Shown here piece by piece: positions 1 to 64,000 of a stretch of DNA of 64,000 nt; position 1 is the first letter of the stretch; each line of letters starts with the position of its first letter. The stretch covers positions 1 to 64,000 of the forward strand of contig CASDWH010000002.1 of the NCBI GenBank assembly GCA_949284715.1, read 5' to 3'. The notes under the pieces were generated by a model. That model was not told the DNA's origin, made no database searches, and worked only from the letters and a program-made list of their open reading frames with translations. The position numbers and the translations under genes were made by a program. The DNA is from an uncultured bacterium (lineage in GTDB: Bacteria > Cyanobacteriota > Vampirovibrionia > Gastranaerophilales > Gastranaerophilaceae).

Positions 1-77
1 ATTACGTGTTGAAAACTCAACGTTTCCAACACTCCAGCCTCTGCTCGCATTCGCTTTGGTTGCGAAGCAAAAGCGGA

Positions 78-141
78 TTGTTGCCGAAGTGCGGAGTGCT
101 TTTGCGTAAGCAAAACACGCAGACACGTTTAACGGCAACAA
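78..141. repeat. nested foldback element, left edge
   Basis: A perfect 9-bp inverted repeat (TTGTTGCCG at 78-86, CGGCAACAA at 133-141) encloses a second hairpin at 96-118 (GTGCTTTTGC, loop GTAA, GCAAAACAC, one bulge). The sequence is richer in GC than its surroundings and holds no convincing gene. It is non-coding structured DNA or RNA of unknown role. Confidence 0.6.
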
Positions 142-190
142 CCAAGCAGAAAGAAATAAAGCTAAAGAAAGAAAACTACGCAATCAAAAA

Positions 191-347
191 CAGTCACTAA
201 ACTCAACCCGAGGCAAAATAACTCGCTGCGCTCAAACAGCGCGAACGAGCGAGGGGCGTAAGGCAAAACGGGAGCTTTTGCCTGTAGACCCGTTCAACGC
301 GAGTGAACAAGAGAATTTTGCCCTGCTGCTGTTTCGTTAAGTGACTG
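191..347. repeat. 157-bp foldback element with terminal inverted repeats
   Basis: The ends are near-perfect inverted repeats (CAGTCACTAAAC at 191-202, GTTAAGTGACTG at 336-347). A second inner pair (GGCAAAATAACTC near 212 and GAGAATTTTGCC near 311) continues the foldback. Smaller hairpins sit inside, for example AACGGG with CCCGTT and GTTCA with TGAAC. No reading frame is credible. It could be a miniature mobile element or a structured RNA. No target-site duplication was found. Confidence 0.5.
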
Positions 348-441
348 TAGGAAAAAAATAAATATATTTGTTTGATATTATCTTGGACAACAGTGGAACC
401 AAGTTCAGGGTGGCTATTTTAGCTATTATCAGTGGAATTTG

Positions 442-2544
442 CTACATAAATCCCGGTTTTACGTATAAAAAGTTAAATATCTGATTGACGGCATCATCAG
501 GCGTTTTGTTATAATAAAGCCAGACCTCCTGTTCAACGGTTTTTAAAAGTTGTGAATCCGGTGTTTCAATAGGCGGGCCGGCAGGTGTTGAGCGTGATGA
601 ATTCTTAGGATTGGAAATAACACCGGTTGACCTTATAAGGCTTAATCTCAGTTCATTTTTAAATACTTCGTACTGGGTTATTCCGCATAAAACCGCCCCG
701 AATCCGTTAGTACTGACAAGCCGCTGGCATGGTGCTGTATTTGTCGGGGCTTCAATTCCGCGTTTGTCCGGTAAATGCTCTCTGATTTCGTATTCTGGAT
801 TGAAACTCCTTTTTATAAATCTGTTCATATCTTCAGAAATCGTTTCTGTAATATATTTATCAAATTCAAGACACATAAAAAGATGATGGTTTTTCTTTTT
901 ATTATTTATAATAAATCGAAATTTCGGGAAATCACTGTCAGCATCAAGAGAAACTTCAAGTTTTATATTCTGTTCAAACCTAATTTCAATAATAGCCCTT
1001 AAAGAAGATTTGAATTTTAGTTGTGATGATTTTATTTTTAAAATAGTACCCCTGTCGTCTTTTACAGGGCCGCGGTTGTAGCTGTCGCCGTAGTCTTTAA
1101 AATCTTTTAAAAATATATTTATATATTTTTTGCCGGCATGGAATTTGATACTTTCATCTATTTTAACAGACACTCTGCCTTTTAGTACCGTGTCGCTTGC
1201 AAAAACTGGTATATCAGGAATTGCCGGTTTAAACTCTGTTTCCCCGTGGTTGATATCTTTTACATATTCTAAAGTTGTGTAGATTGTTTGGTAATCTTCT
1301 GTAACCGGAATCCTTTTTATATCAGTCAGCAAATCTTCCGGAAAACCTTTAAAGGTATTTAGGATTATATCGCCCGGAGTTTTTTTGTTTTTGATTCTTT
1401 CAACAACCCCGCAAAATCCAGCAGCCCCAAAGTTTAGTATTTTGTTTTTTAATTTTTTATCAAACTTTATTTCTGAAGATATTTCTTTACAAATTTGTTC
1501 TATTTTTTTGTATCTTAAAATGTTTTCATAATGCGTATCATCTGTTGAACATCCGCATATACTGTCATGCGCCTGATTTTTCAGCAGAAGTTTGTACCCG
1601 TATTCAAGTATTTTCCCGTATTTATCATTAAGCTTGTAGTGATTAACCAATCTTTCTGTACGTTCAAGTTCATATTCCGCCAGGATATTCATTCTTTTTA
1701 TGTCAGCGCGTGACGAGTATGAACCCTCCAGTGTAAATGTCAGTGTATTATTTCGTAATTCTCCTGTATGTATTGTTTTGTAATTATCCTTTACGGCATT
1801 TATATAATCAAAGATAGAACCGGCTTTTATTTCATAATTATCAAGCAGCCGGTTAACTGCTGGAAGTTGTTCCTTGATATCAGACGGAATTCCGAGGTGG
1901 TCGGCGCCTACGGGCAGCAATAATACCTCACCGGATTTTGCTGCTATTTTATCAAGATTATTTCTTAAAAAAGCAGCTTTTTCTTCGATTGAAAGTTTTG
2001 TTGTAAAAATATCCATAAAATACCCGCGAACGAGGTTTATTGCATTAATTTCGCCGCCGGTTTGCGATTTCCAGACAAATTCAGACGGCAAATCTCCGCA
2101 GCCGCGCCACACAATACATTCATTCAGCCCGAATTCTTTTAAAATTTTTATTACACCATCAGAATGTCCGAAGGTGTCCGGCAGGTAGCCTGTAAAATCT
2201 TCACATCCAAACTCCCGTGCAATTCTTAAACCGTACTCAAGGTTTTTTCTAAACAGGTTCTCATTAGTAAGAAATTCATCTATCAAGCAATAAAAAGGCC
2301 CGATGAATAGTTTCTTCTTTTTTATAAAATCACGTATGATTTTGTCTTTTTCAGGCCGAATTTTAAGATAGTCAAGAAGCGCTGCGGTCTGTCCGTCGAA
2401 ATAAAAAGACGGAATCAAATCATTTTCAAGAGCAAAGAGAACTTCATCAAAGACTCTTAATAGCCTTAATCTGAAAATTTCAAACTCTCTGTACCATTCT
2501 CTATCCCAATGAGTATGCAGATAAGCGATAACTTGTTTTTTCAC
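442..2544 (-). CDS. glycoside hydrolase family 38 alpha-mannosidase-like protein
   Basis: This 700-residue cytoplasmic protein (no signal peptide) belongs to GH38, which removes alpha-linked mannose from glycans or glycerate conjugates. The family's metal-binding N-terminal signature HTHWDREW is at residues 10-17. The likely nucleophile is Asp123 in PDTFGH, and an R-G-C-G-D stretch follows. The C-terminal two thirds match the beta-sandwich mannosidase region only weakly, and 700 residues is short for the family (usually 850-1000). It is monocistronic, with purA upstream on the same strand (25 bp). The substrate cannot be told from sequence. Confidence 0.85.
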   Translation of the reverse strand: MKKQVIAYLHTHWDREWYREFEIFRLRLLRVFDEVLFALENDLIPSFYFDGQTAALLDYLKIRPEKDKIIRDFIKKKKLFIGPFYCLIDEFLTNENLFRKNLEYGLRIAREFGCEDFTGYLPDTFGHSDGVIKILKEFGLNECIVWRGCGDLPSEFVWKSQTGGEINAINLVRGYFMDIFTTKLSIEEKAAFLRNNLDKIAAKSGEVLLLPVGADHLGIPSDIKEQLPAVNRLLDNYEIKAGSIFDYINAVKDNYKTIHTGELRNNTLTFTLEGSYSSRADIKRMNILAEYELERTERLVNHYKLNDKYGKILEYGYKLLLKNQAHDSICGCSTDDTHYENILRYKKIEQICKEISSEIKFDKKLKNKILNFGAAGFCGVVERIKNKKTPGDIILNTFKGFPEDLLTDIKRIPVTEDYQTIYTTLEYVKDINHGETEFKPAIPDIPVFASDTVLKGRVSVKIDESIKFHAGKKYINIFLKDFKDYGDSYNRGPVKDDRGTILKIKSSQLKFKSSLRAIIEIRFEQNIKLEVSLDADSDFPKFRFIINNKKKNHHLFMCLEFDKYITETISEDMNRFIKRSFNPEYEIREHLPDKRGIEAPTNTAPCQRLVSTNGFGAVLCGITQYEVFKNELRLSLIRSTGVISNPKNSSRSTPAGPPIETPDSQLLKTVEQEVWLYYNKTPDDAVNQIFNFLYVKPGFM

Positions 2545-2569
2545 CTGTCCCCCTTAGAATAAGTTTTTA

Positions 2570-3850
2570 TTACGGGTTTTTGAAAATTGTCTGTTCTCTA
2601 TCCGGCCCCACGCTAACTATTGATATCGGGGTTTCTAGTATGGCTTCCAGTCGTTCAATGTATTTTTTTGTATTTTCAGGAAGTTCATCAAACTCTTTGA
2701 CATCTGTAATATTTGACATCCAGCCTGGCATTGTTTCATAAACAGGTTCGTAATATTTGTGAGTGAATACATCGGTAGGATAATATTTGGTAATTTCACC
2801 TGTTTTTGTATTTTTATAAGCGGTGCAAATTTTTATCTCAGGGAATTTATTAAATACATCAAGTTTTGTCAGTGCAATTTGAGTAATTCCGCCGACCTGT
2901 ACTGCGTAACGCATAGTTACTGCATCAAACCAGCCGCATCTGCGCGGCCGGCCGGTTGTTACACCAAATTCGCGGCCTGTTTCCTGTATTTCTTTTCCGG
3001 TACTATCTTTAAGCTCTGTTACAAATGGGCCTTCTCCTACTCGTGTAACATACGCTTTTGCAACACCAATTACCTCATCTATTGTTTTGGGGCCAAAACC
3101 GCTGCCTACAGCCGCACCGCCGCCAATAGGATTAGAACTTGTGACAAACGGATAAGTCCCCCAGTCTATATCAAGCATAACACCCTGTGCGCCTTCAAAT
3201 AGAATTTTGTCATCTTTATGTTCTTCTAATAATTTCTGCCATTCAAAACATACATAAGGTTTGAATATTTCTGCGTACTTTCTGCAAAGTTCTGTTATAC
3301 ATTCTTTGGAATATTCATCCAGTCCGTATACTTTTGATAATGTTTTATTTTTGAGCGGTAAAATTATATCAAGCTTCTCTGATAAAGTTTCTTCATCAAA
3401 CAAATCCTGAATTTTAAGTCCTGTTCTAGCCGCTTTATCTGTGTAAGTCGGGCCAATGCCTTTTTTTGTTGTTCCAATTTTTCCTTTGCCGGCATGCGAT
3501 TCACTGTATCCGTCTATTTCTATGTGATAAGGCATTGTAACAGATGCGAGAGGACTAATTTTTAGCCCTGATAAATTAACACCTCGGCTTTTTAGTTCAT
3601 CAATTTCTGCTTTAAATGATTCAGGATGGATAACTGTACCTGTTCCTATAAAACAAATTTTGTTCCCATAGAGTATACCTGAGGGGATTAAGTGAAATTT
3701 ATAAGTTGTGTTGTTTGCAACAACGGTATGACCGGCATTACAGCCGCCTTGATATCTTATAATAAAATCAGCACTACCAGCCAGGAGATCTGTTATTTTG
3801 GCTTTCCCTTCATCTCCCCATTGCGCACCCAGAACTACAATATTAGCCAT
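2570..3850 (-). CDS. purA: adenylosuccinate synthetase
   Basis: PurA joins IMP and aspartate using GTP in the first committed step to AMP. The 426-residue product starts at ATG 3850 (MANIVVLGAQWGDEG), which is the usual family start; the frame stays open upstream without family similarity. The GDEGK phosphate loop is at residues 11-15. GGCNAGHT, GTTKKGIGP and the C-terminal VGPDREQT block are all present. A small departure is GDEGKAKITD, where most enzymes have GKGKIVD. A 66-residue gene ends 1 bp upstream, so the two are probably co-transcribed. Confidence 0.97.
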   Translation of the reverse strand: MANIVVLGAQWGDEGKAKITDLLAGSADFIIRYQGGCNAGHTVVANNTTYKFHLIPSGILYGNKICFIGTGTVIHPESFKAEIDELKSRGVNLSGLKISPLASVTMPYHIEIDGYSESHAGKGKIGTTKKGIGPTYTDKAARTGLKIQDLFDEETLSEKLDIILPLKNKTLSKVYGLDEYSKECITELCRKYAEIFKPYVCFEWQKLLEEHKDDKILFEGAQGVMLDIDWGTYPFVTSSNPIGGGAAVGSGFGPKTIDEVIGVAKAYVTRVGEGPFVTELKDSTGKEIQETGREFGVTTGRPRRCGWFDAVTMRYAVQVGGITQIALTKLDVFNKFPEIKICTAYKNTKTGEITKYYPTDVFTHKYYEPVYETMPGWMSNITDVKEFDELPENTKKYIERLEAILETPISIVSVGPDREQTIFKNP

Positions 3851-3851
3851 A

Positions 3852-4052
3852 CTATTGACCTTGCTGCTGCTTAGCTTTTTTTGCCGCCTGCTTTGCTTGT
3901 ACATCAAGCATTGAGTTATAAGCAAGCATATAAACTGCACACAATTTATAATTCTTTAAATACCAGGCGCAATTTTCCTGCATACATACAATTTCTACCT
4001 GTGAGCCAACACTCATTAGCGGGCATAAACTAACCTGTCTTTCTCCTGACAT
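3852..4052 (-). CDS. small cysteine-rich conserved hypothetical protein
   Basis: This 66-residue protein has cysteines in the pattern CPLM, CMQENCAWYL, CAVYML, followed by a lysine/glutamine-rich tail. Small bacterial proteins of this kind, with CAWW/CAWY and CA-I/V-Y motifs, are widespread and may bind metal, but none has a function I can name. It lies 3 bp downstream of the flavin reductase gene and 1 bp upstream of purA in a tight minus-strand operon, which supports it as real. Confidence 0.7.
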   Translation of the reverse strand: MSGERQVSLCPLMSVGSQVEIVCMQENCAWYLKNYKLCAVYMLAYNSMLDVQAKQAAKKAKQQQGQ

Positions 4053-4055
4053 AAA

Positions 4056-4892
4056 TTATATTCTCCTGTTTAACAAATTACAATTTTCATCACGTTTCCG
4101 TTCACTGTCTTTATAAATAGATGTTCTGTTGATTACTTCATCAAAATCTATCTGATGAGCATCAAAATCAGGGCCGTCAACGCAGGCAAATCTAACTTTT
4201 CCTCCGACTGTCAGTCTGCACGCGCCGCACATCCCTGTACCATCAACCATAATCGGATTCATGCTGGCTTCGGTATAAATATTTTTATCTTTTGTTAAGT
4301 CAGCAACTGCTTTCATCATTGGCATTGGGCCTACAGCTATTACATAGTTGATTTTTTCCTGATTAATCAGACGTTCCAGCACTCCCGTTACAAATCCTTG
4401 TTCTCCCAGTGAGCCGTCATTTGTGGTTATAAATAGTTCTGTGCAGGCTTGTTTCATTTTATCCTGCCAGAAAATCAAATCTTTTGTCCTTGCTCCCATT
4501 ATCATGTAGACTTTATTCCCTGCTTCTTTAAAAGCTTTGGATATGAGGTAGCAAGGCGCAGCGCCATATCCTCCGGCAACACAGACTACAGTCCCGTATT
4601 TTTCGATATGAGTGGGGGTACCCAAGGGGCCGGCTAAATCAACAAGCTCATCTCCAACATTCAGTTGTGCAAGTTTTTTTGTTGTATATCCTACAGCCAT
4701 AAATACAATTGTCAAAAGTCCTTTTTCTTTGTCAATGTCAGCTATTGTTAACGGGATTCTTTCGCCATCCTTTTCAACGCGTAAAATTATAAACTGCCCG
4801 GCTTTTGCGTTTCTTACAACGTAAGGCGCTTCAACGGTCAGTTCAAATTGATTATCGCATAATTCTCTTTTTGATAGAATTTTATAACTCAT
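4056..4892 (-). CDS. FAD/NAD(P)-binding ferredoxin-NADP reductase subunit (NfnA/SudB/PyrK type)
   Basis: This is a flavoprotein of the ferredoxin reductase superfamily, resembling the alpha subunit of NADH-dependent ferredoxin:NADP oxidoreductase and the electron-transfer subunit of sulfide dehydrogenase. The FAD-binding segment RIPLTIAD is near residue 47, and the NAD(P) loop VAGGYGAAPC near 107. A C-terminal [2Fe-2S] cysteine set (MCGACRL through RFACVDGP) is near 220-240. I chose ATG 4892 (MSYKIL), preceded by AGAGAG, over an upstream TTG. No large NfnB/GltD-type partner lies in the window, so its physiological partner is unknown. Confidence 0.85.
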   Translation of the reverse strand: MSYKILSKRELCDNQFELTVEAPYVVRNAKAGQFIILRVEKDGERIPLTIADIDKEKGLLTIVFMAVGYTTKKLAQLNVGDELVDLAGPLGTPTHIEKYGTVVCVAGGYGAAPCYLISKAFKEAGNKVYMIMGARTKDLIFWQDKMKQACTELFITTNDGSLGEQGFVTGVLERLINQEKINYVIAVGPMPMMKAVADLTKDKNIYTEASMNPIMVDGTGMCGACRLTVGGKVRFACVDGPDFDAHQIDFDEVINRTSIYKDSERKRDENCNLLNRRI

Positions 4893-4979
4893 TATCAATC
4901 TCTCTTGGACTACCTATTTATTCTATCATAAAAAAAGAAATAAGTTAAATATTTTTTGCATTCGTGCTACAATTTGGGT

Positions 4980-5699
4980 ATGTTAAGCTTATATGTTGCA
5001 TCTACAGAGTTAAAGGCAGGAAAAACATTTATAAGTGCAGGGCTTGCTGCGACTATGCAGAGTCTTGATTACTCCACCTGCGTTTATAAGCCGGTGCAGA
5101 CATCCGGTATTGAAATCAGCGGGTTTATGCAATCACCCGATTTGACCTATATTAAAACTATTGATCCTTATATAGAAACTTATTTTACATATTTGTTTAA
5201 ATCAGACTGCGAACCTCTTATTGCGGCTGAAAAGGAGCGTGAATATATTGATATGGACTTGATTCTGCATGAGTACAAAAATATAACAGAGAAATACGAT
5301 TGTTCTATTTTAGACGGCTCCTGCGGTATAATGAGTCCGCTGACGCAGGAATATACTACTATGGATATGCTCTATCTGATGAAAATACCTTTATTATTAG
5401 TTATAACTCCATCCAGGGAAGCTGTTAATAATGCTTTGTTAATTTTAAATCTTGCTGCGGAGCGCGGGGTAAATATAAGGGGGGCTGTTATTAATAATAT
5501 TCCTGAATTTTCTGAGTCTGTAAAAATAACATCTATTCCAAGAATTATTGAAGAATATACAAACGCAAAAATTCTCGGGCTGGTGAATCGTCTTGAAGAT
5601 AAATTTAATCCCAATGATCTGATAACCTCTATTTTGAACGGTATAGATATTGAAAGTGTGTTTGGGATTAAGATTGCGAAACTGGATTTAGGCTCATGA
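4980..5699 (+). CDS. bioD: dethiobiotin synthetase-like P-loop protein
   Basis: BioD closes the ureido ring of dethiobiotin from diaminopelargonate, CO2 and ATP. The N-terminus (MLSLYVASTELKAGKT) carries the P-loop of this family and is followed by YKPVQTSG, the substrate-loop lysine region. A DGSCGIMSPL segment near residue 115 matches the EGAGG-V-P block only loosely. I start at ATG 4980; the open frame from 4956 lacks similarity. No other biotin gene is nearby. A related CobQ/DRTGG-type P-loop protein is the main alternative. It overlaps rsmD by 4 bp (ATGA). Confidence 0.7.
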   Translation: MLSLYVASTELKAGKTFISAGLAATMQSLDYSTCVYKPVQTSGIEISGFMQSPDLTYIKTIDPYIETYFTYLFKSDCEPLIAAEKEREYIDMDLILHEYKNITEKYDCSILDGSCGIMSPLTQEYTTMDMLYLMKIPLLLVITPSREAVNNALLILNLAAERGVNIRGAVINNIPEFSESVKITSIPRIIEEYTNAKILGLVNRLEDKFNPNDLITSILNGIDIESVFGIKIAKLDLGS

Positions 5700-6214
5700 A
5701 TATAACCGGCGGGAAATTTAATGGACGGGTTTTAAAGGTTCCGGATTCTTCAATAACGCGCCCGACTCTCTCAAAAGTCAGAATGAGTGTTTTTAATGTC
5801 TTGTATTCTATTATCGGCTCTTTTGACGGAAAAAGTTTTTTAGATTTGTTTGCAGGCTCAGGCGTAATGGGATTAGAGGCTGCAAGCCGCGGATTCTCTG
5901 ATATAACGGCTATTGAAAAAAATCGGACAGTTTTTGAAATCGTTAAATCTAATTATAAGACGCTTGGTGTGTCCGCTAATCTTCTTTGTGCTGACTCTTT
6001 GAAATTTTTATCGCGGACAGATGGGTTTTATGACGTTATTTACATAGATCCGCCTTATTTAAGCGGAATTTATGAGCAAATACTTAATATACTTCCTGAG
6101 TTTGATATTGCAGTTGTTGAACATTCTGTACCTCTTGATTTCTCCGATTTTGAGATAGTTCAGTCAAAAAATTACGGCGGGAAAATGCTATCATATCTGC
6201 ACCGCAAGATGTAA
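5696..6214 (+). CDS. rsmD: 16S rRNA (guanine966-N2)-methyltransferase
   Basis: RsmD methylates G966 of 16S rRNA in the assembled small-subunit head. The 172-residue product has the family start (ITGGKFNGR), the RPT-S-VR-SVFN block, the SAM-binding LDLFAGSGVMGLEAASRG, and the catalytic DPPY at about residue 122. It is translationally coupled to the bioD-like gene through ATGA and ends at a strong intrinsic terminator. Length is normal for the family. Confidence 0.95.
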   Translation: MNITGGKFNGRVLKVPDSSITRPTLSKVRMSVFNVLYSIIGSFDGKSFLDLFAGSGVMGLEAASRGFSDITAIEKNRTVFEIVKSNYKTLGVSANLLCADSLKFLSRTDGFYDVIYIDPPYLSGIYEQILNILPEFDIAVVEHSVPLDFSDFEIVQSKNYGGKMLSYLHRKM

Positions 6215-6230
6215 ATTTGCAAAAAAAAAC

Positions 6231-6251
6231 AAGACCCGATAAGCGGGTCTT
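6231..6251. terminator. bidirectional intrinsic terminator
   Basis: A perfect 8-bp stem (AAGACCCG at 6231-6238, CGGGTCTT at 6244-6251) has an A-run on one side and a T-run on the other. It sits between the convergent rsmD and ftsZ genes and can stop transcription both ways. Confidence 0.9.
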
Positions 6252-6273
6252 ATTTTCTATGTAATTATCTTTC

Positions 6274-7479
6274 CTATTTCTTTAAGAACTCAGGAATTTG
6301 AATATCCGAGAAGGTCGGAATTGTAGGCATTTTAGGCGTTTGAGCCGCGTTGCTGTTATTAAATGCTCCGGAGAAAAACTCGGCAGCACTTATTGAACGC
6401 CCTTCGACTCTTTCTTCAATAGTGCTTTGAGATTTAAGTTCAAAGCCTGTAGCGATAACAGTAATTTGGATTTCACCTTGAATATTGTCATCAACTACCG
6501 CGCCGATAATAACTCTTGCATCATCAAGTACAGCATCATTAATAATGTTTGTAGCATCGGTAACTTCGTGCAGAGTCATATCCGGCCCGCCTGTAATATT
6601 AACAATTACGCCGCTTGCTCCGTTAATTGAAGTTTCAAGGAGTTGTGAGTTAATAGCGATTTTAGCGGCTTCAATAGCTCTGCCTTCGCCGGTGCCTCTT
6701 CCGATACCCATAAGCGCTGAACCTGATGCCTGCATAACGCTTTTAACATCTGCAAAATCAACGTTGATAAGCCCCGGTATTGTGATGATATCAGAAATGC
6801 CCTGAACACCTCTTAAAAGTACTTCGTCAACAACAATGAAGGATTCTTGAAGAGAAACGCGTCTGTCAACAACGTCAAGAAGCTTATCATTAGGTATAAC
6901 GATAAGAGCGTCAACGGATTCTTTAAGTTTCTCTAAACCTTGTTGAGCCTGATTCTGACGTCTTTTCCCTTCAAAAGAGAAAGGTTTTGTAACAACAGCA
7001 ATAGTAAGAATGCCTAAATCTTTTGCAATTTTGGCAACAATAGGAGCCGCGCCTGTGCCTGTACCGCCGCCCATTCCGGCAGTAACAAATACCATATCGG
7101 CACCTTCTATAGCCTGTGTAATTTCTTGTTGTGCTTCTTCCGCTGCTTTTTCACCAACCTGGGGTTCTCCGCCTGCGCCGAGTCCGTTGGTTAATTTAGC
7201 GCCTAATTGAATTTTATTTTTTGATTGGGAACAATTAAGCACCTGTAAGTCAGTATTCATAAGCCAAAATTCGACACCTGATAAGCCGCTCTTAATCATT
7301 CTGTTAACAGCGTTTCCGCCGCCGCCGCCGACACCTATAACTTTAATCTTTGCCGGATTTACTCCCGGTGCCGACGCTGCACTATATTCCGGTGCATTTG
7401 TTGTATTCATTCCGTATGAACTATTCTGTGTGTTCACGCTATCTTTTCTTCCGAAAATATCTGGTCCTAAATTGTCCAC
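6274..7479 (-). CDS. ftsZ: cell division GTPase FtsZ
   Basis: FtsZ polymerises into the cytokinetic Z-ring. This 401-residue copy is complete. It has the G-box [13 protein letters not shown], the tubulin signature [28 protein letters not shown] and the T7 catalytic loop NVDFADVK. A disordered linker leads to the C-terminal peptide IPEFLKK, which binds membrane anchors. The start is GTG 7479 with AGGGGA 4-5 bp upstream. It stands alone, without ftsA/ftsQ. It is the housekeeping copy against which the two truncated homologues at 47.7 and 53.8 kb should be compared. Confidence 0.98.
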
Positions 7480-7812
7480 GATTTCCCCTTTAATTTTAAC
7501 TGTATACTTTTTCTATTATATTAACATACTATTTTAAACAGGTAAAATAATAAAGTTTTTTTAAAGAAATATTACAATGATTAATTTTTTGTTACAAACA
7601 TACCGGCATGAAAAATATAACCATGCCTTGCTGTATTTGGAGTGCTTACCGTGTAACCAGCTGCGGTTGTGAAACTATTACATTTTGAAGCCGAATTTGT
7701 GTCTAAAAAATATCGGATAAATTCATCTATATGTATGATTATTTGAAATTGTTATTAAAGTTTAAAAAATTTTAACCGACGGGGTATTTGAAACAGTTTT
7801 TATGGAGCATTT
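7480..7812. other. divergent intergenic region ftsZ / TPR gene
   Basis: This 333-bp AT-rich region separates two divergent genes and must hold both promoters. A TATAAT lies about 40 bp upstream of ftsZ on the minus strand without a clear -35. A GGCATG/CATGCC inverted repeat lies near 7606-7627. No reading frame or RNA gene was recognised. Confidence 0.5.
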
Positions 7813-9462
7813 ATGTCTGAACAAATATTGTTAAACCCCGCAGATAAAGAGCAGGATGCAATTACAGCTTTGGAAAAAGCAAGATTATATCATGAAAAAT
7901 ATCTTATTAAACAGCAGGAAAAAGATTTAGAAAATGCTATTTCTCTGTATGTTGATACAATTAAGCTAAACCCTGGTATTCCTGAAGCATACTATCGTCT
8001 GGCAAGTCTTTTATATGAAAAAGGCCAGATTACGGTTAACGGGGCTATTGAACAATGCAGAACAGCGCTTACTCTGTCGCCGGATAATGCAAATGCGCAT
8101 ATTTATACCGGCTATTTTCTTGGTGTATCAGGTGATTATGAAGCCGCTGCTGAAGAATTTCGTATTGCTATTAAAAAATCAGGAATGAATTCTGCCCGCC
8201 CTCGGCTGTTTTTGTCAAAAATTATCATGGAGCAGATGAAAAATAAACAGAAAAATGTTGCTTCTATAGCGCAGTTCCTTTATTATTTCTTATCTGGCAG
8301 CCTTATGATTATGTGGGATTATCCGACAATTAAAATGCTTTATAAGTATTTGGCGGATGATTTTTCAGTATTTTCATTTAAAACTCTGGGGTCTACCTGT
8401 GCAAAAATGCGTATGATTCCTTCGGCTCTGGATATTTATTCAAAAGGGGCTGAAAAAACAGAACATGGCGATGTGTTTTATCAGCGCATGGGCGATTTGT
8501 CGCTTGAGTGTGATGATATGATTACCTGCCTTGAATGCTATAGAAAAGCTTTGGAAAATGCGCCGGATAACCGAGAAATAATGATTAAACTCGCAACAAT
8601 TATTCAGACGTACTTTCCTGAGGAAATAGATGAGGCTATAGATTATTATAATAAATTACTTGAATTCGGGATTGATAATGACAAAATTTATTATGAATTG
8701 GGTCATTTGTACTTGAAGAAAGAAGACAGACTGCACGCGGCAACTGCTTTTAAACTGGCGGTTGACCTTGAACCTGAAAATCCATACTATAACAATTCAC
8801 TGGCGTTTGCCTATATCAAGTGCGAGCTTTATGATGATGCTATAGAGTGTTATCAGAAAGCGATAAAAATCAATCCCGATGCCAAGTGGACAGCAATTGT
8901 GTGTCACGCGCTGGGTGCCATATATGGTGAAATTCACGGTAATTTTGAAGCCGCAGAAGCAACCTTTCAGGCTGCAATTGCCCTTGACCCGGAGAATGTT
9001 GATGTTCAGCTTTCGCTTGGCGATTTGTACATGGCAAAAGGCGATATAGATGGAGCCATAAAGGTTTATTGTGATACGATTGCAATAGATGGTGAAAACT
9101 ACTTAAGTTATTCAAAAGTAGGGCTGGCATTATGGGAAAAGGATTATCTTGAAGAATCGCTTGTTGCTTTTCATAAATCAATTGATTTAAATCCGGAATT
9201 TGATATTGCACAAAATAATATTGGTGTAGTTTATCTTGACGGCTTCGGCGATGCAAAAACAGCGATTGAGTATTTTGAGAATGCGTGTACTCTTAACCCG
9301 AATTATACTCTTGCGCATTTTAACGCCGGACGTGCAGCACAGGCTCTGAATAAAAAATCCCTGGCGGCCGAGTACTACCAGCTGGCGATGAACCTTAATA
9401 AACTTACAAATGATTTAGATGAGAAAGATATCAGAGAACGTTTGTACGAACTGTTTGATTAA
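7813..9462 (+). CDS. tetratricopeptide-repeat protein
   Basis: This 549-residue cytoplasmic protein is built almost entirely of TPR helices. About ten 34-residue units are visible, with the usual A-Y-L/A-x(3)-P spacing (for example AIECYQKAIKINPDA and AIEYFENACTLNPNY). TPR solenoids are protein-protein scaffolds; no catalytic domain is fused. The start has GGAG 5 bp upstream. The 3' end overlaps the convergent gene by 4 bp. Partner and role are unknown. Confidence 0.85.
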   Translation: MSEQILLNPADKEQDAITALEKARLYHEKYLIKQQEKDLENAISLYVDTIKLNPGIPEAYYRLASLLYEKGQITVNGAIEQCRTALTLSPDNANAHIYTGYFLGVSGDYEAAAEEFRIAIKKSGMNSARPRLFLSKIIMEQMKNKQKNVASIAQFLYYFLSGSLMIMWDYPTIKMLYKYLADDFSVFSFKTLGSTCAKMRMIPSALDIYSKGAEKTEHGDVFYQRMGDLSLECDDMITCLECYRKALENAPDNREIMIKLATIIQTYFPEEIDEAIDYYNKLLEFGIDNDKIYYELGHLYLKKEDRLHAATAFKLAVDLEPENPYYNNSLAFAYIKCELYDDAIECYQKAIKINPDAKWTAIVCHALGAIYGEIHGNFEAAEATFQAAIALDPENVDVQLSLGDLYMAKGDIDGAIKVYCDTIAIDGENYLSYSKVGLALWEKDYLEESLVAFHKSIDLNPEFDIAQNNIGVVYLDGFGDAKTAIEYFENACTLNPNYTLAHFNAGRAAQALNKKSLAAEYYQLAMNLNKLTNDLDEKDIRERLYELFD

Positions 9463-10691
9463 ACGATATTTACTTTTTCTTCTTCAACTGGATTTTCCGG
9501 ACGTTCTGTTTCAAGAGCTTCGGTTCCTTCTGCAATGTTTGTTTCAACCATAGCTGTTAAAGTTTCTGTACCGATGCCAATATTTTCTATGTTTGTATTA
9601 ATTTCAGGTAAAGCATTTTCTGCTCCTGCAAAATTGTTTGTATAATTAGAACCAAATGCTTGAACAATTCCTGCTAATTGCTGTGCAGAACCTTTACCGG
9701 TTGTCCCTGTCGTGATTAATCCATGAGCAACTGCGGTATCAACAGCACCGATTGCTGTACCTAGTCCCGGTATTACACTTTTTGCCTGTGCTGCTGCTAA
9801 CATTTGTTCGCCCTGTATTTTTTGTGTAGTTGCATTGCTGTTTAATGTTGCTGTTTCTTGTGCGGCCGCTCCGGTATGTTCTACAACGCTGTTATTTGTC
9901 GTAACTACCGTATTATCAACATTTGTTTGGGTTTCAACTGTTGTTGTTTCAAGCTGCTCTTGTATTTCTCCTGCAAATTCCTGACTGTCAGCCGCTTTAG
10001 AGATTTCTTGCGCGATAGCATCAGCGCTTGCTGTAATATTAGTATCAAGTTCATTTATAGTAGGTGCATAAGTTGCACACATTTCATTTGCTGCCGTAAG
10101 TTCTTGTTGAAGTTTGGCTTTTTCTTCTTCATCGGTTGTGCTGTTTAATTTTTCCTGAATTTTATCTCTTTTGGCTTTTTCTGTTTCATAAACAGTAATT
10201 AACTCTTGTATTAATTTTATATTTTCAAGCATTTCTTCTTTTTTTGCTTCAACTATTGCTGTACTTTCTTCAATCATTTTTATTTGTTCATCTAAATCTG
10301 CTTTATATCCCTCAATTTTGCCTGCTGCTTCATTAATTAATGCTTCGGTTTGCGCAGCACCCTGTTTAGCTGCATTTTCTGCCGCTTTATTTTCTTTTGC
10401 TATTTTTGCTTCAGATGCTTTGTTTTTAGCTTTTTCCGTTGCAAGTGAAATACCGCTTGTGATAGCTCCGCCTACGGCATTAAAAATAGAATTCATTGCC
10501 AGGCCGGCGGCTTGCATTCCCAGATTAGCTGCGCTTTGCCCCATTGTATCCCAGAAATTTCCGCCCTGAAAAATACAATTTATAAAATCAGCCCCTGCTC
10601 CGCCGAAAGGATTGTTGCCAATGCTTCCGCCAATCGCACCACCGATTGTGCTGCCCAAATTGGTATTTAATTTTAATTCAGGGGGCGTCAT
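9459..10691 (-). CDS. hypothetical glycine-zipper / coiled-coil protein
   Basis: I do not recognise this 410-residue protein. The start is set at ATG 10691 (MTPPELKLN) because AAAGGA lies 9 bp upstream; the extra upstream codons are AT-rich leader. The N-terminus is glycine rich (GSTIGGAIGGSIGNNPFGG), like glycine-zipper membrane segments. An Ala/Lys/Glu region from about residue 85 to 220 should form coiled coil, and a Thr/Asn/Ala-rich tail follows. No signal peptide is evident. Composition suggests a structural or membrane-associated protein. Confidence 0.6.
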   Translation of the reverse strand: MTPPELKLNTNLGSTIGGAIGGSIGNNPFGGAGADFINCIFQGGNFWDTMGQSAANLGMQAAGLAMNSIFNAVGGAITSGISLATEKAKNKASEAKIAKENKAAENAAKQGAAQTEALINEAAGKIEGYKADLDEQIKMIEESTAIVEAKKEEMLENIKLIQELITVYETEKAKRDKIQEKLNSTTDEEEKAKLQQELTAANEMCATYAPTINELDTNITASADAIAQEISKAADSQEFAGEIQEQLETTTVETQTNVDNTVVTTNNSVVEHTGAAAQETATLNSNATTQKIQGEQMLAAAQAKSVIPGLGTAIGAVDTAVAHGLITTGTTGKGSAQQLAGIVQAFGSNYTNNFAGAENALPEINTNIENIGIGTETLTAMVETNIAEGTEALETERPENPVEEEKVNIV

Positions 10692-10810
10692 CTTACTAAT
10701 TCCTTTAAAACATCTTACATATATATAAAGGATATAAAATATAGCTAATTTCACGACTTTTTGAAATTGTTACAAATCTTTACATTTTTTAATATTATTT
10801 TTTTTAACAA

Positions 10811-10848
10811 AAAATCCCGAAAGATTTTTAATTTTCTTTCGGGATTTT
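10811..10848. terminator. intrinsic terminator after rpsA
   Basis: A perfect 13-bp stem (AAAATCCCGAAAG at 10811-10823, CTTTCGGGATTTT at 10836-10848) has a 12-nt loop and T/A-rich flanks. It ends the ispH-rpsA operon on the minus strand. Confidence 0.9.
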
Positions 10849-10866
10849 ACTGTTTTTCTGAAAAAG

Positions 10867-11922
10867 TTATTTTTCAATATCTTTAATACTTAAAGCGATT
10901 CTATGTTCTTTAGGAGTGAATTTTTTAATAAGAACATCAACTTCGCTTCCCACTTTAAAGAGGTTGAACGGGTTAACGTTTTCGTTGCTCATTTCAGAAA
11001 CCGGAAGAAGAGCTTCAACACCCGGGAAAATGTTTATAAAAGCACCAAAAGTTGTTACTTTATTAACAGTGCCTTTAACAACCTGTCCTTCTTCAAATTG
11101 GCCTTCAATTTGCTGCCACGGATTTTCGCCCATTCTTTTTAATGATAAAGAAATTCTCTTTAATTCGTGATCAATTTTGATAATTTTAACTTCGATAGTG
11201 TCACCGAGGGTTACGACATCTGACGGGTGTTTGATTCTTTGCCATGAAATTTCGGAAATCGGGAGAAGTCCGTCAATACCGTTGATATCAACAAATGCTC
11301 CGAAATCTGTAATTCTTACAACATTACCTTTAACAACTTGATCTTCTTCAAGAGAAGAGAGAACATTATCAACAACCTGATCTCTTTGTTCTGCAACCGC
11401 AAGACGTTGAGAGAGTATGAGTTTGTTTTTCTTAGGATCTGCTTCTAGGACTTTAACTTCAATCTTTGTATCAACGAGTCCGTCAAATGGTGCGCCTGTG
11501 CGTAATTGAGATGAAGGAATGAATCCTTTAAGGTCTGCAACGTCAACAAGAACGCCGCCTTTAACTGTAGAAACAACTTTTGCAAGGATTGTATCGCCTT
11601 GAATTTTAGCGTCGTTAAGCTGCGCCCATGCTTGTGCGAATGCAATTCTCTTTAATGATAACTGCATAGGTTCTTCATCGCTTTCTTCTCTTAAAACGTA
11701 GTATTCACGGGTGTCGCCGATTTCAAGGTCTTCAACATCGCTTGAAAGTTCTTTTTTAGGTAAGAATGCTTCAAGTTTTGCCCCTTTTACGCTTACCAGA
11801 TATCCGTCTGTTTCTTTTTTAATTACAGTACCTTCAACAATATCTGCTACTGTATTAGATTTTGCGAATGTTTCATCAAGAAGCATTTCAAATTCATCTT
11901 TTGTTTTTTCTAATGTAGTCAT
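10867..11922 (-). CDS. rpsA: 30S ribosomal protein S1
   Basis: S1 holds mRNA on the small ribosomal subunit. The 351-residue product has four S1/OB domains, beginning near residues 25, 105, 190 and 275. Repeated S1 signatures are visible (GAFVDINGIDGLLPISE, GAFINIFPGVEALLPVSE). Four domains is typical of the shorter S1 of cyanobacteria and many Gram-positives rather than the six of E. coli. It starts 3 bp after ispH, so they share a transcript. Confidence 0.95.
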   Translation of the reverse strand: MTTLEKTKDEFEMLLDETFAKSNTVADIVEGTVIKKETDGYLVSVKGAKLEAFLPKKELSSDVEDLEIGDTREYYVLREESDEEPMQLSLKRIAFAQAWAQLNDAKIQGDTILAKVVSTVKGGVLVDVADLKGFIPSSQLRTGAPFDGLVDTKIEVKVLEADPKKNKLILSQRLAVAEQRDQVVDNVLSSLEEDQVVKGNVVRITDFGAFVDINGIDGLLPISEISWQRIKHPSDVVTLGDTIEVKIIKIDHELKRISLSLKRMGENPWQQIEGQFEEGQVVKGTVNKVTTFGAFINIFPGVEALLPVSEMSNENVNPFNLFKVGSEVDVLIKKFTPKEHRIALSIKDIEK

Positions 11923-11925
11923 TAA

Positions 11926-12804
11926 TTATTCCTCCTTTATATATTTAATTACGTTATCAATAATAATCTGCGGAGTTGAGGCGCCTGCTGTGATGCCTAT
12001 GGTTTCCGCTTTTTTTATTAAGTTTTTATAGTTATCCAGTTCATTAACACTTTCAATATGGATGGTTTGAACGGTATTTTTAAGAATTTCTGCCAGGTGG
12101 GTTGTATTGGCGCTGTTTTTAGAACCGGCAACAATCATCAAATCGCTGTCTTTAGAGAGTTCAACCGCTTCCTGCTGCCTCATCGAAGTACTCTGGCAGA
12201 TTGTATTATAAATAAGTAATTCTTTTGCAAGCGGGGTTAATTCTGCCATTATTTCATTGAGCGTTGTAATCCGCTGGGTTGTTTGTACTACAACCCCGAT
12301 TTTTTTATGTTGTTTTAAGTCATTTTTAATCGGTGATATTTGTTCTGGCGTGTTGATAACTGCGACTTTACCTGAAAACTGTCTTGCATTAGCGTAAATT
12401 GCCTCAACCTCCGGATGGTCTGCTTTGCCAACGATAATTACGTAATAATCTGATTTTGCAAGTTCGATTGCTTTTTGCTGAACTTTTTTTACATCAGGGC
12501 AGGTTAAATCTACAACTTCGAGATTTGTTTTTTGTAGTTCCTCAAAGATTTCAGGCGCGGCACCGTGGCTCCTGATTACACAGTACCCTGAAGCATTTGA
12601 AGTTAATTCAGCAATTGACCCGATAGTTATAATTCCAAGCTTTTGCAGCTCTGAAATAACATAATTATTATGGATTAATTCTCCCAGAATATAAACATCT
12701 TTATCCGGGTTGCTGCGTTTTAGTTCGGTTACTGTATCAACGGCTCTTTTTACTCCGTAACAGAAACCTGCAAATTTTGCTAATTTTATATTCTGGTTAG
12801 TCAA
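11926..12804 (-). CDS. ispH: 4-hydroxy-3-methylbut-2-enyl diphosphate reductase
   Basis: IspH makes isopentenyl and dimethylallyl diphosphate at the end of the MEP isoprenoid pathway using a [4Fe-4S] cluster. The three cluster cysteines are seen in FAGFCYGVKRAV (Cys15), LTCPDVKKVQ and NTICQSTSMRQ. IRSHGA and the C-terminal ITAGASTPQ are conserved. The gene is directly followed by rpsA; in some Firmicutes the two are fused into one IspH-S1 protein, and here they stay separate. Confidence 0.97.
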   Translation of the reverse strand: MTNQNIKLAKFAGFCYGVKRAVDTVTELKRSNPDKDVYILGELIHNNYVISELQKLGIITIGSIAELTSNASGYCVIRSHGAAPEIFEELQKTNLEVVDLTCPDVKKVQQKAIELAKSDYYVIIVGKADHPEVEAIYANARQFSGKVAVINTPEQISPIKNDLKQHKKIGVVVQTTQRITTLNEIMAELTPLAKELLIYNTICQSTSMRQQEAVELSKDSDLMIVAGSKNSANTTHLAEILKNTVQTIHIESVNELDNYKNLIKKAETIGITAGASTPQIIIDNVIKYIKEE

Positions 12805-12973
12805 AAATATTAATCTGCTTTCTAAAGAACTAGAGGATAAGACCTCAGTAATTTTATTTAAACGTGAACAAAGATTTTTTTCAAGTAGGCTGTTGTAGTT
12901 TATTAAAATATTAGTTCCAATATTTTTTTTGTGTTAAACTCTTTTTATAATTAATAATTTATTAAAAGAGGTA

Positions 12974-14419
12974 ATGATGGAAAGTTTGAGAGATAAATAC
13001 GAAGTTGTAATAGGTTTGGAAGTACACGCGCAGTTAAAAACAAAATCAAAAATTTTTGCACCGGACAGTACAGAATTCGGGAGCGAGCAAAATACTCATA
13101 TTAGTGCAATCACATTAGGTATGCCGGGTGTATTGCCGGTGCTTAATAAAGAGGTTGTTAATATGGGCATATTAACGGGTTTGGCGTTAAATTGTACAAT
13201 TCCTCCGCGTTGTAAATTTGACCGTAAACAGTATTTTTATCCTGATTTACCAAAAGGGTATCAGATTTCACAATATGATGAACCGATATGTGTGAACGGT
13301 TATCTTGAAATTAAGGGTAAAAAAATAGGGATAACCAGAGCGCACCTTGAAGAAGATGCAGGTAAACTTGTACACGCAGGCGCTGCCGGGCTTGCAGGTT
13401 CATCATATTCGCTTGTGGACTTAAACCGCGCCGGTACTCCGCTGCTTGAAATTGTATCGGAGCCGGATATGCGTTCAAGTGAAGAAGCCAGAATGTATAT
13501 GGAAGAGCTTAGAAATATTGTACGCTACATTGGTGTCTGCGACGGTAATCTCGAAGAAGGCTCAATGAGATGCGATGCTAATATTTCAATTATGCCAAAA
13601 GGTTCAAAAGAGTTTGGAACAAGGGCGGAAATTAAAAATGTTAACAGCTTCTCCGCCTTGCAGCGTGCTATTGAATATGAAATTGACCGTCAGATTGAAA
13701 TAGTTGAAGAGGGCGGAAAAGTGGTTCAGGAAACAAGACTCTGGGATGATAATGCACGTGAAACACGTTCTATGAGGGGAAAAGAAGATGCACATGATTA
13801 CAGATACTTCCCGGAACCGGATTTAATGCCGTTGGAGATTTCGCGTGAGTGGGTTGAAAATATCAGAAAAACAATGCCGGAACTCCCATCTCAAAAACGG
13901 GCAAGATATATGGGATTAGGTTTAAGCGAGTATGACGCATCTGTTATTGTTGAGCAAATGCCGCTTGCTATATTCTTTGATAAAGTTCTGGAACTCGGTG
14001 CAACCCCGAAAATAGCTGTGAACTTTATTATGGGTGAGATTGCGGCATACTTAAAAGAAGAGAAACTTGAAATTACAGATACAAAGCTCTCTCCTGAAAA
14101 TCTTGCGGAACTTATTCAATTAATAGAAAAAGCCGTTATTTCTAATAATATTGGAAAACAAATTATTATTGATATGATGAAAGACGGTGAAAAAGCAAGC
14201 ACAATTGTTGAAAAGAAAGGACTTTCACAGATAACGGATGAAAGCGCGATAAAAGAAATAGTTAAGAAAGTTGTTGAAGCAAACGCTCAGCAGGTTGAGG
14301 CTTATAAGAATGGTAAGACCCAGCTGTTTGGTTTCTTTGTCGGGCAGGTTATGAAAGAAACAAAAGGGCGTGCTAACCCTCAAACAGTTAATGCTCTATT
14401 AAAAGAAATTCTTGGATAA
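12974..14419 (+). CDS. gatB: Asp-tRNA(Asn)/Glu-tRNA(Gln) amidotransferase subunit B
   Basis: GatB binds and activates mischarged tRNA in the GatCAB complex. The product is 481 residues with the family start VIGLEVHAQLKTKSKIF, the FYPDLPKGYQISQYD block, the EDAGK phosphate-binding region and a C-terminal GatB/Yqey helical tail. The ATGATG start gives two possible initiators, preceded by AGAGG. A TATAAT at 12946-12951 is a likely -10. gatA and gatC are elsewhere. It overlaps the next gene by 1 nt. Confidence 0.97.
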   Translation: MMESLRDKYEVVIGLEVHAQLKTKSKIFAPDSTEFGSEQNTHISAITLGMPGVLPVLNKEVVNMGILTGLALNCTIPPRCKFDRKQYFYPDLPKGYQISQYDEPICVNGYLEIKGKKIGITRAHLEEDAGKLVHAGAAGLAGSSYSLVDLNRAGTPLLEIVSEPDMRSSEEARMYMEELRNIVRYIGVCDGNLEEGSMRCDANISIMPKGSKEFGTRAEIKNVNSFSALQRAIEYEIDRQIEIVEEGGKVVQETRLWDDNARETRSMRGKEDAHDYRYFPEPDLMPLEISREWVENIRKTMPELPSQKRARYMGLGLSEYDASVIVEQMPLAIFFDKVLELGATPKIAVNFIMGEIAAYLKEEKLEITDTKLSPENLAELIQLIEKAVISNNIGKQIIIDMMKDGEKASTIVEKKGLSQITDESAIKEIVKKVVEANAQQVEAYKNGKTQLFGFFVGQVMKETKGRANPQTVNALLKEILG

Positions 14420-15498
14420 TGCGGGATAAAAAATTAAAAAACTCTAAATTTAAATACTGGATGGAAAGTGAAATTTATCAGCAGCCAATGGTGCTGGCAG
14501 ATATAATCCGTGCCTATAGCGAAGGTGCTGAAAAGATTGCTATACCGGAAAATGTAAACAGGGTTATAATTATAGCCAGCGGTTCATCTTATCATTGCGC
14601 AAGATTTGCGGTTGATTTGCTTGAAAGAATTTCCGGTATTGAAACGAGGGCTATTTATTCCAGTGAATTTCTGTTAAAAAGTGTAATTCCTCATGATGAG
14701 GGGCTTTTATATATTTTCATTACTCAATCAGGCGAAACGGGAGATACAGTAAGCGCAGTCAGAAGAGTAAAAGAGTTCGGGCATTTGCCGACTTTATGTA
14801 TTACAAATAAAGAAAATTCAACAATTTGGGAATTGTGTGATTATAGAGTATGCTGTTCGGCAGGAAAGGAATTAGGTATTGCCGCAACTAAATCTTTTAC
14901 CGCACAAATGCTTTCACTTCTTATTGTTGCTCTTACTCTTGCTAAAAATCATGATGAATCTAACGAGTATGTAAAAGTTTATAGAGAGTCCTTGAATTAT
15001 ATTCCTGATATTGTTACCAAAGCGCTTGATATGCGTAAAAAAGTAAAGCATCTGGCAGGGCTTATTGCAAAAGCTAAAAATATAGTTGTCGCTGCTGATG
15101 GTATTGCGTATTCACTGGCAAAAGAAGCAGCGCTGAAGATTAAGGAAACATCTTATTTGAATGTTAATGCTGCTATTTTAGGTGAATTTATGCACGGACA
15201 TGTTGCAGTGCTTAATAATAAAAGCGTTTTACTATATATTTCCTTAAAAGGAGTTTCTTATACAACAGCAAGGTATTTGCAAAATATAAAAAAGGATTAT
15301 AATCCCGCACTGTATATAATTGGAAAAACAAGTTCGGATGTACACGCAAATATGACGATTAATGTCGAGTGTGAAAATGAATTACAATATATGTTTGCTA
15401 ATGTTGTTCTCTGCCAGCTTCTCGCCCTGGAAATTGCAATAAAAAAACATCGCAATCCTGATTCCCCCCGCGGTTTAAAAAAGATTGTACGCTTCTAA
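14419..15498 (+). CDS. double SIS-domain sugar-phosphate isomerase/deaminase
   Basis: This 359-residue protein has two SIS (sugar isomerase) domains, like the isomerase half of GlmS, but lacks the glutaminase half. The first domain shows ASGSSYHCARF and TQSGETGDTVSAVRR, and the second ends with the GlmS-like PRGLKKIVRF. By family it probably acts on glucosamine-6-phosphate or a related amino sugar (archaeal GlmD, AgaS-like). Full-length GlmS is also encoded here at 20.9 kb. It is coupled to gatB by a TAATG overlap. Confidence 0.85.
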   Translation: MRDKKLKNSKFKYWMESEIYQQPMVLADIIRAYSEGAEKIAIPENVNRVIIIASGSSYHCARFAVDLLERISGIETRAIYSSEFLLKSVIPHDEGLLYIFITQSGETGDTVSAVRRVKEFGHLPTLCITNKENSTIWELCDYRVCCSAGKELGIAATKSFTAQMLSLLIVALTLAKNHDESNEYVKVYRESLNYIPDIVTKALDMRKKVKHLAGLIAKAKNIVVAADGIAYSLAKEAALKIKETSYLNVNAAILGEFMHGHVAVLNNKSVLLYISLKGVSYTTARYLQNIKKDYNPALYIIGKTSSDVHANMTINVECENELQYMFANVVLCQLLALEIAIKKHRNPDSPRGLKKIVRF

Positions 15499-15513
15499 TA
15501 GGGTTATTTAGTC

Positions 15514-16614
15514 TTAAACACCGATAAATTTTCTTGTGTTTTCCTGCCCGATGAGTTTTAAAAACTTTTTAATAATCCATAAAGTAATAAAACTTATGGA
15601 TAATACAAACAGATACCTTGTAACTACTACCATTGACGCGTGGTGGAACGGCAGATTTATGACAACAGGCGGGATTTGTGTTAAATCGTTAAATAAAAAT
15701 ACGAAGTACCAGTGTACAAAAAATAGTCCGAAACTATATTTTGCACATATATCCATAAATTTATTGATTTTAGGATGTTCATCAAAAAAGCTATTGTAAT
15801 GTTTTAGCATAACAAGCGCCCAGACCGTAAATACGGTTTTTGATACAGAACCGTTTGATATCCCGTAATTATGTGATAGTACAATATCTAAAGCCGATAC
15901 AAGTATTGTCCCCCAGAATAATAAATGTCTGTATTTGTACATTTTATCAACTTTATCAATGTTGGCCGCCAAATACATACCGCCGACATAGCTTGAAAAG
16001 AAATGTACAAACCCGTGCAGAACATACATTAGATAGGCTTCGTATTTGCCCCAGAAGTCTAAATCAGCTACCATATACGGCTCAATATCCTGTCTTGGCA
16101 ATAAAACAGTTATAAGAAGTGCAAACGGTAATATTTTGTATAAGTACTTTTTTTTCTCTGCATTCAACAACCATGCAGAGAGCAGAAAGAAGATAACTAT
16201 CATCGGAATAAACCAGGCCGGAACATTATGTATTCTGCCGGTCGTTAAAAATACTCCTATTTGTACCAATTTATTATAATCGGCAAACGGGTTTCCGTAT
16301 ATGGTTGGAATGGTAAAACATAAAATGATACCGGGAACAGCAGTTATGATATAGGGTAAAATTACATTTGTCCATTTTTTTGATAAGTAGTTTTTATACT
16401 CAAATTTGTATGAAAGATATTCAAATAAAAAACCGGCGATGAACACAAAAAGAACAGTTCCGCCTGCCCACACCTCTTTAGAAATACAATTCAGCCAGCT
16501 TCCTGATTCGCCCATCTGCATTGTATGACCTGCAAGAATAAGCAGAATAGCAAGCCCTCTAAAAACATTTATATAATTAAGTATAGGCTTTTTTGCCTTT
16601 TTCACTTCTTCCAT
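15514..16614 (-). CDS. acyltransferase family 3 membrane protein
   Basis: This is a polytopic membrane protein of the acyltransferase-3 family, which O-acylates sugars of polysaccharides or lipids. The family's N-terminal signature is clear: YINVFRGLAILLILAGHT, with the catalytic-type His near residue 30. About ten hydrophobic segments follow. I start at ATG 16614 because the alternative ATG 12 nt upstream contains the GGAGG that serves as its ribosome site, 5 nt away. The acceptor is unknown. Confidence 0.88.
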   Translation of the reverse strand: MEEVKKAKKPILNYINVFRGLAILLILAGHTMQMGESGSWLNCISKEVWAGGTVLFVFIAGFLFEYLSYKFEYKNYLSKKWTNVILPYIITAVPGIILCFTIPTIYGNPFADYNKLVQIGVFLTTGRIHNVPAWFIPMIVIFFLLSAWLLNAEKKKYLYKILPFALLITVLLPRQDIEPYMVADLDFWGKYEAYLMYVLHGFVHFFSSYVGGMYLAANIDKVDKMYKYRHLLFWGTILVSALDIVLSHNYGISNGSVSKTVFTVWALVMLKHYNSFFDEHPKINKFMDICAKYSFGLFFVHWYFVFLFNDLTQIPPVVINLPFHHASMVVVTRYLFVLSISFITLWIIKKFLKLIGQENTRKFIGV

Positions 16615-16658
16615 AGTATCCTCCATAAATAGATGATACCATGAAAATAAATTAAATT

Positions 16659-16829
16659 TTAAATTCTAACTCTCTTATTTATTGCTCTAAACCCGCTGCA
16701 ATCCATTCCATAGGCATTTGATATCCTGTATAGTTCTTCTTCAGTAATATTAAAAATTTGACTGCCCGATAAATAATCTGCTCTGTACTTTAATAAGTCA
16801 GTGTAAGTGATAGTTGAAATATCAATCAT
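16659..16829 (-). CDS. small hypothetical protein, 56 residues
   Basis: A 57-codon frame opens at ATG 16829 behind GGGGA (6 bp spacing) and reads MIDISTITYTDLLKYRADYL to its end GFRAINKRVRI at TAA 16659. It is downstream of the ribbon-helix-helix gene on the same strand, with a CCCC/GGGG hairpin between them. I do not recognise it. Codon use and ribosome site make it a likely gene; whether it belongs with the RHH protein as a pair is open. Confidence 0.5.
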   Translation of the reverse strand: MIDISTITYTDLLKYRADYLSGSQIFNITEEELYRISNAYGMDCSGFRAINKRVRI

Positions 16830-16950
16830 TTTAATTCCCCGTGTTTTAATAACCCATAATTCCTTCCCCTGTAAAAAGGGGATTCCTCTTAATTTCCAGC
16901 TCTCTTTTGTTTTTTATTTTTTATTCTCTCTCTTCTTATATCCTCCTGCT

Positions 16951-17139
16951 TTATTCAAGCAGTGCTTCAAGGATAGCTGCATTTTTATTTGTAACAGCCG
17001 TTTCTCTTACCCTGCTTTTTCTGATATAACTTCTTAATGCTTCTCTAATAAGTTCTGAGCGTGTTCTGTTTTCGCCTTCTGCAACTTGATCAATTTTCCC
17101 CAGAAATTCTTCCGGCATTGAAATCAAAACTTTTGCCAT
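16951..17139 (-). CDS. ribbon-helix-helix (CopG-type) DNA-binding protein
   Basis: This 62-residue protein has the Arc/MetJ/CopG fold pattern: a beta strand AKVLISMPEEFL, then helices RTRSELIREALRSYIRKSR. Such proteins are autoregulators, often antitoxins of type II toxin-antitoxin pairs. AAAGGAG precedes the ATG. The downstream small gene at 16659-16829 does not look like a known toxin, so pairing is unproven. Confidence 0.8.
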   Translation of the reverse strand: MAKVLISMPEEFLGKIDQVAEGENRTRSELIREALRSYIRKSRVRETAVTNKNAAILEALLE

Positions 17140-17320
17140 TGTATTCTCCTTTAATAATCTGATTTATTACTTACATATATATAAAGTAAATATGTTTTAG
17201 AAAATTGCCTTTTTTATTTGTATTGTTAAGAAATGTTACATAAATCTAATAGCTTAATAATATATGTTATAAATACTTAATAAATATTTCGCTGTGTATA
17301 AAAAAGCGCAAATGCCGTTT

Positions 17321-18526
17321 TTATGTATCTATTATCGAAAAAACTGAAACTGCTCTGTCAAGTATTCCCAAACAATAGGATATAGTAATGCCGTAGTTTG
17401 TAATTGGTACTCCTGAGGCTTTTGCCAGCATTATTCTGGATAGAACTTCACGCTTGTTTGTCATACAGGCTCCGCAATGGATAATTAGTTTATAACCGGT
17501 TAAATCAGGAAAATCATGCCCTGAATAATGCTCAAATACCGGCTCAACGCCTGTTTTTTTTCTTATAAGCGCCGGTATTTTTACCTGTGCTATGTCATCA
17601 TCAATGCGGTGGTGGGTGCAGCTTTCTGCAATTAAAATCCTGTCGCCGTTTTTAATCGTATCCAGGGTTTTAACACTGTTTATAAAGGTTTTTAAATCGC
17701 CTTTAAGCCTTGCAAGAAGTATTGAAAAAGAGGTTAGGAAAATATCTTTCGGAACGATGGCATTAACTTCTTTAAAAGCTTGTGAGTCAGTAACTACAAG
17801 TTTTGGTTTGGTTTTTAATAAGTTTAGTGTTTTACTAAGCTGCGGTACTTGTGTAGTACAGGCAATACAATTATTGTCAAGCGCATCTCTTATTGCCTGC
17901 ACTTCCGGCAAAATTAACCTTCCGCGCGGGGCCTCTTTATCTATCGGGGTTACGAGAACAATAATATCCTCAGATGTCAACAGGTCGCCCATCATAGAAG
18001 TTGTATTTACTAATTCTTCCGGTAAAATTTTAAGCAGGGCTTCAACAAATATGTCAGTTAAATTTGGACTGTTGGTTGCTGAAATCTGTAAAATATTACT
18101 GGTATAATTTTTTATTTCGTTTAATTTTTCTTCTGATATATTTTGAATATCTGTTTTATTGATAATTATAAGGTATGGAATTTTTAAATTGTCAAGCTTT
18201 GTAACCAGAGTCTGTTCGCTTTCAGAAAACCCGTTAAAATCGCACACAATAACACCAACATCAGTACGATTTAATGCTTTAAGTGTTTTTTCAATCCTTT
18301 TTTCACCAAGTTCTGTTATATCATCCAATCCGGCAGTGTCTAAAAATGTAACCGCTCCAACAGGAAAGAGTTCTGCTGATTTTTCCACGACATCTGTTGT
18401 TGTACCGGCAATAGAAGAGGTTATTGAGATTTCCTGATTAAGGAGTTTGTTTAGTAAGGTAGATTTTCCTGTATTTGTTTTCCCGAATAATCCGATGTGG
18501 ATTCTGTTTGATTTAAGTTCTTTCAT
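17321..18526 (-). CDS. hydF: [FeFe]-hydrogenase H-cluster maturation GTPase HydF
   Basis: HydF is the scaffold and carrier that assembles the two-iron subcluster of [FeFe] hydrogenase with HydE and HydG. The 401-residue product has a TrmE/Era-like GTPase domain (GKTNTGKST, TTDVV, DTAG, NKTD). Its C-terminal cluster domain carries CTHHR near residue 303 and HCGACM near 352, the ligand set CxH...HCxxC. The start is ATG 18526 with GGAG 5 bp upstream. hydA, hydE and hydG are not in the window. It lies 10 bp downstream of an ABC permease gene. Confidence 0.95.
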   Translation of the reverse strand: MKELKSNRIHIGLFGKTNTGKSTLLNKLLNQEISITSSIAGTTTDVVEKSAELFPVGAVTFLDTAGLDDITELGEKRIEKTLKALNRTDVGVIVCDFNGFSESEQTLVTKLDNLKIPYLIIINKTDIQNISEEKLNEIKNYTSNILQISATNSPNLTDIFVEALLKILPEELVNTTSMMGDLLTSEDIIVLVTPIDKEAPRGRLILPEVQAIRDALDNNCIACTTQVPQLSKTLNLLKTKPKLVVTDSQAFKEVNAIVPKDIFLTSFSILLARLKGDLKTFINSVKTLDTIKNGDRILIAESCTHHRIDDDIAQVKIPALIRKKTGVEPVFEHYSGHDFPDLTGYKLIIHCGACMTNKREVLSRIMLAKASGVPITNYGITISYCLGILDRAVSVFSIIDT

Positions 18527-18536
18527 AATTTCTCCA

Positions 18537-19343
18537 TTATTCCTTAACTGCGCCGGCTGCAATATCATTAATGAGGTATTTTTGTCCGAATAAAAATATT
18601 AAGATTGCTGGAATTGTACATATTGTACAGCAAACCATCATTTCTCCCCAGAGGGTTAACTCTCTGAGGCTGCCTTTAAATATGGCAAGTCCTAAAGCTA
18701 ATGTCCGCATGCTTTCTGAATTCGTAACAATGAGCGGCCACATAAAACTGTTCCAAGCGCTTACAAATGTAAATATCCCGAGAGTTATTAGAGCGGGTGC
18801 GGCTAACGGTATTACTATTGTAAAAAAAGTTTTAAGCGTTCCCGCACCATCCAGTCTGGCAGATTCCTCCAGTTCTGCTGGGAAACTGATGAAGAATTGG
18901 CGCATCATAAATACTCCAAACCCGCCGAATAAACCCGGGAGTATAAGTGCAGGATATGTGTTAACCAGATTCAGGCTGCTCATTACCCAGAATAGCGGAA
19001 CTATATTTACTTGCGGAGGAACCATCATGCTTAATAAAAAAATGTAGAACAAAATATCCTTGCCTTTAAAACTTGCACGGGCAAATACAAAACCGGCCAT
19101 TGCAGAGAATAGTACCTGTCCTGCGGCGGTTAATCCTGAAACAATAAGACTGTTTAGGAAATATCTTCCGGCAGGAATTTTACTGAAAACATTCCGCCAA
19201 TTATCCAGTGTAGGAGTGAAGTCGAAATTTCCTGCTGCAATTTGTCCCTCCGGCAGGAAAGAGAGCATAAGCATTATAACAAATGGCAGCAGCATACTTG
19301 CTGAAATAAGCAGAATTATTGAATATAAAAAAATTTTTCTCAC
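18537..19343 (-). CDS. ABC transporter permease, carbohydrate-type (MalG/UgpE family)
   Basis: This 268-residue inner-membrane permease has six hydrophobic segments. The EAA loop ESARLDGAGTLKTFFTIVIPLAAPA near residue 170 docks to the ATPase. By family it imports sugars or glycerol phosphates as part of a binding-protein system. The start is GTG 19343 (VRKIFLY) with GGAG 8 bp upstream; a longer frame to 19391 would overlap the promoter. No partner permease, binding protein or ATPase adjoins it. It appears to be co-transcribed with hydF. Confidence 0.85.
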   Translation of the reverse strand: MRKIFLYSIILLISASMLLPFVIMLMLSFLPEGQIAAGNFDFTPTLDNWRNVFSKIPAGRYFLNSLIVSGLTAAGQVLFSAMAGFVFARASFKGKDILFYIFLLSMMVPPQVNIVPLFWVMSSLNLVNTYPALILPGLFGGFGVFMMRQFFISFPAELEESARLDGAGTLKTFFTIVIPLAAPALITLGIFTFVSAWNSFMWPLIVTNSESMRTLALGLAIFKGSLRELTLWGEMMVCCTICTIPAILIFLFGQKYLINDIAAGAVKE

Positions 19344-19361
19344 CTTATTGCTCCGCAAAAT

Positions 19362-19391
19362 ATTATACCACGGAGCGGCATTTAAAAACAA
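19362..19391 (-). promoter_or_regulatory. sigma70-type promoter for permease-hydF
   Basis: On the minus strand a -35 TTGTTT (19386-19391) and a -10 TATAAT (19362-19367) are 18 bp apart, just after the ahcY terminator and about 18 bp before the GTG start. Confidence 0.7.
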
Positions 19392-19396
19392 AAATA

Positions 19397-19424
19397 AAAA
19401 GGCGGAAATTTTTTACCGCCTTTT
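19397..19424 (-). terminator. intrinsic terminator after ahcY
   Basis: A 9-bp perfect stem (AAAAGGCGG at 19397-19405, CCGCCTTTT at 19416-19424) with A/T tails lies 25 bp after the ahcY stop. Confidence 0.9.
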
Positions 19425-19448
19425 CCACTTAAAGTATTTATTAAAAGT

Positions 19449-20907
<1,459 letters not shown>

Positions 20908-20908
<1 letters not shown>

Positions 20909-22752
20909 TACTCTACCGTAACTGATTTAGCCAGATTTCTCGGCTGGTCTACATCTTTCCCGAGGTATTCAGCTATATAGTATGCAAGAAGTTGAAGCGG
21001 AACGATTGCCAGTATAGGTGAAACAAGTTCATGAACCTGCGGAACTCTTATTATATGCTCAAAAAGTTCTTCAAGCTTTTCATCCTCTGAATCCGTTAAA
21101 GCAATCATTCTTGCATTTCTTGCTTTTGCTTCTTCGCTGTTGGACAGGATTTTGTCATATACGCAGCCTGTCATAAGAATGGACAGAACCGGCATAGTTT
21201 CGTCAAGCATAGCGATAGGGCCATGTTTTAATTCTCCGGCCGGATATCCTGTCGCATTAATATAGCTGATTTCTTTAAGCTTTAATGCCCCCTCTAATGC
21301 TGTGGCATAGTTTATTCCTCTTGAAATAAATACAAAGTTTTTAAACCCGGAATAAACTTTCGCAATTTCAGCTATTTGTTCTTTGTGCGATAAAATAGAC
21401 TCTATTTTCATCGGGAGCATAATTAATTCATGTTTTAATGTGTAGGTTAAGCTTTCATCTACGGTTCCTTTCATCTGTGCGATATGTATAGCAAGCAGAT
21501 AGAAAGACATAACCTGTGCAATATAAGATTTTGTAGCTGCTACACTAACTTCTATGCCTGCGTTTACAGGTATTAAACTGTCAGCCTCACGAGCCATTGT
21601 GGAATCCGGCCGGTTTGTTATTATTAGTATATGAGAACCTCTTTTTTTAGACTGTCTTACGGCCGTTAGTGTATCAGCTGTTTCACCGGACTGTGAAACT
21701 CCTATTACAAGTGTATTTTTATCGGTTAATGTTTTTCTGTAAATATACTCGCTTGACGGGTCTATATCTACGGCAATATCACATAGCGTTTCAATTATAT
21801 ATTTGCCTATAACCGCAGCGTGTAATGAGGTGCCGCAGGCTACGATTTGTATGCGGTTGAGGTGTTTAAGCATATTTTTGTCAATATTCACACCGTTTAA
21901 GCTTACATCCGCATCCGAGCTGTGCAGTTTATCAGACAGAATATTTCTTATAATATCTGGCTGCTCGTGAATTTCTTTGAGCATAAAGTGTTTATATCCC
22001 ATTTTACTTAAGGAAACAGACTCCCAAGGAAGAACTTCAATATGCGGTGTAATAATATTTCTGTCTATGTCCATAACGCCTAAAAAATCGCTGTGAATTG
22101 TTGCAACTTGATTATCTTCTAAATATACAGCTCTTTTAGTGTATTCAATTATTGCAGGAACATCCGAGGCTATAAAATATTCTCCATCCCCAATACCCAC
22201 AAGCAGCGGAGCGTTTCTTTTTGTTGCAACAATTGTGTCTTTAACATCCTGATGCATAATGCATAAAGCATATGAACCTTCAAGCCTTTTGGTTGCAAGA
22301 CATACGGCCTCTGTTAAATTTTTAACTTTAGAAAATTCATGGGCAACAAGGTGGGCAATAACTTCTGTATCTGTTTGGGATTTGAATTTACACCCATAAG
22401 TTTCTAATTCTTCTTTTAATTCTTTAAAATTTTCTATGATTCCGTTATGTACAACAACGACTTTACCGCAGTTACATTGATGCGGGTGTGCATTTAACCG
22501 GTTAGGAACTCCGTGGGTTGCCCATCTTATATGACCGATTCCAAGGTGCGAATTAAGAAGCTTTGCTGCGTGAGGCTTGATTTTGTTTCTCAGATTAATG
22601 AGCTTGCCTTCTTCTTTAAATACCTCAACTTTGTCATTGACAATAAGAGCTAGTCCTGCTGAATCATATCCGCGGTATTCTTGTTTTGACAAACCGTTTA
22701 AAAGAATATCCAACGCGCAACCTTTACCTATATACCCTACAATCCCGCACAT
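20908..22752 (-). CDS. glmS: glutamine-fructose-6-phosphate aminotransferase
   Basis: GlmS makes glucosamine-6-phosphate, the entry to peptidoglycan and lipid amino sugars. The 614-residue product is complete. It has the N-terminal nucleophile Cys2 (MCGIVGYIG), the glutaminase domain to about 235, two SIS domains (CGTSLHAAVIGK, GVSQSGETADT, NATGYPAGELKHGPIA) and the invariant tail DQPRNLAKSVTVE. No glmS ribozyme-like leader is evident in the 110 bp upstream. Confidence 0.97.
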
Positions 22753-22866
22753 GTCTGCTGCTCCTTTTTAACTGTTACTAAAATATTTTAACATCAAAAA
22801 ATTAAAAATCAGATTTCTTTATAATCTCTTAATCAGCAGCAAGAAAAATATTTAAATATACAGTAA

Positions 22867-23946
22867 TTATCTGCGGGAATGCTGTTTTGAATAATACTGC
22901 CGTACCATTTTTTCTGTCTGCGCTTCTGTATATTTGTATTTTGAAAGATTGAGAACAATTTGTCCGTTAGATTCATTCTCCAGTGTCTTTTTTATTTTGT
23001 ACGGGTATGTTTCGCACCCGCCGAGTTTTCCTTTATAAATAGAAGAAATTATCTGGTTTATATACATTTGACAGTATGAAGGAATATCAGGATAGCGTTG
23101 TATGTATTTTTCAAGCGGCATATTTGCCCGTCTGCTGTTAGCCTGCGCAGATACAAGCATAAAGTTCCCGAGAGTGTTTGCACCGCCGAGGGAATCCGGT
23201 TTTACATGTTCAATTGTTGCAACTGACGCTCTTAACATCCGTTTGGCAATTTCTTGCTCGGAACGTCTTGCATACTTTACAATAAAAGCATTTTCGCTGC
23301 TGCCTGATGTCGGAAGAAATAAGGCCTGGTCTTTCATTTGTTCTAATATTTTTTGTTCATTTATGTTTGCAGGAACAATTTCATCTAAAGATGTAATAAA
23401 TGTCTTTCTCTTAAATGTATCTTCGGCCTTGTTTGCAAGTATTACCTGCCGGCAGCGTGTGGTTTTGCTTCTTACTCCAAGCGCTGTTTGGGGGGATAGA
23501 GAAAGAGATATTTTATCTACTTTATCAAGTACAAGAAATTCTTCTATCTTTAATTTAGCGAGAGCGTTGTCATAGAGTTTGTTTAAACAATCTCCAAATT
23601 TCCCTTGCGGGTTTGTTTCTGAATACTTTTTAAAAGTATTAAACATACGCTTTTCAGTCTTTTGCATGTAATCAGTGTAACCGGATAATATTTTTACTCC
23701 TGTGCTGATATTTTGTGATTTATCTATCCGTTTTTCGATACTGTTTAGTGAGGAGCCTGAAATCATTTTTATCCCGGTATACGGGCAGACTATATCTCTA
23801 AGCTTTTTTAGAACATTTCCTGCGGAGGTATTGTTCCCTGTAAAAGTGATTGTATCAGAATCTGTTCGTGACATTTTATGCGGCTGGAATGTCGCTACAG
23901 GTTTATAACTATTATTTATACTAAAACTTATCGGGTTTATACGCAC
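22867..23946 (-). CDS. HNH-like nuclease-domain protein with lineage N-terminal motif
   Basis: This 359-residue protein starts at GTG 23946 with GAGGT 6 bp upstream. Its N-terminus, ending in ITFTGN near residue 37, resembles the short F-T/G-G/A motif of many hypothetical proteins in gut Melainabacteria. A CPYTG motif lies near residue 53. Near residue 240 the sequence IEHVKPDSLGGANTLGNFML followed by NSRR fits the core of an HNH endonuclease (His, Asn, Asn/Arg). It sits 20 bp downstream of a larger protein with a similar N-terminus. Nuclease activity is inferred, not shown. Confidence 0.6.
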   Translation of the reverse strand: MRINPISFSINNSYKPVATFQPHKMSRTDSDTITFTGNNTSAGNVLKKLRDIVCPYTGIKMISGSSLNSIEKRIDKSQNISTGVKILSGYTDYMQKTEKRMFNTFKKYSETNPQGKFGDCLNKLYDNALAKLKIEEFLVLDKVDKISLSLSPQTALGVRSKTTRCRQVILANKAEDTFKRKTFITSLDEIVPANINEQKILEQMKDQALFLPTSGSSENAFIVKYARRSEQEIAKRMLRASVATIEHVKPDSLGGANTLGNFMLVSAQANSRRANMPLEKYIQRYPDIPSYCQMYINQIISSIYKGKLGGCETYPYKIKKTLENESNGQIVLNLSKYKYTEAQTEKMVRQYYSKQHSRR

Positions 23947-23966
23947 TTATTACCTCTGTTATGCTT

Positions 23967-26795
23967 TTAAAATCTTAATATTTTATCTCCGGCTTTTTGC
24001 ATTCTCGCAAAATTGGCAACGAGTTTTTCCAGAATTTTGCTTTTAGCATCAGATGGCGTATCTGCCTCATTTATAAGTCTTATAAAAGCACTTTTATTGG
24101 TCAGATACCGTTTTATATTATCAATTATATCTTTCCCTTGTCCCGCCAGAGCGTTTTTAATCATTTTCTGCGCCTGTTCAAAATTTTCTTTATTTTTAAT
24201 AGGTATATTTTTTAACCCTTGTTGGGCAAATGCAAGTAATGCCGGATAAAAAGTTAAACTGTAGAATTCGTTAATTGTATCTTCCGGCAGCGGCTGTAAA
24301 TACTCCTCATATTTATTTTTTATATCAGCGCTGCTTTTAAGCATCTGATGACCCAGATAATATTTTTGTATAAAATCAGCAGTTTCGATTGGCGAATTTG
24401 CTAATGTTTCCGGTTTATGAGTGATTTGGTATAGAATATAATTAATTGCTGCATTATTTGCATTAGCCGTTTGCGGTTCAGCTTCCGTAAAATCGTTATG
24501 AATCATTTGCATGAGTGTGTCTGCTACTCCATACGCAGTTTGTTTATCTTTTGAAGATAAATTAGATAATATTTGTTTATAATTTTTAACTTTTGTAGCT
24601 ATAAACATCTGCAGCGATTCTTTAATTATATAATTTTGATTTACAGCAAAATCTAAAAATTTGTTTTCAACCTGCGGAATCCAATATTTTGTTTCATTTT
24701 TATGCAGATATTGCTGTAGTGCATATTTCATTGAATATATTGATGTTATGTCTATGTTATAGTTTGCATCTAACGGATTATCATACACTGTTTTGTTGTT
24801 AACCGGAGCTTTTTTGTCATTTTTTGCTCTATAGCAGATATAATCTACAATTAAGCCCTCCATTATAATATTCTTTATAAATTCAGGCGTTTGAGTATTT
24901 TTGTAGTATTTTATTGCAGCATTATAGTTTTTAAGAAATTCTTTGCTGATATCATTTACATTATTTTCATAATCATTAAATAAGCTGATATTTTGTAAAT
25001 TTAAATTGTACTCAGGATAAAATTGAAGTCCGCCTTTTATATGTGAATTTAAAGCTGAATTAAAATCTAATCTTATAAACTCGTCTAAAGTTTTTGCCGG
25101 GGTTTTTACCGACAGTCTTTTCATCTCTGAATCAATATTTGCATTATGCTTTAAAAAATCCTCTTCCAGATTATGCTTTTGAATATATTCTATGGCTTCA
25201 CCCCTGTTTAATTTAAATACCATGGGGTCATTTGTTAATTTGTATAAAAGCTGATTAATAAGAAATTCGTTTGTTTTTGCAACTAAAGGGTATTTACTGT
25301 CAAAAAGTTCATTTAATTCGTGTGCCTTTTCAAGTAATTTTTCTCTTAGTTCTTGTGCCTCCTCCTCATTTATATCAAGAAGCTTATGCGGTTCAGGGTA
25401 ATTTAGTGCAACTATTTCTTTTCTTGTTTGTAAACTGGTGTTCTTCATTAAAAAATCCATATATTCAGCTTTAAAAGCAGTTGGATAAAATTTCATAATA
25501 TCTGCTTCGTTTTTTCTGAATAGCTTATTGATTGAACCGGAAGAATTTAAGTCAACGGGCAGTGTTTTGGGGGGAGGAACAGCCGCTCGTGTCTGCGGAG
25601 TTGCCAGTTTTTGCATTTCTTGTTTTCTGTACTGCTTTTCTTTTGCTTTGTTTAGGACTTTTGCTTTTAACTCAATAGCTTTATTTAGTAAATTTTCTAA
25701 TTGAGTTTTATCCTCACTGTAATACGCTATTTCAAAATCAGATATTGTATCTTGCAACGTTTTTGAATAATTTTCTCTGAAATCAGAATCTTTATTCCAA
25801 AATTCCAGCATTATTTCACGCTGCCGTTCTGAAAAAAGAGGAAAATCCAGCATAAAAGCTTCGTTAGAATATTTTTCTGCAAAAATTTCAGACAATTTTT
25901 CGCTGAATCCCATTTGAGCTGCTGCTATAGTCATAATCTGCCCCTGATATTTTGAAAATATCGAGTTAGACATTTCTTTGCCTTCAATCATTTTTTGAAT
26001 TTGTTCGCTGCGCTCAATTTCATTCAGCCCGGCCCACCATTTTGTCATCGCGGAAGAAAGCTTTTGTTTGGTTTCGTCAGATACAACCTGTCCAGTTTTT
26101 CTAACCGCAGGAATATATTCCTTGTCGTTTCTTGTTGCTAAAAATGAATTATAGTATGGTAATTTAGGATATCTTATCCCTAAAGTGTAAATATTTGAGT
26201 GGGAAAAATATTGTTTATCTTTTACACCAAGTTCGTATTTAATTTCATCTGTTGCATCATTATCAAAATCCTTGTTAATTTCATCTATCGTTTTACCTTC
26301 AAGATAAACTTTTCTTAAAAGATATACAGTTAAATCTTTAATGCTTTTATCCTTAAAGATAGGTGTTTGCGATGTTTGAGAGTCCCACTTTAAAAGCAGT
26401 AATATTCCCTGCGATGGTTTTACATCATCGAGTTCTTTTAAATTGGCAAATAAGGGTTCTTCCGGATACATGTCTTTTATATCGTTTACACTATCAGCGA
26501 GTTTTAGATATTCAAAAGCCTCTCTCTGAAGCTGTGCCGGCGGCATATGCCGGCGTTCTTCAAAATCTTCAAATAAATATTTTTTAACAGTTTCCGGCAT
26601 GTTATCAATATTGAATTTTTGTGCGTAGAAATCCTCAGGTGTTCTGTTTAGCCTTGCCCCAAAATTTATGTTGTAATCTTTATAATAATATGTTGGCAAA
26701 TTAGTCTGTGAAAATGAATTTGCAGTCCGGATGTCTGTTTGTTTATTTGTTAATATTGTTCTATTATGAAAAACTTTTGTTATTTCAATACGCAT
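23967..26795 (-). CDS. large hypothetical protein with lineage N-terminal motif, 942 residues
   Basis: I cannot assign this protein. Its first 50 residues are Asn/Thr/Gln-rich and end in INFGARLNRTPEDF, the same kind of motif as in the downstream HNH-like protein. The remainder is predicted almost all helical. It includes VSDETKQKLSSAMTKWW near residue 240, reminiscent of helices found in intron-nuclease modular motifs, and several Lys/Glu coiled-coil stretches. No signal peptide or membrane segment is seen. The start has GAGG 8 bp upstream. The two genes form an operon. Confidence 0.6.
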   Translation of the reverse strand: MRIEITKVFHNRTILTNKQTDIRTANSFSQTNLPTYYYKDYNINFGARLNRTPEDFYAQKFNIDNMPETVKKYLFEDFEERRHMPPAQLQREAFEYLKLADSVNDIKDMYPEEPLFANLKELDDVKPSQGILLLLKWDSQTSQTPIFKDKSIKDLTVYLLRKVYLEGKTIDEINKDFDNDATDEIKYELGVKDKQYFSHSNIYTLGIRYPKLPYYNSFLATRNDKEYIPAVRKTGQVVSDETKQKLSSAMTKWWAGLNEIERSEQIQKMIEGKEMSNSIFSKYQGQIMTIAAAQMGFSEKLSEIFAEKYSNEAFMLDFPLFSERQREIMLEFWNKDSDFRENYSKTLQDTISDFEIAYYSEDKTQLENLLNKAIELKAKVLNKAKEKQYRKQEMQKLATPQTRAAVPPPKTLPVDLNSSGSINKLFRKNEADIMKFYPTAFKAEYMDFLMKNTSLQTRKEIVALNYPEPHKLLDINEEEAQELREKLLEKAHELNELFDSKYPLVAKTNEFLINQLLYKLTNDPMVFKLNRGEAIEYIQKHNLEEDFLKHNANIDSEMKRLSVKTPAKTLDEFIRLDFNSALNSHIKGGLQFYPEYNLNLQNISLFNDYENNVNDISKEFLKNYNAAIKYYKNTQTPEFIKNIIMEGLIVDYICYRAKNDKKAPVNNKTVYDNPLDANYNIDITSIYSMKYALQQYLHKNETKYWIPQVENKFLDFAVNQNYIIKESLQMFIATKVKNYKQILSNLSSKDKQTAYGVADTLMQMIHNDFTEAEPQTANANNAAINYILYQITHKPETLANSPIETADFIQKYYLGHQMLKSSADIKNKYEEYLQPLPEDTINEFYSLTFYPALLAFAQQGLKNIPIKNKENFEQAQKMIKNALAGQGKDIIDNIKRYLTNKSAFIRLINEADTPSDAKSKILEKLVANFARMQKAGDKILRF

Positions 26796-26954
26796 TACCT
26801 GTCCTCAATATTGTAATATTTGTTAGTTTAACAATTAAAATATATTTTTTTTGCTATTTTTTTATAAAATGTTACATATTTTAACAAAAAAATACGGGGC
26901 TGATGAGAAGGATTGTAACAAAAAATTAACAGTGTAACGAAATGTAAAGATAAA

Positions 26955-26983
26955 TTTACAATGGGCTGAAACCAAGTTATAAT
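26955..26983 (+). promoter_or_regulatory. sigma70-type promoter for the 207-residue gene
   Basis: TTTACA (26955-26960) and TATAAT (26978-26983) are 17 bp apart. They would give a leader of about 115 nt before the gene at 27104. The leader contains the ATGAT tandem repeat. Confidence 0.65.
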
Positions 26984-26990
26984 GCCCGAT

Positions 26991-27010
26991 ATGATATGAT
27001 ATGATATGAT
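26991..27010 (+). repeat. (ATGAT)4 microsatellite in a 5' leader
   Basis: Four perfect copies of ATGAT, preceded by a partial unit GAT at 26988, lie at the expected transcription start. They are followed by a G-rich stretch GTGGTGGGGTGGG. The repeat is prone to length change and could tune expression. Confidence 0.7.
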
Positions 27011-27103
27011 GTGGTGGGGTGGGCTAAAGTTTTTTTCAAAAATGTCGTTGTACAAAATACCGATGCAAAAGTGTAAATAAAATGAATAAGAAAGGAGCTA
27101 AGC

Positions 27104-27727
27104 ATGGGATTATCTATACAACAACAACTGCTTATTAATCGTAGTATAAGGAATGGGGAGGGTGGTATCGACCAAATGAAACGTGCAAACTCTCTTATAT
27201 CCGAAATGAAAACAACTATTCCTGATTTTTCTGAGCATTCGGCAGTTTATACGCAGCTGGCAAGATATTTGGCAAAGGATGAAGATTGTAGTACTGAAGA
27301 TATAATAAATGCTTATAATTCAATAAAAGATAGTTTAAAATCAAATGGAAGAGAATCTAATGATAAGGACGTATTAACTGTTTTTAACTTGTTTAAAATT
27401 ATGGTTAATGATGTGCAGATACATCCTCTATATAATAATGCTGATTTGGAAGCTGGTGATATTACTAAAATATTGTGTTCACTGGCATCAGGAAGTTATA
27501 AAAAAAGTGAAGTTATGGAGTTTTTGCTCGAAACATATAAATCACCATTAGACGAAATGCGAGACAGGCCGGGTATTGGGCGATTCCAAAATGAAACGGA
27601 TAATGAACCGCCGATTGCAGATAATAATGATAATGATAACTCGAAGCCGGCTGTACTTGTACGAGATTTGGAGAGGATGTCTGAAAATATTAAACTCACG
27701 TTTAAAATGTTTAATTCTAAGTCTTAA
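27104..27727 (+). CDS. hypothetical helical protein, 207 residues
   Basis: This protein is not recognised. It is soluble, mainly helical and acidic, with a Pro/Asn/Asp-rich linker near residues 165-180 (EPPIADNNDNDN) and a C-terminal helix. A strong AAGGAG is 7 bp before the ATG. It has its own promoter and terminator, so it is a single-gene unit. Confidence 0.65.
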   Translation: MGLSIQQQLLINRSIRNGEGGIDQMKRANSLISEMKTTIPDFSEHSAVYTQLARYLAKDEDCSTEDIINAYNSIKDSLKSNGRESNDKDVLTVFNLFKIMVNDVQIHPLYNNADLEAGDITKILCSLASGSYKKSEVMEFLLETYKSPLDEMRDRPGIGRFQNETDNEPPIADNNDNDNSKPAVLVRDLERMSENIKLTFKMFNSKS

Positions 27728-27733
27728 AAAAAT

Positions 27734-27759
27734 AGCGGTGTATCATTTGATGCACCGCT
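27734..27759 (+). terminator. intrinsic terminator
   Basis: AGCGGTG (27734-27740) pairs with CACCGCT (27753-27759) and is followed by CCTTTTTTT, 7 bp after the stop codon. Confidence 0.88.
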
Positions 27760-27874
27760 CCTTTTTTTGTTTCTGTAATTATGTATTGACTAAGTGTAAC
27801 TCTCAGGTTTTAAAATATTATTGCAGCGTTGGTGTAATAGCTGCCGGCAAAGCTATAAAATAGGAGAGAAAAGT

Positions 27875-28738
27875 ATGAAAAACAAAGTGTTACCTGTACT
27901 GGCTGTAACTGCACTGGTTGCAGGTTTGGTTTTAAACCCGTGCTTTGGGAAAGAAGGTAGAGAATTTGATAAAGGAGTTAATATGGAAAAAATCACACAA
28001 ACCGCAGGTAGAGTGCAGCTTGGTAATTTTGCCCCGGAGTTTGCTCATTTTAATGACGATATTTTATTTGGGGAAAATTGGAATAACCAGGATATTGATT
28101 TAAAAACAAGAAGTATAATAACTGTAGTTTCATTAATGTCGCAGGGCGTAGTTGATTCATCTTTGAAATACCACCTACAAACAGCAAAAAATAACGGCGT
28201 TACAAAATCTGAAATTGCAGCAATAATTACTCATAATGCTTTTTATGCCGGCTGGCCAAAGGCCTGGGCTGTATTTAATTTAGCAAAAGAAGTTTGGACT
28301 GACAATGAACCGCCAATAACAGAAAAAGATGCCTATGCAAAAACTATAATGTTCCCGATTGGAGAGCCAAATAATGCTTATGCAAAATATTTCATTGGAC
28401 AGAGTTATTTAGCTCCTGTTTCAGTACAGCAAGTGAAAATAGCAAATGTTACATTTGAACCTAAATGCAGGAATAACTGGCATATCCATAAAGCGAAATC
28501 AGGCGGCGGCCAGATGTTAATTGCTATAGGCGGCAGGGGATACTATCAGGAGTGGGGAAAAGAGCCGATTGAAATGAAGCCCGGCGATGTAATAAACATT
28601 CCTGCAAATGTTAAACACTGGCACGGTGCAGCCCGCGATTCTTGGTTCTCGCATTTGGCTGTTGAACTTGATGGAGTTGATACTTCCAACGAATGGCTGG
28701 AACCTGTTACAGATGGTGTTTACAATAAATTAAAATAA
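27875..28738 (+). CDS. exported carboxymuconolactone decarboxylase-like / cupin fusion protein
   Basis: The 287-residue precursor starts at ATG 27875 (AGGAGAG upstream). A signal peptide (MKNKVLPVLAVTALVAGLVL) is followed by NPCFGKEG. Residues about 45-145 match the CMD/AhpD-like alpha fold, with FAHFNDDILFGENW and TAKNNGVTKSEIAAIITHNAF. Residues about 185-280 form a cupin barrel with metal-type histidines (NWHIHKAK, KHWHGA). CMD-cupin fusions act on peroxides or small carbonyl compounds; the substrate is unknown. The lack of a classical LxxC lipobox argues for a periplasmic soluble protein. Confidence 0.82.
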   Translation: MKNKVLPVLAVTALVAGLVLNPCFGKEGREFDKGVNMEKITQTAGRVQLGNFAPEFAHFNDDILFGENWNNQDIDLKTRSIITVVSLMSQGVVDSSLKYHLQTAKNNGVTKSEIAAIITHNAFYAGWPKAWAVFNLAKEVWTDNEPPITEKDAYAKTIMFPIGEPNNAYAKYFIGQSYLAPVSVQQVKIANVTFEPKCRNNWHIHKAKSGGGQMLIAIGGRGYYQEWGKEPIEMKPGDVINIPANVKHWHGAARDSWFSHLAVELDGVDTSNEWLEPVTDGVYNKLK

Positions 28739-28760
28739 TATTTAATTAAAAAAAGTTTGC

Positions 28761-28793
28761 AGCTATTGTTGGGCTTTTAGCTCAACAATAGCT
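28761..28793 (+). terminator. weak intrinsic terminator
   Basis: AGCTATTGTTG (28761-28771) and CAACAATAGCT (28783-28793) form an 11-bp stem after the cupin gene, but only a short interrupted T-tract follows. Confidence 0.6.
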
Positions 28794-28901
28794 TAAATAC
28801 GTTTTGGAATTGTATAATTAGCGCTTTATTCTCTCTTTAGCATTGTAGTACACGTAAAAAAGAAAATAAAACTATGTAAAAAAGGATTAAGCTGGAAAAA
28901 A

Positions 28902-29201
28902 TTATAACAAAGCACAAATGTCTTGATAAGTAGTGAGAACTCTTGAGATAAACAAGTTGTTATTTTCTACTCTATACGCTATAACATAACGCTTTTTTAC
29001 TATATAAAACCTATAATCTTTATAAGTAAAATCAGGTCTTTTTATGCCGGATTCAGGAAACTTTGTTAATCTGCGACATGCTTTTAACAGCAAATTCAAA
29101 TGTTTTTCAGCGGCTTTAACGTTATCTTCGGCAATAAAATCGGAAATTAAATCCATATCATTATATGCCTGTTCGGTAATAATAAGATTTAAATCATTCA
29201 T
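28902..29201 (-). CDS. parE: ParE/RelE-family toxin
   Basis: The 99-residue product (start ATG 29201, MNDLNLIITEQA) has the ParE/RelE fold pattern. There are two N-terminal helices (DLISDFIAEDN and KAAEKHLNLLLKACRRLTKFPESG), then strands ending RFYIVKKRYVIAYRVENNNLFISRVL. ParE members poison gyrase and RelE members cleave mRNA on the ribosome; which applies is not clear. Its start overlaps the antitoxin gene by 8 bp, the normal arrangement. Confidence 0.85.
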   Translation of the reverse strand: MNDLNLIITEQAYNDMDLISDFIAEDNVKAAEKHLNLLLKACRRLTKFPESGIKRPDFTYKDYRFYIVKKRYVIAYRVENNNLFISRVLTTYQDICALL

Positions 29202-29439
29202 ACTTAGATAAAAGTTTTTTAAAAGCAGTTTCGCCATCCATCACTCTGCCTGCTTTTATATCATCCTCACCCTTTTGAAGTTCGGCATTAAATGCATCGA
29301 TACGTTCCTGAGGAACAGACTTTCTTAATTTTAGAAGATTCATTGCTTCCTGGACAATATCATTTACAGAACTATATAACCCTGTAGCCATCTGTTCTTT
29401 TATAAATTTATCAAAATCACTGCTTAAAGATATATCCAT
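29194..29439 (-). CDS. parD: ParD-family antitoxin
   Basis: This 81-residue protein matches ParD. The ribbon-helix-helix N-terminus is MDISLSSDFDKFIKEQMATGLYSSVNDIVQEAM, given here in outline only. The acidic/charged tail wraps the toxin. It precedes and overlaps parE and probably represses the pair. AGAGGT lies before the ATG. Confidence 0.87.
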   Translation of the reverse strand: MDISLSSDFDKFIKEQMATGLYSSVNDIVQEAMNLLKLRKSVPQERIDAFNAELQKGEDDIKAGRVMDGETAFKKLLSKYE

Positions 29440-29747
29440 GAATTTACCTCTAAAATTGATAACACTTTACATAAAAAATTATAACAAAAAATCCCCTAAA
29501 TCTCAATAAATTACTAAAAATTATGACGGTTATGAATGCATTCACATACATTGACTGGCAATTGTAACTTAATTTTATCAGTGTAAAGGAACACAAGGTT
29601 TGATTATTTGTTGCAGATAGTTTGACTATTTTTTGTTGTTCCTGTGTGGGTAAAGGTTATACATTTTGTAATATTTTGTAATCTCTATGCAATTTTTGAA
29701 AAGGATAATACTTTATATAAATACTAGGGGAAATAAAAGATATTTTT
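29440..29747. other. intergenic region, island left side
   Basis: This 308-bp AT-rich region lies between divergent parD and the 468-residue gene. TTGAAA near 29696 and TATAAATA 16 bp downstream form a plausible promoter for the plus-strand gene. No frame or RNA gene was recognised. Confidence 0.4.
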
Positions 29748-31154
29748 ATGGGATTAGAAAAGATTGGAACAACTATCGGCAAAGAAATTATTGCCTGGAC
29801 TCGGACAGGTGGTAAAAGTTTGCTTGCGACAAGACCTGTAAATGTTAATACTGTTGGGCTGAAATATATTCCAACAGCAAGTCATTGCATTAAAACAAAT
29901 GAAATCTCTCATATTATTAATACTTTTAGCGACTTGAGAGATCAAAAGGTTGTTTTAGGGTTATTAAATGAAAATTCGTTAAATTTAACGAGACAATTTA
30001 TTCAAGAAAGTGATATTGGAACAAATTTATATCTAAGATTTCTTGACGTTGTGAAACGCAGAGGGCATTCTGCGGAAACTATCGGAAAATTTATCAAATC
30101 AAAAGAAGCCTTAAACGAAAAACTAATACATAGCCTTGAATTTAAAGATTTTGATAAAATTAAAGATGTTAATCTGGAAAACTTCAAGAATTTATCAATA
30201 GAAGATAAAAAAAGTTTTATAAATTCATTTATTTCAATTAATTATCGAGGCGGTAATAAAAACTTTGTCGAAAACTTACCAGATATTGCTATTTTTAGGG
30301 ATATAAAGGATTTAAAAAGCCCGCAAATGCCAAAAGATATGTTTGATAAGACTGCTTATAAGACATATCTACAAAGCAAAAACGCTTATGAAAAAGCTGT
30401 CGAAACGACTTATGATAGAATTTTAAATTCTTTATTAGAACAAATCCCAAGAGGTAAGAAATTTTTACCCAATAGTCCATTAAAAATAAATAGCGGTTGT
30501 ATACTGGATATAAAACCGCCATTAACTAATTCTTTAGCAACAATCCCCACGAATACAACAATCTCTCATGGCTTCTCAATTCAAACCGGAGAATTGCCAG
30601 CCTCAGGGAAGTACATGATTCATAATTTGGATGAGGCGAATTTATCACGTCTGGAAGGACTCTTGTTAACAGATCCAAATGCAATACTATGCACGGGCTA
30701 TAAAGGCGGAATCGGATATTTAAAAGGGGGAAATCGAATTGGACTAATTATCTCGCCTAAATCAACAAAAGATCTAATGATTCAAGCTAAAGGAGATATG
30801 TCATCAGGTTATGGTGCACAGAAAAATTTGTATAATATACAGAATCTTTTTTTACAAGCTGAAAATGAAGCTAATAATTATATCCCGAATTTGATTCGAA
30901 AAAAAATGAATATAAGTCTTGATGAATATAATCAAAGAATTCAAAAATTAGGCAATGTCAAATATATAGAAGATGTCGAAAAATTGGATAATGAATTATA
31001 TGAAGCAATCTCCACTATAACTAGTAAAGAGAAAATGTTTGAAGGCATTATGCGTCCAAATATAGAAGGTATTTATTTGCCTAAAGGTTATGAAATCACA
31101 GAAAATATTGCTAAATTTGCAGAAAGATACGAGATACCAATTTTATATGGATAA
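29748..31154 (+). CDS. hypothetical protein, 468 residues
   Basis: I do not recognise this protein. The first 200 residues are helical and charged. A middle Pro/Thr-rich stretch (PPLTNSLATIPTNTT) leads into a mixed alpha/beta C-terminal part with MIHNLDEANLSRLEGLL, ILCTGYKGGIGYLKGGNRIGLII and the ending AKFAERYEIPILYG. The layout (variable helical N-part, linker, compact C-terminal domain) resembles secreted toxins or effectors, but no catalytic motif is certain. GGGGA lies 16 bp upstream, so the ribosome site is weak. Confidence 0.55.
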   Translation: MGLEKIGTTIGKEIIAWTRTGGKSLLATRPVNVNTVGLKYIPTASHCIKTNEISHIINTFSDLRDQKVVLGLLNENSLNLTRQFIQESDIGTNLYLRFLDVVKRRGHSAETIGKFIKSKEALNEKLIHSLEFKDFDKIKDVNLENFKNLSIEDKKSFINSFISINYRGGNKNFVENLPDIAIFRDIKDLKSPQMPKDMFDKTAYKTYLQSKNAYEKAVETTYDRILNSLLEQIPRGKKFLPNSPLKINSGCILDIKPPLTNSLATIPTNTTISHGFSIQTGELPASGKYMIHNLDEANLSRLEGLLLTDPNAILCTGYKGGIGYLKGGNRIGLIISPKSTKDLMIQAKGDMSSGYGAQKNLYNIQNLFLQAENEANNYIPNLIRKKMNISLDEYNQRIQKLGNVKYIEDVEKLDNELYEAISTITSKEKMFEGIMRPNIEGIYLPKGYEITENIAKFAERYEIPILYG

Positions 31155-31229
31155 TAATTTGGTTTGATAATGGGGTTTGCTGTTCGGCATATCTTATTTT
31201 TTTTCATCCAAAGTAAAGTACCGTAAGGA

Positions 31230-31445
31230 ATATCGGTTGGGCATACCTGCCCAACGATAAAACTGGACATTATTGGGAATCGGGATTTTCTTTGATTTTT
31301 GTTTAGTTTCAGCCTAATTTCAAAATATTCTTTGTAACTTTATGTCCTAATGAAGTCCGTTTTCGTCCAGTTTGATTTTGGTATAATCAAACAACTTCCG
31401 ACGGCTAATATTTAGTGTCGTTGAGCGAATATGCCCAACCGATAT
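31230..31445. repeat. inverted-repeat pair, possible MITE
   Basis: Two 28-bp arms (31230-31257 and 31418-31445) are inverted copies with 24 of 28 bases identical, beginning ATATCGGTTGGGCATA. The left arm also folds on itself (TTGGGCA/TGCCCAA). The 160 bp between them have no reading frame. A nearby ACTTCCGAC direct repeat is at 31393 and 31454. The rest of the 31155-31800 gap shows only the terminator at 31527. A miniature transposable element or remnant is likely. Confidence 0.5.
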
Positions 31446-31526
31446 TTGATTCACTTCCGACTAAATCACTCAAAAAAGTACAATCAGTGATGTTTCCGTG
31501 GGTGCTGATGATATTATTATTTTTCT

Positions 31527-31565
31527 AATAAAAAAGGCTAAGCAAAAAGCTTAACCTTTTTTATT
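31527..31565. terminator. bidirectional terminator
   Basis: A 17-bp stem with one mismatch (31527-31543 with 31549-31565) has a 5-nt loop and A/T-rich outer ends. It separates the 468-residue gene from the helicase unit on the other strand. Confidence 0.85.
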
Positions 31566-31802
31566 CGGATATCGTAGTCCAAAGAGCAAAAGGCTCTGCA
31601 TAATTTCACTGATAATACCAAATTTACAGTGTATTTTTAGAAATCTACAGGGAAATTTGAGAAATATTGAAACTGTATAACAGCTATATTAAGCTTTTTT
31701 AGTTACATTCCCTAAATATACTAACAGGGAATAAACAGCGTATGTATTCAATTTAACCATTTGTAAAAAATCAAAATATCAGTTGACTTTTTTAATCCCG
31801 AA

Positions 31803-31921
31803 TCAATAATTCCAACTACTTTTATCAGGGAAACAGGTTCTTCGCTTAACTATCCCGACCGACATATGGCTTCATTTTTTTCATTTACGTATTCAATGTC
31901 AAAGTATAAAACCTTTTTCAT
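31803..31921 (-). pseudogene. frameshifted fragment of an exonuclease-like ORF
   Basis: Directly behind the helicase gene, an ATG at 31921 with AGGAG 5 bp upstream reads MKKVLYFDIEYVNEKNEAIC and then hits TAG at 31850-31852. Moving one base into another frame continues VGIVKRRTCFPDKSSWNY to TGA 31803. FDIEYVN...IC-x-VGIV resembles the first block of DEDDh 3'-5' exonucleases (FDxEY...IxQIGI). It is therefore probably the 5' remnant of an exonuclease gene co-transcribed with the helicase. A sequencing indel would not rescue a full gene. Confidence 0.5.
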
Positions 31922-31932
31922 ATTTACTCCTA

Positions 31933-34900
31933 TTAAATTGCTTCTGCACTTGCGACTAAATTTTTTCCTGTATCAATACTATTTATGTGATTTATCAGTT
32001 TATCGAGTTGTTTTTGCGGATTTTTGAACCAATCAGTCGACCATATTCTATAAATTTTCCAACCTAAACTTTCCAAAACTTCCTGTCTAAGTCTATCTCT
32101 ATCCCTTGCAGTAGCACAAGAATGATACGCAGCTCCGTCACATTCAATTCCTAATAAAAAGTGTCCAGGATTATCCTTGTCTCTTATAGCTAAGTCAATT
32201 TTGTATCCAGAACAACCAACCTGTGATTTAACGGAATAGCCTTTTTCTCTTAATGCATTACATACAGATTCTTCAAAAGGAGAATCAAAATTATCATCCG
32301 CACTGCTTGTAATACTTTGTTTTAATGCAATTTCTCCCCGTTCTGCAAAATCTAAATACCATTGAAGAAGCTGTACTCCTCTTTTATTTGTCTTATCCAT
32401 GTTAAAATCAGATGCTTTAATTCCGCTGAAAACTTCTACCATATTTCTAGCACGGGTAATAAGCACATTTAAACGTCTTTCTCCACCATCTTTATTAATT
32501 GGACCAAAATTCATTGGAAGAGTGCCGTTTTGATTTTTAAAATACCCAACGCTAATCATAATAACGTCTCTTTCATCTCCCTGAATAGATTCTAAGTTTT
32601 TTACAAAAAAGTATTCAGATTTGTTATCACTGAAAAAGTCTTCACAACTTGGATCTTGTTCTCTTAATTTTTCAATTTCGGCTTCAATAAGGCCTTTTTG
32701 TTTAATATTCAATGTTGCCACACCCAAGGATAGATCAGGATGTTTTTTAGCATGTTGCATAACAGCTTTAGCAACAATCTGAGCTTCTTCTAAACGCTTA
32801 TTTTCTTTTGTCGTATCCGTTGGTTCATGATAGAAGAATTTTATTCCTAAAATTTCACTATCTTCAATACAGCTTGGAAAAGTATATAATTCCTGATATA
32901 AATGTTTGTTTGAAAATGCAATTAAATACTCGTGTTTGCTTCTATAGTGCCATTTAAGCATACATTGAGGAAAACCTGACGTTGTACATTCATCTAAAAT
33001 ACTATCCAAGTCAACTCTTTCAGACTCATTGTTATTGTCTGTATCTTCATCTTCAACCTCCTCATCATCACTGTCGACTACTGTTTTAAAGAAGGATGTT
33101 GGAGGCAATTGTTTTGTATCACCTGCAACAACAAGCTTTTCGCCTCTTATGATTGAACCGATACAATCTTCTGTTGTTAATTGACTTGCTTCATCAAATA
33201 TTACAACATCAAATTTAAAAACTTCAGGGTCAAGTAATTGTGCAACAGTTGAGGGACTCATCATCAGACATGGTTTTAATGCTAAAAATAAATGTGGTAT
33301 GCTTTTTACCATTTGTCTTAAAGATTTTCTGAATCTTTGAAGTTTACCAAATCGTTTTAATTCGTTGGTTTCTTTATTGAATTCTTCTTTTGCAAGCATA
33401 GCATTAGATACAAGTTTTGATATTAATCGCACCTTTGCAGATTCTACTTGATTTTTATCAAGATATTTAAATTCTTTCACAAGATTATCCTGATCCAAAG
33501 AATTAAAAACTTTTAAACTTGGTATATTTTTGAATACATAACCGTTTAGCCATATTCTTAAGAATTGCGTTTCAAAAGCTTTATCATATTCTTCTATCGG
33601 AATGTTGAATTCTATACATTTATTGAAAAATTCTACAAGATCTGCATCAATTATCTTATCATAGATGTTTAGATATTTAAACCATAAAGTTAAATCTTCC
33701 GAAGAACCTAAAATAGCGGATATTTTTTCTTTTAATTTTAGGAATGCAACTTCCTCATAGTTATGTGAAAAAGCTTTCGTGCAATCCAATTTTGTAAGTT
33801 TGCTTATTGCATCGAAATTTATTTTTAAATCACTGCTGAAATTTGTAATTTTTTGAAGAAGATTTTGAATTTTGTCATAATTTATTCCTTCAGAATTTAA
33901 TTTAGTAAGAATATCTCCATTGAAATACTTTCCAGATTCTATAAGTTCTTTAAATTTTAATAAATATTGACTCTTGTTTTTAATATTGTTTTCATTCGGA
34001 TTGTTCTTATCCCAAACATTATCGTATAAATCAGTTGCAACAGTATCGCATTCTTCCAGTTTTTCTATCCAGTTTTTCAGTTCTTTAATATTATTTAAAT
34101 CGTTAACCAATTCATCAAGATTTGGTTTATAATTATTCGTATAATATGTTTTTATAAATTTACAATCTCTATAAAATTTAAATGAAATTCTTGAGAAAAA
34201 TTTGTCCCTGTATATTGAAAATTTTTGTATCAAATTTTCAATGTCTTCATTTAAAATCCCTAAATTATATTTGTCTCTGATTCTGTTTTTATAAATATTA
34301 AATTGTTTAACAGTATTGCAAATTAGCTTAATATCATTAGCCATTTTTGTATTATTTTCAGCAATATTATCAAGTGCGGAATTCGGTATTTGTAAAACTA
34401 TATTGGCAATAGCAATCAAATTTTGAATTTGTGAAATTTTAACAATATTTTTTGTTAAAAGATACTCTTGTAACTCTCTGATATTTTTAGTTAAATTATC
34501 AAGGGTATCTAAAAAACTTTTTAAATGTTTTTTTAGTTGAATTTTTTCTTCAAATTCAATATCACGAATTTCACATCCATACCAAGGGAAAAGTTGTGGA
34601 TTTCCCAACCTTTGTAAAATTTCTTTTATATCTTTAAACAAGTTTTTACAGTAGGAAAATTTTTCTAAATTCCAATTATTATAATCAGTAAAAATATATT
34701 CAAAATCGGGGATTGAAGAATTATGTAAAACTGTTCCAATTGCATCAAAAGGTTTATAATTTAATACTCCAACCGGAGTATGTAATTCATTAGTATATGT
34801 TTTCAATGATTTTATATCAGATGCTAATTTAGATAATGATCCTTCATCGTAATCTCCAGTATAGTTATATTCAAGTGTATTTATTAATTCATCAATAACT

Positions 34901-36201
34901 CTTTTTCTGTTTGTCTTATTACTGTGCAATTCAAGACAAAACGGTGCAAGACCATTTTTATCTAACCTGCTTTTTACAACATCTAAAGCTGCAATTTTTT
35001 GACTTACAAATAAAACCCTTTTATTTTGGGATAATAATTCTGCAATAATATTGGCAATAGTTTGACTTTTTCCTGTCCCTGGAGGTCCTTCAATTACAAG
35101 ATTATTCCCTTGCTTTACTACTTGAATTGCCTGCTGCTGTGAAGAATCAGCATCTAAAATTTGGTAAGTATTTTGAGGTTTTACTCTTTCATCTAATTCT
35201 GCTAACGGACATATAGCATCCGTTGAAACCTGTTTTTCCTCATTCAAACCACAGATGGTTTTTACTAAATCGTTACTCTTAATTAAAGATTGATAGGTGT
35301 CAATATCTTTATACATCACAAATTTTGCAAAAGAAAAAAGCCCTATATATATATTATTTAGAAGTTTCCATCTTGATTGTTGTTTTATTTTTTCTTGTAC
35401 TTTCGAGAAAATCTCAATAGGATTTATCACGTCTTCATCAAAATGGATATCTTCAAGATTAATTCCAAAATCACGCTTTAACTTTAAGGTTAAAGCCGGA
35501 TTTAAGATGATGGAATCTTCATTATATTTAATTGTATAAGGCTGTCCAATACTTTTTCTTTTTATCTCGATTGGAATAAGTATCAAAGGGGCTTCAAGTT
35601 TTTCATCGGAATTATCAGCTTCATACCAGATTATACTACCTAAAGCTAAAAACAATACATTGTAACCCAAATCATCATTTGTAGATTTTGCAGTTGTACT
35701 AATCTTACCAAGTGCTTTATTCAAATCTGTTTGAGAGAGTTTTGTTTGTAAATATTTATCAAGATGCTTCTTTTCAAGGTTATCAATTTCATACTCTTTA
35801 AACTCTTGTATCTTAAATTCAATTCCCTCATTAAGTTCTTCTAATGATTTCTTTTCTTCTTCCGGGATTTCAGAATCATTAACTTTAACTGGTAAAAATT
35901 CCATTGTTTGCAGATTTTGCACTAATGCCCTATATACTTCAGGTGGTTGTTCATCAATTATACGAATAGTGGAGAATTTAGAAAATTTAAAACTTAAAAG
36001 ACGATTTCTTTTGGATAAATCAATTAATTTTTCTTTCCATTTATAAATACGTTTATCAATACTCTTTTCTTGTTTTTGCCCAACTTTTGATTGTTGAGAA
36101 TTTGCATGCTGATATTCTTCAGGCACATCTGTTTTAAATCCGCAATATTCACAAAATTTGGAATAATCAGCTATATCTTTACCACAATTATTACATTTCA
36201 T
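31933..36201 (-). CDS. zinc-ribbon / DUF4011 / SF1 helicase / REase fusion, candidate defence protein
   Basis: This 1422-residue protein has a zinc ribbon (CNNCGKDIADYSKFCEYCG, residues 3-21), then a DUF4011 region (KWKEKLIDLSKRNRLLSF). An SF1 helicase follows, with Walker A GPPGTGKSQT near 375, Walker B FDEASQL near 1000, GDTKQLPPTSFF and QGDERDVI. The C-terminal MTES_1575-type restriction-endonuclease domain (KIDLAI...GIECDGAAYHS, near 1340-1375) is complete. Long coiled-coil segments split the helicase lobes. Related giant helicase-nucleases occur in defence islands and are thought to cut foreign DNA. It is monocistronic apart from the exonuclease remnant behind it. Confidence 0.85.
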   Translation of the reverse strand: MKCNNCGKDIADYSKFCEYCGFKTDVPEEYQHANSQQSKVGQKQEKSIDKRIYKWKEKLIDLSKRNRLLSFKFSKFSTIRIIDEQPPEVYRALVQNLQTMEFLPVKVNDSEIPEEEKKSLEELNEGIEFKIQEFKEYEIDNLEKKHLDKYLQTKLSQTDLNKALGKISTTAKSTNDDLGYNVLFLALGSIIWYEADNSDEKLEAPLILIPIEIKRKSIGQPYTIKYNEDSIILNPALTLKLKRDFGINLEDIHFDEDVINPIEIFSKVQEKIKQQSRWKLLNNIYIGLFSFAKFVMYKDIDTYQSLIKSNDLVKTICGLNEEKQVSTDAICPLAELDERVKPQNTYQILDADSSQQQAIQVVKQGNNLVIEGPPGTGKSQTIANIIAELLSQNKRVLFVSQKIAALDVVKSRLDKNGLAPFCLELHSNKTNRKRVIDELINTLEYNYTGDYDEGSLSKLASDIKSLKTYTNELHTPVGVLNYKPFDAIGTVLHNSSIPDFEYIFTDYNNWNLEKFSYCKNLFKDIKEILQRLGNPQLFPWYGCEIRDIEFEEKIQLKKHLKSFLDTLDNLTKNIRELQEYLLTKNIVKISQIQNLIAIANIVLQIPNSALDNIAENNTKMANDIKLICNTVKQFNIYKNRIRDKYNLGILNEDIENLIQKFSIYRDKFFSRISFKFYRDCKFIKTYYTNNYKPNLDELVNDLNNIKELKNWIEKLEECDTVATDLYDNVWDKNNPNENNIKNKSQYLLKFKELIESGKYFNGDILTKLNSEGINYDKIQNLLQKITNFSSDLKINFDAISKLTKLDCTKAFSHNYEEVAFLKLKEKISAILGSSEDLTLWFKYLNIYDKIIDADLVEFFNKCIEFNIPIEEYDKAFETQFLRIWLNGYVFKNIPSLKVFNSLDQDNLVKEFKYLDKNQVESAKVRLISKLVSNAMLAKEEFNKETNELKRFGKLQRFRKSLRQMVKSIPHLFLALKPCLMMSPSTVAQLLDPEVFKFDVVIFDEASQLTTEDCIGSIIRGEKLVVAGDTKQLPPTSFFKTVVDSDDEEVEDEDTDNNNESERVDLDSILDECTTSGFPQCMLKWHYRSKHEYLIAFSNKHLYQELYTFPSCIEDSEILGIKFFYHEPTDTTKENKRLEEAQIVAKAVMQHAKKHPDLSLGVATLNIKQKGLIEAEIEKLREQDPSCEDFFSDNKSEYFFVKNLESIQGDERDVIMISVGYFKNQNGTLPMNFGPINKDGGERRLNVLITRARNMVEVFSGIKASDFNMDKTNKRGVQLLQWYLDFAERGEIALKQSITSSADDNFDSPFEESVCNALREKGYSVKSQVGCSGYKIDLAIRDKDNPGHFLLGIECDGAAYHSCATARDRDRLRQEVLESLGWKIYRIWSTDWFKNPQKQLDKLINHINSIDTGKNLVASAEAI

Positions 36202-36328
36202 ATATTTTTCCTTATTAGTTCCGCAATAATATTTAATTATAACAAAAACTCTATTTTTAAGTTTATCTATTTAGTTTTATTAATATTTATTATCCATTCG
36301 GCTATTTGATAATATTTGTGTTAATGAC

Positions 36329-36357
36329 TTGAAGTCTCTGTCCGGAAGTGACATGTA
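36329..36357 (+). promoter_or_regulatory. type-1 island element, copy K
   Basis: TTGAAG (36329-36334), 17 bp, then CATGTA. Upstream are TTGATA near 36306 and TTTGTGTTA near 36315. It partly overlaps the type-2 motif of the AAA ATPase gene. Confidence 0.5.
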
Positions 36358-36370
36358 TGTTGGTTATAAT
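36342..36370 (+). promoter_or_regulatory. type-2 island promoter motif, AAA ATPase gene
   Basis: CCGGAA, GTGACA, 11 bp, TATAAT. The motif ends 21 bp before ATG 36392 and is preceded by TGT, as in the rtcB and WYL copies. Confidence 0.65.
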
Positions 36371-36391
36371 GTTCATTGAAAGGATATGAAA

Positions 36392-38479
36392 ATGGGCTTA
36401 TACTTTGAAGACTGGCTCGCAGATTGGCAAGATAAACAAAATGCATGCAAAGGGTATTACTTATTTACGGCTTTTGAAAAGTTTAAGCTTTGCTATTATT
36501 TAGTATATTTGTTGGATTTTGTTGAACTGTGTAATAACGGATTTAGAGATCAATATTATGAAAATTTAATATCGGTTTTGAAACTTGATAAAAATAAATG
36601 CCCAAAATTAGGGAAATTCCCTAGCAAAGATGAACGATATGAATACGAATTGAAATTCAAAAAAGAATTGAGATTAATTTTAAAAGAATGTTGTGTAAAA
36701 TACGCAAAGCAGGCTCAGAAAAGAAAAACGCCTCTGGAAAATAAACTGGAAATAATAAGTAATTTATATCTGTTAGATGATGTTGAAAAAGGGTACCTGA
36801 CGTATTACGTTCTAAAAGAAGTCAATTCTCTAATAGGTAGAATAAATGGATTTTATGATATTACTTTTCATGATTTTGAAACATTCGGAACACAGTGCTT
36901 AAGGCTAAAAAGTTGGGTTATACCACAATACCGCAAAAAACTATTAGGTAAAGGAATCTTTATAAAGCGTGGGATAAATGATGATAAAATTTACTTAAAT
37001 CAAAAAATAATCCAAGTTTTTTCTGATCCTGATATTAAAACAGAAACTCAAATAAAAAACATTTTACTGGGCAAAAACCAAAAGTCTGAACTTAATTGGA
37101 AAGATTTTGACCATTTGACAAAAGAGCGGGATATTGCTTTGAATATTCTGACATCAGCTATTCAAAATCACTCAAAAGGCATAAATATTTTGCTTTACGG
37201 CTCTGTCGGAACAGGTAAAACTCAGTTTGCAAAACTTATAGCAAACAAAGCAAAATGCGATATGTATTCAGTTGCCGTAGAATTTATGGACAAAGAAGCT
37301 TCCCGAAAAGACCGCTTGAGCGATTTATCCTCAAAACAAACAATTCTTTCAAAATCTTTGAACTCCTGCCTGCTTTTTGATGAAGCCGAAGATGTTATGA
37401 ACAGAGGTTTTACGGAATTTGGCAGTGCATCAAAGGCTTACTTGAACACTTTGATTGAAGAAACACCTATTCCGATTTTCTGGACGACAAATAATATTTA
37501 TGATGTTGATCCGGCGTTTTTGCGTAGAATGACTTATACTGTCGAGTTTGAAAAATTGACAGATGACATCCGCCTGAATATTTGGAAACGGGTTATTCGC
37601 AAAAACAAATTTAAAATAGATAACAAAAAACTTGTGGAATTAAACAAAAATTACGAAATCCCGCCGTCATTGATTACGAATGCAGTTAAAACAACAAAAC
37701 TTATTAACGGTAATCAAGATGATTTTGAGGTTTTTGTTGAAAATGTTGCAAAAGTTGTGACTAAAAAGAAAAATGTCAAAAAGAAGAAAGAGTTTGAAAT
37801 GAAAGAATATAATGACAATTTGGTAAATACGGATTTGGATATAAAGGATTTGACCGCAAAAATAAAATCTTGCGGAAAAGTAAACTTTTCACTTTGCCTT
37901 TATGGAGAACCCGGGACCGGGAAAAGTTTATATGCAAGGTATTTAGCTAAAGAACTAGGGGTTGAGGTAATAATGAAGCGTGCAAGTGATTTAATGTCCA
38001 AATATGTTGGCGAGACAGAACAAAATATTGCAGATGCATTTGCCGAAGCCAAATCTAAAAAAGCAATGTTGATTTTTGACGAGGCAGATTCATTTTTACA
38101 AAACCGAAGTAATGCCGTAAGAAACTGGGAAATCTCACAGGTTAATGAGATGCTGACGTGGATGGAATCTCACGAATATCCGTTTGTTTGTACGACAAAT
38201 TTGCTTGACACGCTTGATGAAGCAAGCTTGAGGCGGTTTACGTTCAAAATTAAATTTGATTTTATGACAAAAGAACAGGTGAACACTGCATTTGAGCATT
38301 TTTTCGGGATTAAAAATGCGGATGTAAGTATAAAAGGTTTAACAGCCGGTGATTTTGCGACTGTGAAAAAGAAAGCAGATTTTTTATGTATAACTGATTT
38401 AGATGAACTTTCCAAGATGCTTGAAGATGAAGTTAAAATTAAAAAATCAAAAGAACTACAGAATGTTGTAGGATTTTAA
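36392..38479 (+). CDS. tandem AAA+ ATPase
   Basis: This 695-residue protein has a helical N-terminal part (1-230) and two AAA+ modules. The first has Walker A GSVGTGKT near 268 and Walker B LLFDEAED. The second has GEPGTGKS near 507, DEADSF and arginine-finger candidates in ASLRRF. The second module, with YVGETEQNIADAF, is of the classical Cdc48/FtsH-type clade. It is an energy-driven remodelling enzyme with unknown substrate. ATG 36392 is preferred to 36386 because AAGG is 8 bp upstream. It carries both island regulatory motifs and ends exactly where the convergent fic gene ends. Confidence 0.75.
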   Translation: MGLYFEDWLADWQDKQNACKGYYLFTAFEKFKLCYYLVYLLDFVELCNNGFRDQYYENLISVLKLDKNKCPKLGKFPSKDERYEYELKFKKELRLILKECCVKYAKQAQKRKTPLENKLEIISNLYLLDDVEKGYLTYYVLKEVNSLIGRINGFYDITFHDFETFGTQCLRLKSWVIPQYRKKLLGKGIFIKRGINDDKIYLNQKIIQVFSDPDIKTETQIKNILLGKNQKSELNWKDFDHLTKERDIALNILTSAIQNHSKGINILLYGSVGTGKTQFAKLIANKAKCDMYSVAVEFMDKEASRKDRLSDLSSKQTILSKSLNSCLLFDEAEDVMNRGFTEFGSASKAYLNTLIEETPIPIFWTTNNIYDVDPAFLRRMTYTVEFEKLTDDIRLNIWKRVIRKNKFKIDNKKLVELNKNYEIPPSLITNAVKTTKLINGNQDDFEVFVENVAKVVTKKKNVKKKKEFEMKEYNDNLVNTDLDIKDLTAKIKSCGKVNFSLCLYGEPGTGKSLYARYLAKELGVEVIMKRASDLMSKYVGETEQNIADAFAEAKSKKAMLIFDEADSFLQNRSNAVRNWEISQVNEMLTWMESHEYPFVCTTNLLDTLDEASLRRFTFKIKFDFMTKEQVNTAFEHFFGIKNADVSIKGLTAGDFATVKKKADFLCITDLDELSKMLEDEVKIKKSKELQNVVGF

Positions 38480-39577
38480 TTATTTACGCAAAAGATAATG
38501 TGTAGCTCTACCTTTACCCACTTTTTTCATTATTTTTTTAGCAATAAGATCATTAATGTCTAGCGAAGCAGTATCTTGAGAACAATTACACATTTTCGCC
38601 CACTTTGTTGTTGTAAGATTGCCTTCAAAATTATCCATAAACCGATTTAGAACTTTAATTTGTCTTTCGTTAAAAACTAAATTTGAATTTTTCTGCCAGA
38701 ATTCTGCTTTTTGCAAAACTTTATCGGTAATTTCTCCGCTTGATTGAATAGCAATAAGAAGATTTTCCAAAAACCATAAAAGCCAATTTGTTATATCCAT
38801 TGAACCTTTTTGAGTTTTTTCCAAAACTTCATAATAGCTTTTTCTGTTTTTCTGGATTTGCGAAGACATAGAATAAAATCTAAATTTGCTGTCATCACTT
38901 CTTGCAAGAATCATATCCGTTAAGGCTCTTGCAATTCTCCCATTACCGTCATCAAACGGGTGCAAAATTACAAACCAGAGATGCACAATGCCGGCTTTTA
39001 TCAAAGAATCATATTCATTGTCTGTATTTATATAATTTAAGAATTCATTCATTTCTTTTTCTAAAATTAAAGCAGATGGAGCTTCGTAATGGATTTTTTC
39101 TTTTCCCGCATAACCTGAAATAACCTGCATTGGTCCAAGTTCATCATTCCTGTAATTTCCTACATTGATTTTGTACATTCCGCTGAAACCTGTCGGGAAA
39201 AGTGCAGCGTGCCAGCCTATAAGTCTTTCTTTTGTCATATTGGATGAATAATTTTGAGTTGCATCAAGCATCATTTCGACAACGCCCTCAATATCTCTTG
39301 AAACAGGTGTTTCGCCGCCAATGTCTATACCGAGTCGTCTTGCAATAGATGAGCGAACCAAATGTTTATCTAAAATTTGTCCTTCAATTTCAGATGATTT
39401 AATAATATTTTCTGTCAAAACCTGTAATAGAGCGTTGTTCTTGACATCAAAACCTAGAGAATCCATTTTACCAAGTAAATACCCTTGTGATTTTTTGATT
39501 TCTAACAATAAATTCTGAATTTTTTCTCCGCACCATCTAAAGCTGTGCCAGTCTGTATTTTGATATATATATATCAT
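38480..39577 (-). CDS. fic: Fic-family AMPylase with DUF4172 N-terminus
   Basis: Fic proteins transfer AMP (or another nucleotide) to target hydroxyls. The 365-residue product begins with the DUF4172 helix region (YIYQNTDWHSFRW). The catalytic loop HPFDDGNGRIAR has its His at 206. A self-inhibitory motif S-x-x-x-E-G at residues 61-66 (SSEIEG) makes it a class II, intrinsically restrained Fic. A C-terminal winged helix is likely. The start is ATG 39577 with GGAG upstream. Such genes are common conflict-island cargo. Confidence 0.92.
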   Translation of the reverse strand: MIYIYQNTDWHSFRWCGEKIQNLLLEIKKSQGYLLGKMDSLGFDVKNNALLQVLTENIIKSSEIEGQILDKHLVRSSIARRLGIDIGGETPVSRDIEGVVEMMLDATQNYSSNMTKERLIGWHAALFPTGFSGMYKINVGNYRNDELGPMQVISGYAGKEKIHYEAPSALILEKEMNEFLNYINTDNEYDSLIKAGIVHLWFVILHPFDDGNGRIARALTDMILARSDDSKFRFYSMSSQIQKNRKSYYEVLEKTQKGSMDITNWLLWFLENLLIAIQSSGEITDKVLQKAEFWQKNSNLVFNERQIKVLNRFMDNFEGNLTTTKWAKMCNCSQDTASLDINDLIAKKIMKKVGKGRATHYLLRK

Positions 39578-39601
39578 GCTTTCTCCGAATATTATACGGA
39601 T

Positions 39602-39631
39602 ATTATACCACATTTTTTCCGAATTATGCAA
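39602..39631 (-). promoter_or_regulatory. sigma70-type promoter of fic
   Basis: TTGCAT (39626-39631) and TATAAT (39602-39607) are 18 bp apart on the minus strand. A second TATAAT at 39591-39596 and repeated TATAATATYCG blocks suggest an operator overlapping the start site. Confidence 0.6.
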
Positions 39632-39646
39632 GTTTATCTAAAAATA

Positions 39647-40321
39647 TTATTTATTAAATTTATAGATTGATTGTATCTTTGTTAACTTAAGCTGTTCAAT
39701 TCCTCCTATGGAATTAACAGACGGAGAGGATAGATGTCTCTGAAAATTCTCATCCGTTATTTGATACAAGGTTTTATTTTTATTTAATTCTGAACATAGT
39801 TTTTCTATTATTGAATCTATATATGGTATATTTTGGGGTAATTTCCCCCAACACAATACAACTTTTTCTGGTAAATCATCAAAATTTATTTCACACTTAT
39901 AGTTCTTCAAATATTCTTTTGTATAATATTTGCAAACAAAATCTGCTCCGGAAATTCTTATGGGAAATAAGTTTAAAACAATAATTTTATTATATCCTTC
40001 TTTATTCGCAAATTTGATAGCATTTCTAACGGTGTCATCGCTGTTTTGGGGATTTGCAAAACTTGGGTTAAACATTATAACCCCCAAAGCTTTTTCAGAA
40101 TTTTTAGATTCTGAGAGCCAACTTGCAATTAATTTTGTTCGATTTTTATAGCAAATACCATCGACTTTAACTTTTTCTTCAAAATTAATTTTTTTACCCT
40201 TATTATCATAAAATTTTTGAATTTGTTTCAATTCTTCTTTATTAAAGGTGTCACTAAAAGAAGCATCTACTTTGACATCTAACAATTTATTCTTATCAAT
40301 TTTTATCTTCCAGGAATACAT
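39647..40321 (-). CDS. DUF1643 protein, copy 1
   Basis: This 224-residue cytoplasmic protein has the DUF1643 core. R-T-K-L-I-A-S-W leads to IMFNPSFANPQNSDDTVRNAI, then VLNLFPIRIS, and a CWG segment comes near residue 165. The family is of unknown biochemical role and is common in mobile and defence regions. GAAAGGAA precedes the ATG. Both island motifs lie upstream. A second DUF1643 gene lies directly upstream in the same orientation. Confidence 0.8.
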   Translation of the reverse strand: MYSWKIKIDKNKLLDVKVDASFSDTFNKEELKQIQKFYDNKGKKINFEEKVKVDGICYKNRTKLIASWLSESKNSEKALGVIMFNPSFANPQNSDDTVRNAIKFANKEGYNKIIVLNLFPIRISGADFVCKYYTKEYLKNYKCEINFDDLPEKVVLCWGKLPQNIPYIDSIIEKLCSELNKNKTLYQITDENFQRHLSSPSVNSIGGIEQLKLTKIQSIYKFNK

Positions 40322-40346
40322 TACGTTCCTTTCTTTTCTTATTTTT

Positions 40347-40375
40347 ATCTTAACTCCTTACTCTGTCTAATTCGG
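40347..40375 (-). promoter_or_regulatory. type-2 island promoter motif, DUF1643 copy 1
   Basis: On the minus strand: CCGAAT, TAGACA, 11 bp, TAAGAT. The motif ends 25 bp before ATG 40321 and is the only minus-strand copy. Confidence 0.6.
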
Positions 40376-40403
40376 ACGCAGTTTAAAATTTGAGATTATT
40401 CAA

Positions 40404-40458
40404 TTAATCGCTCCTGTTGCAAGATGTTTCAAGGCTTATGACACAAAAAGTATCAATA
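40404..40458 (-). promoter_or_regulatory. type-1 island element, copy B
   Basis: On the minus strand: TTGATA, TTTGTGTCA, six bases, TTGAAA (40427-40432), 17 bp ending TTGCAACAGGAGC, then GATTAA (40404-40409). It overlaps the last codons of DUF1643 copy 2. Confidence 0.6.
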
Positions 40459-41166
40459 AATGTTTATTGGGTATAGATGCAGCTTATGGTTGTTGTCATA
40501 TACTTTTTTTCGACAAGATATATGGAAAGGTTCTCTACTACTATAGAAAGTCATTAAATTTGTAGATTTGTCTTTTAATAACTTTAATAAATTTTCTTTA
40601 TTTTTTCTGAATTCTTTATTTACACCATATGCAATAATAAAATCTTTCGCAATTTTTGATTCTAAATATTTTTGTATAAAACTTTTATTATCTTTTTGCT
40701 TAAATTTAGTCATAATTTTTCTATTATTTTGTAATATCTTTTTTAATTCACTTGGCTTATGATGTCTATAAGAAAATAAGTTGATTACAGCAAAATATTG
40801 ATAACCTACATTTTCTTTATAAGTTACTCTAGTAGCCCATTTTCTAGCCTTATCCATAGTTTGGTCAGATTTTTCGCTTCTAGCATAGGACGGATTTAAC
40901 ATAATGTATGTTAATATTCCCTTTCTATCAATACACTTATTATTTTTATCATCTATAATTTTTTCGATGTATAAATATCTGGAATGAGGTTCATTAGTTA
41001 CATCAAAATTTTGTAGACATTTCTCGTTAATATATCGCTCAAATAATTGTTTTTTTTCATCAGCTGTATAGGTTTCTTTTGAAAATACTATAAAACCTGG
41101 CCTGTCTTGGAGATCTACGATTTTATAATTATCAAATTGATGTTTAAGATCTTTCAATAATTCCAT
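40453..41166 (-). CDS. DUF1643 protein, copy 2
   Basis: This 237-residue diverged relative of the neighbouring DUF1643 gene shares IMLNPSYARSEKSDQTMDKA and VINLFSYRHHKPSEL. It has a more basic C-terminal half than copy 1. I start at ATG 41166 (MELLKDLK), 6 bp after a near-ideal GGGAGGT; codons upstream in the same frame are leader. A TATAAT at 41189-41194 and type-1 element A serve it. Function is unknown. Confidence 0.75.
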   Translation of the reverse strand: MELLKDLKHQFDNYKIVDLQDRPGFIVFSKETYTADEKKQLFERYINEKCLQNFDVTNEPHSRYLYIEKIIDDKNNKCIDRKGILTYIMLNPSYARSEKSDQTMDKARKWATRVTYKENVGYQYFAVINLFSYRHHKPSELKKILQNNRKIMTKFKQKDNKSFIQKYLESKIAKDFIIAYGVNKEFRKNKENLLKLLKDKSTNLMTFYSSREPFHISCRKKVYDNNHKLHLYPINIY

Positions 41167-41212
41167 TATATTACCTCCCATTTTGATTATTATATGCTGT
41201 ATTTTTATTCTA

Positions 41213-41268
41213 CTCATCGCTCTTGTTGCATACGTTTTCAAGTCCAATGACATAAAAAGTATCATTGT
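41213..41268 (-). promoter_or_regulatory. type-1 island element, copy A
   Basis: On the minus strand: TGATA, TTTATGTCA, six bases, TTGAAA (41236-41241), 17 bp ending TGCAACAAGAGC, then GATGAG (41213-41218). It is very similar to copy B over 50 bp. Confidence 0.6.
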
Positions 41269-41332
41269 GTGGTTTTTATTTATACTGAAAAATTTTTTTA
41301 AAGTTCAGAATAATCAAATTATAATTTATTTT

Positions 41333-41362
41333 ATACTGATTTTACTCATTTAAAATCAGTAT
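41333..41362. promoter_or_regulatory. palindromic operator candidate between XRE and DUF1643 genes
   Basis: A perfect 11-bp inverted repeat (ATACTGATTTT at 41333-41343, AAAATCAGTAT at 41352-41362) has an 8-bp spacer and lies in the divergent promoter region. A further ATACTGA half-site is at 41282. An operator for the adjacent XRE repressor is the simplest reading. A terminator is possible, since CTTTTTAT follows. Confidence 0.5.
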
Positions 41363-41431
41363 CTTTTTATGTAGTTTTTTAATCTTTATTTGTACGATTA
41401 ATTTAATTCAGGTTACAAATAAGGTAGGAAT

Positions 41432-41746
41432 ATGGATAAGAAAAAGTTGCTGGGACGAAGGATTAAAGAACTTATTAAACAAAAAGATTTTAGCCAGGAA
41501 AAAATAGCTGAACTTGTTGGGATTGAGCCGACCGCCTTAAGTAATATTGTTACAGGTAGAAATTATCCGTTAATGTCAACTTTAGAAAAGATTTTACAGG
41601 TTTTGGGTGTTGATTTTTCTGATGTCTTTAACTTTGAACATCAGAATGATAACAAGGATTTGCAAGCTGAAATTGAACAAATTTTGAACAATAATCCAGA
41701 ACGAATGAAAGATTTTTATAAAATAGCGAAAGCTCTAGTTGATTAA
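41432..41746 (+). CDS. XRE-family HTH transcriptional regulator
   Basis: This 104-residue protein has a Cro/C1 HTH at residues 8-62 (FSQEKIAELVGIEPTALSNIVTGRNYP) and a short acidic helical tail (NNPERMKDFYKIAKALVD) likely used for dimerisation. It is divergent from the DUF1643 pair, with a palindrome between them, and upstream of the RtcB unit. It is a candidate controller of the island promoters. Confidence 0.88.
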   Translation: MDKKKLLGRRIKELIKQKDFSQEKIAELVGIEPTALSNIVTGRNYPLMSTLEKILQVLGVDFSDVFNFEHQNDNKDLQAEIEQILNNNPERMKDFYKIAKALVD

Positions 41747-41749
41747 AAC

Positions 41750-41796
41750 ACAATTCTTTTCAATAACTTGAAAAACCTTTTAAAAAGAGCATTAAT
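41750..41796 (+). promoter_or_regulatory. type-1 island element, copy E
   Basis: TTGAAA (41768-41773), 17 bp ending AAAAAGAGC, then ATTAAT. The upstream CACAATT block is less conserved. It lies 6 bp after the XRE stop codon. Confidence 0.5.
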
Positions 41797-41805
41797 TAAG
41801 TATGT

Positions 41806-41834
41806 CCGAATAAGACGTACTTATATTTTATATT
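41806..41834 (+). promoter_or_regulatory. type-2 island promoter motif, HTH-rtcB unit
   Basis: CCGAAT, AAGACG, 11 bp, TATATT. It is preceded by TGT and ends 22 bp before ATG 41857. Confidence 0.6.
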
Positions 41835-41856
41835 ATTTCTGAAAGGAAATTTTAAT

Positions 41857-42201
41857 ATGAAATATTTAATACGAGCAAATAAAGTAGTATTTAGCGGAAA
41901 TATGCAAATGATAATGAAATACATTTCAGATTTTTATAAATCCGAAGCAAAGGAATGGACCGGAAAATCAGGTGAATGGACAAATTTAGGGAAGTTTAAA
42001 ACTTTTATAGAATCTATGGGATATTCGATAAAAGACAAAATTCCCTCAAATTGCCGCTGCGAAGGTACGGCTGTTACGAATGAAGAATTTAGAAAAATTT
42101 GGGGCGAGTGTAATTTTAAGATTAAAGCAGTTGCCGAAAGATTACATACAGACGAAAGAACCGTTGCACAGATAGTTCGAAAAATGAAATTGAGGAAATA
42201 A
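41857..42201 (+). CDS. small HTH protein paired with RtcB
   Basis: This 114-residue protein is not assigned to a named family. The C-terminal 40 residues (EEFRKIWGECNFKIKAVAERLHTDERTVAQIVRKM) form a clear helix-turn-helix of the resolvase/Trp-repressor kind. The N-terminal half is basic and contains CRCEG. It is 2 bp upstream of rtcB and shares its promoter, so it may regulate the ligase or guide it to nucleic acid. Confidence 0.6.
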   Translation: MKYLIRANKVVFSGNMQMIMKYISDFYKSEAKEWTGKSGEWTNLGKFKTFIESMGYSIKDKIPSNCRCEGTAVTNEEFRKIWGECNFKIKAVAERLHTDERTVAQIVRKMKLRK

Positions 42202-42203
42202 TA

Positions 42204-43325
42204 ATGTACGAAATCAAAGGGAAATATACATCAGCAAAAATTTTTACGGAAAGTGAAGATATCGAAGTTACAGAACAAACACGTGCTGTTTGTAATCATC
42301 CTATATTTAAAGATTGTCAAATTAGGATTATGCCTGATTGTCATAAAGGCAAAGGCTGTACTATTGGTTTTACTGCAGAAATGCCGAAAAGCGGCGAAAT
42401 TATTCCGAATATTATAGGAGTAGATCAGTTTTGCGGTATGCATGTTATAAAATTGAGTGATAACGATATTACAAACGATTATGAAAAACTGGATAAAGTT
42501 ATTCGCAGAAATATTCCTTTTGGCAGAGATGGCAGAAGAAGATTTAGTGAACTTGTACCGGAAGAATTTATTGAAAAAACAAAAAAGATTTGTAAAGACA
42601 TTCTGAAAGATAATTTTGTAAACCATGTTAATAAAATCGGTTCGTTAGGCGGCGGAAATCATTTTATTTCTTTAGAAAAAGGTTCAACTGGAACATATTT
42701 GATAATTCATAGCGGCTCAAGAAATATTGGTTTAAAACTGGCAATTCATTATCAAGATTTGGCTATAACAAAAAATTGTTATGGAGATGGTGAACTAAAA
42801 CAGCTTTCATTTTTGACAGACAAAGATGCACAGGATTATTTGACTTGTGCTGAATATTGCCGGGAATATGCAAAATTAAATCGTAAAATTATGACACATG
42901 ATATTATGGTCGGAATGCGTTGGAAAACAGAAGATGAATTTGAAACAGTTCATAATTACATTGGAGAGGATAAAATTATAAGAAAAGGTGCAATTTCTTG
43001 TTATAAAGGGGAAAAAGTCCTGATACCGCTAAATATGGCGGAGGGTTCTTTGATTTGCATTGGCAAAGGAAATCCGGATTGGAATAATTCTGCTCCGCAT
43101 GGTGCAGGCAGGGCTTTATCAAGAATGCAGGCAAAAGACCAATTGACCATGCAGGAATATAAAAAACAAATGTCAGGGATTTTTTCAAGCTGTATTTCAA
43201 CGGCAACACTTGATGAAGCCCCGATGGCATATAAAAACAGTACAGAAATTATAAAAGAGATTGAACCTGCTGCTGAAATAATTGATCATTTAAAACCTCT
43301 GTATAACTTTAAAGCCAAAGAATAA
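42204..43325 (+). CDS. rtcB: RtcB-family RNA ligase
   Basis: RtcB joins 2',3'-cyclic phosphate and 5'-OH RNA ends using GTP and manganese, repairing tRNA or rRNA cut by toxins. The 373-residue product keeps the metal ligands MPDCHKGKG (43-51), GVDQFCG (72-78), GGGNHF near 149 and HSGSR near 170. The guanylated His is in HGAGRALSR near 298. It is shorter than archaeal RtcB (about 480) and fits the compact RtcB2-type forms. GAGGA precedes the ATG. The genes on either side encode an HTH protein and a WYL regulator. Confidence 0.92.
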   Translation: MYEIKGKYTSAKIFTESEDIEVTEQTRAVCNHPIFKDCQIRIMPDCHKGKGCTIGFTAEMPKSGEIIPNIIGVDQFCGMHVIKLSDNDITNDYEKLDKVIRRNIPFGRDGRRRFSELVPEEFIEKTKKICKDILKDNFVNHVNKIGSLGGGNHFISLEKGSTGTYLIIHSGSRNIGLKLAIHYQDLAITKNCYGDGELKQLSFLTDKDAQDYLTCAEYCREYAKLNRKIMTHDIMVGMRWKTEDEFETVHNYIGEDKIIRKGAISCYKGEKVLIPLNMAEGSLICIGKGNPDWNNSAPHGAGRALSRMQAKDQLTMQEYKKQMSGIFSSCISTATLDEAPMAYKNSTEIIKEIEPAAEIIDHLKPLYNFKAKE

Positions 43326-43331
43326 ATATGT

Positions 43332-43360
43332 CCGTACTTGACGTATATTTATGTTAGAAT
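43332..43360 (+). promoter_or_regulatory. type-2 island promoter motif, WYL gene
   Basis: CCGTAC, TTGACG, 11 bp, TAGAAT. It is preceded by TGT, starts 6 bp after the rtcB stop and ends 21 bp before ATG 43382. Confidence 0.65.
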
Positions 43361-43381
43361 ATTTCTAAAAGGAGTTTCAAT

Positions 43382-44341
43382 ATGGAAGATAAACCAAGAT
43401 ATTCAAGAGTTTCGGATATTATTGATCTGATAATTTTCATGCTTTCAAAATTGAATGGAGTTTCTTTGAATGATATTCAGGAACGTTTTGGAGTTTCCAG
43501 ACGTACGGCGGAAAGAATGAGAGATAGTGTTTTGTCTATATTACCGCAGGTTGATGAAATAGCAACAGATGAACGTTGCAAACGCTGGGGGTTTACAAAT
43601 TATTCTTTGAATGAATTGGTTTATTTTTCAAATGAAGATATTGCGTTTTTAGAAAATTTAAAACCTGCTTGCGATAAAATGTCACAAACCGAGCTTGATG
43701 AAATTTTGACAAAAGTTAAAGCTCTTAAATATAGGCATACAAAAATTGATGAAGCACAGATTGAATTACTGCTTCAGTCTGAAGGGTATGCGGTTCGCCA
43801 GTCACAGAATTATAAAGTTGATTTGAATATTGTTTCTGTCATTCGTCAGGCGATTAAAGAAAACAGAAAAATCCAGGCTGAATACAAAGATAAAGTCAGG
43901 ATTTTAGAGCCTCTTGGCTTAATTTACGGGGAAAAAGTGCATCTGATTGCGAGAGAAGAAGCAAAAGGGCAGGACGAATATAACTATGTTTTACATAAAC
44001 TTAAAAACGTTGAAATTCTGGCAGAGAAATTTGATCCGAAAGGTTTTGATTTGCAAGAATTTTCTAAAAAATCTTTTGGCGTTTATTTCGGTGAAATTTA
44101 TGATGTTAAATTAAAATTCATACCGGAAGCAGCGGAAGATGTTTTGAACTATAACTTCCACCCAACGCAAAAAATGAAGCAGCAGCCTGATGGCAGTGTG
44201 ATTGTAACTTTTAAAGCAAGCGGCGATAAACACATTATGTGGAACCTTTTCAAATGGGGATATGCAGTCGAAATCCTCGCTCCGAAAGTGTTAAAAATGA
44301 AATATAAAGATTATATTGATGAGATTAGAAAAAATTTTTAA
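43382..44341 (+). CDS. WYL-domain transcriptional regulator
   Basis: This 319-residue regulator has an N-terminal winged HTH (VSLNDIQERFGVSRRTAERMRDSV, residues 24-50), a WYL ligand-sensing domain from about 150 (AIKENRKIQAEYKDK...EPLGLIY) and a WCX dimer domain. WYL proteins control defence systems in response to nucleic-acid ligands. The motif at its own promoter is shared with six other island units, making it a candidate regulon controller. It overlaps the convergent terL gene by 4 bp. Confidence 0.88.
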   Translation: MEDKPRYSRVSDIIDLIIFMLSKLNGVSLNDIQERFGVSRRTAERMRDSVLSILPQVDEIATDERCKRWGFTNYSLNELVYFSNEDIAFLENLKPACDKMSQTELDEILTKVKALKYRHTKIDEAQIELLLQSEGYAVRQSQNYKVDLNIVSVIRQAIKENRKIQAEYKDKVRILEPLGLIYGEKVHLIAREEAKGQDEYNYVLHKLKNVEILAEKFDPKGFDLQEFSKKSFGVYFGEIYDVKLKFIPEAAEDVLNYNFHPTQKMKQQPDGSVIVTFKASGDKHIMWNLFKWGYAVEILAPKVLKMKYKDYIDEIRKNF

Positions 44342-45813
44342 ACAAGTTTGCCAAAACCTGAGCTTTTAAATCGAACATATTTTCTTGCTTGATATTCTTC
44401 CGATTTTACATAGTTTGCCATTGCATTAACTCGTTCAAGTGTTGAAGTTACAAAAGTTTTTTGCTTACGTTCAATAATTAATTGCGAAAATGCATCAACC
44501 TGATCATCATGTCGTCCGTACGGAAATGATACTATTTCAGCTCTAAAATCGTCTAACCAGGAAGCATTTCGTTTTAAAAAGATCTTTCCGTATTCCAATG
44601 GTTCGGATGCATAATTGGCTCTTATTTCTTTTGAATCTTTCGGAGTATATTTTATTGGATAAATCCCTCTTTGTGCAAGAGTCTGTAATAAAAATTCCGT
44701 ACTTGTTGTAGCTTCAATAATCATATTTTTACATTGAAACATTTGTGACCGGCACATTATTTCTACAGGCAAGTTTGCAATATCAATTTTTTCTCTGTAA
44801 ATATCTGTTATATAGATATTTCCTTCGTGTTCAACCGCTGTAATACATACGGTATAATCATTATTCCGTCCTGTTTTAAAAGCTATATCCCAACTTTGAA
44901 ATACTGTTCCGCCAGACGGGACTTCATCAAAATACTTAAATTTATTGAAATCAAGAATATTTCCTTTTTCCGGAATCGGTTCTTGCATATACTGTGCGTA
45001 AAAATTATAATTACTCATTGTCTTTTGAAGTTTTAATATTTCTTCAAGTGGTTCTATCTCCGGACATAAGACCTCACCGGCGTTTATGGTAATTTCTTTT
45101 CCGTTAGATAAAGTGTAAGTTTTATCTGAATTAGCTATGGCAGGTAATGACAATACTTCCCAACCATCCTGTTTTAGCAAATGTGCGGTTAAATCATCAA
45201 GGTGTAAACGTTGCATTACAAGAATAATTACACCATCATTTTTGTTATCAAGTCTGGAAGATAATGTATTATCGTACCATTCGTTTACGCTTTCACGTAT
45301 TGTTTGAGAAAGTGCTTCGTCAGCTTTAATCGGATCATCAATTATTATGTATGTACCTCCAAAGCCAGTTAATGTACCGCCTACAGATGTTGCATAACAG
45401 TAGCCATTTTTAGTTGTTTCAAGCAGGTTTTCTGTTTGTTTATTAGGATTTAATCTTGTTGCAAAAGTTTCTTTATAAAAATCTGAGTTCATCAGCTTTT
45501 TTCTGTCTCTTGAAAATTTATTTGCCAATTCTTGAGAATAACTTACGCACAGAATTCTTTCATTTGGATTTCGCCCAAGTAACCATGCTGGCAACACTAT
45601 TGATGCAAGAAGTGATTTCATTTTTCTTGGAGGAATATTAATTATCAATCTCTTTATTTTTCCTTCTGCACACTGCTGCAATTTATCTGTCATAATTTCT
45701 AAATACGCTGCTGGAATAAATGTTTGCGAATTATCAACTTCGTAAAATGATTTTTGCACGAATGTATAAAAATCAGATCTCATTGCAGCTTGTAAAATTC
45801 TTTTATCATCCAT
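44338..45813 (-). CDS. terL: phage terminase large subunit
   Basis: TerL is the ATPase-nuclease that packages phage DNA. The 491-residue product has a variant Walker A PPRKMKS near residue 62, and a Walker B and catalytic carboxylate in YIIIDDPIKADEA near 157. The C-terminal RNase H-like nuclease has its first Asp in SWDIAFKTGRNNDYT and a later RHDDQVDAFSQ. It is intact. It forms an operon with DUF5681 (sharing 1 nt) and a ParB-methyltransferase gene. No portal, capsid or tail gene is found in the window. Confidence 0.92.
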   Translation of the reverse strand: MDDKRILQAAMRSDFYTFVQKSFYEVDNSQTFIPAAYLEIMTDKLQQCAEGKIKRLIINIPPRKMKSLLASIVLPAWLLGRNPNERILCVSYSQELANKFSRDRKKLMNSDFYKETFATRLNPNKQTENLLETTKNGYCYATSVGGTLTGFGGTYIIIDDPIKADEALSQTIRESVNEWYDNTLSSRLDNKNDGVIILVMQRLHLDDLTAHLLKQDGWEVLSLPAIANSDKTYTLSNGKEITINAGEVLCPEIEPLEEILKLQKTMSNYNFYAQYMQEPIPEKGNILDFNKFKYFDEVPSGGTVFQSWDIAFKTGRNNDYTVCITAVEHEGNIYITDIYREKIDIANLPVEIMCRSQMFQCKNMIIEATTSTEFLLQTLAQRGIYPIKYTPKDSKEIRANYASEPLEYGKIFLKRNASWLDDFRAEIVSFPYGRHDDQVDAFSQLIIERKQKTFVTSTLERVNAMANYVKSEEYQARKYVRFKSSGFGKLV

Positions 45814-46181
45814 TATTTTGCATTCCTTTCAATGAAATCTTTAAGAATTTGTGCATCTTCTATTGATAAATCGGCTTCAATGTCTTTTGGTTTTATCGGT
45901 AAAGAACTCATAATACTTGTTACAAGTTTTATTGATGCAGCATTCCCGTTAAGAGCATTTGTTATAAGCCTTTTAATCAAAGCTCGCTGTTTAGTCATCG
46001 TCTTAATATTGCCACCCTCTTTTAAGGTTATAACTTCTTCCAACTCATCTTGAAAGTCTGATTTAAAATCTTGAATTAGTTTAGGTCTACCTTTGGGGTT
46101 TCCGCTAACTCCAGGTTTGAATTGATATTCCTTTGGAGGTTTTTTATATCCGACTTCATAATCTTTATTTGTATCTGTCAT
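45813..46181 (-). CDS. DUF5681 protein, probable terminase small-subunit-like
   Basis: This 122-residue protein has the DUF5681 signature YQFKPGVSGNPKGRP at residues 20-34, followed by helices and an RALIKRLITNALNG segment. Members lie next to TerL in phage-like elements and are thought to serve as small-terminase or DNA-recognition partners. Its stop overlaps the terL start, which supports cooperation. Confidence 0.82.
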   Translation of the reverse strand: MTDTNKDYEVGYKKPPKEYQFKPGVSGNPKGRPKLIQDFKSDFQDELEEVITLKEGGNIKTMTKQRALIKRLITNALNGNAASIKLVTSIMSSLPIKPKDIEADLSIEDAQILKDFIERNAK

Positions 46182-46184
46182 TAT

Positions 46185-47444
46185 TTATTCTCCTATATTA
46201 CCTATAAATTCGGCATTTTTACCTGTGAGTGTCTCAAATCTATGGATTATAATGTCACAGTAATGCGGATCTATTTCGATCAATCGAGCACTGCGTTGAA
46301 TTTTTTCGGCGGCAATAAGGGTTGATCCGGAACCGGCAAAATTATCAAGAACTATGTCGTTAGGCTTGGAACAATCTATAAGTGCATCCATTATTAATGC
46401 ACAAGGCTTTGGTGTAGGGTGCCATTTAAGCAGTTCTGCAGCTTGAGGATTTGAAACATGCATTCCTTGATATGTCCAAATATTTGTTCGATAACGCCCA
46501 TACGTTCCTAACTGAATATTATTTACATGAGGGGCTGTGCCATTTTTGTAAACAAATATCATTTCATATTGTGACCTGTAAAGACTACCAAGCCCCGCAG
46601 TTATTTTGTCCCAGATACATACGTTTTTGAGTTCATCAAAAACTGAATTGCCGGCGGTTATAATTTCTTCAATATGTTTCCAGTCCATACACCCGAAATG
46701 AATTGAGCCGTCTGTTGAAAATTCTTTTATTAATGTCATAGCTGTTTTTAAAAAAGCTGTGAATTCAGCTTTAGTCATTTCGCCGGATGCTTGATGAAAT
46801 TCTTTATGATGCTTTTTCGTTGTGACGTTTCCCTGTATTTTAACGTTATAAGGGAAATCCACAAATGAAATATTTGCTTTTTCATCATTTAAGAGAAATT
46901 CATAAAATTTACGTTCTGTAGAATCCCCATTTACAAGGATGTGTCTGCCTAACTTCCACTTATCACCAAATTTGGAACGGGCTTCAAGCACTGAATCCGC
47001 AGGTTGTTCATCTTCTGAATTATTTTCAATTACAGCATCATTTATTATAAGGTCTATTTCTGCAATATCAAATCCGGTTAAAGTTGTGTCATAACCGATA
47101 TCTGTCAAGTATTGAAGTTCAATTTTTAAAATTTCCTTATCCCAACCTGCCATTTCCGCGATTTTGTTTTCAGCAATTATAAATGCTCTAATATCGTCTT
47201 TTGAAAGATGTTCGATTTGGATAACCTGAATTTCTTCATATCCGAGTTCTTTTGCAACTTCATACCTTAAATTCCCCGCAATAATATTTTTATTCTGGTC
47301 AACCATTGGCGGATTAAGAATCTTGAAATGCTGTACCGCAGAGCATAATACATGTTTATTTTTTTCACTATGTAATCTTGCACTATTTTTATTCGGTTTT
47401 AAATCTTTAATTTTAACTGTAACCAGCTTATTAGTTATTATCAT
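46185..47444 (-). CDS. ParB-domain / DNA methyltransferase fusion
   Basis: This 419-residue phage-type protein has a ParB/Srx-like N-domain (KIDLKPNKNSARLHS variant; IAGNLRYEVAKELG, residues 5-90). A beta-class adenine/cytosine-N4 methyltransferase follows. The catalytic motif IV reads DFPY (VDFPYN) rather than DPPY. TPKPCALIM and the SAM-binding NFAGSGSTLIAAEK come near the end. D-F-P-Y is an unusual substitution at a catalytic loop. It leads the terL operon and probably modifies element DNA. Confidence 0.85.
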   Translation of the reverse strand: MIITNKLVTVKIKDLKPNKNSARLHSEKNKHVLCSAVQHFKILNPPMVDQNKNIIAGNLRYEVAKELGYEEIQVIQIEHLSKDDIRAFIIAENKIAEMAGWDKEILKIELQYLTDIGYDTTLTGFDIAEIDLIINDAVIENNSEDEQPADSVLEARSKFGDKWKLGRHILVNGDSTERKFYEFLLNDEKANISFVDFPYNVKIQGNVTTKKHHKEFHQASGEMTKAEFTAFLKTAMTLIKEFSTDGSIHFGCMDWKHIEEIITAGNSVFDELKNVCIWDKITAGLGSLYRSQYEMIFVYKNGTAPHVNNIQLGTYGRYRTNIWTYQGMHVSNPQAAELLKWHPTPKPCALIMDALIDCSKPNDIVLDNFAGSGSTLIAAEKIQRSARLIEIDPHYCDIIIHRFETLTGKNAEFIGNIGE

Positions 47445-47489
47445 TACATTTCCCCTTAATTAAACCTTAGAAAACTACTTCACAAGTAC

Positions 47490-47518
47490 ATTATAAACTA
47501 TTCAGATGTCCATTTCAA
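47490..47518 (-). promoter_or_regulatory. sigma70 promoter of the methyltransferase-terL operon
   Basis: TTGAAA (47513-47518), 17 bp, TATAAT (47490-47495) on the minus strand. AAGGGGA lies 6 bp before ATG 47444. It is canonical and differs from the island motifs. Confidence 0.75.
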
Positions 47519-47618
47519 CCTCTATGAGTGCAATTTAGATATATAAAACCCCGAAACAAGTTACCCTAAGCAGTATTGAGAACTTAATATAATTTACATT
47601 TTTTGTTTTATTATTCCA

Positions 47619-47647
47619 CCGCAATTGACATAGCCTCTTGTTAATAT
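47619..47647 (+). promoter_or_regulatory. type-2 island promoter motif, FtsZ-like 1
   Basis: CCGCAA, TTGACA, 11 bp, TAATAT. It ends 19 bp before ATG 47667, with AAGGAGG in between. Confidence 0.65.
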
Positions 47648-47666
47648 AAATAATAAGGAGGTCAAA

Positions 47667-48209
47667 ATGCTTGAGAACACAGTTATAATCGGAGTTGGCA
47701 GGGGCGGCTGCAATGCTCTATCTAAAGTTAAACTCAAAATCGAAAAACTTTTCGTTGATACGGATAAGAATGTTGTTGAAAAGTATTCCGGTTTTTGTAT
47801 CGGTCTAAAAACCTGTAACGGATTATCCACAGGCGGAGATGTTGTTAAGGGGGAATTAGCTCTTAGGGAAAGCAAATTACAGATTTTGGACAGAATAGGA
47901 AAGTTTTCAGACTGGATTATTATTGCTCCTCTTGGCGGCGGAACATCTTGCGGTGGGTCAAAACACCTCGTTGATTTGGCTCTGGATAACTACAAGTCCG
48001 TAAAATTTCTGACAAGCCTGCCGTTTGAGTGGGAGGGAAACCGTCGCAAACACCATGCGGTTGAAACGATTTCGTATATTGAAAATTTGTGCGAAGTCAT
48101 CACTGTTGAATTTGATTCTAAAAAATACCCGGCTCAAATCAGCATGACTGATATTTTTAATCTTTTGGATGAAAAATATATGGAGGCTATTGAAAAGATT
48201 TGTGTTTGA
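47667..48209 (+). CDS. FtsZ-like GTPase-domain-only protein 1
   Basis: This 180-residue protein aligns with the nucleotide-binding half of FtsZ. It has GVGRGGCNAL (9-18), VDTDKNV, TNG-like NGLSTGGD, a tubulin signature GGGTSCGG (90-97, canonical GGGTGTGA) and LPFEWEGNRR (118-127). It stops before the T7 catalytic loop (NVDFAD in the host FtsZ) and has no C-terminal domain or anchor peptide. It should bind GTP but not support polymer-driven hydrolysis. AAGGAGG precedes the ATG. It heads a unit run with DUF2924 and a WG-repeat gene. Role unknown. Confidence 0.8.
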   Translation: MLENTVIIGVGRGGCNALSKVKLKIEKLFVDTDKNVVEKYSGFCIGLKTCNGLSTGGDVVKGELALRESKLQILDRIGKFSDWIIIAPLGGGTSCGGSKHLVDLALDNYKSVKFLTSLPFEWEGNRRKHHAVETISYIENLCEVITVEFDSKKYPAQISMTDIFNLLDEKYMEAIEKICV

Positions 48210-48242
48210 CGGCTTGAAAAGTCTTAAATAAAGAGCAATGCT
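48200..48242 (+). promoter_or_regulatory. type-1 island element, copy F
   Basis: TTTGTGTTT, then TTGAAA (48214-48219), 17 bp ending ATAAAGAGC, then AATGCT, 18 bp before the DUF2924 ATG. It overlaps the FtsZ-like 1 stop codon. Confidence 0.55.
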
Positions 48243-48260
48243 GTTAAAAGAGGTAACTTA

Positions 48261-48647
48261 ATGAAAAGAAACAGAACACAAGTCGAAAAAGAATGGAAAA
48301 GGATTTTTGCCACAGATTTGCCCAAACACATTCACAAGGCTTATGCTGAAAAATATATAAAATGGCAAAAAGAAAATAACTGTCTTGAAAAATCCCTACA
48401 AAAACAAATCGACAAACTTGTAGAGAATTATGAAAAAGGAATCTCCACATTTACCCCCTCTACCCCATTTGAAGTAAAGACCGGAACGAAACTTATTCGG
48501 GAATTCAAAGGAATTAAATACGAAGTTATAAAACTTGATAACGGATATGAATTTTCAGGAAAAGTTTATAAAAGTCTTTCTTCAATTGCAAATGAAATTA
48601 CAGGAACCCGTTGGAATGGAAAGAAATTTTTTGGATTAGTGAAATGA
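48261..48647 (+). CDS. DUF2924 protein
   Basis: This 128-residue protein is basic and helical at the N-terminus. It carries the DUF2924 C-terminal core GTKLIREFKGIKYEV, YKSLSSIANEITGTRWNG and FFGL. DUF2924 genes are habitual neighbours of large serine recombinases in phage-like elements, as here (recombinase at 49.5 kb), and may assist recombination or DNA binding. The stop overlaps the next ATG (ATGA). Confidence 0.85.
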   Translation: MKRNRTQVEKEWKRIFATDLPKHIHKAYAEKYIKWQKENNCLEKSLQKQIDKLVENYEKGISTFTPSTPFEVKTGTKLIREFKGIKYEVIKLDNGYEFSGKVYKSLSSIANEITGTRWNGKKFFGLVK

Positions 48648-49447
48648 AAAAATTAAGAAATAAATTTATATCAGCAACAGATTTTAGTCGAGGTAAAGCC
48701 TTTGTCAAACCTTTTGGTTGTGATGAAACTTTTTGCATAAATAAAAATGGAGAAGTCATTTTTAAAACGGAATTTCACCCGTTCGCGACTTTTGATGAAG
48801 CCGATCAGGTATTTATTTACAATAACGAATCACTTTACGGAGTTATGAACAATCGTGGCAAAATCGTTATACCGTGCGAATATGATTATATTTATCAACG
48901 ACCGGACGGTTACACTTTAGAAAAAGGTAATACTTGCAAAAAAGTTCACTTTAACGGCAAAACAATTTTTCAACAAAAGGCAGAAAGTAAAATTCTACCA
49001 TTTACCCTATATGGACGAACTATCTCTGTGCGTGACAGTATTTATATTCATCAGGAAAAAGATGGCAAATGGGGAATTATTTCAGTTACAGCTGAATCTA
49101 TAACAACCATAATTCCTTTTGAATACGATTATTGTGATAATTTTTTTGAATATGAACTTGCGGAGGTACGAAAAAGCGGCAAGTGCGGATTCGTAAACCC
49201 TAAAAATGAGATAATTATTCCGCTTGAATATGATCGGGTCGGCTTGTTTGGCTTTTGTGCCGGAATTTGCCTGGTTGAAAAGGATGGAAAATGCGGGTTT
49301 ATAGATAAAGATAATAATTTTATAATTCCGTTGAAATACGGCTCCTCAAGCGGCGAATTCTTTGAGGGAATTGCTTGTGTTGAGGTAAACAAAAAATCCG
49401 AAACTTACTACAAATATATTTTTACAAATGATAAAGATGCGTTCTAA
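48644..49447 (+). CDS. WG-repeat protein 1
   Basis: This 267-residue protein begins at ATG 48644 (MKKLRNK), coupled to DUF2924. WG repeats form beta-hairpin solenoids, and here at least four are visible: LYGVMNNRGKIVIPCEYD, GKWGIISV...IIPFEYD, GKCGFVNPKNEIIIPLEYD and GKCGFIDKDNNFIIPLKY. WG repeats serve as extracellular or intracellular binding modules; no signal peptide is present, so it is cytoplasmic. A longer relative is at 52.0 kb. Confidence 0.85.
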   Translation: MKKLRNKFISATDFSRGKAFVKPFGCDETFCINKNGEVIFKTEFHPFATFDEADQVFIYNNESLYGVMNNRGKIVIPCEYDYIYQRPDGYTLEKGNTCKKVHFNGKTIFQQKAESKILPFTLYGRTISVRDSIYIHQEKDGKWGIISVTAESITTIIPFEYDYCDNFFEYELAEVRKSGKCGFVNPKNEIIIPLEYDRVGLFGFCAGICLVEKDGKCGFIDKDNNFIIPLKYGSSSGEFFEGIACVEVNKKSETYYKYIFTNDKDAF

Positions 49448-49500
49448 TGATAACAATTGTGTCTTTGGACTTGATTAATACTGCACAAAGAGCGATGAAT
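49447..49500 (+). promoter_or_regulatory. type-1 island element, copy C
   Basis: TGATAAC, TTGTGTCT, six bases, TTGATT (49471-49476), 17 bp ending TGCACAAAGAGC, then GATGAA (49494-49499). It begins at the WG-1 stop and ends only 6 bp before the recombinase ATG, which is too close for a normal -10 with a leader. Confidence 0.6.
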
Positions 49501-49505
49501 GGAGT

Positions 49506-51083
49506 ATGATAAAAGTTTTAAAATGTGCCATATATACAAGAAAATCATCTGAAGAAGGTCTAGAACAGGATTTCAATTCTCTTGATGCACAGCGTGAGGC
49601 CTGCGAAGCATATATTAAATCGCAAAAACATGAGGGATGGGAGTTAGTCGACAAACAATATAATGACGGCGGCTTCTCGGGTGGAACAATGAATCGTCCT
49701 GCGTTTCAGGAACTTTTGGAAGATGTTGAAAAAGGCGAGATTGATGTCGTTGTTGTTTATAAAGTTGACAGATTGACACGCTCGTTGATGGATTTTGCAA
49801 AAATCGTTGACGTCTTTGATAAACACGAAACTTCGTTTGTATCTATAACTCAGCAATTTAATACAACAACGTCAATGGGCAGATTAACATTAAATATTTT
49901 GTTATCCTTTGCTCAATTTGAACGTGAAGTGACAGGTGAAAGAATTCGGGATAAATTTGCGGCATCAAAGAAAAAAGGGATGTGGATAAACGGAAAGCCA
50001 CCAATGGGTTATATTAAAGTAGACGGTAAACTGGAAATAGAACCAAGTGAAGCCAAAACAGTTAAACTCATTTTTAGTAAATATCTTGAAATTGGAACTG
50101 TTCCGGACTTAATAAAATACCTTCAGGAAAATAAAATTTATACCCGCAGCGGCAAAAACTTTTATAAGGGGCATTTGTACAAAATTCTTTCAAATAAAAC
50201 TTATATCGGGAAAATTGTGCATAAAAACAGTGTTTATGGTGGTTTGCATGAGCCAATAATAGATTTTGAAATTTTTGAAAAAACACAACGGCTTTTAGCT
50301 CAAAATGCGTTAATACGCAAAAATTCTACAAATGCCGCAAGTGGTTCGTTATTAAAAGGAAAACTTTTTGACGATAAAGATAATTATATGTCGCCTACTC
50401 ATAGTAATAAGCAAGGTAAGCGTTATCGTTATTATGTAAGCCAAGCACAAATTCAAAACCGCTCACAAGATATCGGTTCTGTTTCCAAAATATCTGCTGG
50501 TGAAATCGAAAACTTTGTTACAGAAAAAGTTAAAGAATTTGTATTTAATAAAAAACTTCTGCAAAAATTGTTTACAAATTATTCTGTAAGTCAGCAAAAA
50601 ATAATTTTTGAACAAATTGAGTCCAAACAAATCAATGCAGATTTTATAAGACACATGCTTATTAAAGCAAAAATTTCAAGCCAATCAGTTTTGATAACGG
50701 TTTCAAAAACACTTACAAAAGAAGCAGTAGAATATATGATTTTCGGGACTCATCTACCGGTTGAACAAAAATATGACAAAAATTCTTTAGTAGAATTGGA
50801 TTATAAAATCCGAATAAGTTCCACAACAAAAAACGGAAGCAAGTTGATTATTGGCGATGTTAAACAAAAAACGGTTAATAAAATTCTTCTTGATGCAATC
50901 GTGAAAAGTTTTTATTACCACAAACTAATGTTTGAGAATAAATTAACCTCAGAACAAAAAGCCAATACTCATATTTACAGGTTGATGAAACTGAGGTTTT
51001 TGCCTAAAGACATTATTAAAGCTATTTTGACAGGTTCACACGAACCAGACTGGACAATTGATAAATTGTATACATTTTTATAA
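49506..51083 (+). CDS. large serine recombinase
   Basis: This 525-residue site-specific recombinase has a resolvase catalytic domain (1-145) with the nucleophile Ser14 in YTRKSSEEG, FSGGTMNRPAF, VYKVDRLTRS and FEREVTGERI. The recombinase domain (GKPPMGY, then 170-260) and a C-terminal coiled-coil/zinc-like region follow. Such enzymes integrate or excise phages and islands at att sites without host factors. GGAG is only 1 nt from the ATG, so translation initiation is unusual. It is the likely mover of this element. Confidence 0.92.
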   Translation: MIKVLKCAIYTRKSSEEGLEQDFNSLDAQREACEAYIKSQKHEGWELVDKQYNDGGFSGGTMNRPAFQELLEDVEKGEIDVVVVYKVDRLTRSLMDFAKIVDVFDKHETSFVSITQQFNTTTSMGRLTLNILLSFAQFEREVTGERIRDKFAASKKKGMWINGKPPMGYIKVDGKLEIEPSEAKTVKLIFSKYLEIGTVPDLIKYLQENKIYTRSGKNFYKGHLYKILSNKTYIGKIVHKNSVYGGLHEPIIDFEIFEKTQRLLAQNALIRKNSTNAASGSLLKGKLFDDKDNYMSPTHSNKQGKRYRYYVSQAQIQNRSQDIGSVSKISAGEIENFVTEKVKEFVFNKKLLQKLFTNYSVSQQKIIFEQIESKQINADFIRHMLIKAKISSQSVLITVSKTLTKEAVEYMIFGTHLPVEQKYDKNSLVELDYKIRISSTTKNGSKLIIGDVKQKTVNKILLDAIVKSFYYHKLMFENKLTSEQKANTHIYRLMKLRFLPKDIIKAILTGSHEPDWTIDKLYTFL

Positions 51084-51091
51084 AGGGAATT

Positions 51092-51238
51092 ATGGCAACA
51101 CTGGAAGAATTAATAGAAACTTTAAAAGAAATTTTGACTCTTGATAAGGAAAACTATAATGCAAATGTTTATATCGGTGGGAAATATTTATTTATCCGCA
51201 AATTAGATCAAGATGATGCATATTTTATAGAACTTTAA
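51092..51238 (+). CDS. small hypothetical protein, 48 residues
   Basis: An ORF from ATG 51092 (AAGGGA 3-4 nt upstream) to TAA 51238 reads MATLEELIETLKEILTLDKE and ends KLDQDDAYFIEL. It is acidic with an N-terminal helix and a short beta region (VYIGGKYLFIRK). It follows the recombinase by 8 bp and probably shares its transcript. Family not recognised; it could be a directionality or accessory factor. Confidence 0.5.
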   Translation: MATLEELIETLKEILTLDKENYNANVYIGGKYLFIRKLDQDDAYFIEL

Positions 51239-51247
51239 AATATAACA

Positions 51248-51276
51248 CCAAAATTGACGTACTTTAAATTTAAAAT
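51248..51276 (+). promoter_or_regulatory. type-2 island promoter motif, 137-residue gene
   Basis: CCAAAA, TTGACG, 11 bp, TAAAAT. It ends 32 bp before ATG 51309 and lies directly after the 48-residue ORF. Confidence 0.6.
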
Positions 51277-51308
51277 ATAAAATAACATTTTAAAAAGAAA
51301 GTATAAAA

Positions 51309-51722
51309 ATGAAAAATTTCAAAGAAATAAAAACTTTAAAAGATGAATATGTAAAGGCAGGTTTATGTCGGTGTGTTGAACCATTTGAAACAGTGGAAGA
51401 TGCGGAAAGTTTCTTCTTAACTCCGCTTAACCAAGAAGAAACAGGACTCCCGATGTGTGTACATTTGAGGTGCATTGAAAATAAAGAGGAGCCTCCATTC
51501 TTACGTTTTCAAAATGACCGCAACACAAAATATAACAGCAACTGGGTGAAAATGTACATTGACGGCATACTCGACAATTACGAAAACAAAAAGATTGTCT
51601 TTACCGATGCCGAAATGCAAGCTCTCAAAGACTGGATAATCTTGAATAAAGAAATTATTATTAAGCATTATTATCAGGAATATGATTCCGCCGATGTTTG
51701 TCGGGAAATAAAAAAGTTATAA
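51309..51722 (+). CDS. hypothetical protein, 137 residues
   Basis: This soluble mixed-charge protein is not recognised. It has FETVEDAESFFLTPL, MYIDGILDNYENKKIVFTDAEMQALKDWI and the end HYYQEYDSADVCREIKKL. A decayed copy of its 3' end is found at 54.5 kb, so the family was duplicated within the island. It is followed 11 bp later by the 87-residue gene. Confidence 0.6.
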   Translation: MKNFKEIKTLKDEYVKAGLCRCVEPFETVEDAESFFLTPLNQEETGLPMCVHLRCIENKEEPPFLRFQNDRNTKYNSNWVKMYIDGILDNYENKKIVFTDAEMQALKDWIILNKEIIIKHYYQEYDSADVCREIKKL

Positions 51723-51733
51723 GGAGTAAAAAG

Positions 51734-51997
51734 ATGTCAGAAGAAAACCGAGAATTAATAAAAGAAGAATTGGAGGATATTGAATGGGAAAAAGCAGGCT
51801 TTACCCGAGCAGAAATCGAAGAAATGGATAGACGTGCCACCGAAAATTCTATCCACTGGGAAGAATTTGTTAATGAATTATTTTCACAAGATGAAATACT
51901 GGAAATGGACAAACGTGCTAAAGATATAGGAAAAGTCCCATCTTTTACAACAGATGAGACATTAAAAGAATTCGGTTATAAAGATATTCTAGATTGA
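51734..51997 (+). CDS. small acidic hypothetical protein, 87 residues
   Basis: The start is ATG 51734 behind AAGGAG (7 bp). The protein is strongly acidic and helical (EENRELIKEELEDIEWEKA) and holds an internal repeat, EIEEMDRRATE and EILEMDKRAKD. It may be a DNA-mimic or binding adaptor by charge alone, which is speculative. A paralogue broken by an in-frame TGA lies at 54.6 kb. Confidence 0.6.
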   Translation: MSEENRELIKEELEDIEWEKAGFTRAEIEEMDRRATENSIHWEEFVNELFSQDEILEMDKRAKDIGKVPSFTTDETLKEFGYKDILD

Positions 51998-52020
51998 AAA
52001 TAAAAATTTAAGGACATAAA

Positions 52021-53658
52021 ATGAACATCAAAAACATTGAAGCAGTTTTACCTATAACCGAAAATCGACCGCTTGCACAAATAAATTGTCATCACGAAAA
52101 GTTACGGACAAATGTCTCTTGGCACGAAACATTTTTTATGGATGAAGATGGTAATATTGTCGCAAATTTTGAAAATGAAAAACCATTTCTTGTTCAGCAA
52201 CTAACCTCTAAACACAATGATTTATTTATTATAAAATTAAAAAATGTCTATCATATTATTCAGGTTTATCAAAATTTATCATATATGATTTTAAACTCCT
52301 ACGAGGCTATTGAGTTGGGTGTTGAGGATGGATGTTTTGCAGTTAAACAAAGCGGTTTGTGGGGATTTATAAACGAAGAGGCTGAGGAAATTATTGAACC
52401 GCAATATGAGAATTATTGTGCATTCTCAAATGGATTTGCAGCAGTCTGTAAAAACAACAAATGGGGATTCATCGACAAACAAAACGAAATTGTAATTCCT
52501 TTTGAATATGAAATTCCTGATTATTCGTGTTTTAACGGAAATTATGCACCTGTTTGTAAAAATGATAAATTCGGTTTTATTGATATGAGTAACAGGGCTG
52601 TAATTCCTTTCAAATACGAAAATGCTTTAATCCGTTCAAAATATGGAAAACTTTTTCCCGTGAAACTTAATGGTAAATGGGGCTTTATTGATTACAATGA
52701 GAATGTGGTAATCCCATTTAATTTCGACAATGTTGAATGCAACGCTGACAGCTACTCAGTTTACCATGTAATGAAAAAAGTTGATGAAAAAGACCTTTAC
52801 GGGTTGGTTGACGCAAGAAGTAATAAAGTGATTATTCCATGCGAATATCTTTCACTTTGCCCGAATCCGAATTCTATTCAAGCTCAAAAACAAGAAGGGA
52901 AATATGTTTTACTAAATTGGAATGGTGAAGAAGTGTCAGAAGAGTATGAGTTTATAGATGAATATTCACATGACGATTTATATGTTGCAAGAAATAACAA
53001 AAAAGAAGGTTTCATAAACGAAAACGGTGAAATTGTAATCCCCATTGAATACAATAAGTGTGAGCCTTTTTATGGCGGTTTTGCTATTGTAAAACATAAA
53101 GATTGTTTTTGGATTATAAATCGGTTAAATTTATCAGTTTTTGATGATAATAAATGTAATAAAATTTATAATACAGGGTTAGGAATATTTATAAAATCAG
53201 AAAATAATAATAGTTATTGTATTGACAATTTAAGTTTATCTTATATAGAACAGGCTTCAGCTGATGAACTAAAACCCGAAACGTATAAATTTATAAAAAA
53301 CATAGATGCAAGAAGTTTGTTTTTACAAAAAATAGGTATTGAAAAAATGCTTCAATATGGTACAGTCGTAGATACTTATGAAAATTACCCTGACAATGAA
53401 ATGTGGGCAAAATCGGAATATAAAATTATTGATATGCATTTAATACTTCCACCACAACGGATCATTAAACCTTGGAGACAGATTAAAAGTGATAAAAGAA
53501 AATATACTTACGCACCATATTTGTACATGAAAAACCAAACAACAGGAGTTTATCATTTAGAGGGAATTCATCCTCGCTGTCGAACTCTCTACGATGCAAT
53601 CAAAATGCGTTATAACGGATTGAACATAAAAGATTTTGAAATAAAAGACATAAAATAA
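52021..53658 (+). CDS. WG-repeat protein 2
   Basis: This 545-residue cytoplasmic protein has about eight WG repeats between residues 100 and 370, for example GLWGFINEEAEEIIEPQYE, NKWGFIDKQNEIVIPFEYE and GKWGFIDYNENVVIPFNFD. The region from 400 to the end lacks repeats and finishes with YHLEGIHPRCRTLYDAIKMR, NGLNIKDFEIKDIK. That C-terminal block recurs as a decayed copy at 57.1 kb. It is co-transcribed with the two genes before it and precedes FtsZ-like 2. Confidence 0.83.
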   Translation: MNIKNIEAVLPITENRPLAQINCHHEKLRTNVSWHETFFMDEDGNIVANFENEKPFLVQQLTSKHNDLFIIKLKNVYHIIQVYQNLSYMILNSYEAIELGVEDGCFAVKQSGLWGFINEEAEEIIEPQYENYCAFSNGFAAVCKNNKWGFIDKQNEIVIPFEYEIPDYSCFNGNYAPVCKNDKFGFIDMSNRAVIPFKYENALIRSKYGKLFPVKLNGKWGFIDYNENVVIPFNFDNVECNADSYSVYHVMKKVDEKDLYGLVDARSNKVIIPCEYLSLCPNPNSIQAQKQEGKYVLLNWNGEEVSEEYEFIDEYSHDDLYVARNNKKEGFINENGEIVIPIEYNKCEPFYGGFAIVKHKDCFWIINRLNLSVFDDNKCNKIYNTGLGIFIKSENNNSYCIDNLSLSYIEQASADELKPETYKFIKNIDARSLFLQKIGIEKMLQYGTVVDTYENYPDNEMWAKSEYKIIDMHLILPPQRIIKPWRQIKSDKRKYTYAPYLYMKNQTTGVYHLEGIHPRCRTLYDAIKMRYNGLNIKDFEIKDIK

Positions 53659-53664
53659 ATTTTC

Positions 53665-53707
53665 CCCGACACAATCACTTGAAAATTTATTTAATTTAAG
53701 TGATGAA
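53665..53707 (+). promoter_or_regulatory. type-1 island element, copy G
   Basis: GACACAATC, ACTTGAAA (TTGAAA 53679-53684), 17 bp ending TTTAAGT, then GATGAA (53702-53707). It lies just after the WG-2 stop. Confidence 0.5.
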
Positions 53708-53712
53708 TATCA

Positions 53713-53741
53713 CCAATACTGACATATATATAAGCTAAAAT
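53713..53741 (+). promoter_or_regulatory. type-2 island promoter motif, FtsZ-like 2
   Basis: CCAATA, CTGACA, 11 bp, TAAAAT. It ends 21 bp before ATG 53763. Confidence 0.65.
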
Positions 53742-53762
53742 AAGATCAGAAAGGATAAAGAT

Positions 53763-54416
53763 ATGAAAGATTTAAAAATTAAAGTTTTGGGTATTGGTAA
53801 TGGCGGACAAAATATGGTCGATTATTTGTATTTAAACAACAAGTGCAAAAATATTGATTTTGTTGTAATTAATTCAGATGAAAAGGGTTTAAAACAAGCT
53901 AAAACCCGAAACAAGTATGTTTTGAGCGGGGAATATTATTCAGATGATAATGAATCGTTAGGCTGTGGCGGAGACCCTAAAGTCGGAAAAGAATATGCAC
54001 TAAAACATATAAATATAATTCGAGAAATAGCAGGCAAACCGGATGTTATATTTTTAATTGCTGGTTTTGGCGGCGGCTGCGGAACCGGTGCAACTCCTGT
54101 GATTGCAGAAATGTTTAAAGAACAGGGAATAAAAACAATCGCAATAGTTACCAAACCTTTTGCATTTGAAAGTCCAAGTCGACTTGAAATAGCTACTTCC
54201 GAAACCCAAATAAGTATAAGTCCCAAATTCCCCGATCGAATGGAACGAGCTACTGAAGGGATTAAAAAGTTACAATCCTACGTTGAAAAATACATTGTTG
54301 TTGATAATCAAAGTCTGCTTGATATTTTTCAACCCGGAACAACCCTTGCCGAAAGTTGGAATTATGTAAACAGAAAAGTTGCCGAAGAATTTTACAGGGC
54401 AATTAATAATCTTTAA
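53763..54416 (+). CDS. FtsZ-like GTPase-domain-only protein 2
   Basis: This 217-residue second FtsZ homologue is closer to true FtsZ than copy 1. It has GIGNGGQNMVD (10-20), INSDEKG, LGCGGDPKVGKEYA, IAGFGGGCGTGATPVIAEMF (near 99-118) and IVTKPFAFE (128-136). About 20 extra residues follow FESPS. The T5-like VVDNQSLLDIF is kept. The protein ends after helix H7 begins and so lacks the T7 loop, the C-terminal domain and the tail. Its promoter has both island motifs. Capping or poisoning host FtsZ filaments is one possible role. Confidence 0.82.
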   Translation: MKDLKIKVLGIGNGGQNMVDYLYLNNKCKNIDFVVINSDEKGLKQAKTRNKYVLSGEYYSDDNESLGCGGDPKVGKEYALKHINIIREIAGKPDVIFLIAGFGGGCGTGATPVIAEMFKEQGIKTIAIVTKPFAFESPSRLEIATSETQISISPKFPDRMERATEGIKKLQSYVEKYIVVDNQSLLDIFQPGTTLAESWNYVNRKVAEEFYRAINNL

Positions 54417-54452
54417 TTTACAAAAATATTTCGATTTGATAAAAGTTTAACT

Positions 54453-54505
54453 TGATAATTTTTGTGTCAGTAAACTTTATATATTGTGCATAAAGAGCGA
54501 TTAAT
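54453..54505 (+). promoter_or_regulatory. type-1 island element, copy D
   Basis: TTGATA, TTTTGTGTCA, six bases, TTTATA (54476-54481), 17 bp ending TGCATAAAGAGC, then GATTAA (54499-54504). It runs straight into a broken gene remnant, so it now drives no intact start. Confidence 0.6.
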
Positions 54506-54506
54506 A

Positions 54507-54596
54507 CAGGTATTATTGAATAAAGAAGTTCTCACCTAACATTATTATCAAGAATACACTTCACTCGACGTTTACAAGAGGTTGAAAAAATTATAA
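54507..54596 (+). pseudogene. 3' remnant of a copy of the 137-residue gene
   Basis: The frame reads LLNKEVLT-stop-HYYQEYTSLDVYKRLKKL and ends at TAA 54594-54596. It aligns with the end of the protein at 51309-51722 (LNKEIIIKHYYQEYDSADVCREIKKL). An internal TAA is at 54537-54539 and the 5' three quarters are missing, cut at type-1 element D. Confidence 0.75.
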
Positions 54597-54607
54597 GGAA
54601 TAAAAAT

Positions 54608-54772
54608 ATGTCAGAGGGAAACCGAGAATTAACAAAAGAAGAATTAGAAGATATTGAATTGGAAAAGGCAAGTTTTACCCAAATTGAAATCGAAGAAATT
54701 GATAGACGTGCAGCGAATATTGAAAATGCTATTCCTTGAGAAGAAGCTTGGCAAGAAATAAAAAATATTTAA
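54608..54772 (+). pseudogene. paralogue of the 87-residue gene with in-frame TGA
   Basis: MSEGNRELTKEELEDIELEK starts at ATG 54608 and matches the gene at 51734. TGA at 54737-54739 stands where the intact gene has a Trp codon (IP-stop-EE against IHWEE). The frame then continues EEAWQEIKNI to TAA 54770. A 43-residue truncated product is possible. A simple TGG to TGA mutation is the likeliest cause. Confidence 0.75.
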
Positions 54773-54791
54773 ATTATAAGGAGTAAAAATT

Positions 54792-57059
54792 ATGGCAGAA
54801 AAACGTAAAAAAAGAATGTATTTTCATGGCGAGTGTGTAATTGTAGAATTAAGCGAGTTGCCTAAAAATTTAAAAGCAAGAAACGATAAGGATTCAATAA
54901 TGATTGCGGAATCTGAAACCATAGGAAATGAACACCGAATAAAAATAAAAGAAGGTGTTGAATTTTTTGAAGATGAGAAGGGTGTTTTATATATGAAAAA
55001 CACAGTTCCGATCGATGTTTATTGTTTGCACACAGAACGACACGATACACTCACTCTCCCAGAAGGACTCTGGCAAATTGACAAAGCGGTTGAATATGAT
55101 TATTTAATCTCCATTGATGAGAACACCACAATCGGAGACTTTATTAACGCGCTTAAGGGGTACGACCTTGACGCTAAACTTGAAAACGGCAAATTAGTTA
55201 TCACATCCGACTCTGATAAATACATCACGGACGAAACCTCAAACCTCGTCTCAAAACTCGGATTGACCACCAAATCACAATCATCGGCTACCCTTTATGA
55301 ACAAACGGATTCCAGGGTTCTGACAGTTATTACAACACACACCACAGACGAAACAACCACTCTGCAGGACCTCGGCTTTGCTTCGGGTGCCTCACTCCGT
55401 ATTGAAATTAATAACACCGTTCAAACCATAGGTTTCACTAAAGATGAGTCAATAGCCGATATTATTGACGCACTCAAATCTCTCGGTATAGACGCATCAA
55501 TCAATAACGGTATATTCTCCGCCACAAGCGAAGATAATACGTTTAAACTTACGGGCACACTCGCCTCCGCCCTCAACGGATTTGCACCGACATATATCCA
55601 GACAGAAAAAGTTATCTCTTATATCTCTCCGAAACTAACCACCAATCCGACCTATATTGCGGACCGCAATACCAGAATTACTGATTTAGGCGTCTCAACA
55701 GGTTACATTAATGTCTTGAAAGACGGAGAAATCACCGCCTCAATTGCAATTGAAGACAATACCACAATTGCGCAACTATTTAACGCCTTATCAGCATACG
55801 GTATTGCTGGCGATATTAACTCTAACGGCGAAATAGCCATTGAGTCCATAGGCAATGTTACACTCAAAGACGGAACATCAAACCTAGTTACCGAATGGGG
55901 GCTTGACGACAATATTACTAAAGCAACCTACTCCGGCACAACTCTGGTACTTGAAGACGAAGTATACTTAGTTACCGAAGATACACTTGTTTCCTACTTT
56001 GATACAGCGGACAAAAAAGCTAAAGGCTCGCTCTACCTCTCACTCTACGATCAAGACGGAAACCTCACCAATGAAGTTATTAACATTGATGAAGACGACA
56101 CCGTCGGTGATGTTATTCAAAGATTTAAAGATATCGGGCTGACAGCATACCTTGAAGACGGCGTTATTACAGTTCATAACGGTCTTGGCTCAATACAAAT
56201 CACCGGCGGTTCTTCAAATATTATCGACACCCTTAAAATGAACTTCAACGCTGTTGAAGACTGGATGCAAAACACTGACCCGATAGAAATAGTACAGGAT
56301 GAAATCCGCTACCTTTCAATCGTAAATTACGCCGATAACTCCACGGACCTTGAAACACTTGGTGTAGTTTCAGGAGACCTCTCAATAGGTGTTAACGGCG
56401 CTATTAAAAACGTTTACGTTGATTCAACAGACACCATAGCTAACGTTATCTCGCGCATTTCTCAAGCAACCAACGGTTCAGTCACAGCATCCCTCACCTC
56501 TGACGGACGATTTACGCTCACTGCCGCTGACGGCGTGGAACTCTTTATCGGAACCTCCACCGATACAACCAATCTTGCTACAATCTTTGATTTAGATTCA
56601 AACGGCTCTAATAAAATCGTAGGTAATGCTTCTTTATACAGGGCTTCCGCAAATTCTAAAATCACGACGTCCGGGCTATTCCGGTTAGGTAACGTCACAG
56701 AAGGCACCTTCACCATCGGTAACGCTGAATTTACCATTACTAAAGACACAACTATTTCTTCTTTGGTTAACGAAATTAACCGGAACGAAGATGCAAACGC
56801 TTCTGCCTACTGGGATAACATTAACGGCAAAATGGTTATTACCTCAAACTCGCTTGGCGCTTCTTACGTCAATATCCAATCAGGAACCAGCAACATTGCC
56901 GAAATCTTTGGATTAATCACTGTTGACAATAACGGTGTTGAACGGCTTGCGACTTACAATCAGGACCTTGGTGACAACGCTATTGTCACAGTCAACGGCA
57001 CACGTATAGTTGCGACATCCAATACTATAACTGCAAAAGTTATTGAAGTAAAGGATTAA
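54792..57059 (+). CDS. chimeric protein: small TGH-H domain fused to flagellin hook-IN-like repeats
   Basis: This 755-residue protein is built of two unlike parts. Residues 1-105 (IAESETIGNEHRIKI, EFFEDEKGVLYM, HTERHDTLTLPEGLWQI, EYDYL) resemble a small phage/mobile protein family with GE-TGH-HR...HEEH...LPEG motifs. From about 107 onward roughly six units such as TTIGDFINALKGYDLDAKL and GKLVITS match the flagellin hook IN motif seen in FliD and flagellins. The repeat part has richer GC and more C-ended codons than its neighbours, pointing to recent fusion or transfer. AAGGAG lies 8 bp upstream. No signal peptide is seen. Confidence 0.7.
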   Translation: MAEKRKKRMYFHGECVIVELSELPKNLKARNDKDSIMIAESETIGNEHRIKIKEGVEFFEDEKGVLYMKNTVPIDVYCLHTERHDTLTLPEGLWQIDKAVEYDYLISIDENTTIGDFINALKGYDLDAKLENGKLVITSDSDKYITDETSNLVSKLGLTTKSQSSATLYEQTDSRVLTVITTHTTDETTTLQDLGFASGASLRIEINNTVQTIGFTKDESIADIIDALKSLGIDASINNGIFSATSEDNTFKLTGTLASALNGFAPTYIQTEKVISYISPKLTTNPTYIADRNTRITDLGVSTGYINVLKDGEITASIAIEDNTTIAQLFNALSAYGIAGDINSNGEIAIESIGNVTLKDGTSNLVTEWGLDDNITKATYSGTTLVLEDEVYLVTEDTLVSYFDTADKKAKGSLYLSLYDQDGNLTNEVINIDEDDTVGDVIQRFKDIGLTAYLEDGVITVHNGLGSIQITGGSSNIIDTLKMNFNAVEDWMQNTDPIEIVQDEIRYLSIVNYADNSTDLETLGVVSGDLSIGVNGAIKNVYVDSTDTIANVISRISQATNGSVTASLTSDGRFTLTAADGVELFIGTSTDTTNLATIFDLDSNGSNKIVGNASLYRASANSKITTSGLFRLGNVTEGTFTIGNAEFTITKDTTISSLVNEINRNEDANASAYWDNINGKMVITSNSLGASYVNIQSGTSNIAEIFGLITVDNNGVERLATYNQDLGDNAIVTVNGTRIVATSNTITAKVIEVKD

Positions 57060-57169
57060 TGGCTGATAAACAAGTATTTCATTCAACAAGTTCAGTTATA
57101 GAATATCAATCATACGCACCTTATTTATACATGAATATATCATTTAGAGGGAATTCACCCCAGCTGTAA
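57059..57169 (+). pseudogene. short coupled ORF joining a foreign end to a WG remnant
   Basis: ATG 57059 shares a base with the previous stop and opens MADKQVFHSTSSVIEYQ. It then runs into the WG-2 tail sequence (SYAPYLYMN) and stops at TAA 57167-57169 after a frameshift. The first 17 codons probably belong to the gene that originally followed the hook-IN gene, so this marks the right junction of the inserted segment near 57109. Confidence 0.5.
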
Positions 57170-57245
57170 AACTCTCTACGATGCAATCAAAATACATTAT
57201 AACGGCTTGAATATCAAAGATTTTGAAATAAAGGATATAAAGTAA
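57110..57245 (+). pseudogene. 3' remnant of a WG-repeat protein 2 copy
   Basis: Across one frameshift the sequence encodes SYAPYLYM and then YHLEGIHPSCKTLYDAIKIH, NGLNIKDFEIKDIK, ending at TAA 57243-57245. This is the same C-terminus as the intact gene ending at 53658. It is directly followed by a type-1 element, as is the intact copy. Confidence 0.8.
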
Positions 57246-57251
57246 ATATTT

Positions 57252-57298
57252 CTGTTTTGATACAAATCCTTGAAACTTCTTGACTTCAGAGTGATGTA
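57252..57298 (+). promoter_or_regulatory. type-1 island element, copy H
   Basis: CCTTGAAA (TTGAAA 57270-57275), 17 bp ending CAGAGT, then GATGTA (57293-57298), 23 bp before ATG 57322. The upstream block is diverged. Confidence 0.5.
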
Positions 57299-57321
57299 TG
57301 TTTTGAAGAAAGGAAGTGTTT

Positions 57322-57525
57322 ATGACAGAAAAATGTTATTTATTATTCGGAACAAGGATTTATAACCTCACAACAAAAGAAATCGGTCTTTTGATTAGCA
57401 CATGGGTAAATGAATTTTCGAATGAGAAAGTGGATTTTGCCACTTGTGTTGACAAAAGAGGTAAACGCTACAACACTCCTCTTGAAAATATTAAAATCAT
57501 TGATGAGGAGGATGAGTATGTCTAG
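57322..57525 (+). CDS. small hypothetical protein, 67 residues
   Basis: ATG 57322 (MTEKCYLLFGTRIYNL) has AAGGA 8 bp upstream and is preferred to the GTG at 57316. The protein is a mixed small domain with an acidic end (IKIIDEEDEYV). Family unknown. It overlaps the next small gene by 8 bp, and AGGAGG inside its 3' end serves that gene. Confidence 0.6.
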   Translation: MTEKCYLLFGTRIYNLTTKEIGLLISTWVNEFSNEKVDFATCVDKRGKRYNTPLENIKIIDEEDEYV

Positions 57526-57663
57526 TATTTATCAAAATGAATTAGTATGCGAATTAATTGATGAATTTTTGTTTGTATCTGCACCTCGAAAAAATGAAAA
57601 AGAGAATTTGGGCAGGAAAAGTTTGAAAAGTTGCGAAAATTTGATGAGAAAAATTCTCTTTAA
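57518..57663 (+). pseudogene. small gene with probable frameshift at the island end
   Basis: ATG 57518, behind a perfect AGGAGG, reads MSSIYQNELVCELIDEFLFV and APRKNEKEN. As it stands the frame runs on into the terminator (to 57706). One base over, the sequence REFGQEKFEKLRKFDEKNSL ends at TAA 57661-57663, just before the terminator, and looks like the true C-terminus. The shift would fall in an A-rich tract near 57590-57605. A sequencing or assembly indel is possible. Confidence 0.55.
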
Positions 57664-57676
57664 TTTCTTACATGCC

Positions 57677-57703
57677 AAAAACCGCCCACTGTGGGCGGTT
57701 TTT
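57677..57703 (+). terminator. strong intrinsic terminator at the island right end
   Basis: A 12-bp perfect stem (57677-57688 with 57692-57703, core ACCGCCCA/TGGGCGGT) has a 3-nt loop and a T-run. It separates the plus-strand island genes from the minus-strand tRNA genes. Confidence 0.92.
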
Positions 57704-57746
57704 TAATTTTTATCTGCACTGATTCTCAGTTTGCGGACTAAAAAAC

Positions 57747-57832
57747 GGAGAAGGCGGGATTCGAACCCGCGGTGAAGTTACCCCCACACAAACGTTCCAG
57801 GTTTGCACCTTAAACCACTCGGACACCTCTCC
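57747..57832 (-). tRNA. tRNA-Ser (GGA)
   Basis: An 86-nt class II tRNA on the minus strand. The acceptor pairs GGAGAGG with CTTCTCC, the anticodon loop CTGGAAC gives GGA, the variable arm is long, and the T-loop is GGTTCGAATCC. CCA is not encoded. Confidence 0.95.
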
Positions 57833-57899
57833 TTTGATTCTAGCGCGTTTTAGGGTTTTATGCTAAAAAAGAGCCTCCCGGCTCCTATTAGAAAAATTT

Positions 57900-57959
<60 letters not shown>

Positions 57960-57970
<11 letters not shown>

Positions 57971-58235
57971 GTGACGACAAAAGTTATATTCAATTTTCAA
58001 AAGTCTTGGGCTTGCGCTACCGCCAGCACTGCTATCGCAGTGCGCGCTACCTACCTCTCCTCGAACGTGACATTAAGTCACCTTCTCGTCGGCAGAGTGC
58101 CACAGGCCCGTGACGACAAAAGATTATTTAGTTTTCAAAAAGTCCAGGGCTTGCGCTATCGCCTGCACTGCTACGCAGTGCGCGCTGCATGGTTTTCAAT
58201 AGCCCCGGGGTGCTATCGCCTGTCAAATCGCTTAA
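57960..58235. repeat. tandem repeats containing the tRNA 5' end
   Basis: A perfect 24-bp direct repeat occurs at 57960-57983 and 58099-58122. It covers the first 11 nt of the CAT tRNA and the DNA upstream of it. Each copy is followed after about 35 bp by GGGCTTGCGCTAYCGCC and a hairpin GCACTGC/GCAGTGC with a GCGCGCT tail. No gene is present from 57971 to 58320. It may be a remnant attachment site or a lineage intergenic repeat. Confidence 0.65.
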
Positions 58236-58320
58236 CACCGCACCCGTATGCTGTATATTGCGTACATGACTGACAAATTAAGTCTAACATTAAAATATTT
58301 GATAATCAACCCTGTTTTTT

Positions 58321-59451
58321 TTATTTATTTGTTAGTTTCTCTGATAACGATGCTAATTCCTCTAATTCATAATCCTCATTATTTGCCTCGTATATTGGAA
58401 TTTCTCGCAATGTTTCAAATTTACCTATGACTTTTCCGTTTTCGACATAATCTGCGTCAAACCTGAATAATTCTTCTTGTTCATCAGTAACAGAAACTAT
58501 TTTTCTTGTTCCGTCGCTTAGTTTTTTTAGTGTTACTGTAACAGATGCGGGTATCTTGCAGAAATCCTCCGAGATATTGTCTGTAGAAATGATTAATCCG
58601 GTCATATCTGATTTTACTAGTTCTTTTACGATGTCAGGATTGTTACATCCGTCTACAACTATACGCTGAGGCAGGAGTTTTAAAAGTTCGGATACTTTTA
58701 GATTTCTTAATTTGCAATTAACGATATTACTATTTGCACATTTAATTTCATTGAAATCAGATACCAGTGCAATGCGCTGATCAGGTCTTATTTTGGATAC
58801 AAGAGCGTTTAGCAGGGTCGTTTTCCCGCTGTTGGGAAGTCCTTTTACAATTATGTTTCGCTGCGAACTGACTGCCAAAGACAGGAAGTCCGCCATTTTA
58901 TCAATGATAAAATCATTGTCTATTAGGGACTGAAAATTAGCAATCTGCGGCTTGAACTTCTTTATTACCATTACAGGCGGTGCAGGAACAAGCGGTTCTA
59001 ACATTATATGAAAGCGTACTCCGGTTGGCGATACGGCATCAATTATTGCTCCGTTTTCTTCTTTAGTATAAGTACAATTTTTTATAATTTCTTCTACAAA
59101 CTTATCTCCGTCAGCTATGGTAAGGTTCAAATCTCTTATTCCAGATTTGCCTTCTATAACTATATTGGTTAAAGAATTTACAAATATAGTATCTACATCT
59201 TCTTCATTATCAAAAACATCAGTTATTACTTCAAAAGCATTAACGCTTGATACTAAGAAGGTAATCAGTTTTTGCAAATCATAGCTGCTAACACTTAAAT
59301 TTTCGTGGTTTCGCAGTTCTGCTTCTACAAGCTTGCCGATTTCTTCTTTTGTTGTATATCCGCATCTTGCTACTGTATCCAGCAGTACTGATTTTAGTTC
59401 TGCTAAATCAATGTCGTATTTGCTATTCTTAATTCGTGATCTGATATTCAT
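58321..59451 (-). CDS. CpaF/TadA-like secretion ATPase, divergent
   Basis: This 376-residue hexameric-ATPase relative belongs to type IV pilus (Tad) and type II/IV secretion systems. The CpaF N-domain is followed by Walker A GLPNSGKTT near 213. The Walker B/His-box region is degenerate: RIVVDGCNN replaces the usual RIVVGEVRG, and no clear His box is seen. Activity may therefore be reduced. It overlaps the CpaE-like gene by 23 bp. No pilin or platform gene follows. Confidence 0.78.
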   Translation of the reverse strand: MNIRSRIKNSKYDIDLAELKSVLLDTVARCGYTTKEEIGKLVEAELRNHENLSVSSYDLQKLITFLVSSVNAFEVITDVFDNEEDVDTIFVNSLTNIVIEGKSGIRDLNLTIADGDKFVEEIIKNCTYTKEENGAIIDAVSPTGVRFHIMLEPLVPAPPVMVIKKFKPQIANFQSLIDNDFIIDKMADFLSLAVSSQRNIIVKGLPNSGKTTLLNALVSKIRPDQRIALVSDFNEIKCANSNIVNCKLRNLKVSELLKLLPQRIVVDGCNNPDIVKELVKSDMTGLIISTDNISEDFCKIPASVTVTLKKLSDGTRKIVSVTDEQEELFRFDADYVENGKVIGKFETLREIPIYEANNEDYELEELASLSEKLTNK

Positions 59452-60604
59452 ATCTGCCTCTTATATTTTTTAAACTATTTTCAATAATATTGTCAGAAAG
59501 CATTACCGCCAGCTCCCTAAAACTTTCTGCGACATTTGAGTTAATATTTTCTTCAGCAACAGAAATTCCTTTGTTTATTGCGGATATTACTGTAAAATAA
59601 TTATTAGGAATTTTTTTATAAATTTCCGTGCCAAGTTCTTTTTCTATATCTTCGATAATTAATTCATCATTTTCTATATAGCGGTTAAGTATTATTTTTA
59701 TTTTTTCTTTTGCAATCCCGTTTTCTTTAAGAATACTAATAGAATTTTTAGTATTTTTTAACGCACTGTAATTTACCGGAGTAACATAAAGTATATAATC
59801 CGAGATTTTGAGGGTTTTAAAGACTTTATCATCTGCTGCGGTGGGTAAATCTATGACTATGTAGGAAAAAGAATCTTTAAGTATTTTAACCAAACGCAGT
59901 AAATGGTTAAATGCAATACTTGATAAGAGCTGACCGGTAACAGATTCTGAGAGCAGGTATAAGTTTGTGTCTGAATACCTGTCAAGCATATCTGACAGCA
60001 TATCTTGTTTAATGTTGTCGATATTTTCAATCATTCGGCTGAAATTAAATGAAGTTTTAATATTCAGAAAAGAGGCGGCTTCCCCCATACAAAAATTCAT
60101 ATCAGCTAATACTGTTTTTTTGCCGGTCAGCCGGGCCAGTTCCAGTGCCAAATTAACGGCGGTAGTCGTTTTCCCGCTGCCGCCTTTGCCTGAAAAAACT
60201 GTAATAATACGGCATTCTTTATTGTGTTGTTCAACTCCGTTATTGGCTAATTTTTCAATTACGGAATGAAGTTCGTTTTTCAATACGGGTTTTGCCAAAA
60301 ACTCTACAGCTCCGCATCTGAGTGCTTTTATGATAGTAGATGCGTTTGTGTTGAGGGATGTTATAATAACCGGAATTTTAGATTTTGAAAGTTTTGATGT
60401 AATATCGAGTCCGAATTCCATATTTTCGGTTATGTCAAGCAGTACAATATCTGGTGGTTGTGCGGCACAGGATTCACACCCCTTAACATAATCCGTATAA
60501 ATCTTAACCGATTTTACACATTCCAGCTCTTTTAAGTATATATCAGTTAATTCTGCTGATATATTATTTTTGTCAAAAATTATTATAGAAAGCTCTCTTG
60601 ACAT
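59429..60604 (-). CDS. CpaE-like receiver / MinD-type ATPase
   Basis: The 391-residue product has a CheY-like receiver (phospho-Asp in DIVLLDIT near 55, KPV near 108) and a ParA/MinD ATPase with the deviant Walker A GKGGSGKTT near 143. CpaE proteins place Tad pili or secretion machines at poles. ATG 60604 (MSRELS) is chosen. On the minus strand TTGCGC, 17 bp, TATCAT ends only about 8 bp before this ATG, so the mRNA may be nearly leaderless. Confidence 0.8.
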   Translation of the reverse strand: MSRELSIIIFDKNNISAELTDIYLKELECVKSVKIYTDYVKGCESCAAQPPDIVLLDITENMEFGLDITSKLSKSKIPVIITSLNTNASTIIKALRCGAVEFLAKPVLKNELHSVIEKLANNGVEQHNKECRIITVFSGKGGSGKTTTAVNLALELARLTGKKTVLADMNFCMGEAASFLNIKTSFNFSRMIENIDNIKQDMLSDMLDRYSDTNLYLLSESVTGQLLSSIAFNHLLRLVKILKDSFSYIVIDLPTAADDKVFKTLKISDYILYVTPVNYSALKNTKNSISILKENGIAKEKIKIILNRYIENDELIIEDIEKELGTEIYKKIPNNYFTVISAINKGISVAEENINSNVAESFRELAVMLSDNIIENSLKNIRGRYEYQITN

Positions 60605-60667
60605 ATATATATGATACACCATGCCAGAATGTTGCGCAAGTATACCTGGGGAATACATCTGACATTA

Positions 60668-62707
60668 TTACATCCATTCGGTGATAATTTTTTCAATTTC
60701 GTCAGTAGTTTGACCTTTGTAGTTTATTTTTGATGATGTAATAGGCTGCCTGTAGTCATTTTTATTAATAGAGCGGGCATCTACAATAACAGAAGGCGGC
60801 AGGATTGACCACTTATAAAGCGCTGTTGACATTCTGCGATAAAATTTGTCCAGCCATTCTGTTTTTTGTTCTAAAGATATATTGTGTTCCCTTTCATAAA
60901 GGAACTCTGTTTCAAACATTTCTTTATAGGATTCGTGTTTATTTTCTATCCGCCAGATTACCTCATCCATAAACTCGTATGGCATAAGCGCATCTTCTGC
61001 AATAAGAGGTTTGCCGGTTTTGGGGTCAATAGCAAGTTCTGCTCCGGGGCGTTTAAGAATAATGCTTTCAGGAATAACATTTTTAGTTTCTCTGTTTTTA
61101 TTTAGCCATCTTGCAAGAGCAAAGAGTTTTGTTTTGGTAACATCGGCGATTGGAGCAAAACCGCCGGACATATCTCCGTTTACGGTTGCGTAACCCATGT
61201 AGAGTTCGCTTTTGTCAGAGGTGGCAATAGGCAGACACTGTCCGAATTCATTGCTTATACCCCACAGAAGCATTGCTCTTGAACGGGCCTGAATATTATC
61301 CGGCGTAAATGAATGTTTGTACCGGACATCCCACTTCGTTTCTATCGTTGTAAAAAGTTCTTGCAAAGAGTTATTAACTGTTTCATACATTGCTTTAATC
61401 GGTGCAACCGCAAAATGAATTCCGAGATTTGCAGCCAGGGTCTGTGCATCGTTTTTGCTTTCGTTACTTGTAATTTTTGACGGCATAGAAACGCCAAAAA
61501 CATTTTGAGGAGAGAGCGCATCAGCAACAAGGACTGCCGAAACGGAGGAGTCAAGTCCGCCTGATAGTCCTAAAACAGCACGTTTAAAGCCGGTTTTTGC
61601 AAAATAATCTCTTATCCCCTGAATTATTGTTTTATAAGTTCTTTCTAAATCCGGTTCATAATCAAGCGTAAAAATTTTTGGTTCTTGTAATGTTTTTTCG
61701 AGTCCGTTTGCAAGCGGGTAAATTTTGCCGAGGCCTTTTATCGGGTTAACAATTAAAAACTGTTCTTCAAAGGATTTTGCTCTTGCAAGAAGCTCTCCGC
61801 GCGCGTTATACACTCTGCTTGAACCGTCAAAAGAATTGTTATCTATTGCGCCGACCTGATTTACATACACAAAAGGGGTTTTGTGCATTCTTGAAATATA
61901 TGACAGCATATTGTGTTTTAATTGTTCTTTTTTTGTACGGGTAGGGGAGGCAGAACAATTTATTATAACATCCGGAAACTCATCAGCTAAAGTTTTAACA
62001 GGGTCAGAGTGATAAAGATTCGGGATAAAAAACTCATTATTGTTCCAGCAATCTTCACAGATTGTTATTCCGTATTTCTTTCCGTTTATAATATTTAACT
62101 TCGGGTAATCAACCGGCTTTTGAAAATTACACAATGTTTCAGGCGGCTGCGCGCCAACGATTGGAGATGGTTCAAAGTATCTGGCATCATAAAATTCTGA
62201 ATAATTTGGAAGGAGGGTTTTTCTGACAATACTTTCTATTTTTCCTTCTCCTAAAACGGCAGCAGCGTTGTAATATCTTCTTCCGGTATTGCTTTTTACT
62301 TTTTCAATAAATCCGACAAGGGCGCGGGTCTTTCCTGTAATTTTTGCAATTTCTTTAATCCACTTAATGTTTTCTTCTACGACTACGGGGTGTCTGTCTA
62401 TAATATCGTCTATAGGGTAGCCGGTTAGTGTAAGTTCGGGAAATACAACCATATCAAGGCCGAGGTTTTCCGCGTATTTTATACGTTTAACAATTTTTTG
62501 CGCATTATATTGAATATTTCCAAGAATCGGATTTATTTGGGCAAGCCCGATATTTCCGTAATTATATGTTTTTAGAATTTCTTTTAATTCTTTAATTGCT
62601 TCAGGACAGTCAAAATTGTACTCCTCAATAAGTTCATTTAGTGCATAAATACATTCGGATTCAGGGAGCTGTAATATATCTTCTATTTTTTTGTCCGTTT
62701 TATTCAT
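60668..62707 (-). CDS. nadE: glutamine-dependent NAD+ synthetase
   Basis: NadE amidates deamido-NAD using ammonia from glutamine. The 679-residue product has an N-terminal nitrilase-type glutaminase with its Glu-Lys-Cys triad (FPELTLTGY, KTLLPNY, ICEDCWNN) and a C-terminal ATP-pyrophosphatase synthetase with SGGLDSSVSA near 385. Length matches the two-domain bacterial enzyme, with an 18-residue helical N-extension. It is 2 bp downstream of thyX. Confidence 0.96.
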   Translation of the reverse strand: MNKTDKKIEDILQLPESECIYALNELIEEYNFDCPEAIKELKEILKTYNYGNIGLAQINPILGNIQYNAQKIVKRIKYAENLGLDMVVFPELTLTGYPIDDIIDRHPVVVEENIKWIKEIAKITGKTRALVGFIEKVKSNTGRRYYNAAAVLGEGKIESIVRKTLLPNYSEFYDARYFEPSPIVGAQPPETLCNFQKPVDYPKLNIINGKKYGITICEDCWNNNEFFIPNLYHSDPVKTLADEFPDVIINCSASPTRTKKEQLKHNMLSYISRMHKTPFVYVNQVGAIDNNSFDGSSRVYNARGELLARAKSFEEQFLIVNPIKGLGKIYPLANGLEKTLQEPKIFTLDYEPDLERTYKTIIQGIRDYFAKTGFKRAVLGLSGGLDSSVSAVLVADALSPQNVFGVSMPSKITSNESKNDAQTLAANLGIHFAVAPIKAMYETVNNSLQELFTTIETKWDVRYKHSFTPDNIQARSRAMLLWGISNEFGQCLPIATSDKSELYMGYATVNGDMSGGFAPIADVTKTKLFALARWLNKNRETKNVIPESIILKRPGAELAIDPKTGKPLIAEDALMPYEFMDEVIWRIENKHESYKEMFETEFLYEREHNISLEQKTEWLDKFYRRMSTALYKWSILPPSVIVDARSINKNDYRQPITSSKINYKGQTTDEIEKIITEWM

Positions 62708-62709
62708 AG

Positions 62710-63402
62710 TTATTGTTTCACTGGCATTCTGCCGCAGGATTTATCTTCGTCGCAATAACCAAGCCGCTCGCATTTAGGAACAAGATATTTCGCAAGCCAT
62801 GGTTCTTCTTTAATAAGTTCTTTGCACATCATATTAACAAGAGTTCTTATTTCATACTGTGCGCGTGTGCAGAGTCTGAGGTTTGCAAGATGGATAAGCT
62901 CCCTTAAATTAAGGCTTGCGACCATTGAACTGGCGGCCGCATTAGGAAGAACAAATCTTGCGTCTTCTGCCGGAATTCCATCTTCAACAAATTCACAATA
63001 CATTTTTGAAATCTCGCCCATAAAATTTTCAAATTTAGTTTTGAGTTCCGGGTTCCGTTCAATTGTCGGCGGAATAATATAATCAAACTGCCCTTTTTCT
63101 TTAACATACCGTTGGGATTTTTGAGAAAAAGACATGTGCCGATGTCTTACAAGCTGGTGAGTGCAGGCTCTTGATACATTTGATATTGCAAAACTGACCT
63201 GAATATGTTCAATTGTAGAATAGTGTCCTGAAGAAATTACGCGTTCAATAAGTTTAAGCATTTTTTCTTCATCATCAGTTGAATTATATATATTAATCGG
63301 ATAATCTGCACTGTAACACGTTCTGCAAGCCGTGTATATAGTTTTGAGCAGATTTTCGGGCTTTGATATCAAATTAACCACGGGTTTATTACTTCTATCC
63401 AT
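62710..63402 (-). CDS. thyX: flavin-dependent thymidylate synthase
   Basis: ThyX makes dTMP from dUMP with FAD, NADPH and methylene-folate. The 230-residue product carries the signature RHRHMSFSQKS (RHRX7S), the dUMP-binding block NLRELIHLANLR and a cysteine-rich tail. I favour ATG 63402 (MDRSNKP), with GGGGG 5 nt upstream; an in-frame ATG at 63414 also exists. A thyA gene is not seen here. Confidence 0.96.
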   Translation of the reverse strand: MDRSNKPVVNLISKPENLLKTIYTACRTCYSADYPINIYNSTDDEEKMLKLIERVISSGHYSTIEHIQVSFAISNVSRACTHQLVRHRHMSFSQKSQRYVKEKGQFDYIIPPTIERNPELKTKFENFMGEISKMYCEFVEDGIPAEDARFVLPNAAASSMVASLNLRELIHLANLRLCTRAQYEIRTLVNMMCKELIKEEPWLAKYLVPKCERLGYCDEDKSCGRMPVKQ

Positions 63403-63508
63403 ACATACCCCCATTTCGTTTCATCATAAGGAATAAATCCTCTCCGGTCAAATTTATTATAACACAAGCCGGATTATTCTTAACCGGTATGAAGAAAGAT
63501 TAAGCAGA

Positions 63509-63937
63509 CTAGTATGCTTTTATTACAAAAATTTTTATTCCCTCTTTATTAGCAATAGCTTCAAGGCGTTTTAGATAAATAATGTCAGTGAATTTGGTAA
63601 GAATTAAAACAACACCGGGCTGGCGTTTGGTCATAATAGAATAGTATAAAGATTGACCGACACTTTCTGCCCACTTGTGAGCAAAATCAAATTCCAGTGC
63701 GTAATCTTGGGCGAGGCAGTCGACCCGTGTTCTGTCCCATAACATAAACTCGCGCCTGCCAAAATCTTCTGTACACCAGTTTTGAACATAATACGCTTCA
63801 TTTTGACCGGGCTGCATTTTGACAGTTTCATATTTGCTTGCAGGCACCGGTTCAAAACCCCAGTAGCAGTATCCAAAACCGCAGATAAGAATTATTGCAA
63901 TAAGATTGAATATTCGTTTAAAATCTCTTTTTCTCAT
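63509..63937 (-). CDS. membrane-anchored nuclease-fold-like hypothetical protein
   Basis: This 142-residue protein has an N-terminal membrane anchor (IFNLIAIILICGFGYCYWGF). The domain after it carries DRTRVDCLAQDYALEFDFAHKW, then GQSLYYSIMTKRQPGVVLIL. This pattern (D...E-x-D with a following helix Q) recurs in short bacterial hypotheticals with a PD-(D/E)XK-like core, but the lysine is not obvious. Function unknown. Confidence 0.65.
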   Translation of the reverse strand: MRKRDFKRIFNLIAIILICGFGYCYWGFEPVPASKYETVKMQPGQNEAYYVQNWCTEDFGRREFMLWDRTRVDCLAQDYALEFDFAHKWAESVGQSLYYSIMTKRQPGVVLILTKFTDIIYLKRLEAIANKEGIKIFVIKAY

Positions 63938-64000
63938 ACTTTAATAATACTAACATTTTTTAACTCTCAGCACAATCAGAAATATATAAAAAATTACAAT

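Follow-up and report, generated by a model that had tools for sequence, protein, structure and literature searches.

The window, a stretch of 64,000 nucleotides from an uncultured gut bacterium of the Gastranaerophilaceae, carries on its reverse strand an intact DUF4011 helicase-nuclease gene and, directly behind it, the ruin of an exonuclease-BRCT gene. Both occupy one terminus of a prophage-like element that is shared between genera. The features of the locus are collected in Table 1.

Table 1. Features of the helicase locus and its surroundings in the window.
Feature	Position	Strand	Basis
Mobile element's terminal signature; flanking DNA beyond differs between genomes	31566..31592	-	13/383 genomes, control 0
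Whole exonuclease-BRCT pseudogene: start, BRCT-region piece, last codons; three internal deletions	31753..31921	-	compared with the L001 gene
First 23 codons of exonuclease gene, TAG end	31850..31921	-	matches the L001 exonuclease protein, 68% identical over 28 residues
DUF4011 helicase-nuclease, 1422 aa, intact	31933..36201	-	one ORF, ATG start
MTES_1575 (Vsr-like) nuclease domain, C-terminal, residues 1309-1406	31984..32277	-	Pfam; motifs by alignment
Helicase motif VI, RRLNVLITRARNMVEVFSG, residues 1242-1260	32422..32478	-	alignment
Helicase motif II, VIFDEASQL, residues 1000-1008	33178..33204	-	alignment
Insert of ~550 residues, mostly helical, between helicase motifs Ia and II	33322..34965	-	position by alignment; helices from a low-confidence model
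Walker A region, EGPPGTGKSQTIANI, residues 371-385	35047..35091	-	alignment
DUF4011 domain, residues 58-241	35479..36030	-	Pfam
Zinc ribbon, N-terminal, residues 2-23, CxxC...CxxC	36133..36198	-	Pfam, 24.5 bits
ATPase with two AAA domains, divergent from the helicase gene	36386..38479	+	phrog_10401, 288 bits
Fic protein (SoFic-like)	38480..39631	-	profile matches
Two DUF1643 genes (39647-40321, 40453-41265)	39647..41265	-	Pfam
RtcB ligase gene, phage-type	42204..43325	+	profile matches
Terminase large subunit (44338-45813), small phage gene, ParB-methylase (46185-47444)	44338..47444	-	
Serine recombinase, phage integrase type	49506..51083	+	

The helicase-nuclease and its mobile element

The earlier note had read the 1422-residue protein as a zinc ribbon, a DUF4011 domain, an SF1 helicase and a nuclease domain, all with intact motifs. 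Pfam searches and an alignment of 30 homologues bore this out, although the ribbon scored marginally below the threshold (24.5 bits for a cut-off of 25), with its CxxC...CxxC pattern visible. The scores were 136.2 bits for the MTES_1575 nuclease (PF18741, cut-off 38.2), 135 for DUF4011, 74 for AAA_11 and 45 for AAA_12. Walker A, Ia, II, III, V, VI and both nuclease motifs were intact and agreed across the aligned homologues. The acidic nuclease residues, the Asp of IDLAI and the Glu of ECDG, occurred in 30/30 rows; the four ribbon cysteines occurred in eight, all from the closest groups. The SF1 helicase motifs, namely Walker A, II (DEAx), III, V and VI, were all found, as in Upf1-like enzymes, and the nearest solved chains were SMUBP-2 and Upf1/NAM7. 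Modeling of the DUF4011 domain (298 aa) gave a pLDDT of 37.6 and a pTM of 0.26, and this model was set aside; that of the helicase core (936 aa, pTM 0.40) was consulted solely on whether the insert is helical. Helicase pairs at 75–95% identity yielded dN/dS values of 0.07–0.10, showing that the protein is under constraint.

Genomes with dxs proteins 75% identical share an 8.6-kb block at 96.7% DNA identity, and the contigs of three genomes (G019, G408, and G374) begin inside it. In the search for the right end of the element, a second copy of the terminal motif was not found within the window. The helicase is patchily distributed, being present at E ≤ 1e-150 in 15 of the 383 genomes of the family and in 0/6 genomes of the same genus. 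The search of viral contigs for a source of the helicase returned no relative.

The exonuclease ruin and the slot behind the helicase

The remnant ORF starts with an ATG at 31921, immediately preceded by a Shine-Dalgarno-like TAGGAG, and runs for 23 codons (MKKVLYFDIEYVNEKNEAICRSG) to a stop at 31850–31852. As a reference, we used the intact exonuclease gene of locus L001, which follows a helicase 99.6% identical in protein sequence to that of the window. The first 92 bases of the ruin matched it with 83% identity (E 2e-23), a 46-base BRCT piece with 93% (E 8e-16), and the end of the ruin with the adjoining downstream DNA with 92% over 216 bases. The similarity of the remnant ORF to the exonuclease gene is not due to chance. 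An ORF that had been noticed to start like a DEDDh exonuclease thus proved to be a real, lost exonuclease gene. Its supposed frameshift after about 22 codons did not hold up, and a simple frameshift is ruled out, because codon 24 is an in-frame stop and stretches of ~14, 1072 and 114 bases are missing from within the gene, which also has an indel of one base near position 100. On its left side, the ruin extends to ~31753, slightly beyond the previously drawn left border at 31803. With 23 readable codons and the two later motifs deleted, the window exonuclease is left without a complete catalytic domain. A VGYNVH-like candidate for a second relic, near 36370 upstream of the AAA gene, was rejected as chance-level similarity (E 0.28–0.57 in 350 bases). 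Searching the window's own genome for a surviving exonuclease gave an ordinary DnaQ-type exonuclease hit (E 1.6e-8) and the ruin only.

The intact gene starts 11 bases past the helicase. A second genome (L081) has an intact copy behind the tail of the same helicase, the rest of which is off the contig. The L001 protein scored 74.6 bits against RNase_T (PF00929, cut-off 24), and the DEDDh motifs DxE, D and HxxxxD were present in 6/6 aligned intact copies. The four nearer copies are under purifying selection (dN/dS 0.06–0.16). The L001 exonuclease resembles phage phrog_192 in its front part, phrog_3989 over residues 200–455 and the defence candidate PDC-S48 (90 bits), and it also matches CRISPR-associated DEDDh profiles; unlike these phage exonuclease and BRCT proteins and PDC-S48, the window copy is a pseudogene. 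None of the plasmid and phage records searched covers at least 80% of the intact protein.

To survey the neighbors, we compared 21 loci with helicases >50% identical. The slot behind the helicase held an exonuclease at four loci (two intact, two broken), a potassium-channel-like gene at six (four intact, two broken), and neither at 11. The exonuclease was restricted to a group with helicases 97–100% identical. In the sister groups, the same slot was either empty or taken by the channel gene, the gene of a membrane protein of 166 aa, or a DUF2971-like gene. No exonuclease followed any of 15 distant or seven plasmid-borne helicases. In a helicase tree built by a quick method, the exonuclease group was nested among channel-bearing relatives. 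Two different lesions have arisen in the exonuclease group while the helicase stayed constrained. Among the channel- and exonuclease-group loci with a second gene, it was broken in four of ten (the window, L002, L010, and L011), and the helicase was full-length in 8/8 loci having the whole gene on the contig. The AAA gene was rejected as a helicase partner, being missing from the ORF lists of the channel-group loci.

Since intact copies follow the helicase in L001 and L081, it does not hold that orthologues are never followed by an exonuclease gene. Such a gene does accompany the same helicase, but it was present at 4/21 loci. The exonuclease is a late, replaceable and repeatedly broken neighbor, not a fixed partner.

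Function of the locus

Because its exonuclease neighbor is of this kind, the helicase most likely works alone. We consider it probable that the window protein is a stand-alone helicase-nuclease with a likely antiviral role, carried as cargo at the terminal end of the prophage-like element and followed by a slot whose occupant is exchangeable, would be dispensable and has decayed here. The Upf1-like SF1 motor, together with DUF4011 and the optional front zinc ribbon, would engage DNA that is foreign or abnormal and unwind it. The Vsr-like nuclease at the C terminus would then cut this DNA, and the protein would probably protect the host from competing phages. This order of action, like the antiviral role and the independence from a second gene, is what we infer, unlike the domains and motifs, the selection, the ruin, the intact copies elsewhere, the changing neighbors and the mobility, which are observed. 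The slot holds a potassium-channel-like gene in the surrounding relatives and the DEDDh exonuclease-BRCT gene in the window's group; the helicase would not require its occupant, and the window copy has decayed by deletion. The earlier note had left the choice between a lost partner and a protein acting alone. An exonuclease gene was truly lost, yet the varying neighbors do not favor a two-gene system, and acting alone is the better supported option.

A true two-gene defence system, in which the helicase opens the DNA for digestion by the DEDDh exonuclease-BRCT protein and the window system is dead or crippled by the loss of its second gene, appears unlikely. Because the intact exonuclease is under purifying selection and keeps the 11-base spacing, such a unit may exist in L001 and L081, where it stands right behind the same helicase, and the PDC-S48 and CRISPR-associated matches agree with it. 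However, the gene is confined to a single group with independent lesions in two of its four loci, other groups have different neighbors, the helicase remains constrained, and 4/6 intact exonuclease copies have no helicase in front.

There is an equally small chance that a core helicase-nuclease works with interchangeable accessory effectors (exonuclease, ion channel, membrane protein), which would extend or switch the outcome, for example to membrane depolarisation, and be prone to loss because of their cost to the cell. Tight, co-directional second genes occur in several groups, and the channel gene was destroyed beside an intact helicase at two loci, with one stop lying inside the selectivity filter. 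A Hymenobacter plasmid carries a DUF4011 helicase near DUF4236 and ion-channel genes, and accessory swapping is described for other systems in an excerpt of PMC12799240. Nevertheless, channel homologues in relatives stand alone, 3/21 loci are without such a neighbor, the channel was found at just 1/7 plasmid loci, and the functional link is a predicted one. In its fullest form, this would be a modular defence core, a DUF4011 helicase-nuclease with an exchangeable slot for a DEDDh-BRCT exonuclease, a voltage-gated potassium channel or others. The core would be kept and the burdensome effectors repeatedly destroyed, as by the selectivity-filter stop or by deletions that spare just the gene's two ends; we regard this as rather doubtful. 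If the slot does hold effectors, the helicase-nuclease core would be linked to membrane-channel effectors.

A role in host DNA repair or genome maintenance, with carriage on the element by chance, also fits, because distant homologues of the same class adjoin conserved housekeeping genes, e.g., rpsP and dapB, and a DUF4011 gene beside a defence hotspot was core in all P. aeruginosa isolates surveyed (excerpt of PMC10250203), but it is very unlikely for a gene found in so few genomes of the family and moved between genera on a mobile prophage-like element.

Under the stand-alone reading, the broken neighbor at this locus does not mark a dead system, for it is optional and belongs to a mobile element, and constraint on the helicase persists. 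Near-identical natural variants are at hand, with the same helicase and the second gene intact, deleted or stopped; they are suited to testing whether DUF4011 helicase-nucleases act alone.

Relation to known systems

The closest likeness was to PDC-S37, a PADLOC single-gene defence candidate, which matched residues 46–1411 over profile positions 4–1343 of 1550 (1350.7 bits). Both are single large helicase-nucleases, but the window protein carries a zinc ribbon in addition at its N terminus, and it ends ~200 profile positions early. ProA (NCBIfam NF058533) matched residues 30–1414 over positions 339–1711; at 1262.3 bits, the curated cut-off of 1500 was missed, and the first 338 and last ~190 profile positions are absent. 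In our literature search, none of the papers found dealt with ProA in an anti-phage role. Hhe/HheA shares the DUF4011 domain, the SF1 Upf1-type helicase and the Vsr-like nuclease. The Hhe scores were 912.2 bits for NF042953, short of its cut-off of 2000, and 654 for PADLOC PDLC02194; the window protein is ~400 residues shorter. Unlike in Hhe, whose name presumably includes the HEPN domain, no HEPN family was among its 13 Pfam hits. The candidate status of PDC-S37 and the missed ProA and Hhe cut-offs weaken the antiviral reading.

Hhe is placed in SF1_Upf1, and Hachiman and Nhi in a different helicase family (excerpt of PMC10925250). The Nhi-type single-gene nuclease-helicases and the Hachiman pair couple a DNA-sensing helicase to a nuclease (excerpts of PMC12904381 and PMC12278908), and we liken the window protein to them only in its putative way of working, not in sequence. 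By its sequence, the window helicase is best placed in the kind already known from PDC-S37, near ProA and Hhe.

The helicase-nuclease and the remnant behind it

The window helicase gene is a single intact ORF of 1422 residues. Pfam detected a DUF4011 domain, SF1 helicase parts (AAA_11, AAA_12 and P-loop matches) and an MTES_1575 nuclease domain, described in an excerpt of PMC3710099 as a Vsr-family nuclease fused to SF1 helicase. The helicase and nuclease motifs were intact and matched across 30 aligned homologues. The zinc ribbon scored slightly below the Pfam cut-off, and its four cysteines were kept in 8 of the 30, all from the two closest groups. With that reservation for the zinc ribbon, the four-part architecture proposed in the earlier note was confirmed. 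The nearest solved helicases by sequence were SMUBP-2 and Upf1/NAM7. An insert of about 550 residues in the motor was predicted, with low confidence, to be mainly helical.

A frame of 23 codons starts eleven bases past the stop codon of the helicase, at an ATG preceded by a good ribosome site. The earlier note had described it as a well-initiated exonuclease-like ORF, frameshifted after about 22 codons. The start did align with an intact exonuclease gene in L001, but the reading ends at a stop codon and internal pieces are missing. L001 is the Gastranaerophilales contig CALUPW010000013 (taken, by its length of 46477, as C13 of survey genome G019), whose helicase protein is 99.6% identical to that of the window. 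Its exonuclease gene, at the position of the remnant, encodes 457 residues with RNase_T and BRCT domains and matches the phage families phrog_192 and phrog_3989 and the defence candidate PDC-S48. Relative to this gene, four parts survive in the remnant: the first 92 bases (83% identity), a short stretch of roughly 28 bases, 46 bases from the BRCT region (93%) and the final codons. The gaps between them amount to about 14, 1072 and 114 bases. In L002 (helicase 97%) the gene is damaged in another way: about 550 bases were deleted in frame, taking out the later catalytic motifs, and the BRCT region contains a stop. The contig of L081 (genome G374) begins within the helicase tail, and the exonuclease behind it is intact. 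Orthologues of the helicase are therefore followed by an intact exonuclease in two of the four loci of this group.

The helicase DNA of the window and L001 was mostly 98–100% identical, but only 94% across the first 300 bases, and identity drops shortly past the start of the remnant. This pattern looks like recombination, so the remnant may have been in place before the present helicase allele arrived in the window.

Coordinates of the features (strand where recorded)
Feature	Position	Strand
ParE/ParD-like toxin-antitoxin pair	window 28902-29439	
Terminal motif	window 31566-31592	-
Exonuclease remnant	window 31753-31921	-
Helicase-nuclease gene	window 31933-36201	-
DUF4011 domain	helicase residues 58-241	
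MTES_1575 domain	helicase residues 1309-1406	
AAA protein	window 36386-38479; L002:3754-5808	
Tubulin/FtsZ-domain ORF	window 47667-48209	
Broken channel gene	L011:8929-9700	

The gene slot behind the helicase

We compared 21 distinct loci with helicases more than 50% identical, or partial copies of such, and read the occupant behind each helicase from translated ORFs. The loci came from the window, 14 usable of 18 from a homologue search, a survey of 383 genomes of the family, a separate search (L023) and L081. L015–L018, in which only the first residues matched, and the duplicates L019–L022 and L071–L074 were left out.

Occupants of the position behind the helicase
Occupant	Loci (of 21)	Members
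Exonuclease	4	window (ruin), L001, L002 (broken), L081
Potassium-channel-like gene	6	intact L003, L004, L005, L079; broken L010, L011
166-aa membrane protein	5	Elusimicrobia L007, L008, L009, L013, L014
Presumed DUF2971-like protein	1	L023
Two small ORFs	1	L075
No comparable gene	3	L012, L076, L077
Another gene, at contig end	1	L006

Only the two ends of the L010 channel gene remain. The L011 copy shares 99.6% DNA identity with the L004 gene but has a stop inside the selectivity filter, where read errors are possible. No exonuclease was found behind 15 distant helicases by inspection of ORFs (L024–L036, L078, L080) or behind plasmid relatives at seven annotated loci (7 of 440 matching records). 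The exonuclease family occurred in 7/383 genomes at E ≤ 1e-20, a limit that the window remnant does not reach. Of the earlier note's two options, a two-gene system without its partner and a helicase acting alone, the second is the better supported: the L001 and L081 exonucleases favor a pair, but only 4 of the 21 loci have the exonuclease, and four of six intact exonucleases (L082–L085) have no helicase in front. Two of these four have a repressor-like gene on one side and a serine recombinase on the other (labels by eye).

In a quick helicase tree, the exonuclease group adjoins channel-bearing L003 and lies near other channel loci, which suggests that the channel gene came first. Intact L001 falls between the window and L002, suggesting that their lesions were separate events. 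The title of L003 (JAMPCZ010000010) says Muribaculaceae; since G438 of the window's family has this gene at the same position on its contig, a mistake in binning or naming is the probable explanation. Upstream of the helicase, channel loci L004, L005 and L011 encode another MTES_1575 helicase (1012 aa) together with a DUF4236 protein; DUF4236 and ion-channel genes also lie close to a DUF4011 helicase on a Hymenobacter plasmid (L109).

Helicase dN/dS was 0.07–0.10 for pairs 75–95% identical and 0.09 for the near-identical window and L001 copies. Ratios with L002 (0.27–0.41) are unreliable because of few changes and a diverged N-terminus. Intact exonucleases gave 0.06–0.16 among the four nearer copies (saturation left several distant pairs without a value) and intact channels 0.10–0.14, so both neighbors look functional where they survive. 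The second gene was broken in 4 of 10 exonuclease or channel loci, and the helicase in none of the eight where the contig covers all of it; of the two, the neighbor is the one more prone to loss.

A mobile, prophage-like block

About 8.6 kb is common to the window and L001 at 96.7% DNA identity. Further stretches shared at 87–97% reach window positions of about 46 kb (L001 contig) or 50.4 kb (L002 contig). The window genome and G019 belong to different genera; their dxs proteins, one housekeeping marker, are only 75% identical. At E ≤ 1e-150, the helicase was absent from all six other surveyed genomes of the window's genus. A terminal motif lies at most about 190 bases beyond the exonuclease end, and the flanks past it differ between genomes. 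In L002, L090, L097 and L104 it is followed by DNA that in the window directly follows a tRNA-Ser gene. With up to three mismatches, the motif occurred in 13/383 genomes (reversed control, 0). In two of the inspected contexts, L096 and L102, the motif is flanked left and right by what look like ordinary chromosomal genes; it may therefore also mark sites without an element.

The interval from the helicase to 51 kb contains genes for a phage-type ATPase, Fic, two DUF1643 proteins, RtcB, a terminase, a ParB-methylase and a serine recombinase (phage-integrase type). We interpret the block as a prophage in decay, or another element derived from phage, that probably carries the helicase and exonuclease as cargo at its end. 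It also holds an ORF of 180 residues that matches a tubulin/FtsZ GTPase domain but nothing in PHROG; the toxin-antitoxin pair lies just outside the element end. The first ~200 residues of the AAA protein are just 26–40% identical between the window and L002, against 92–100% from about residue 300 on; its N-terminal domain is swapped or fast-changing.

Role and known systems

The top PADLOC match of the helicase was PDC-S37, a single-gene phage defence candidate (1350 bits), followed by Hhe (654 bits). NCBIfam sets curated cut-offs of 1500 bits for anti-phage ProA and 2000 bits for Hhe; the window protein scored 1262 and 912 bits, and by that rule it can be given neither name. The literature searched for phage defence candidates yielded no mention of PDC-S37 or PDC-S48. 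The window protein is an addition to a described candidate defence family; what this analysis contributes is that the second gene behind the helicase changes between loci and is often ruined.

According to an excerpt of PMC10250203, all P. aeruginosa isolates searched have a DUF4011 gene in the core genome, adjacent to a defence hotspot. DUF4011 genes can thus neighbor variable defence genes; the core status is also a caution, since some DUF4011 proteins may have housekeeping roles. In several same-class genomes (L024–L036), the position of the DUF4011 helicase is conserved, next to rpsP and dapB or to an oxidoreductase gene (labels assigned by eye), a pattern that points to vertical inheritance in those genomes.

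For the window protein, we infer that the Upf1-type motor would load on invading DNA, which the Vsr-like domain would then cut. The single-gene nuclease-helicase Nhi and the Hachiman pair, as presented in excerpts of PMC12904381 and PMC12278908, set a precedent for DNA-sensing helicase-nucleases.
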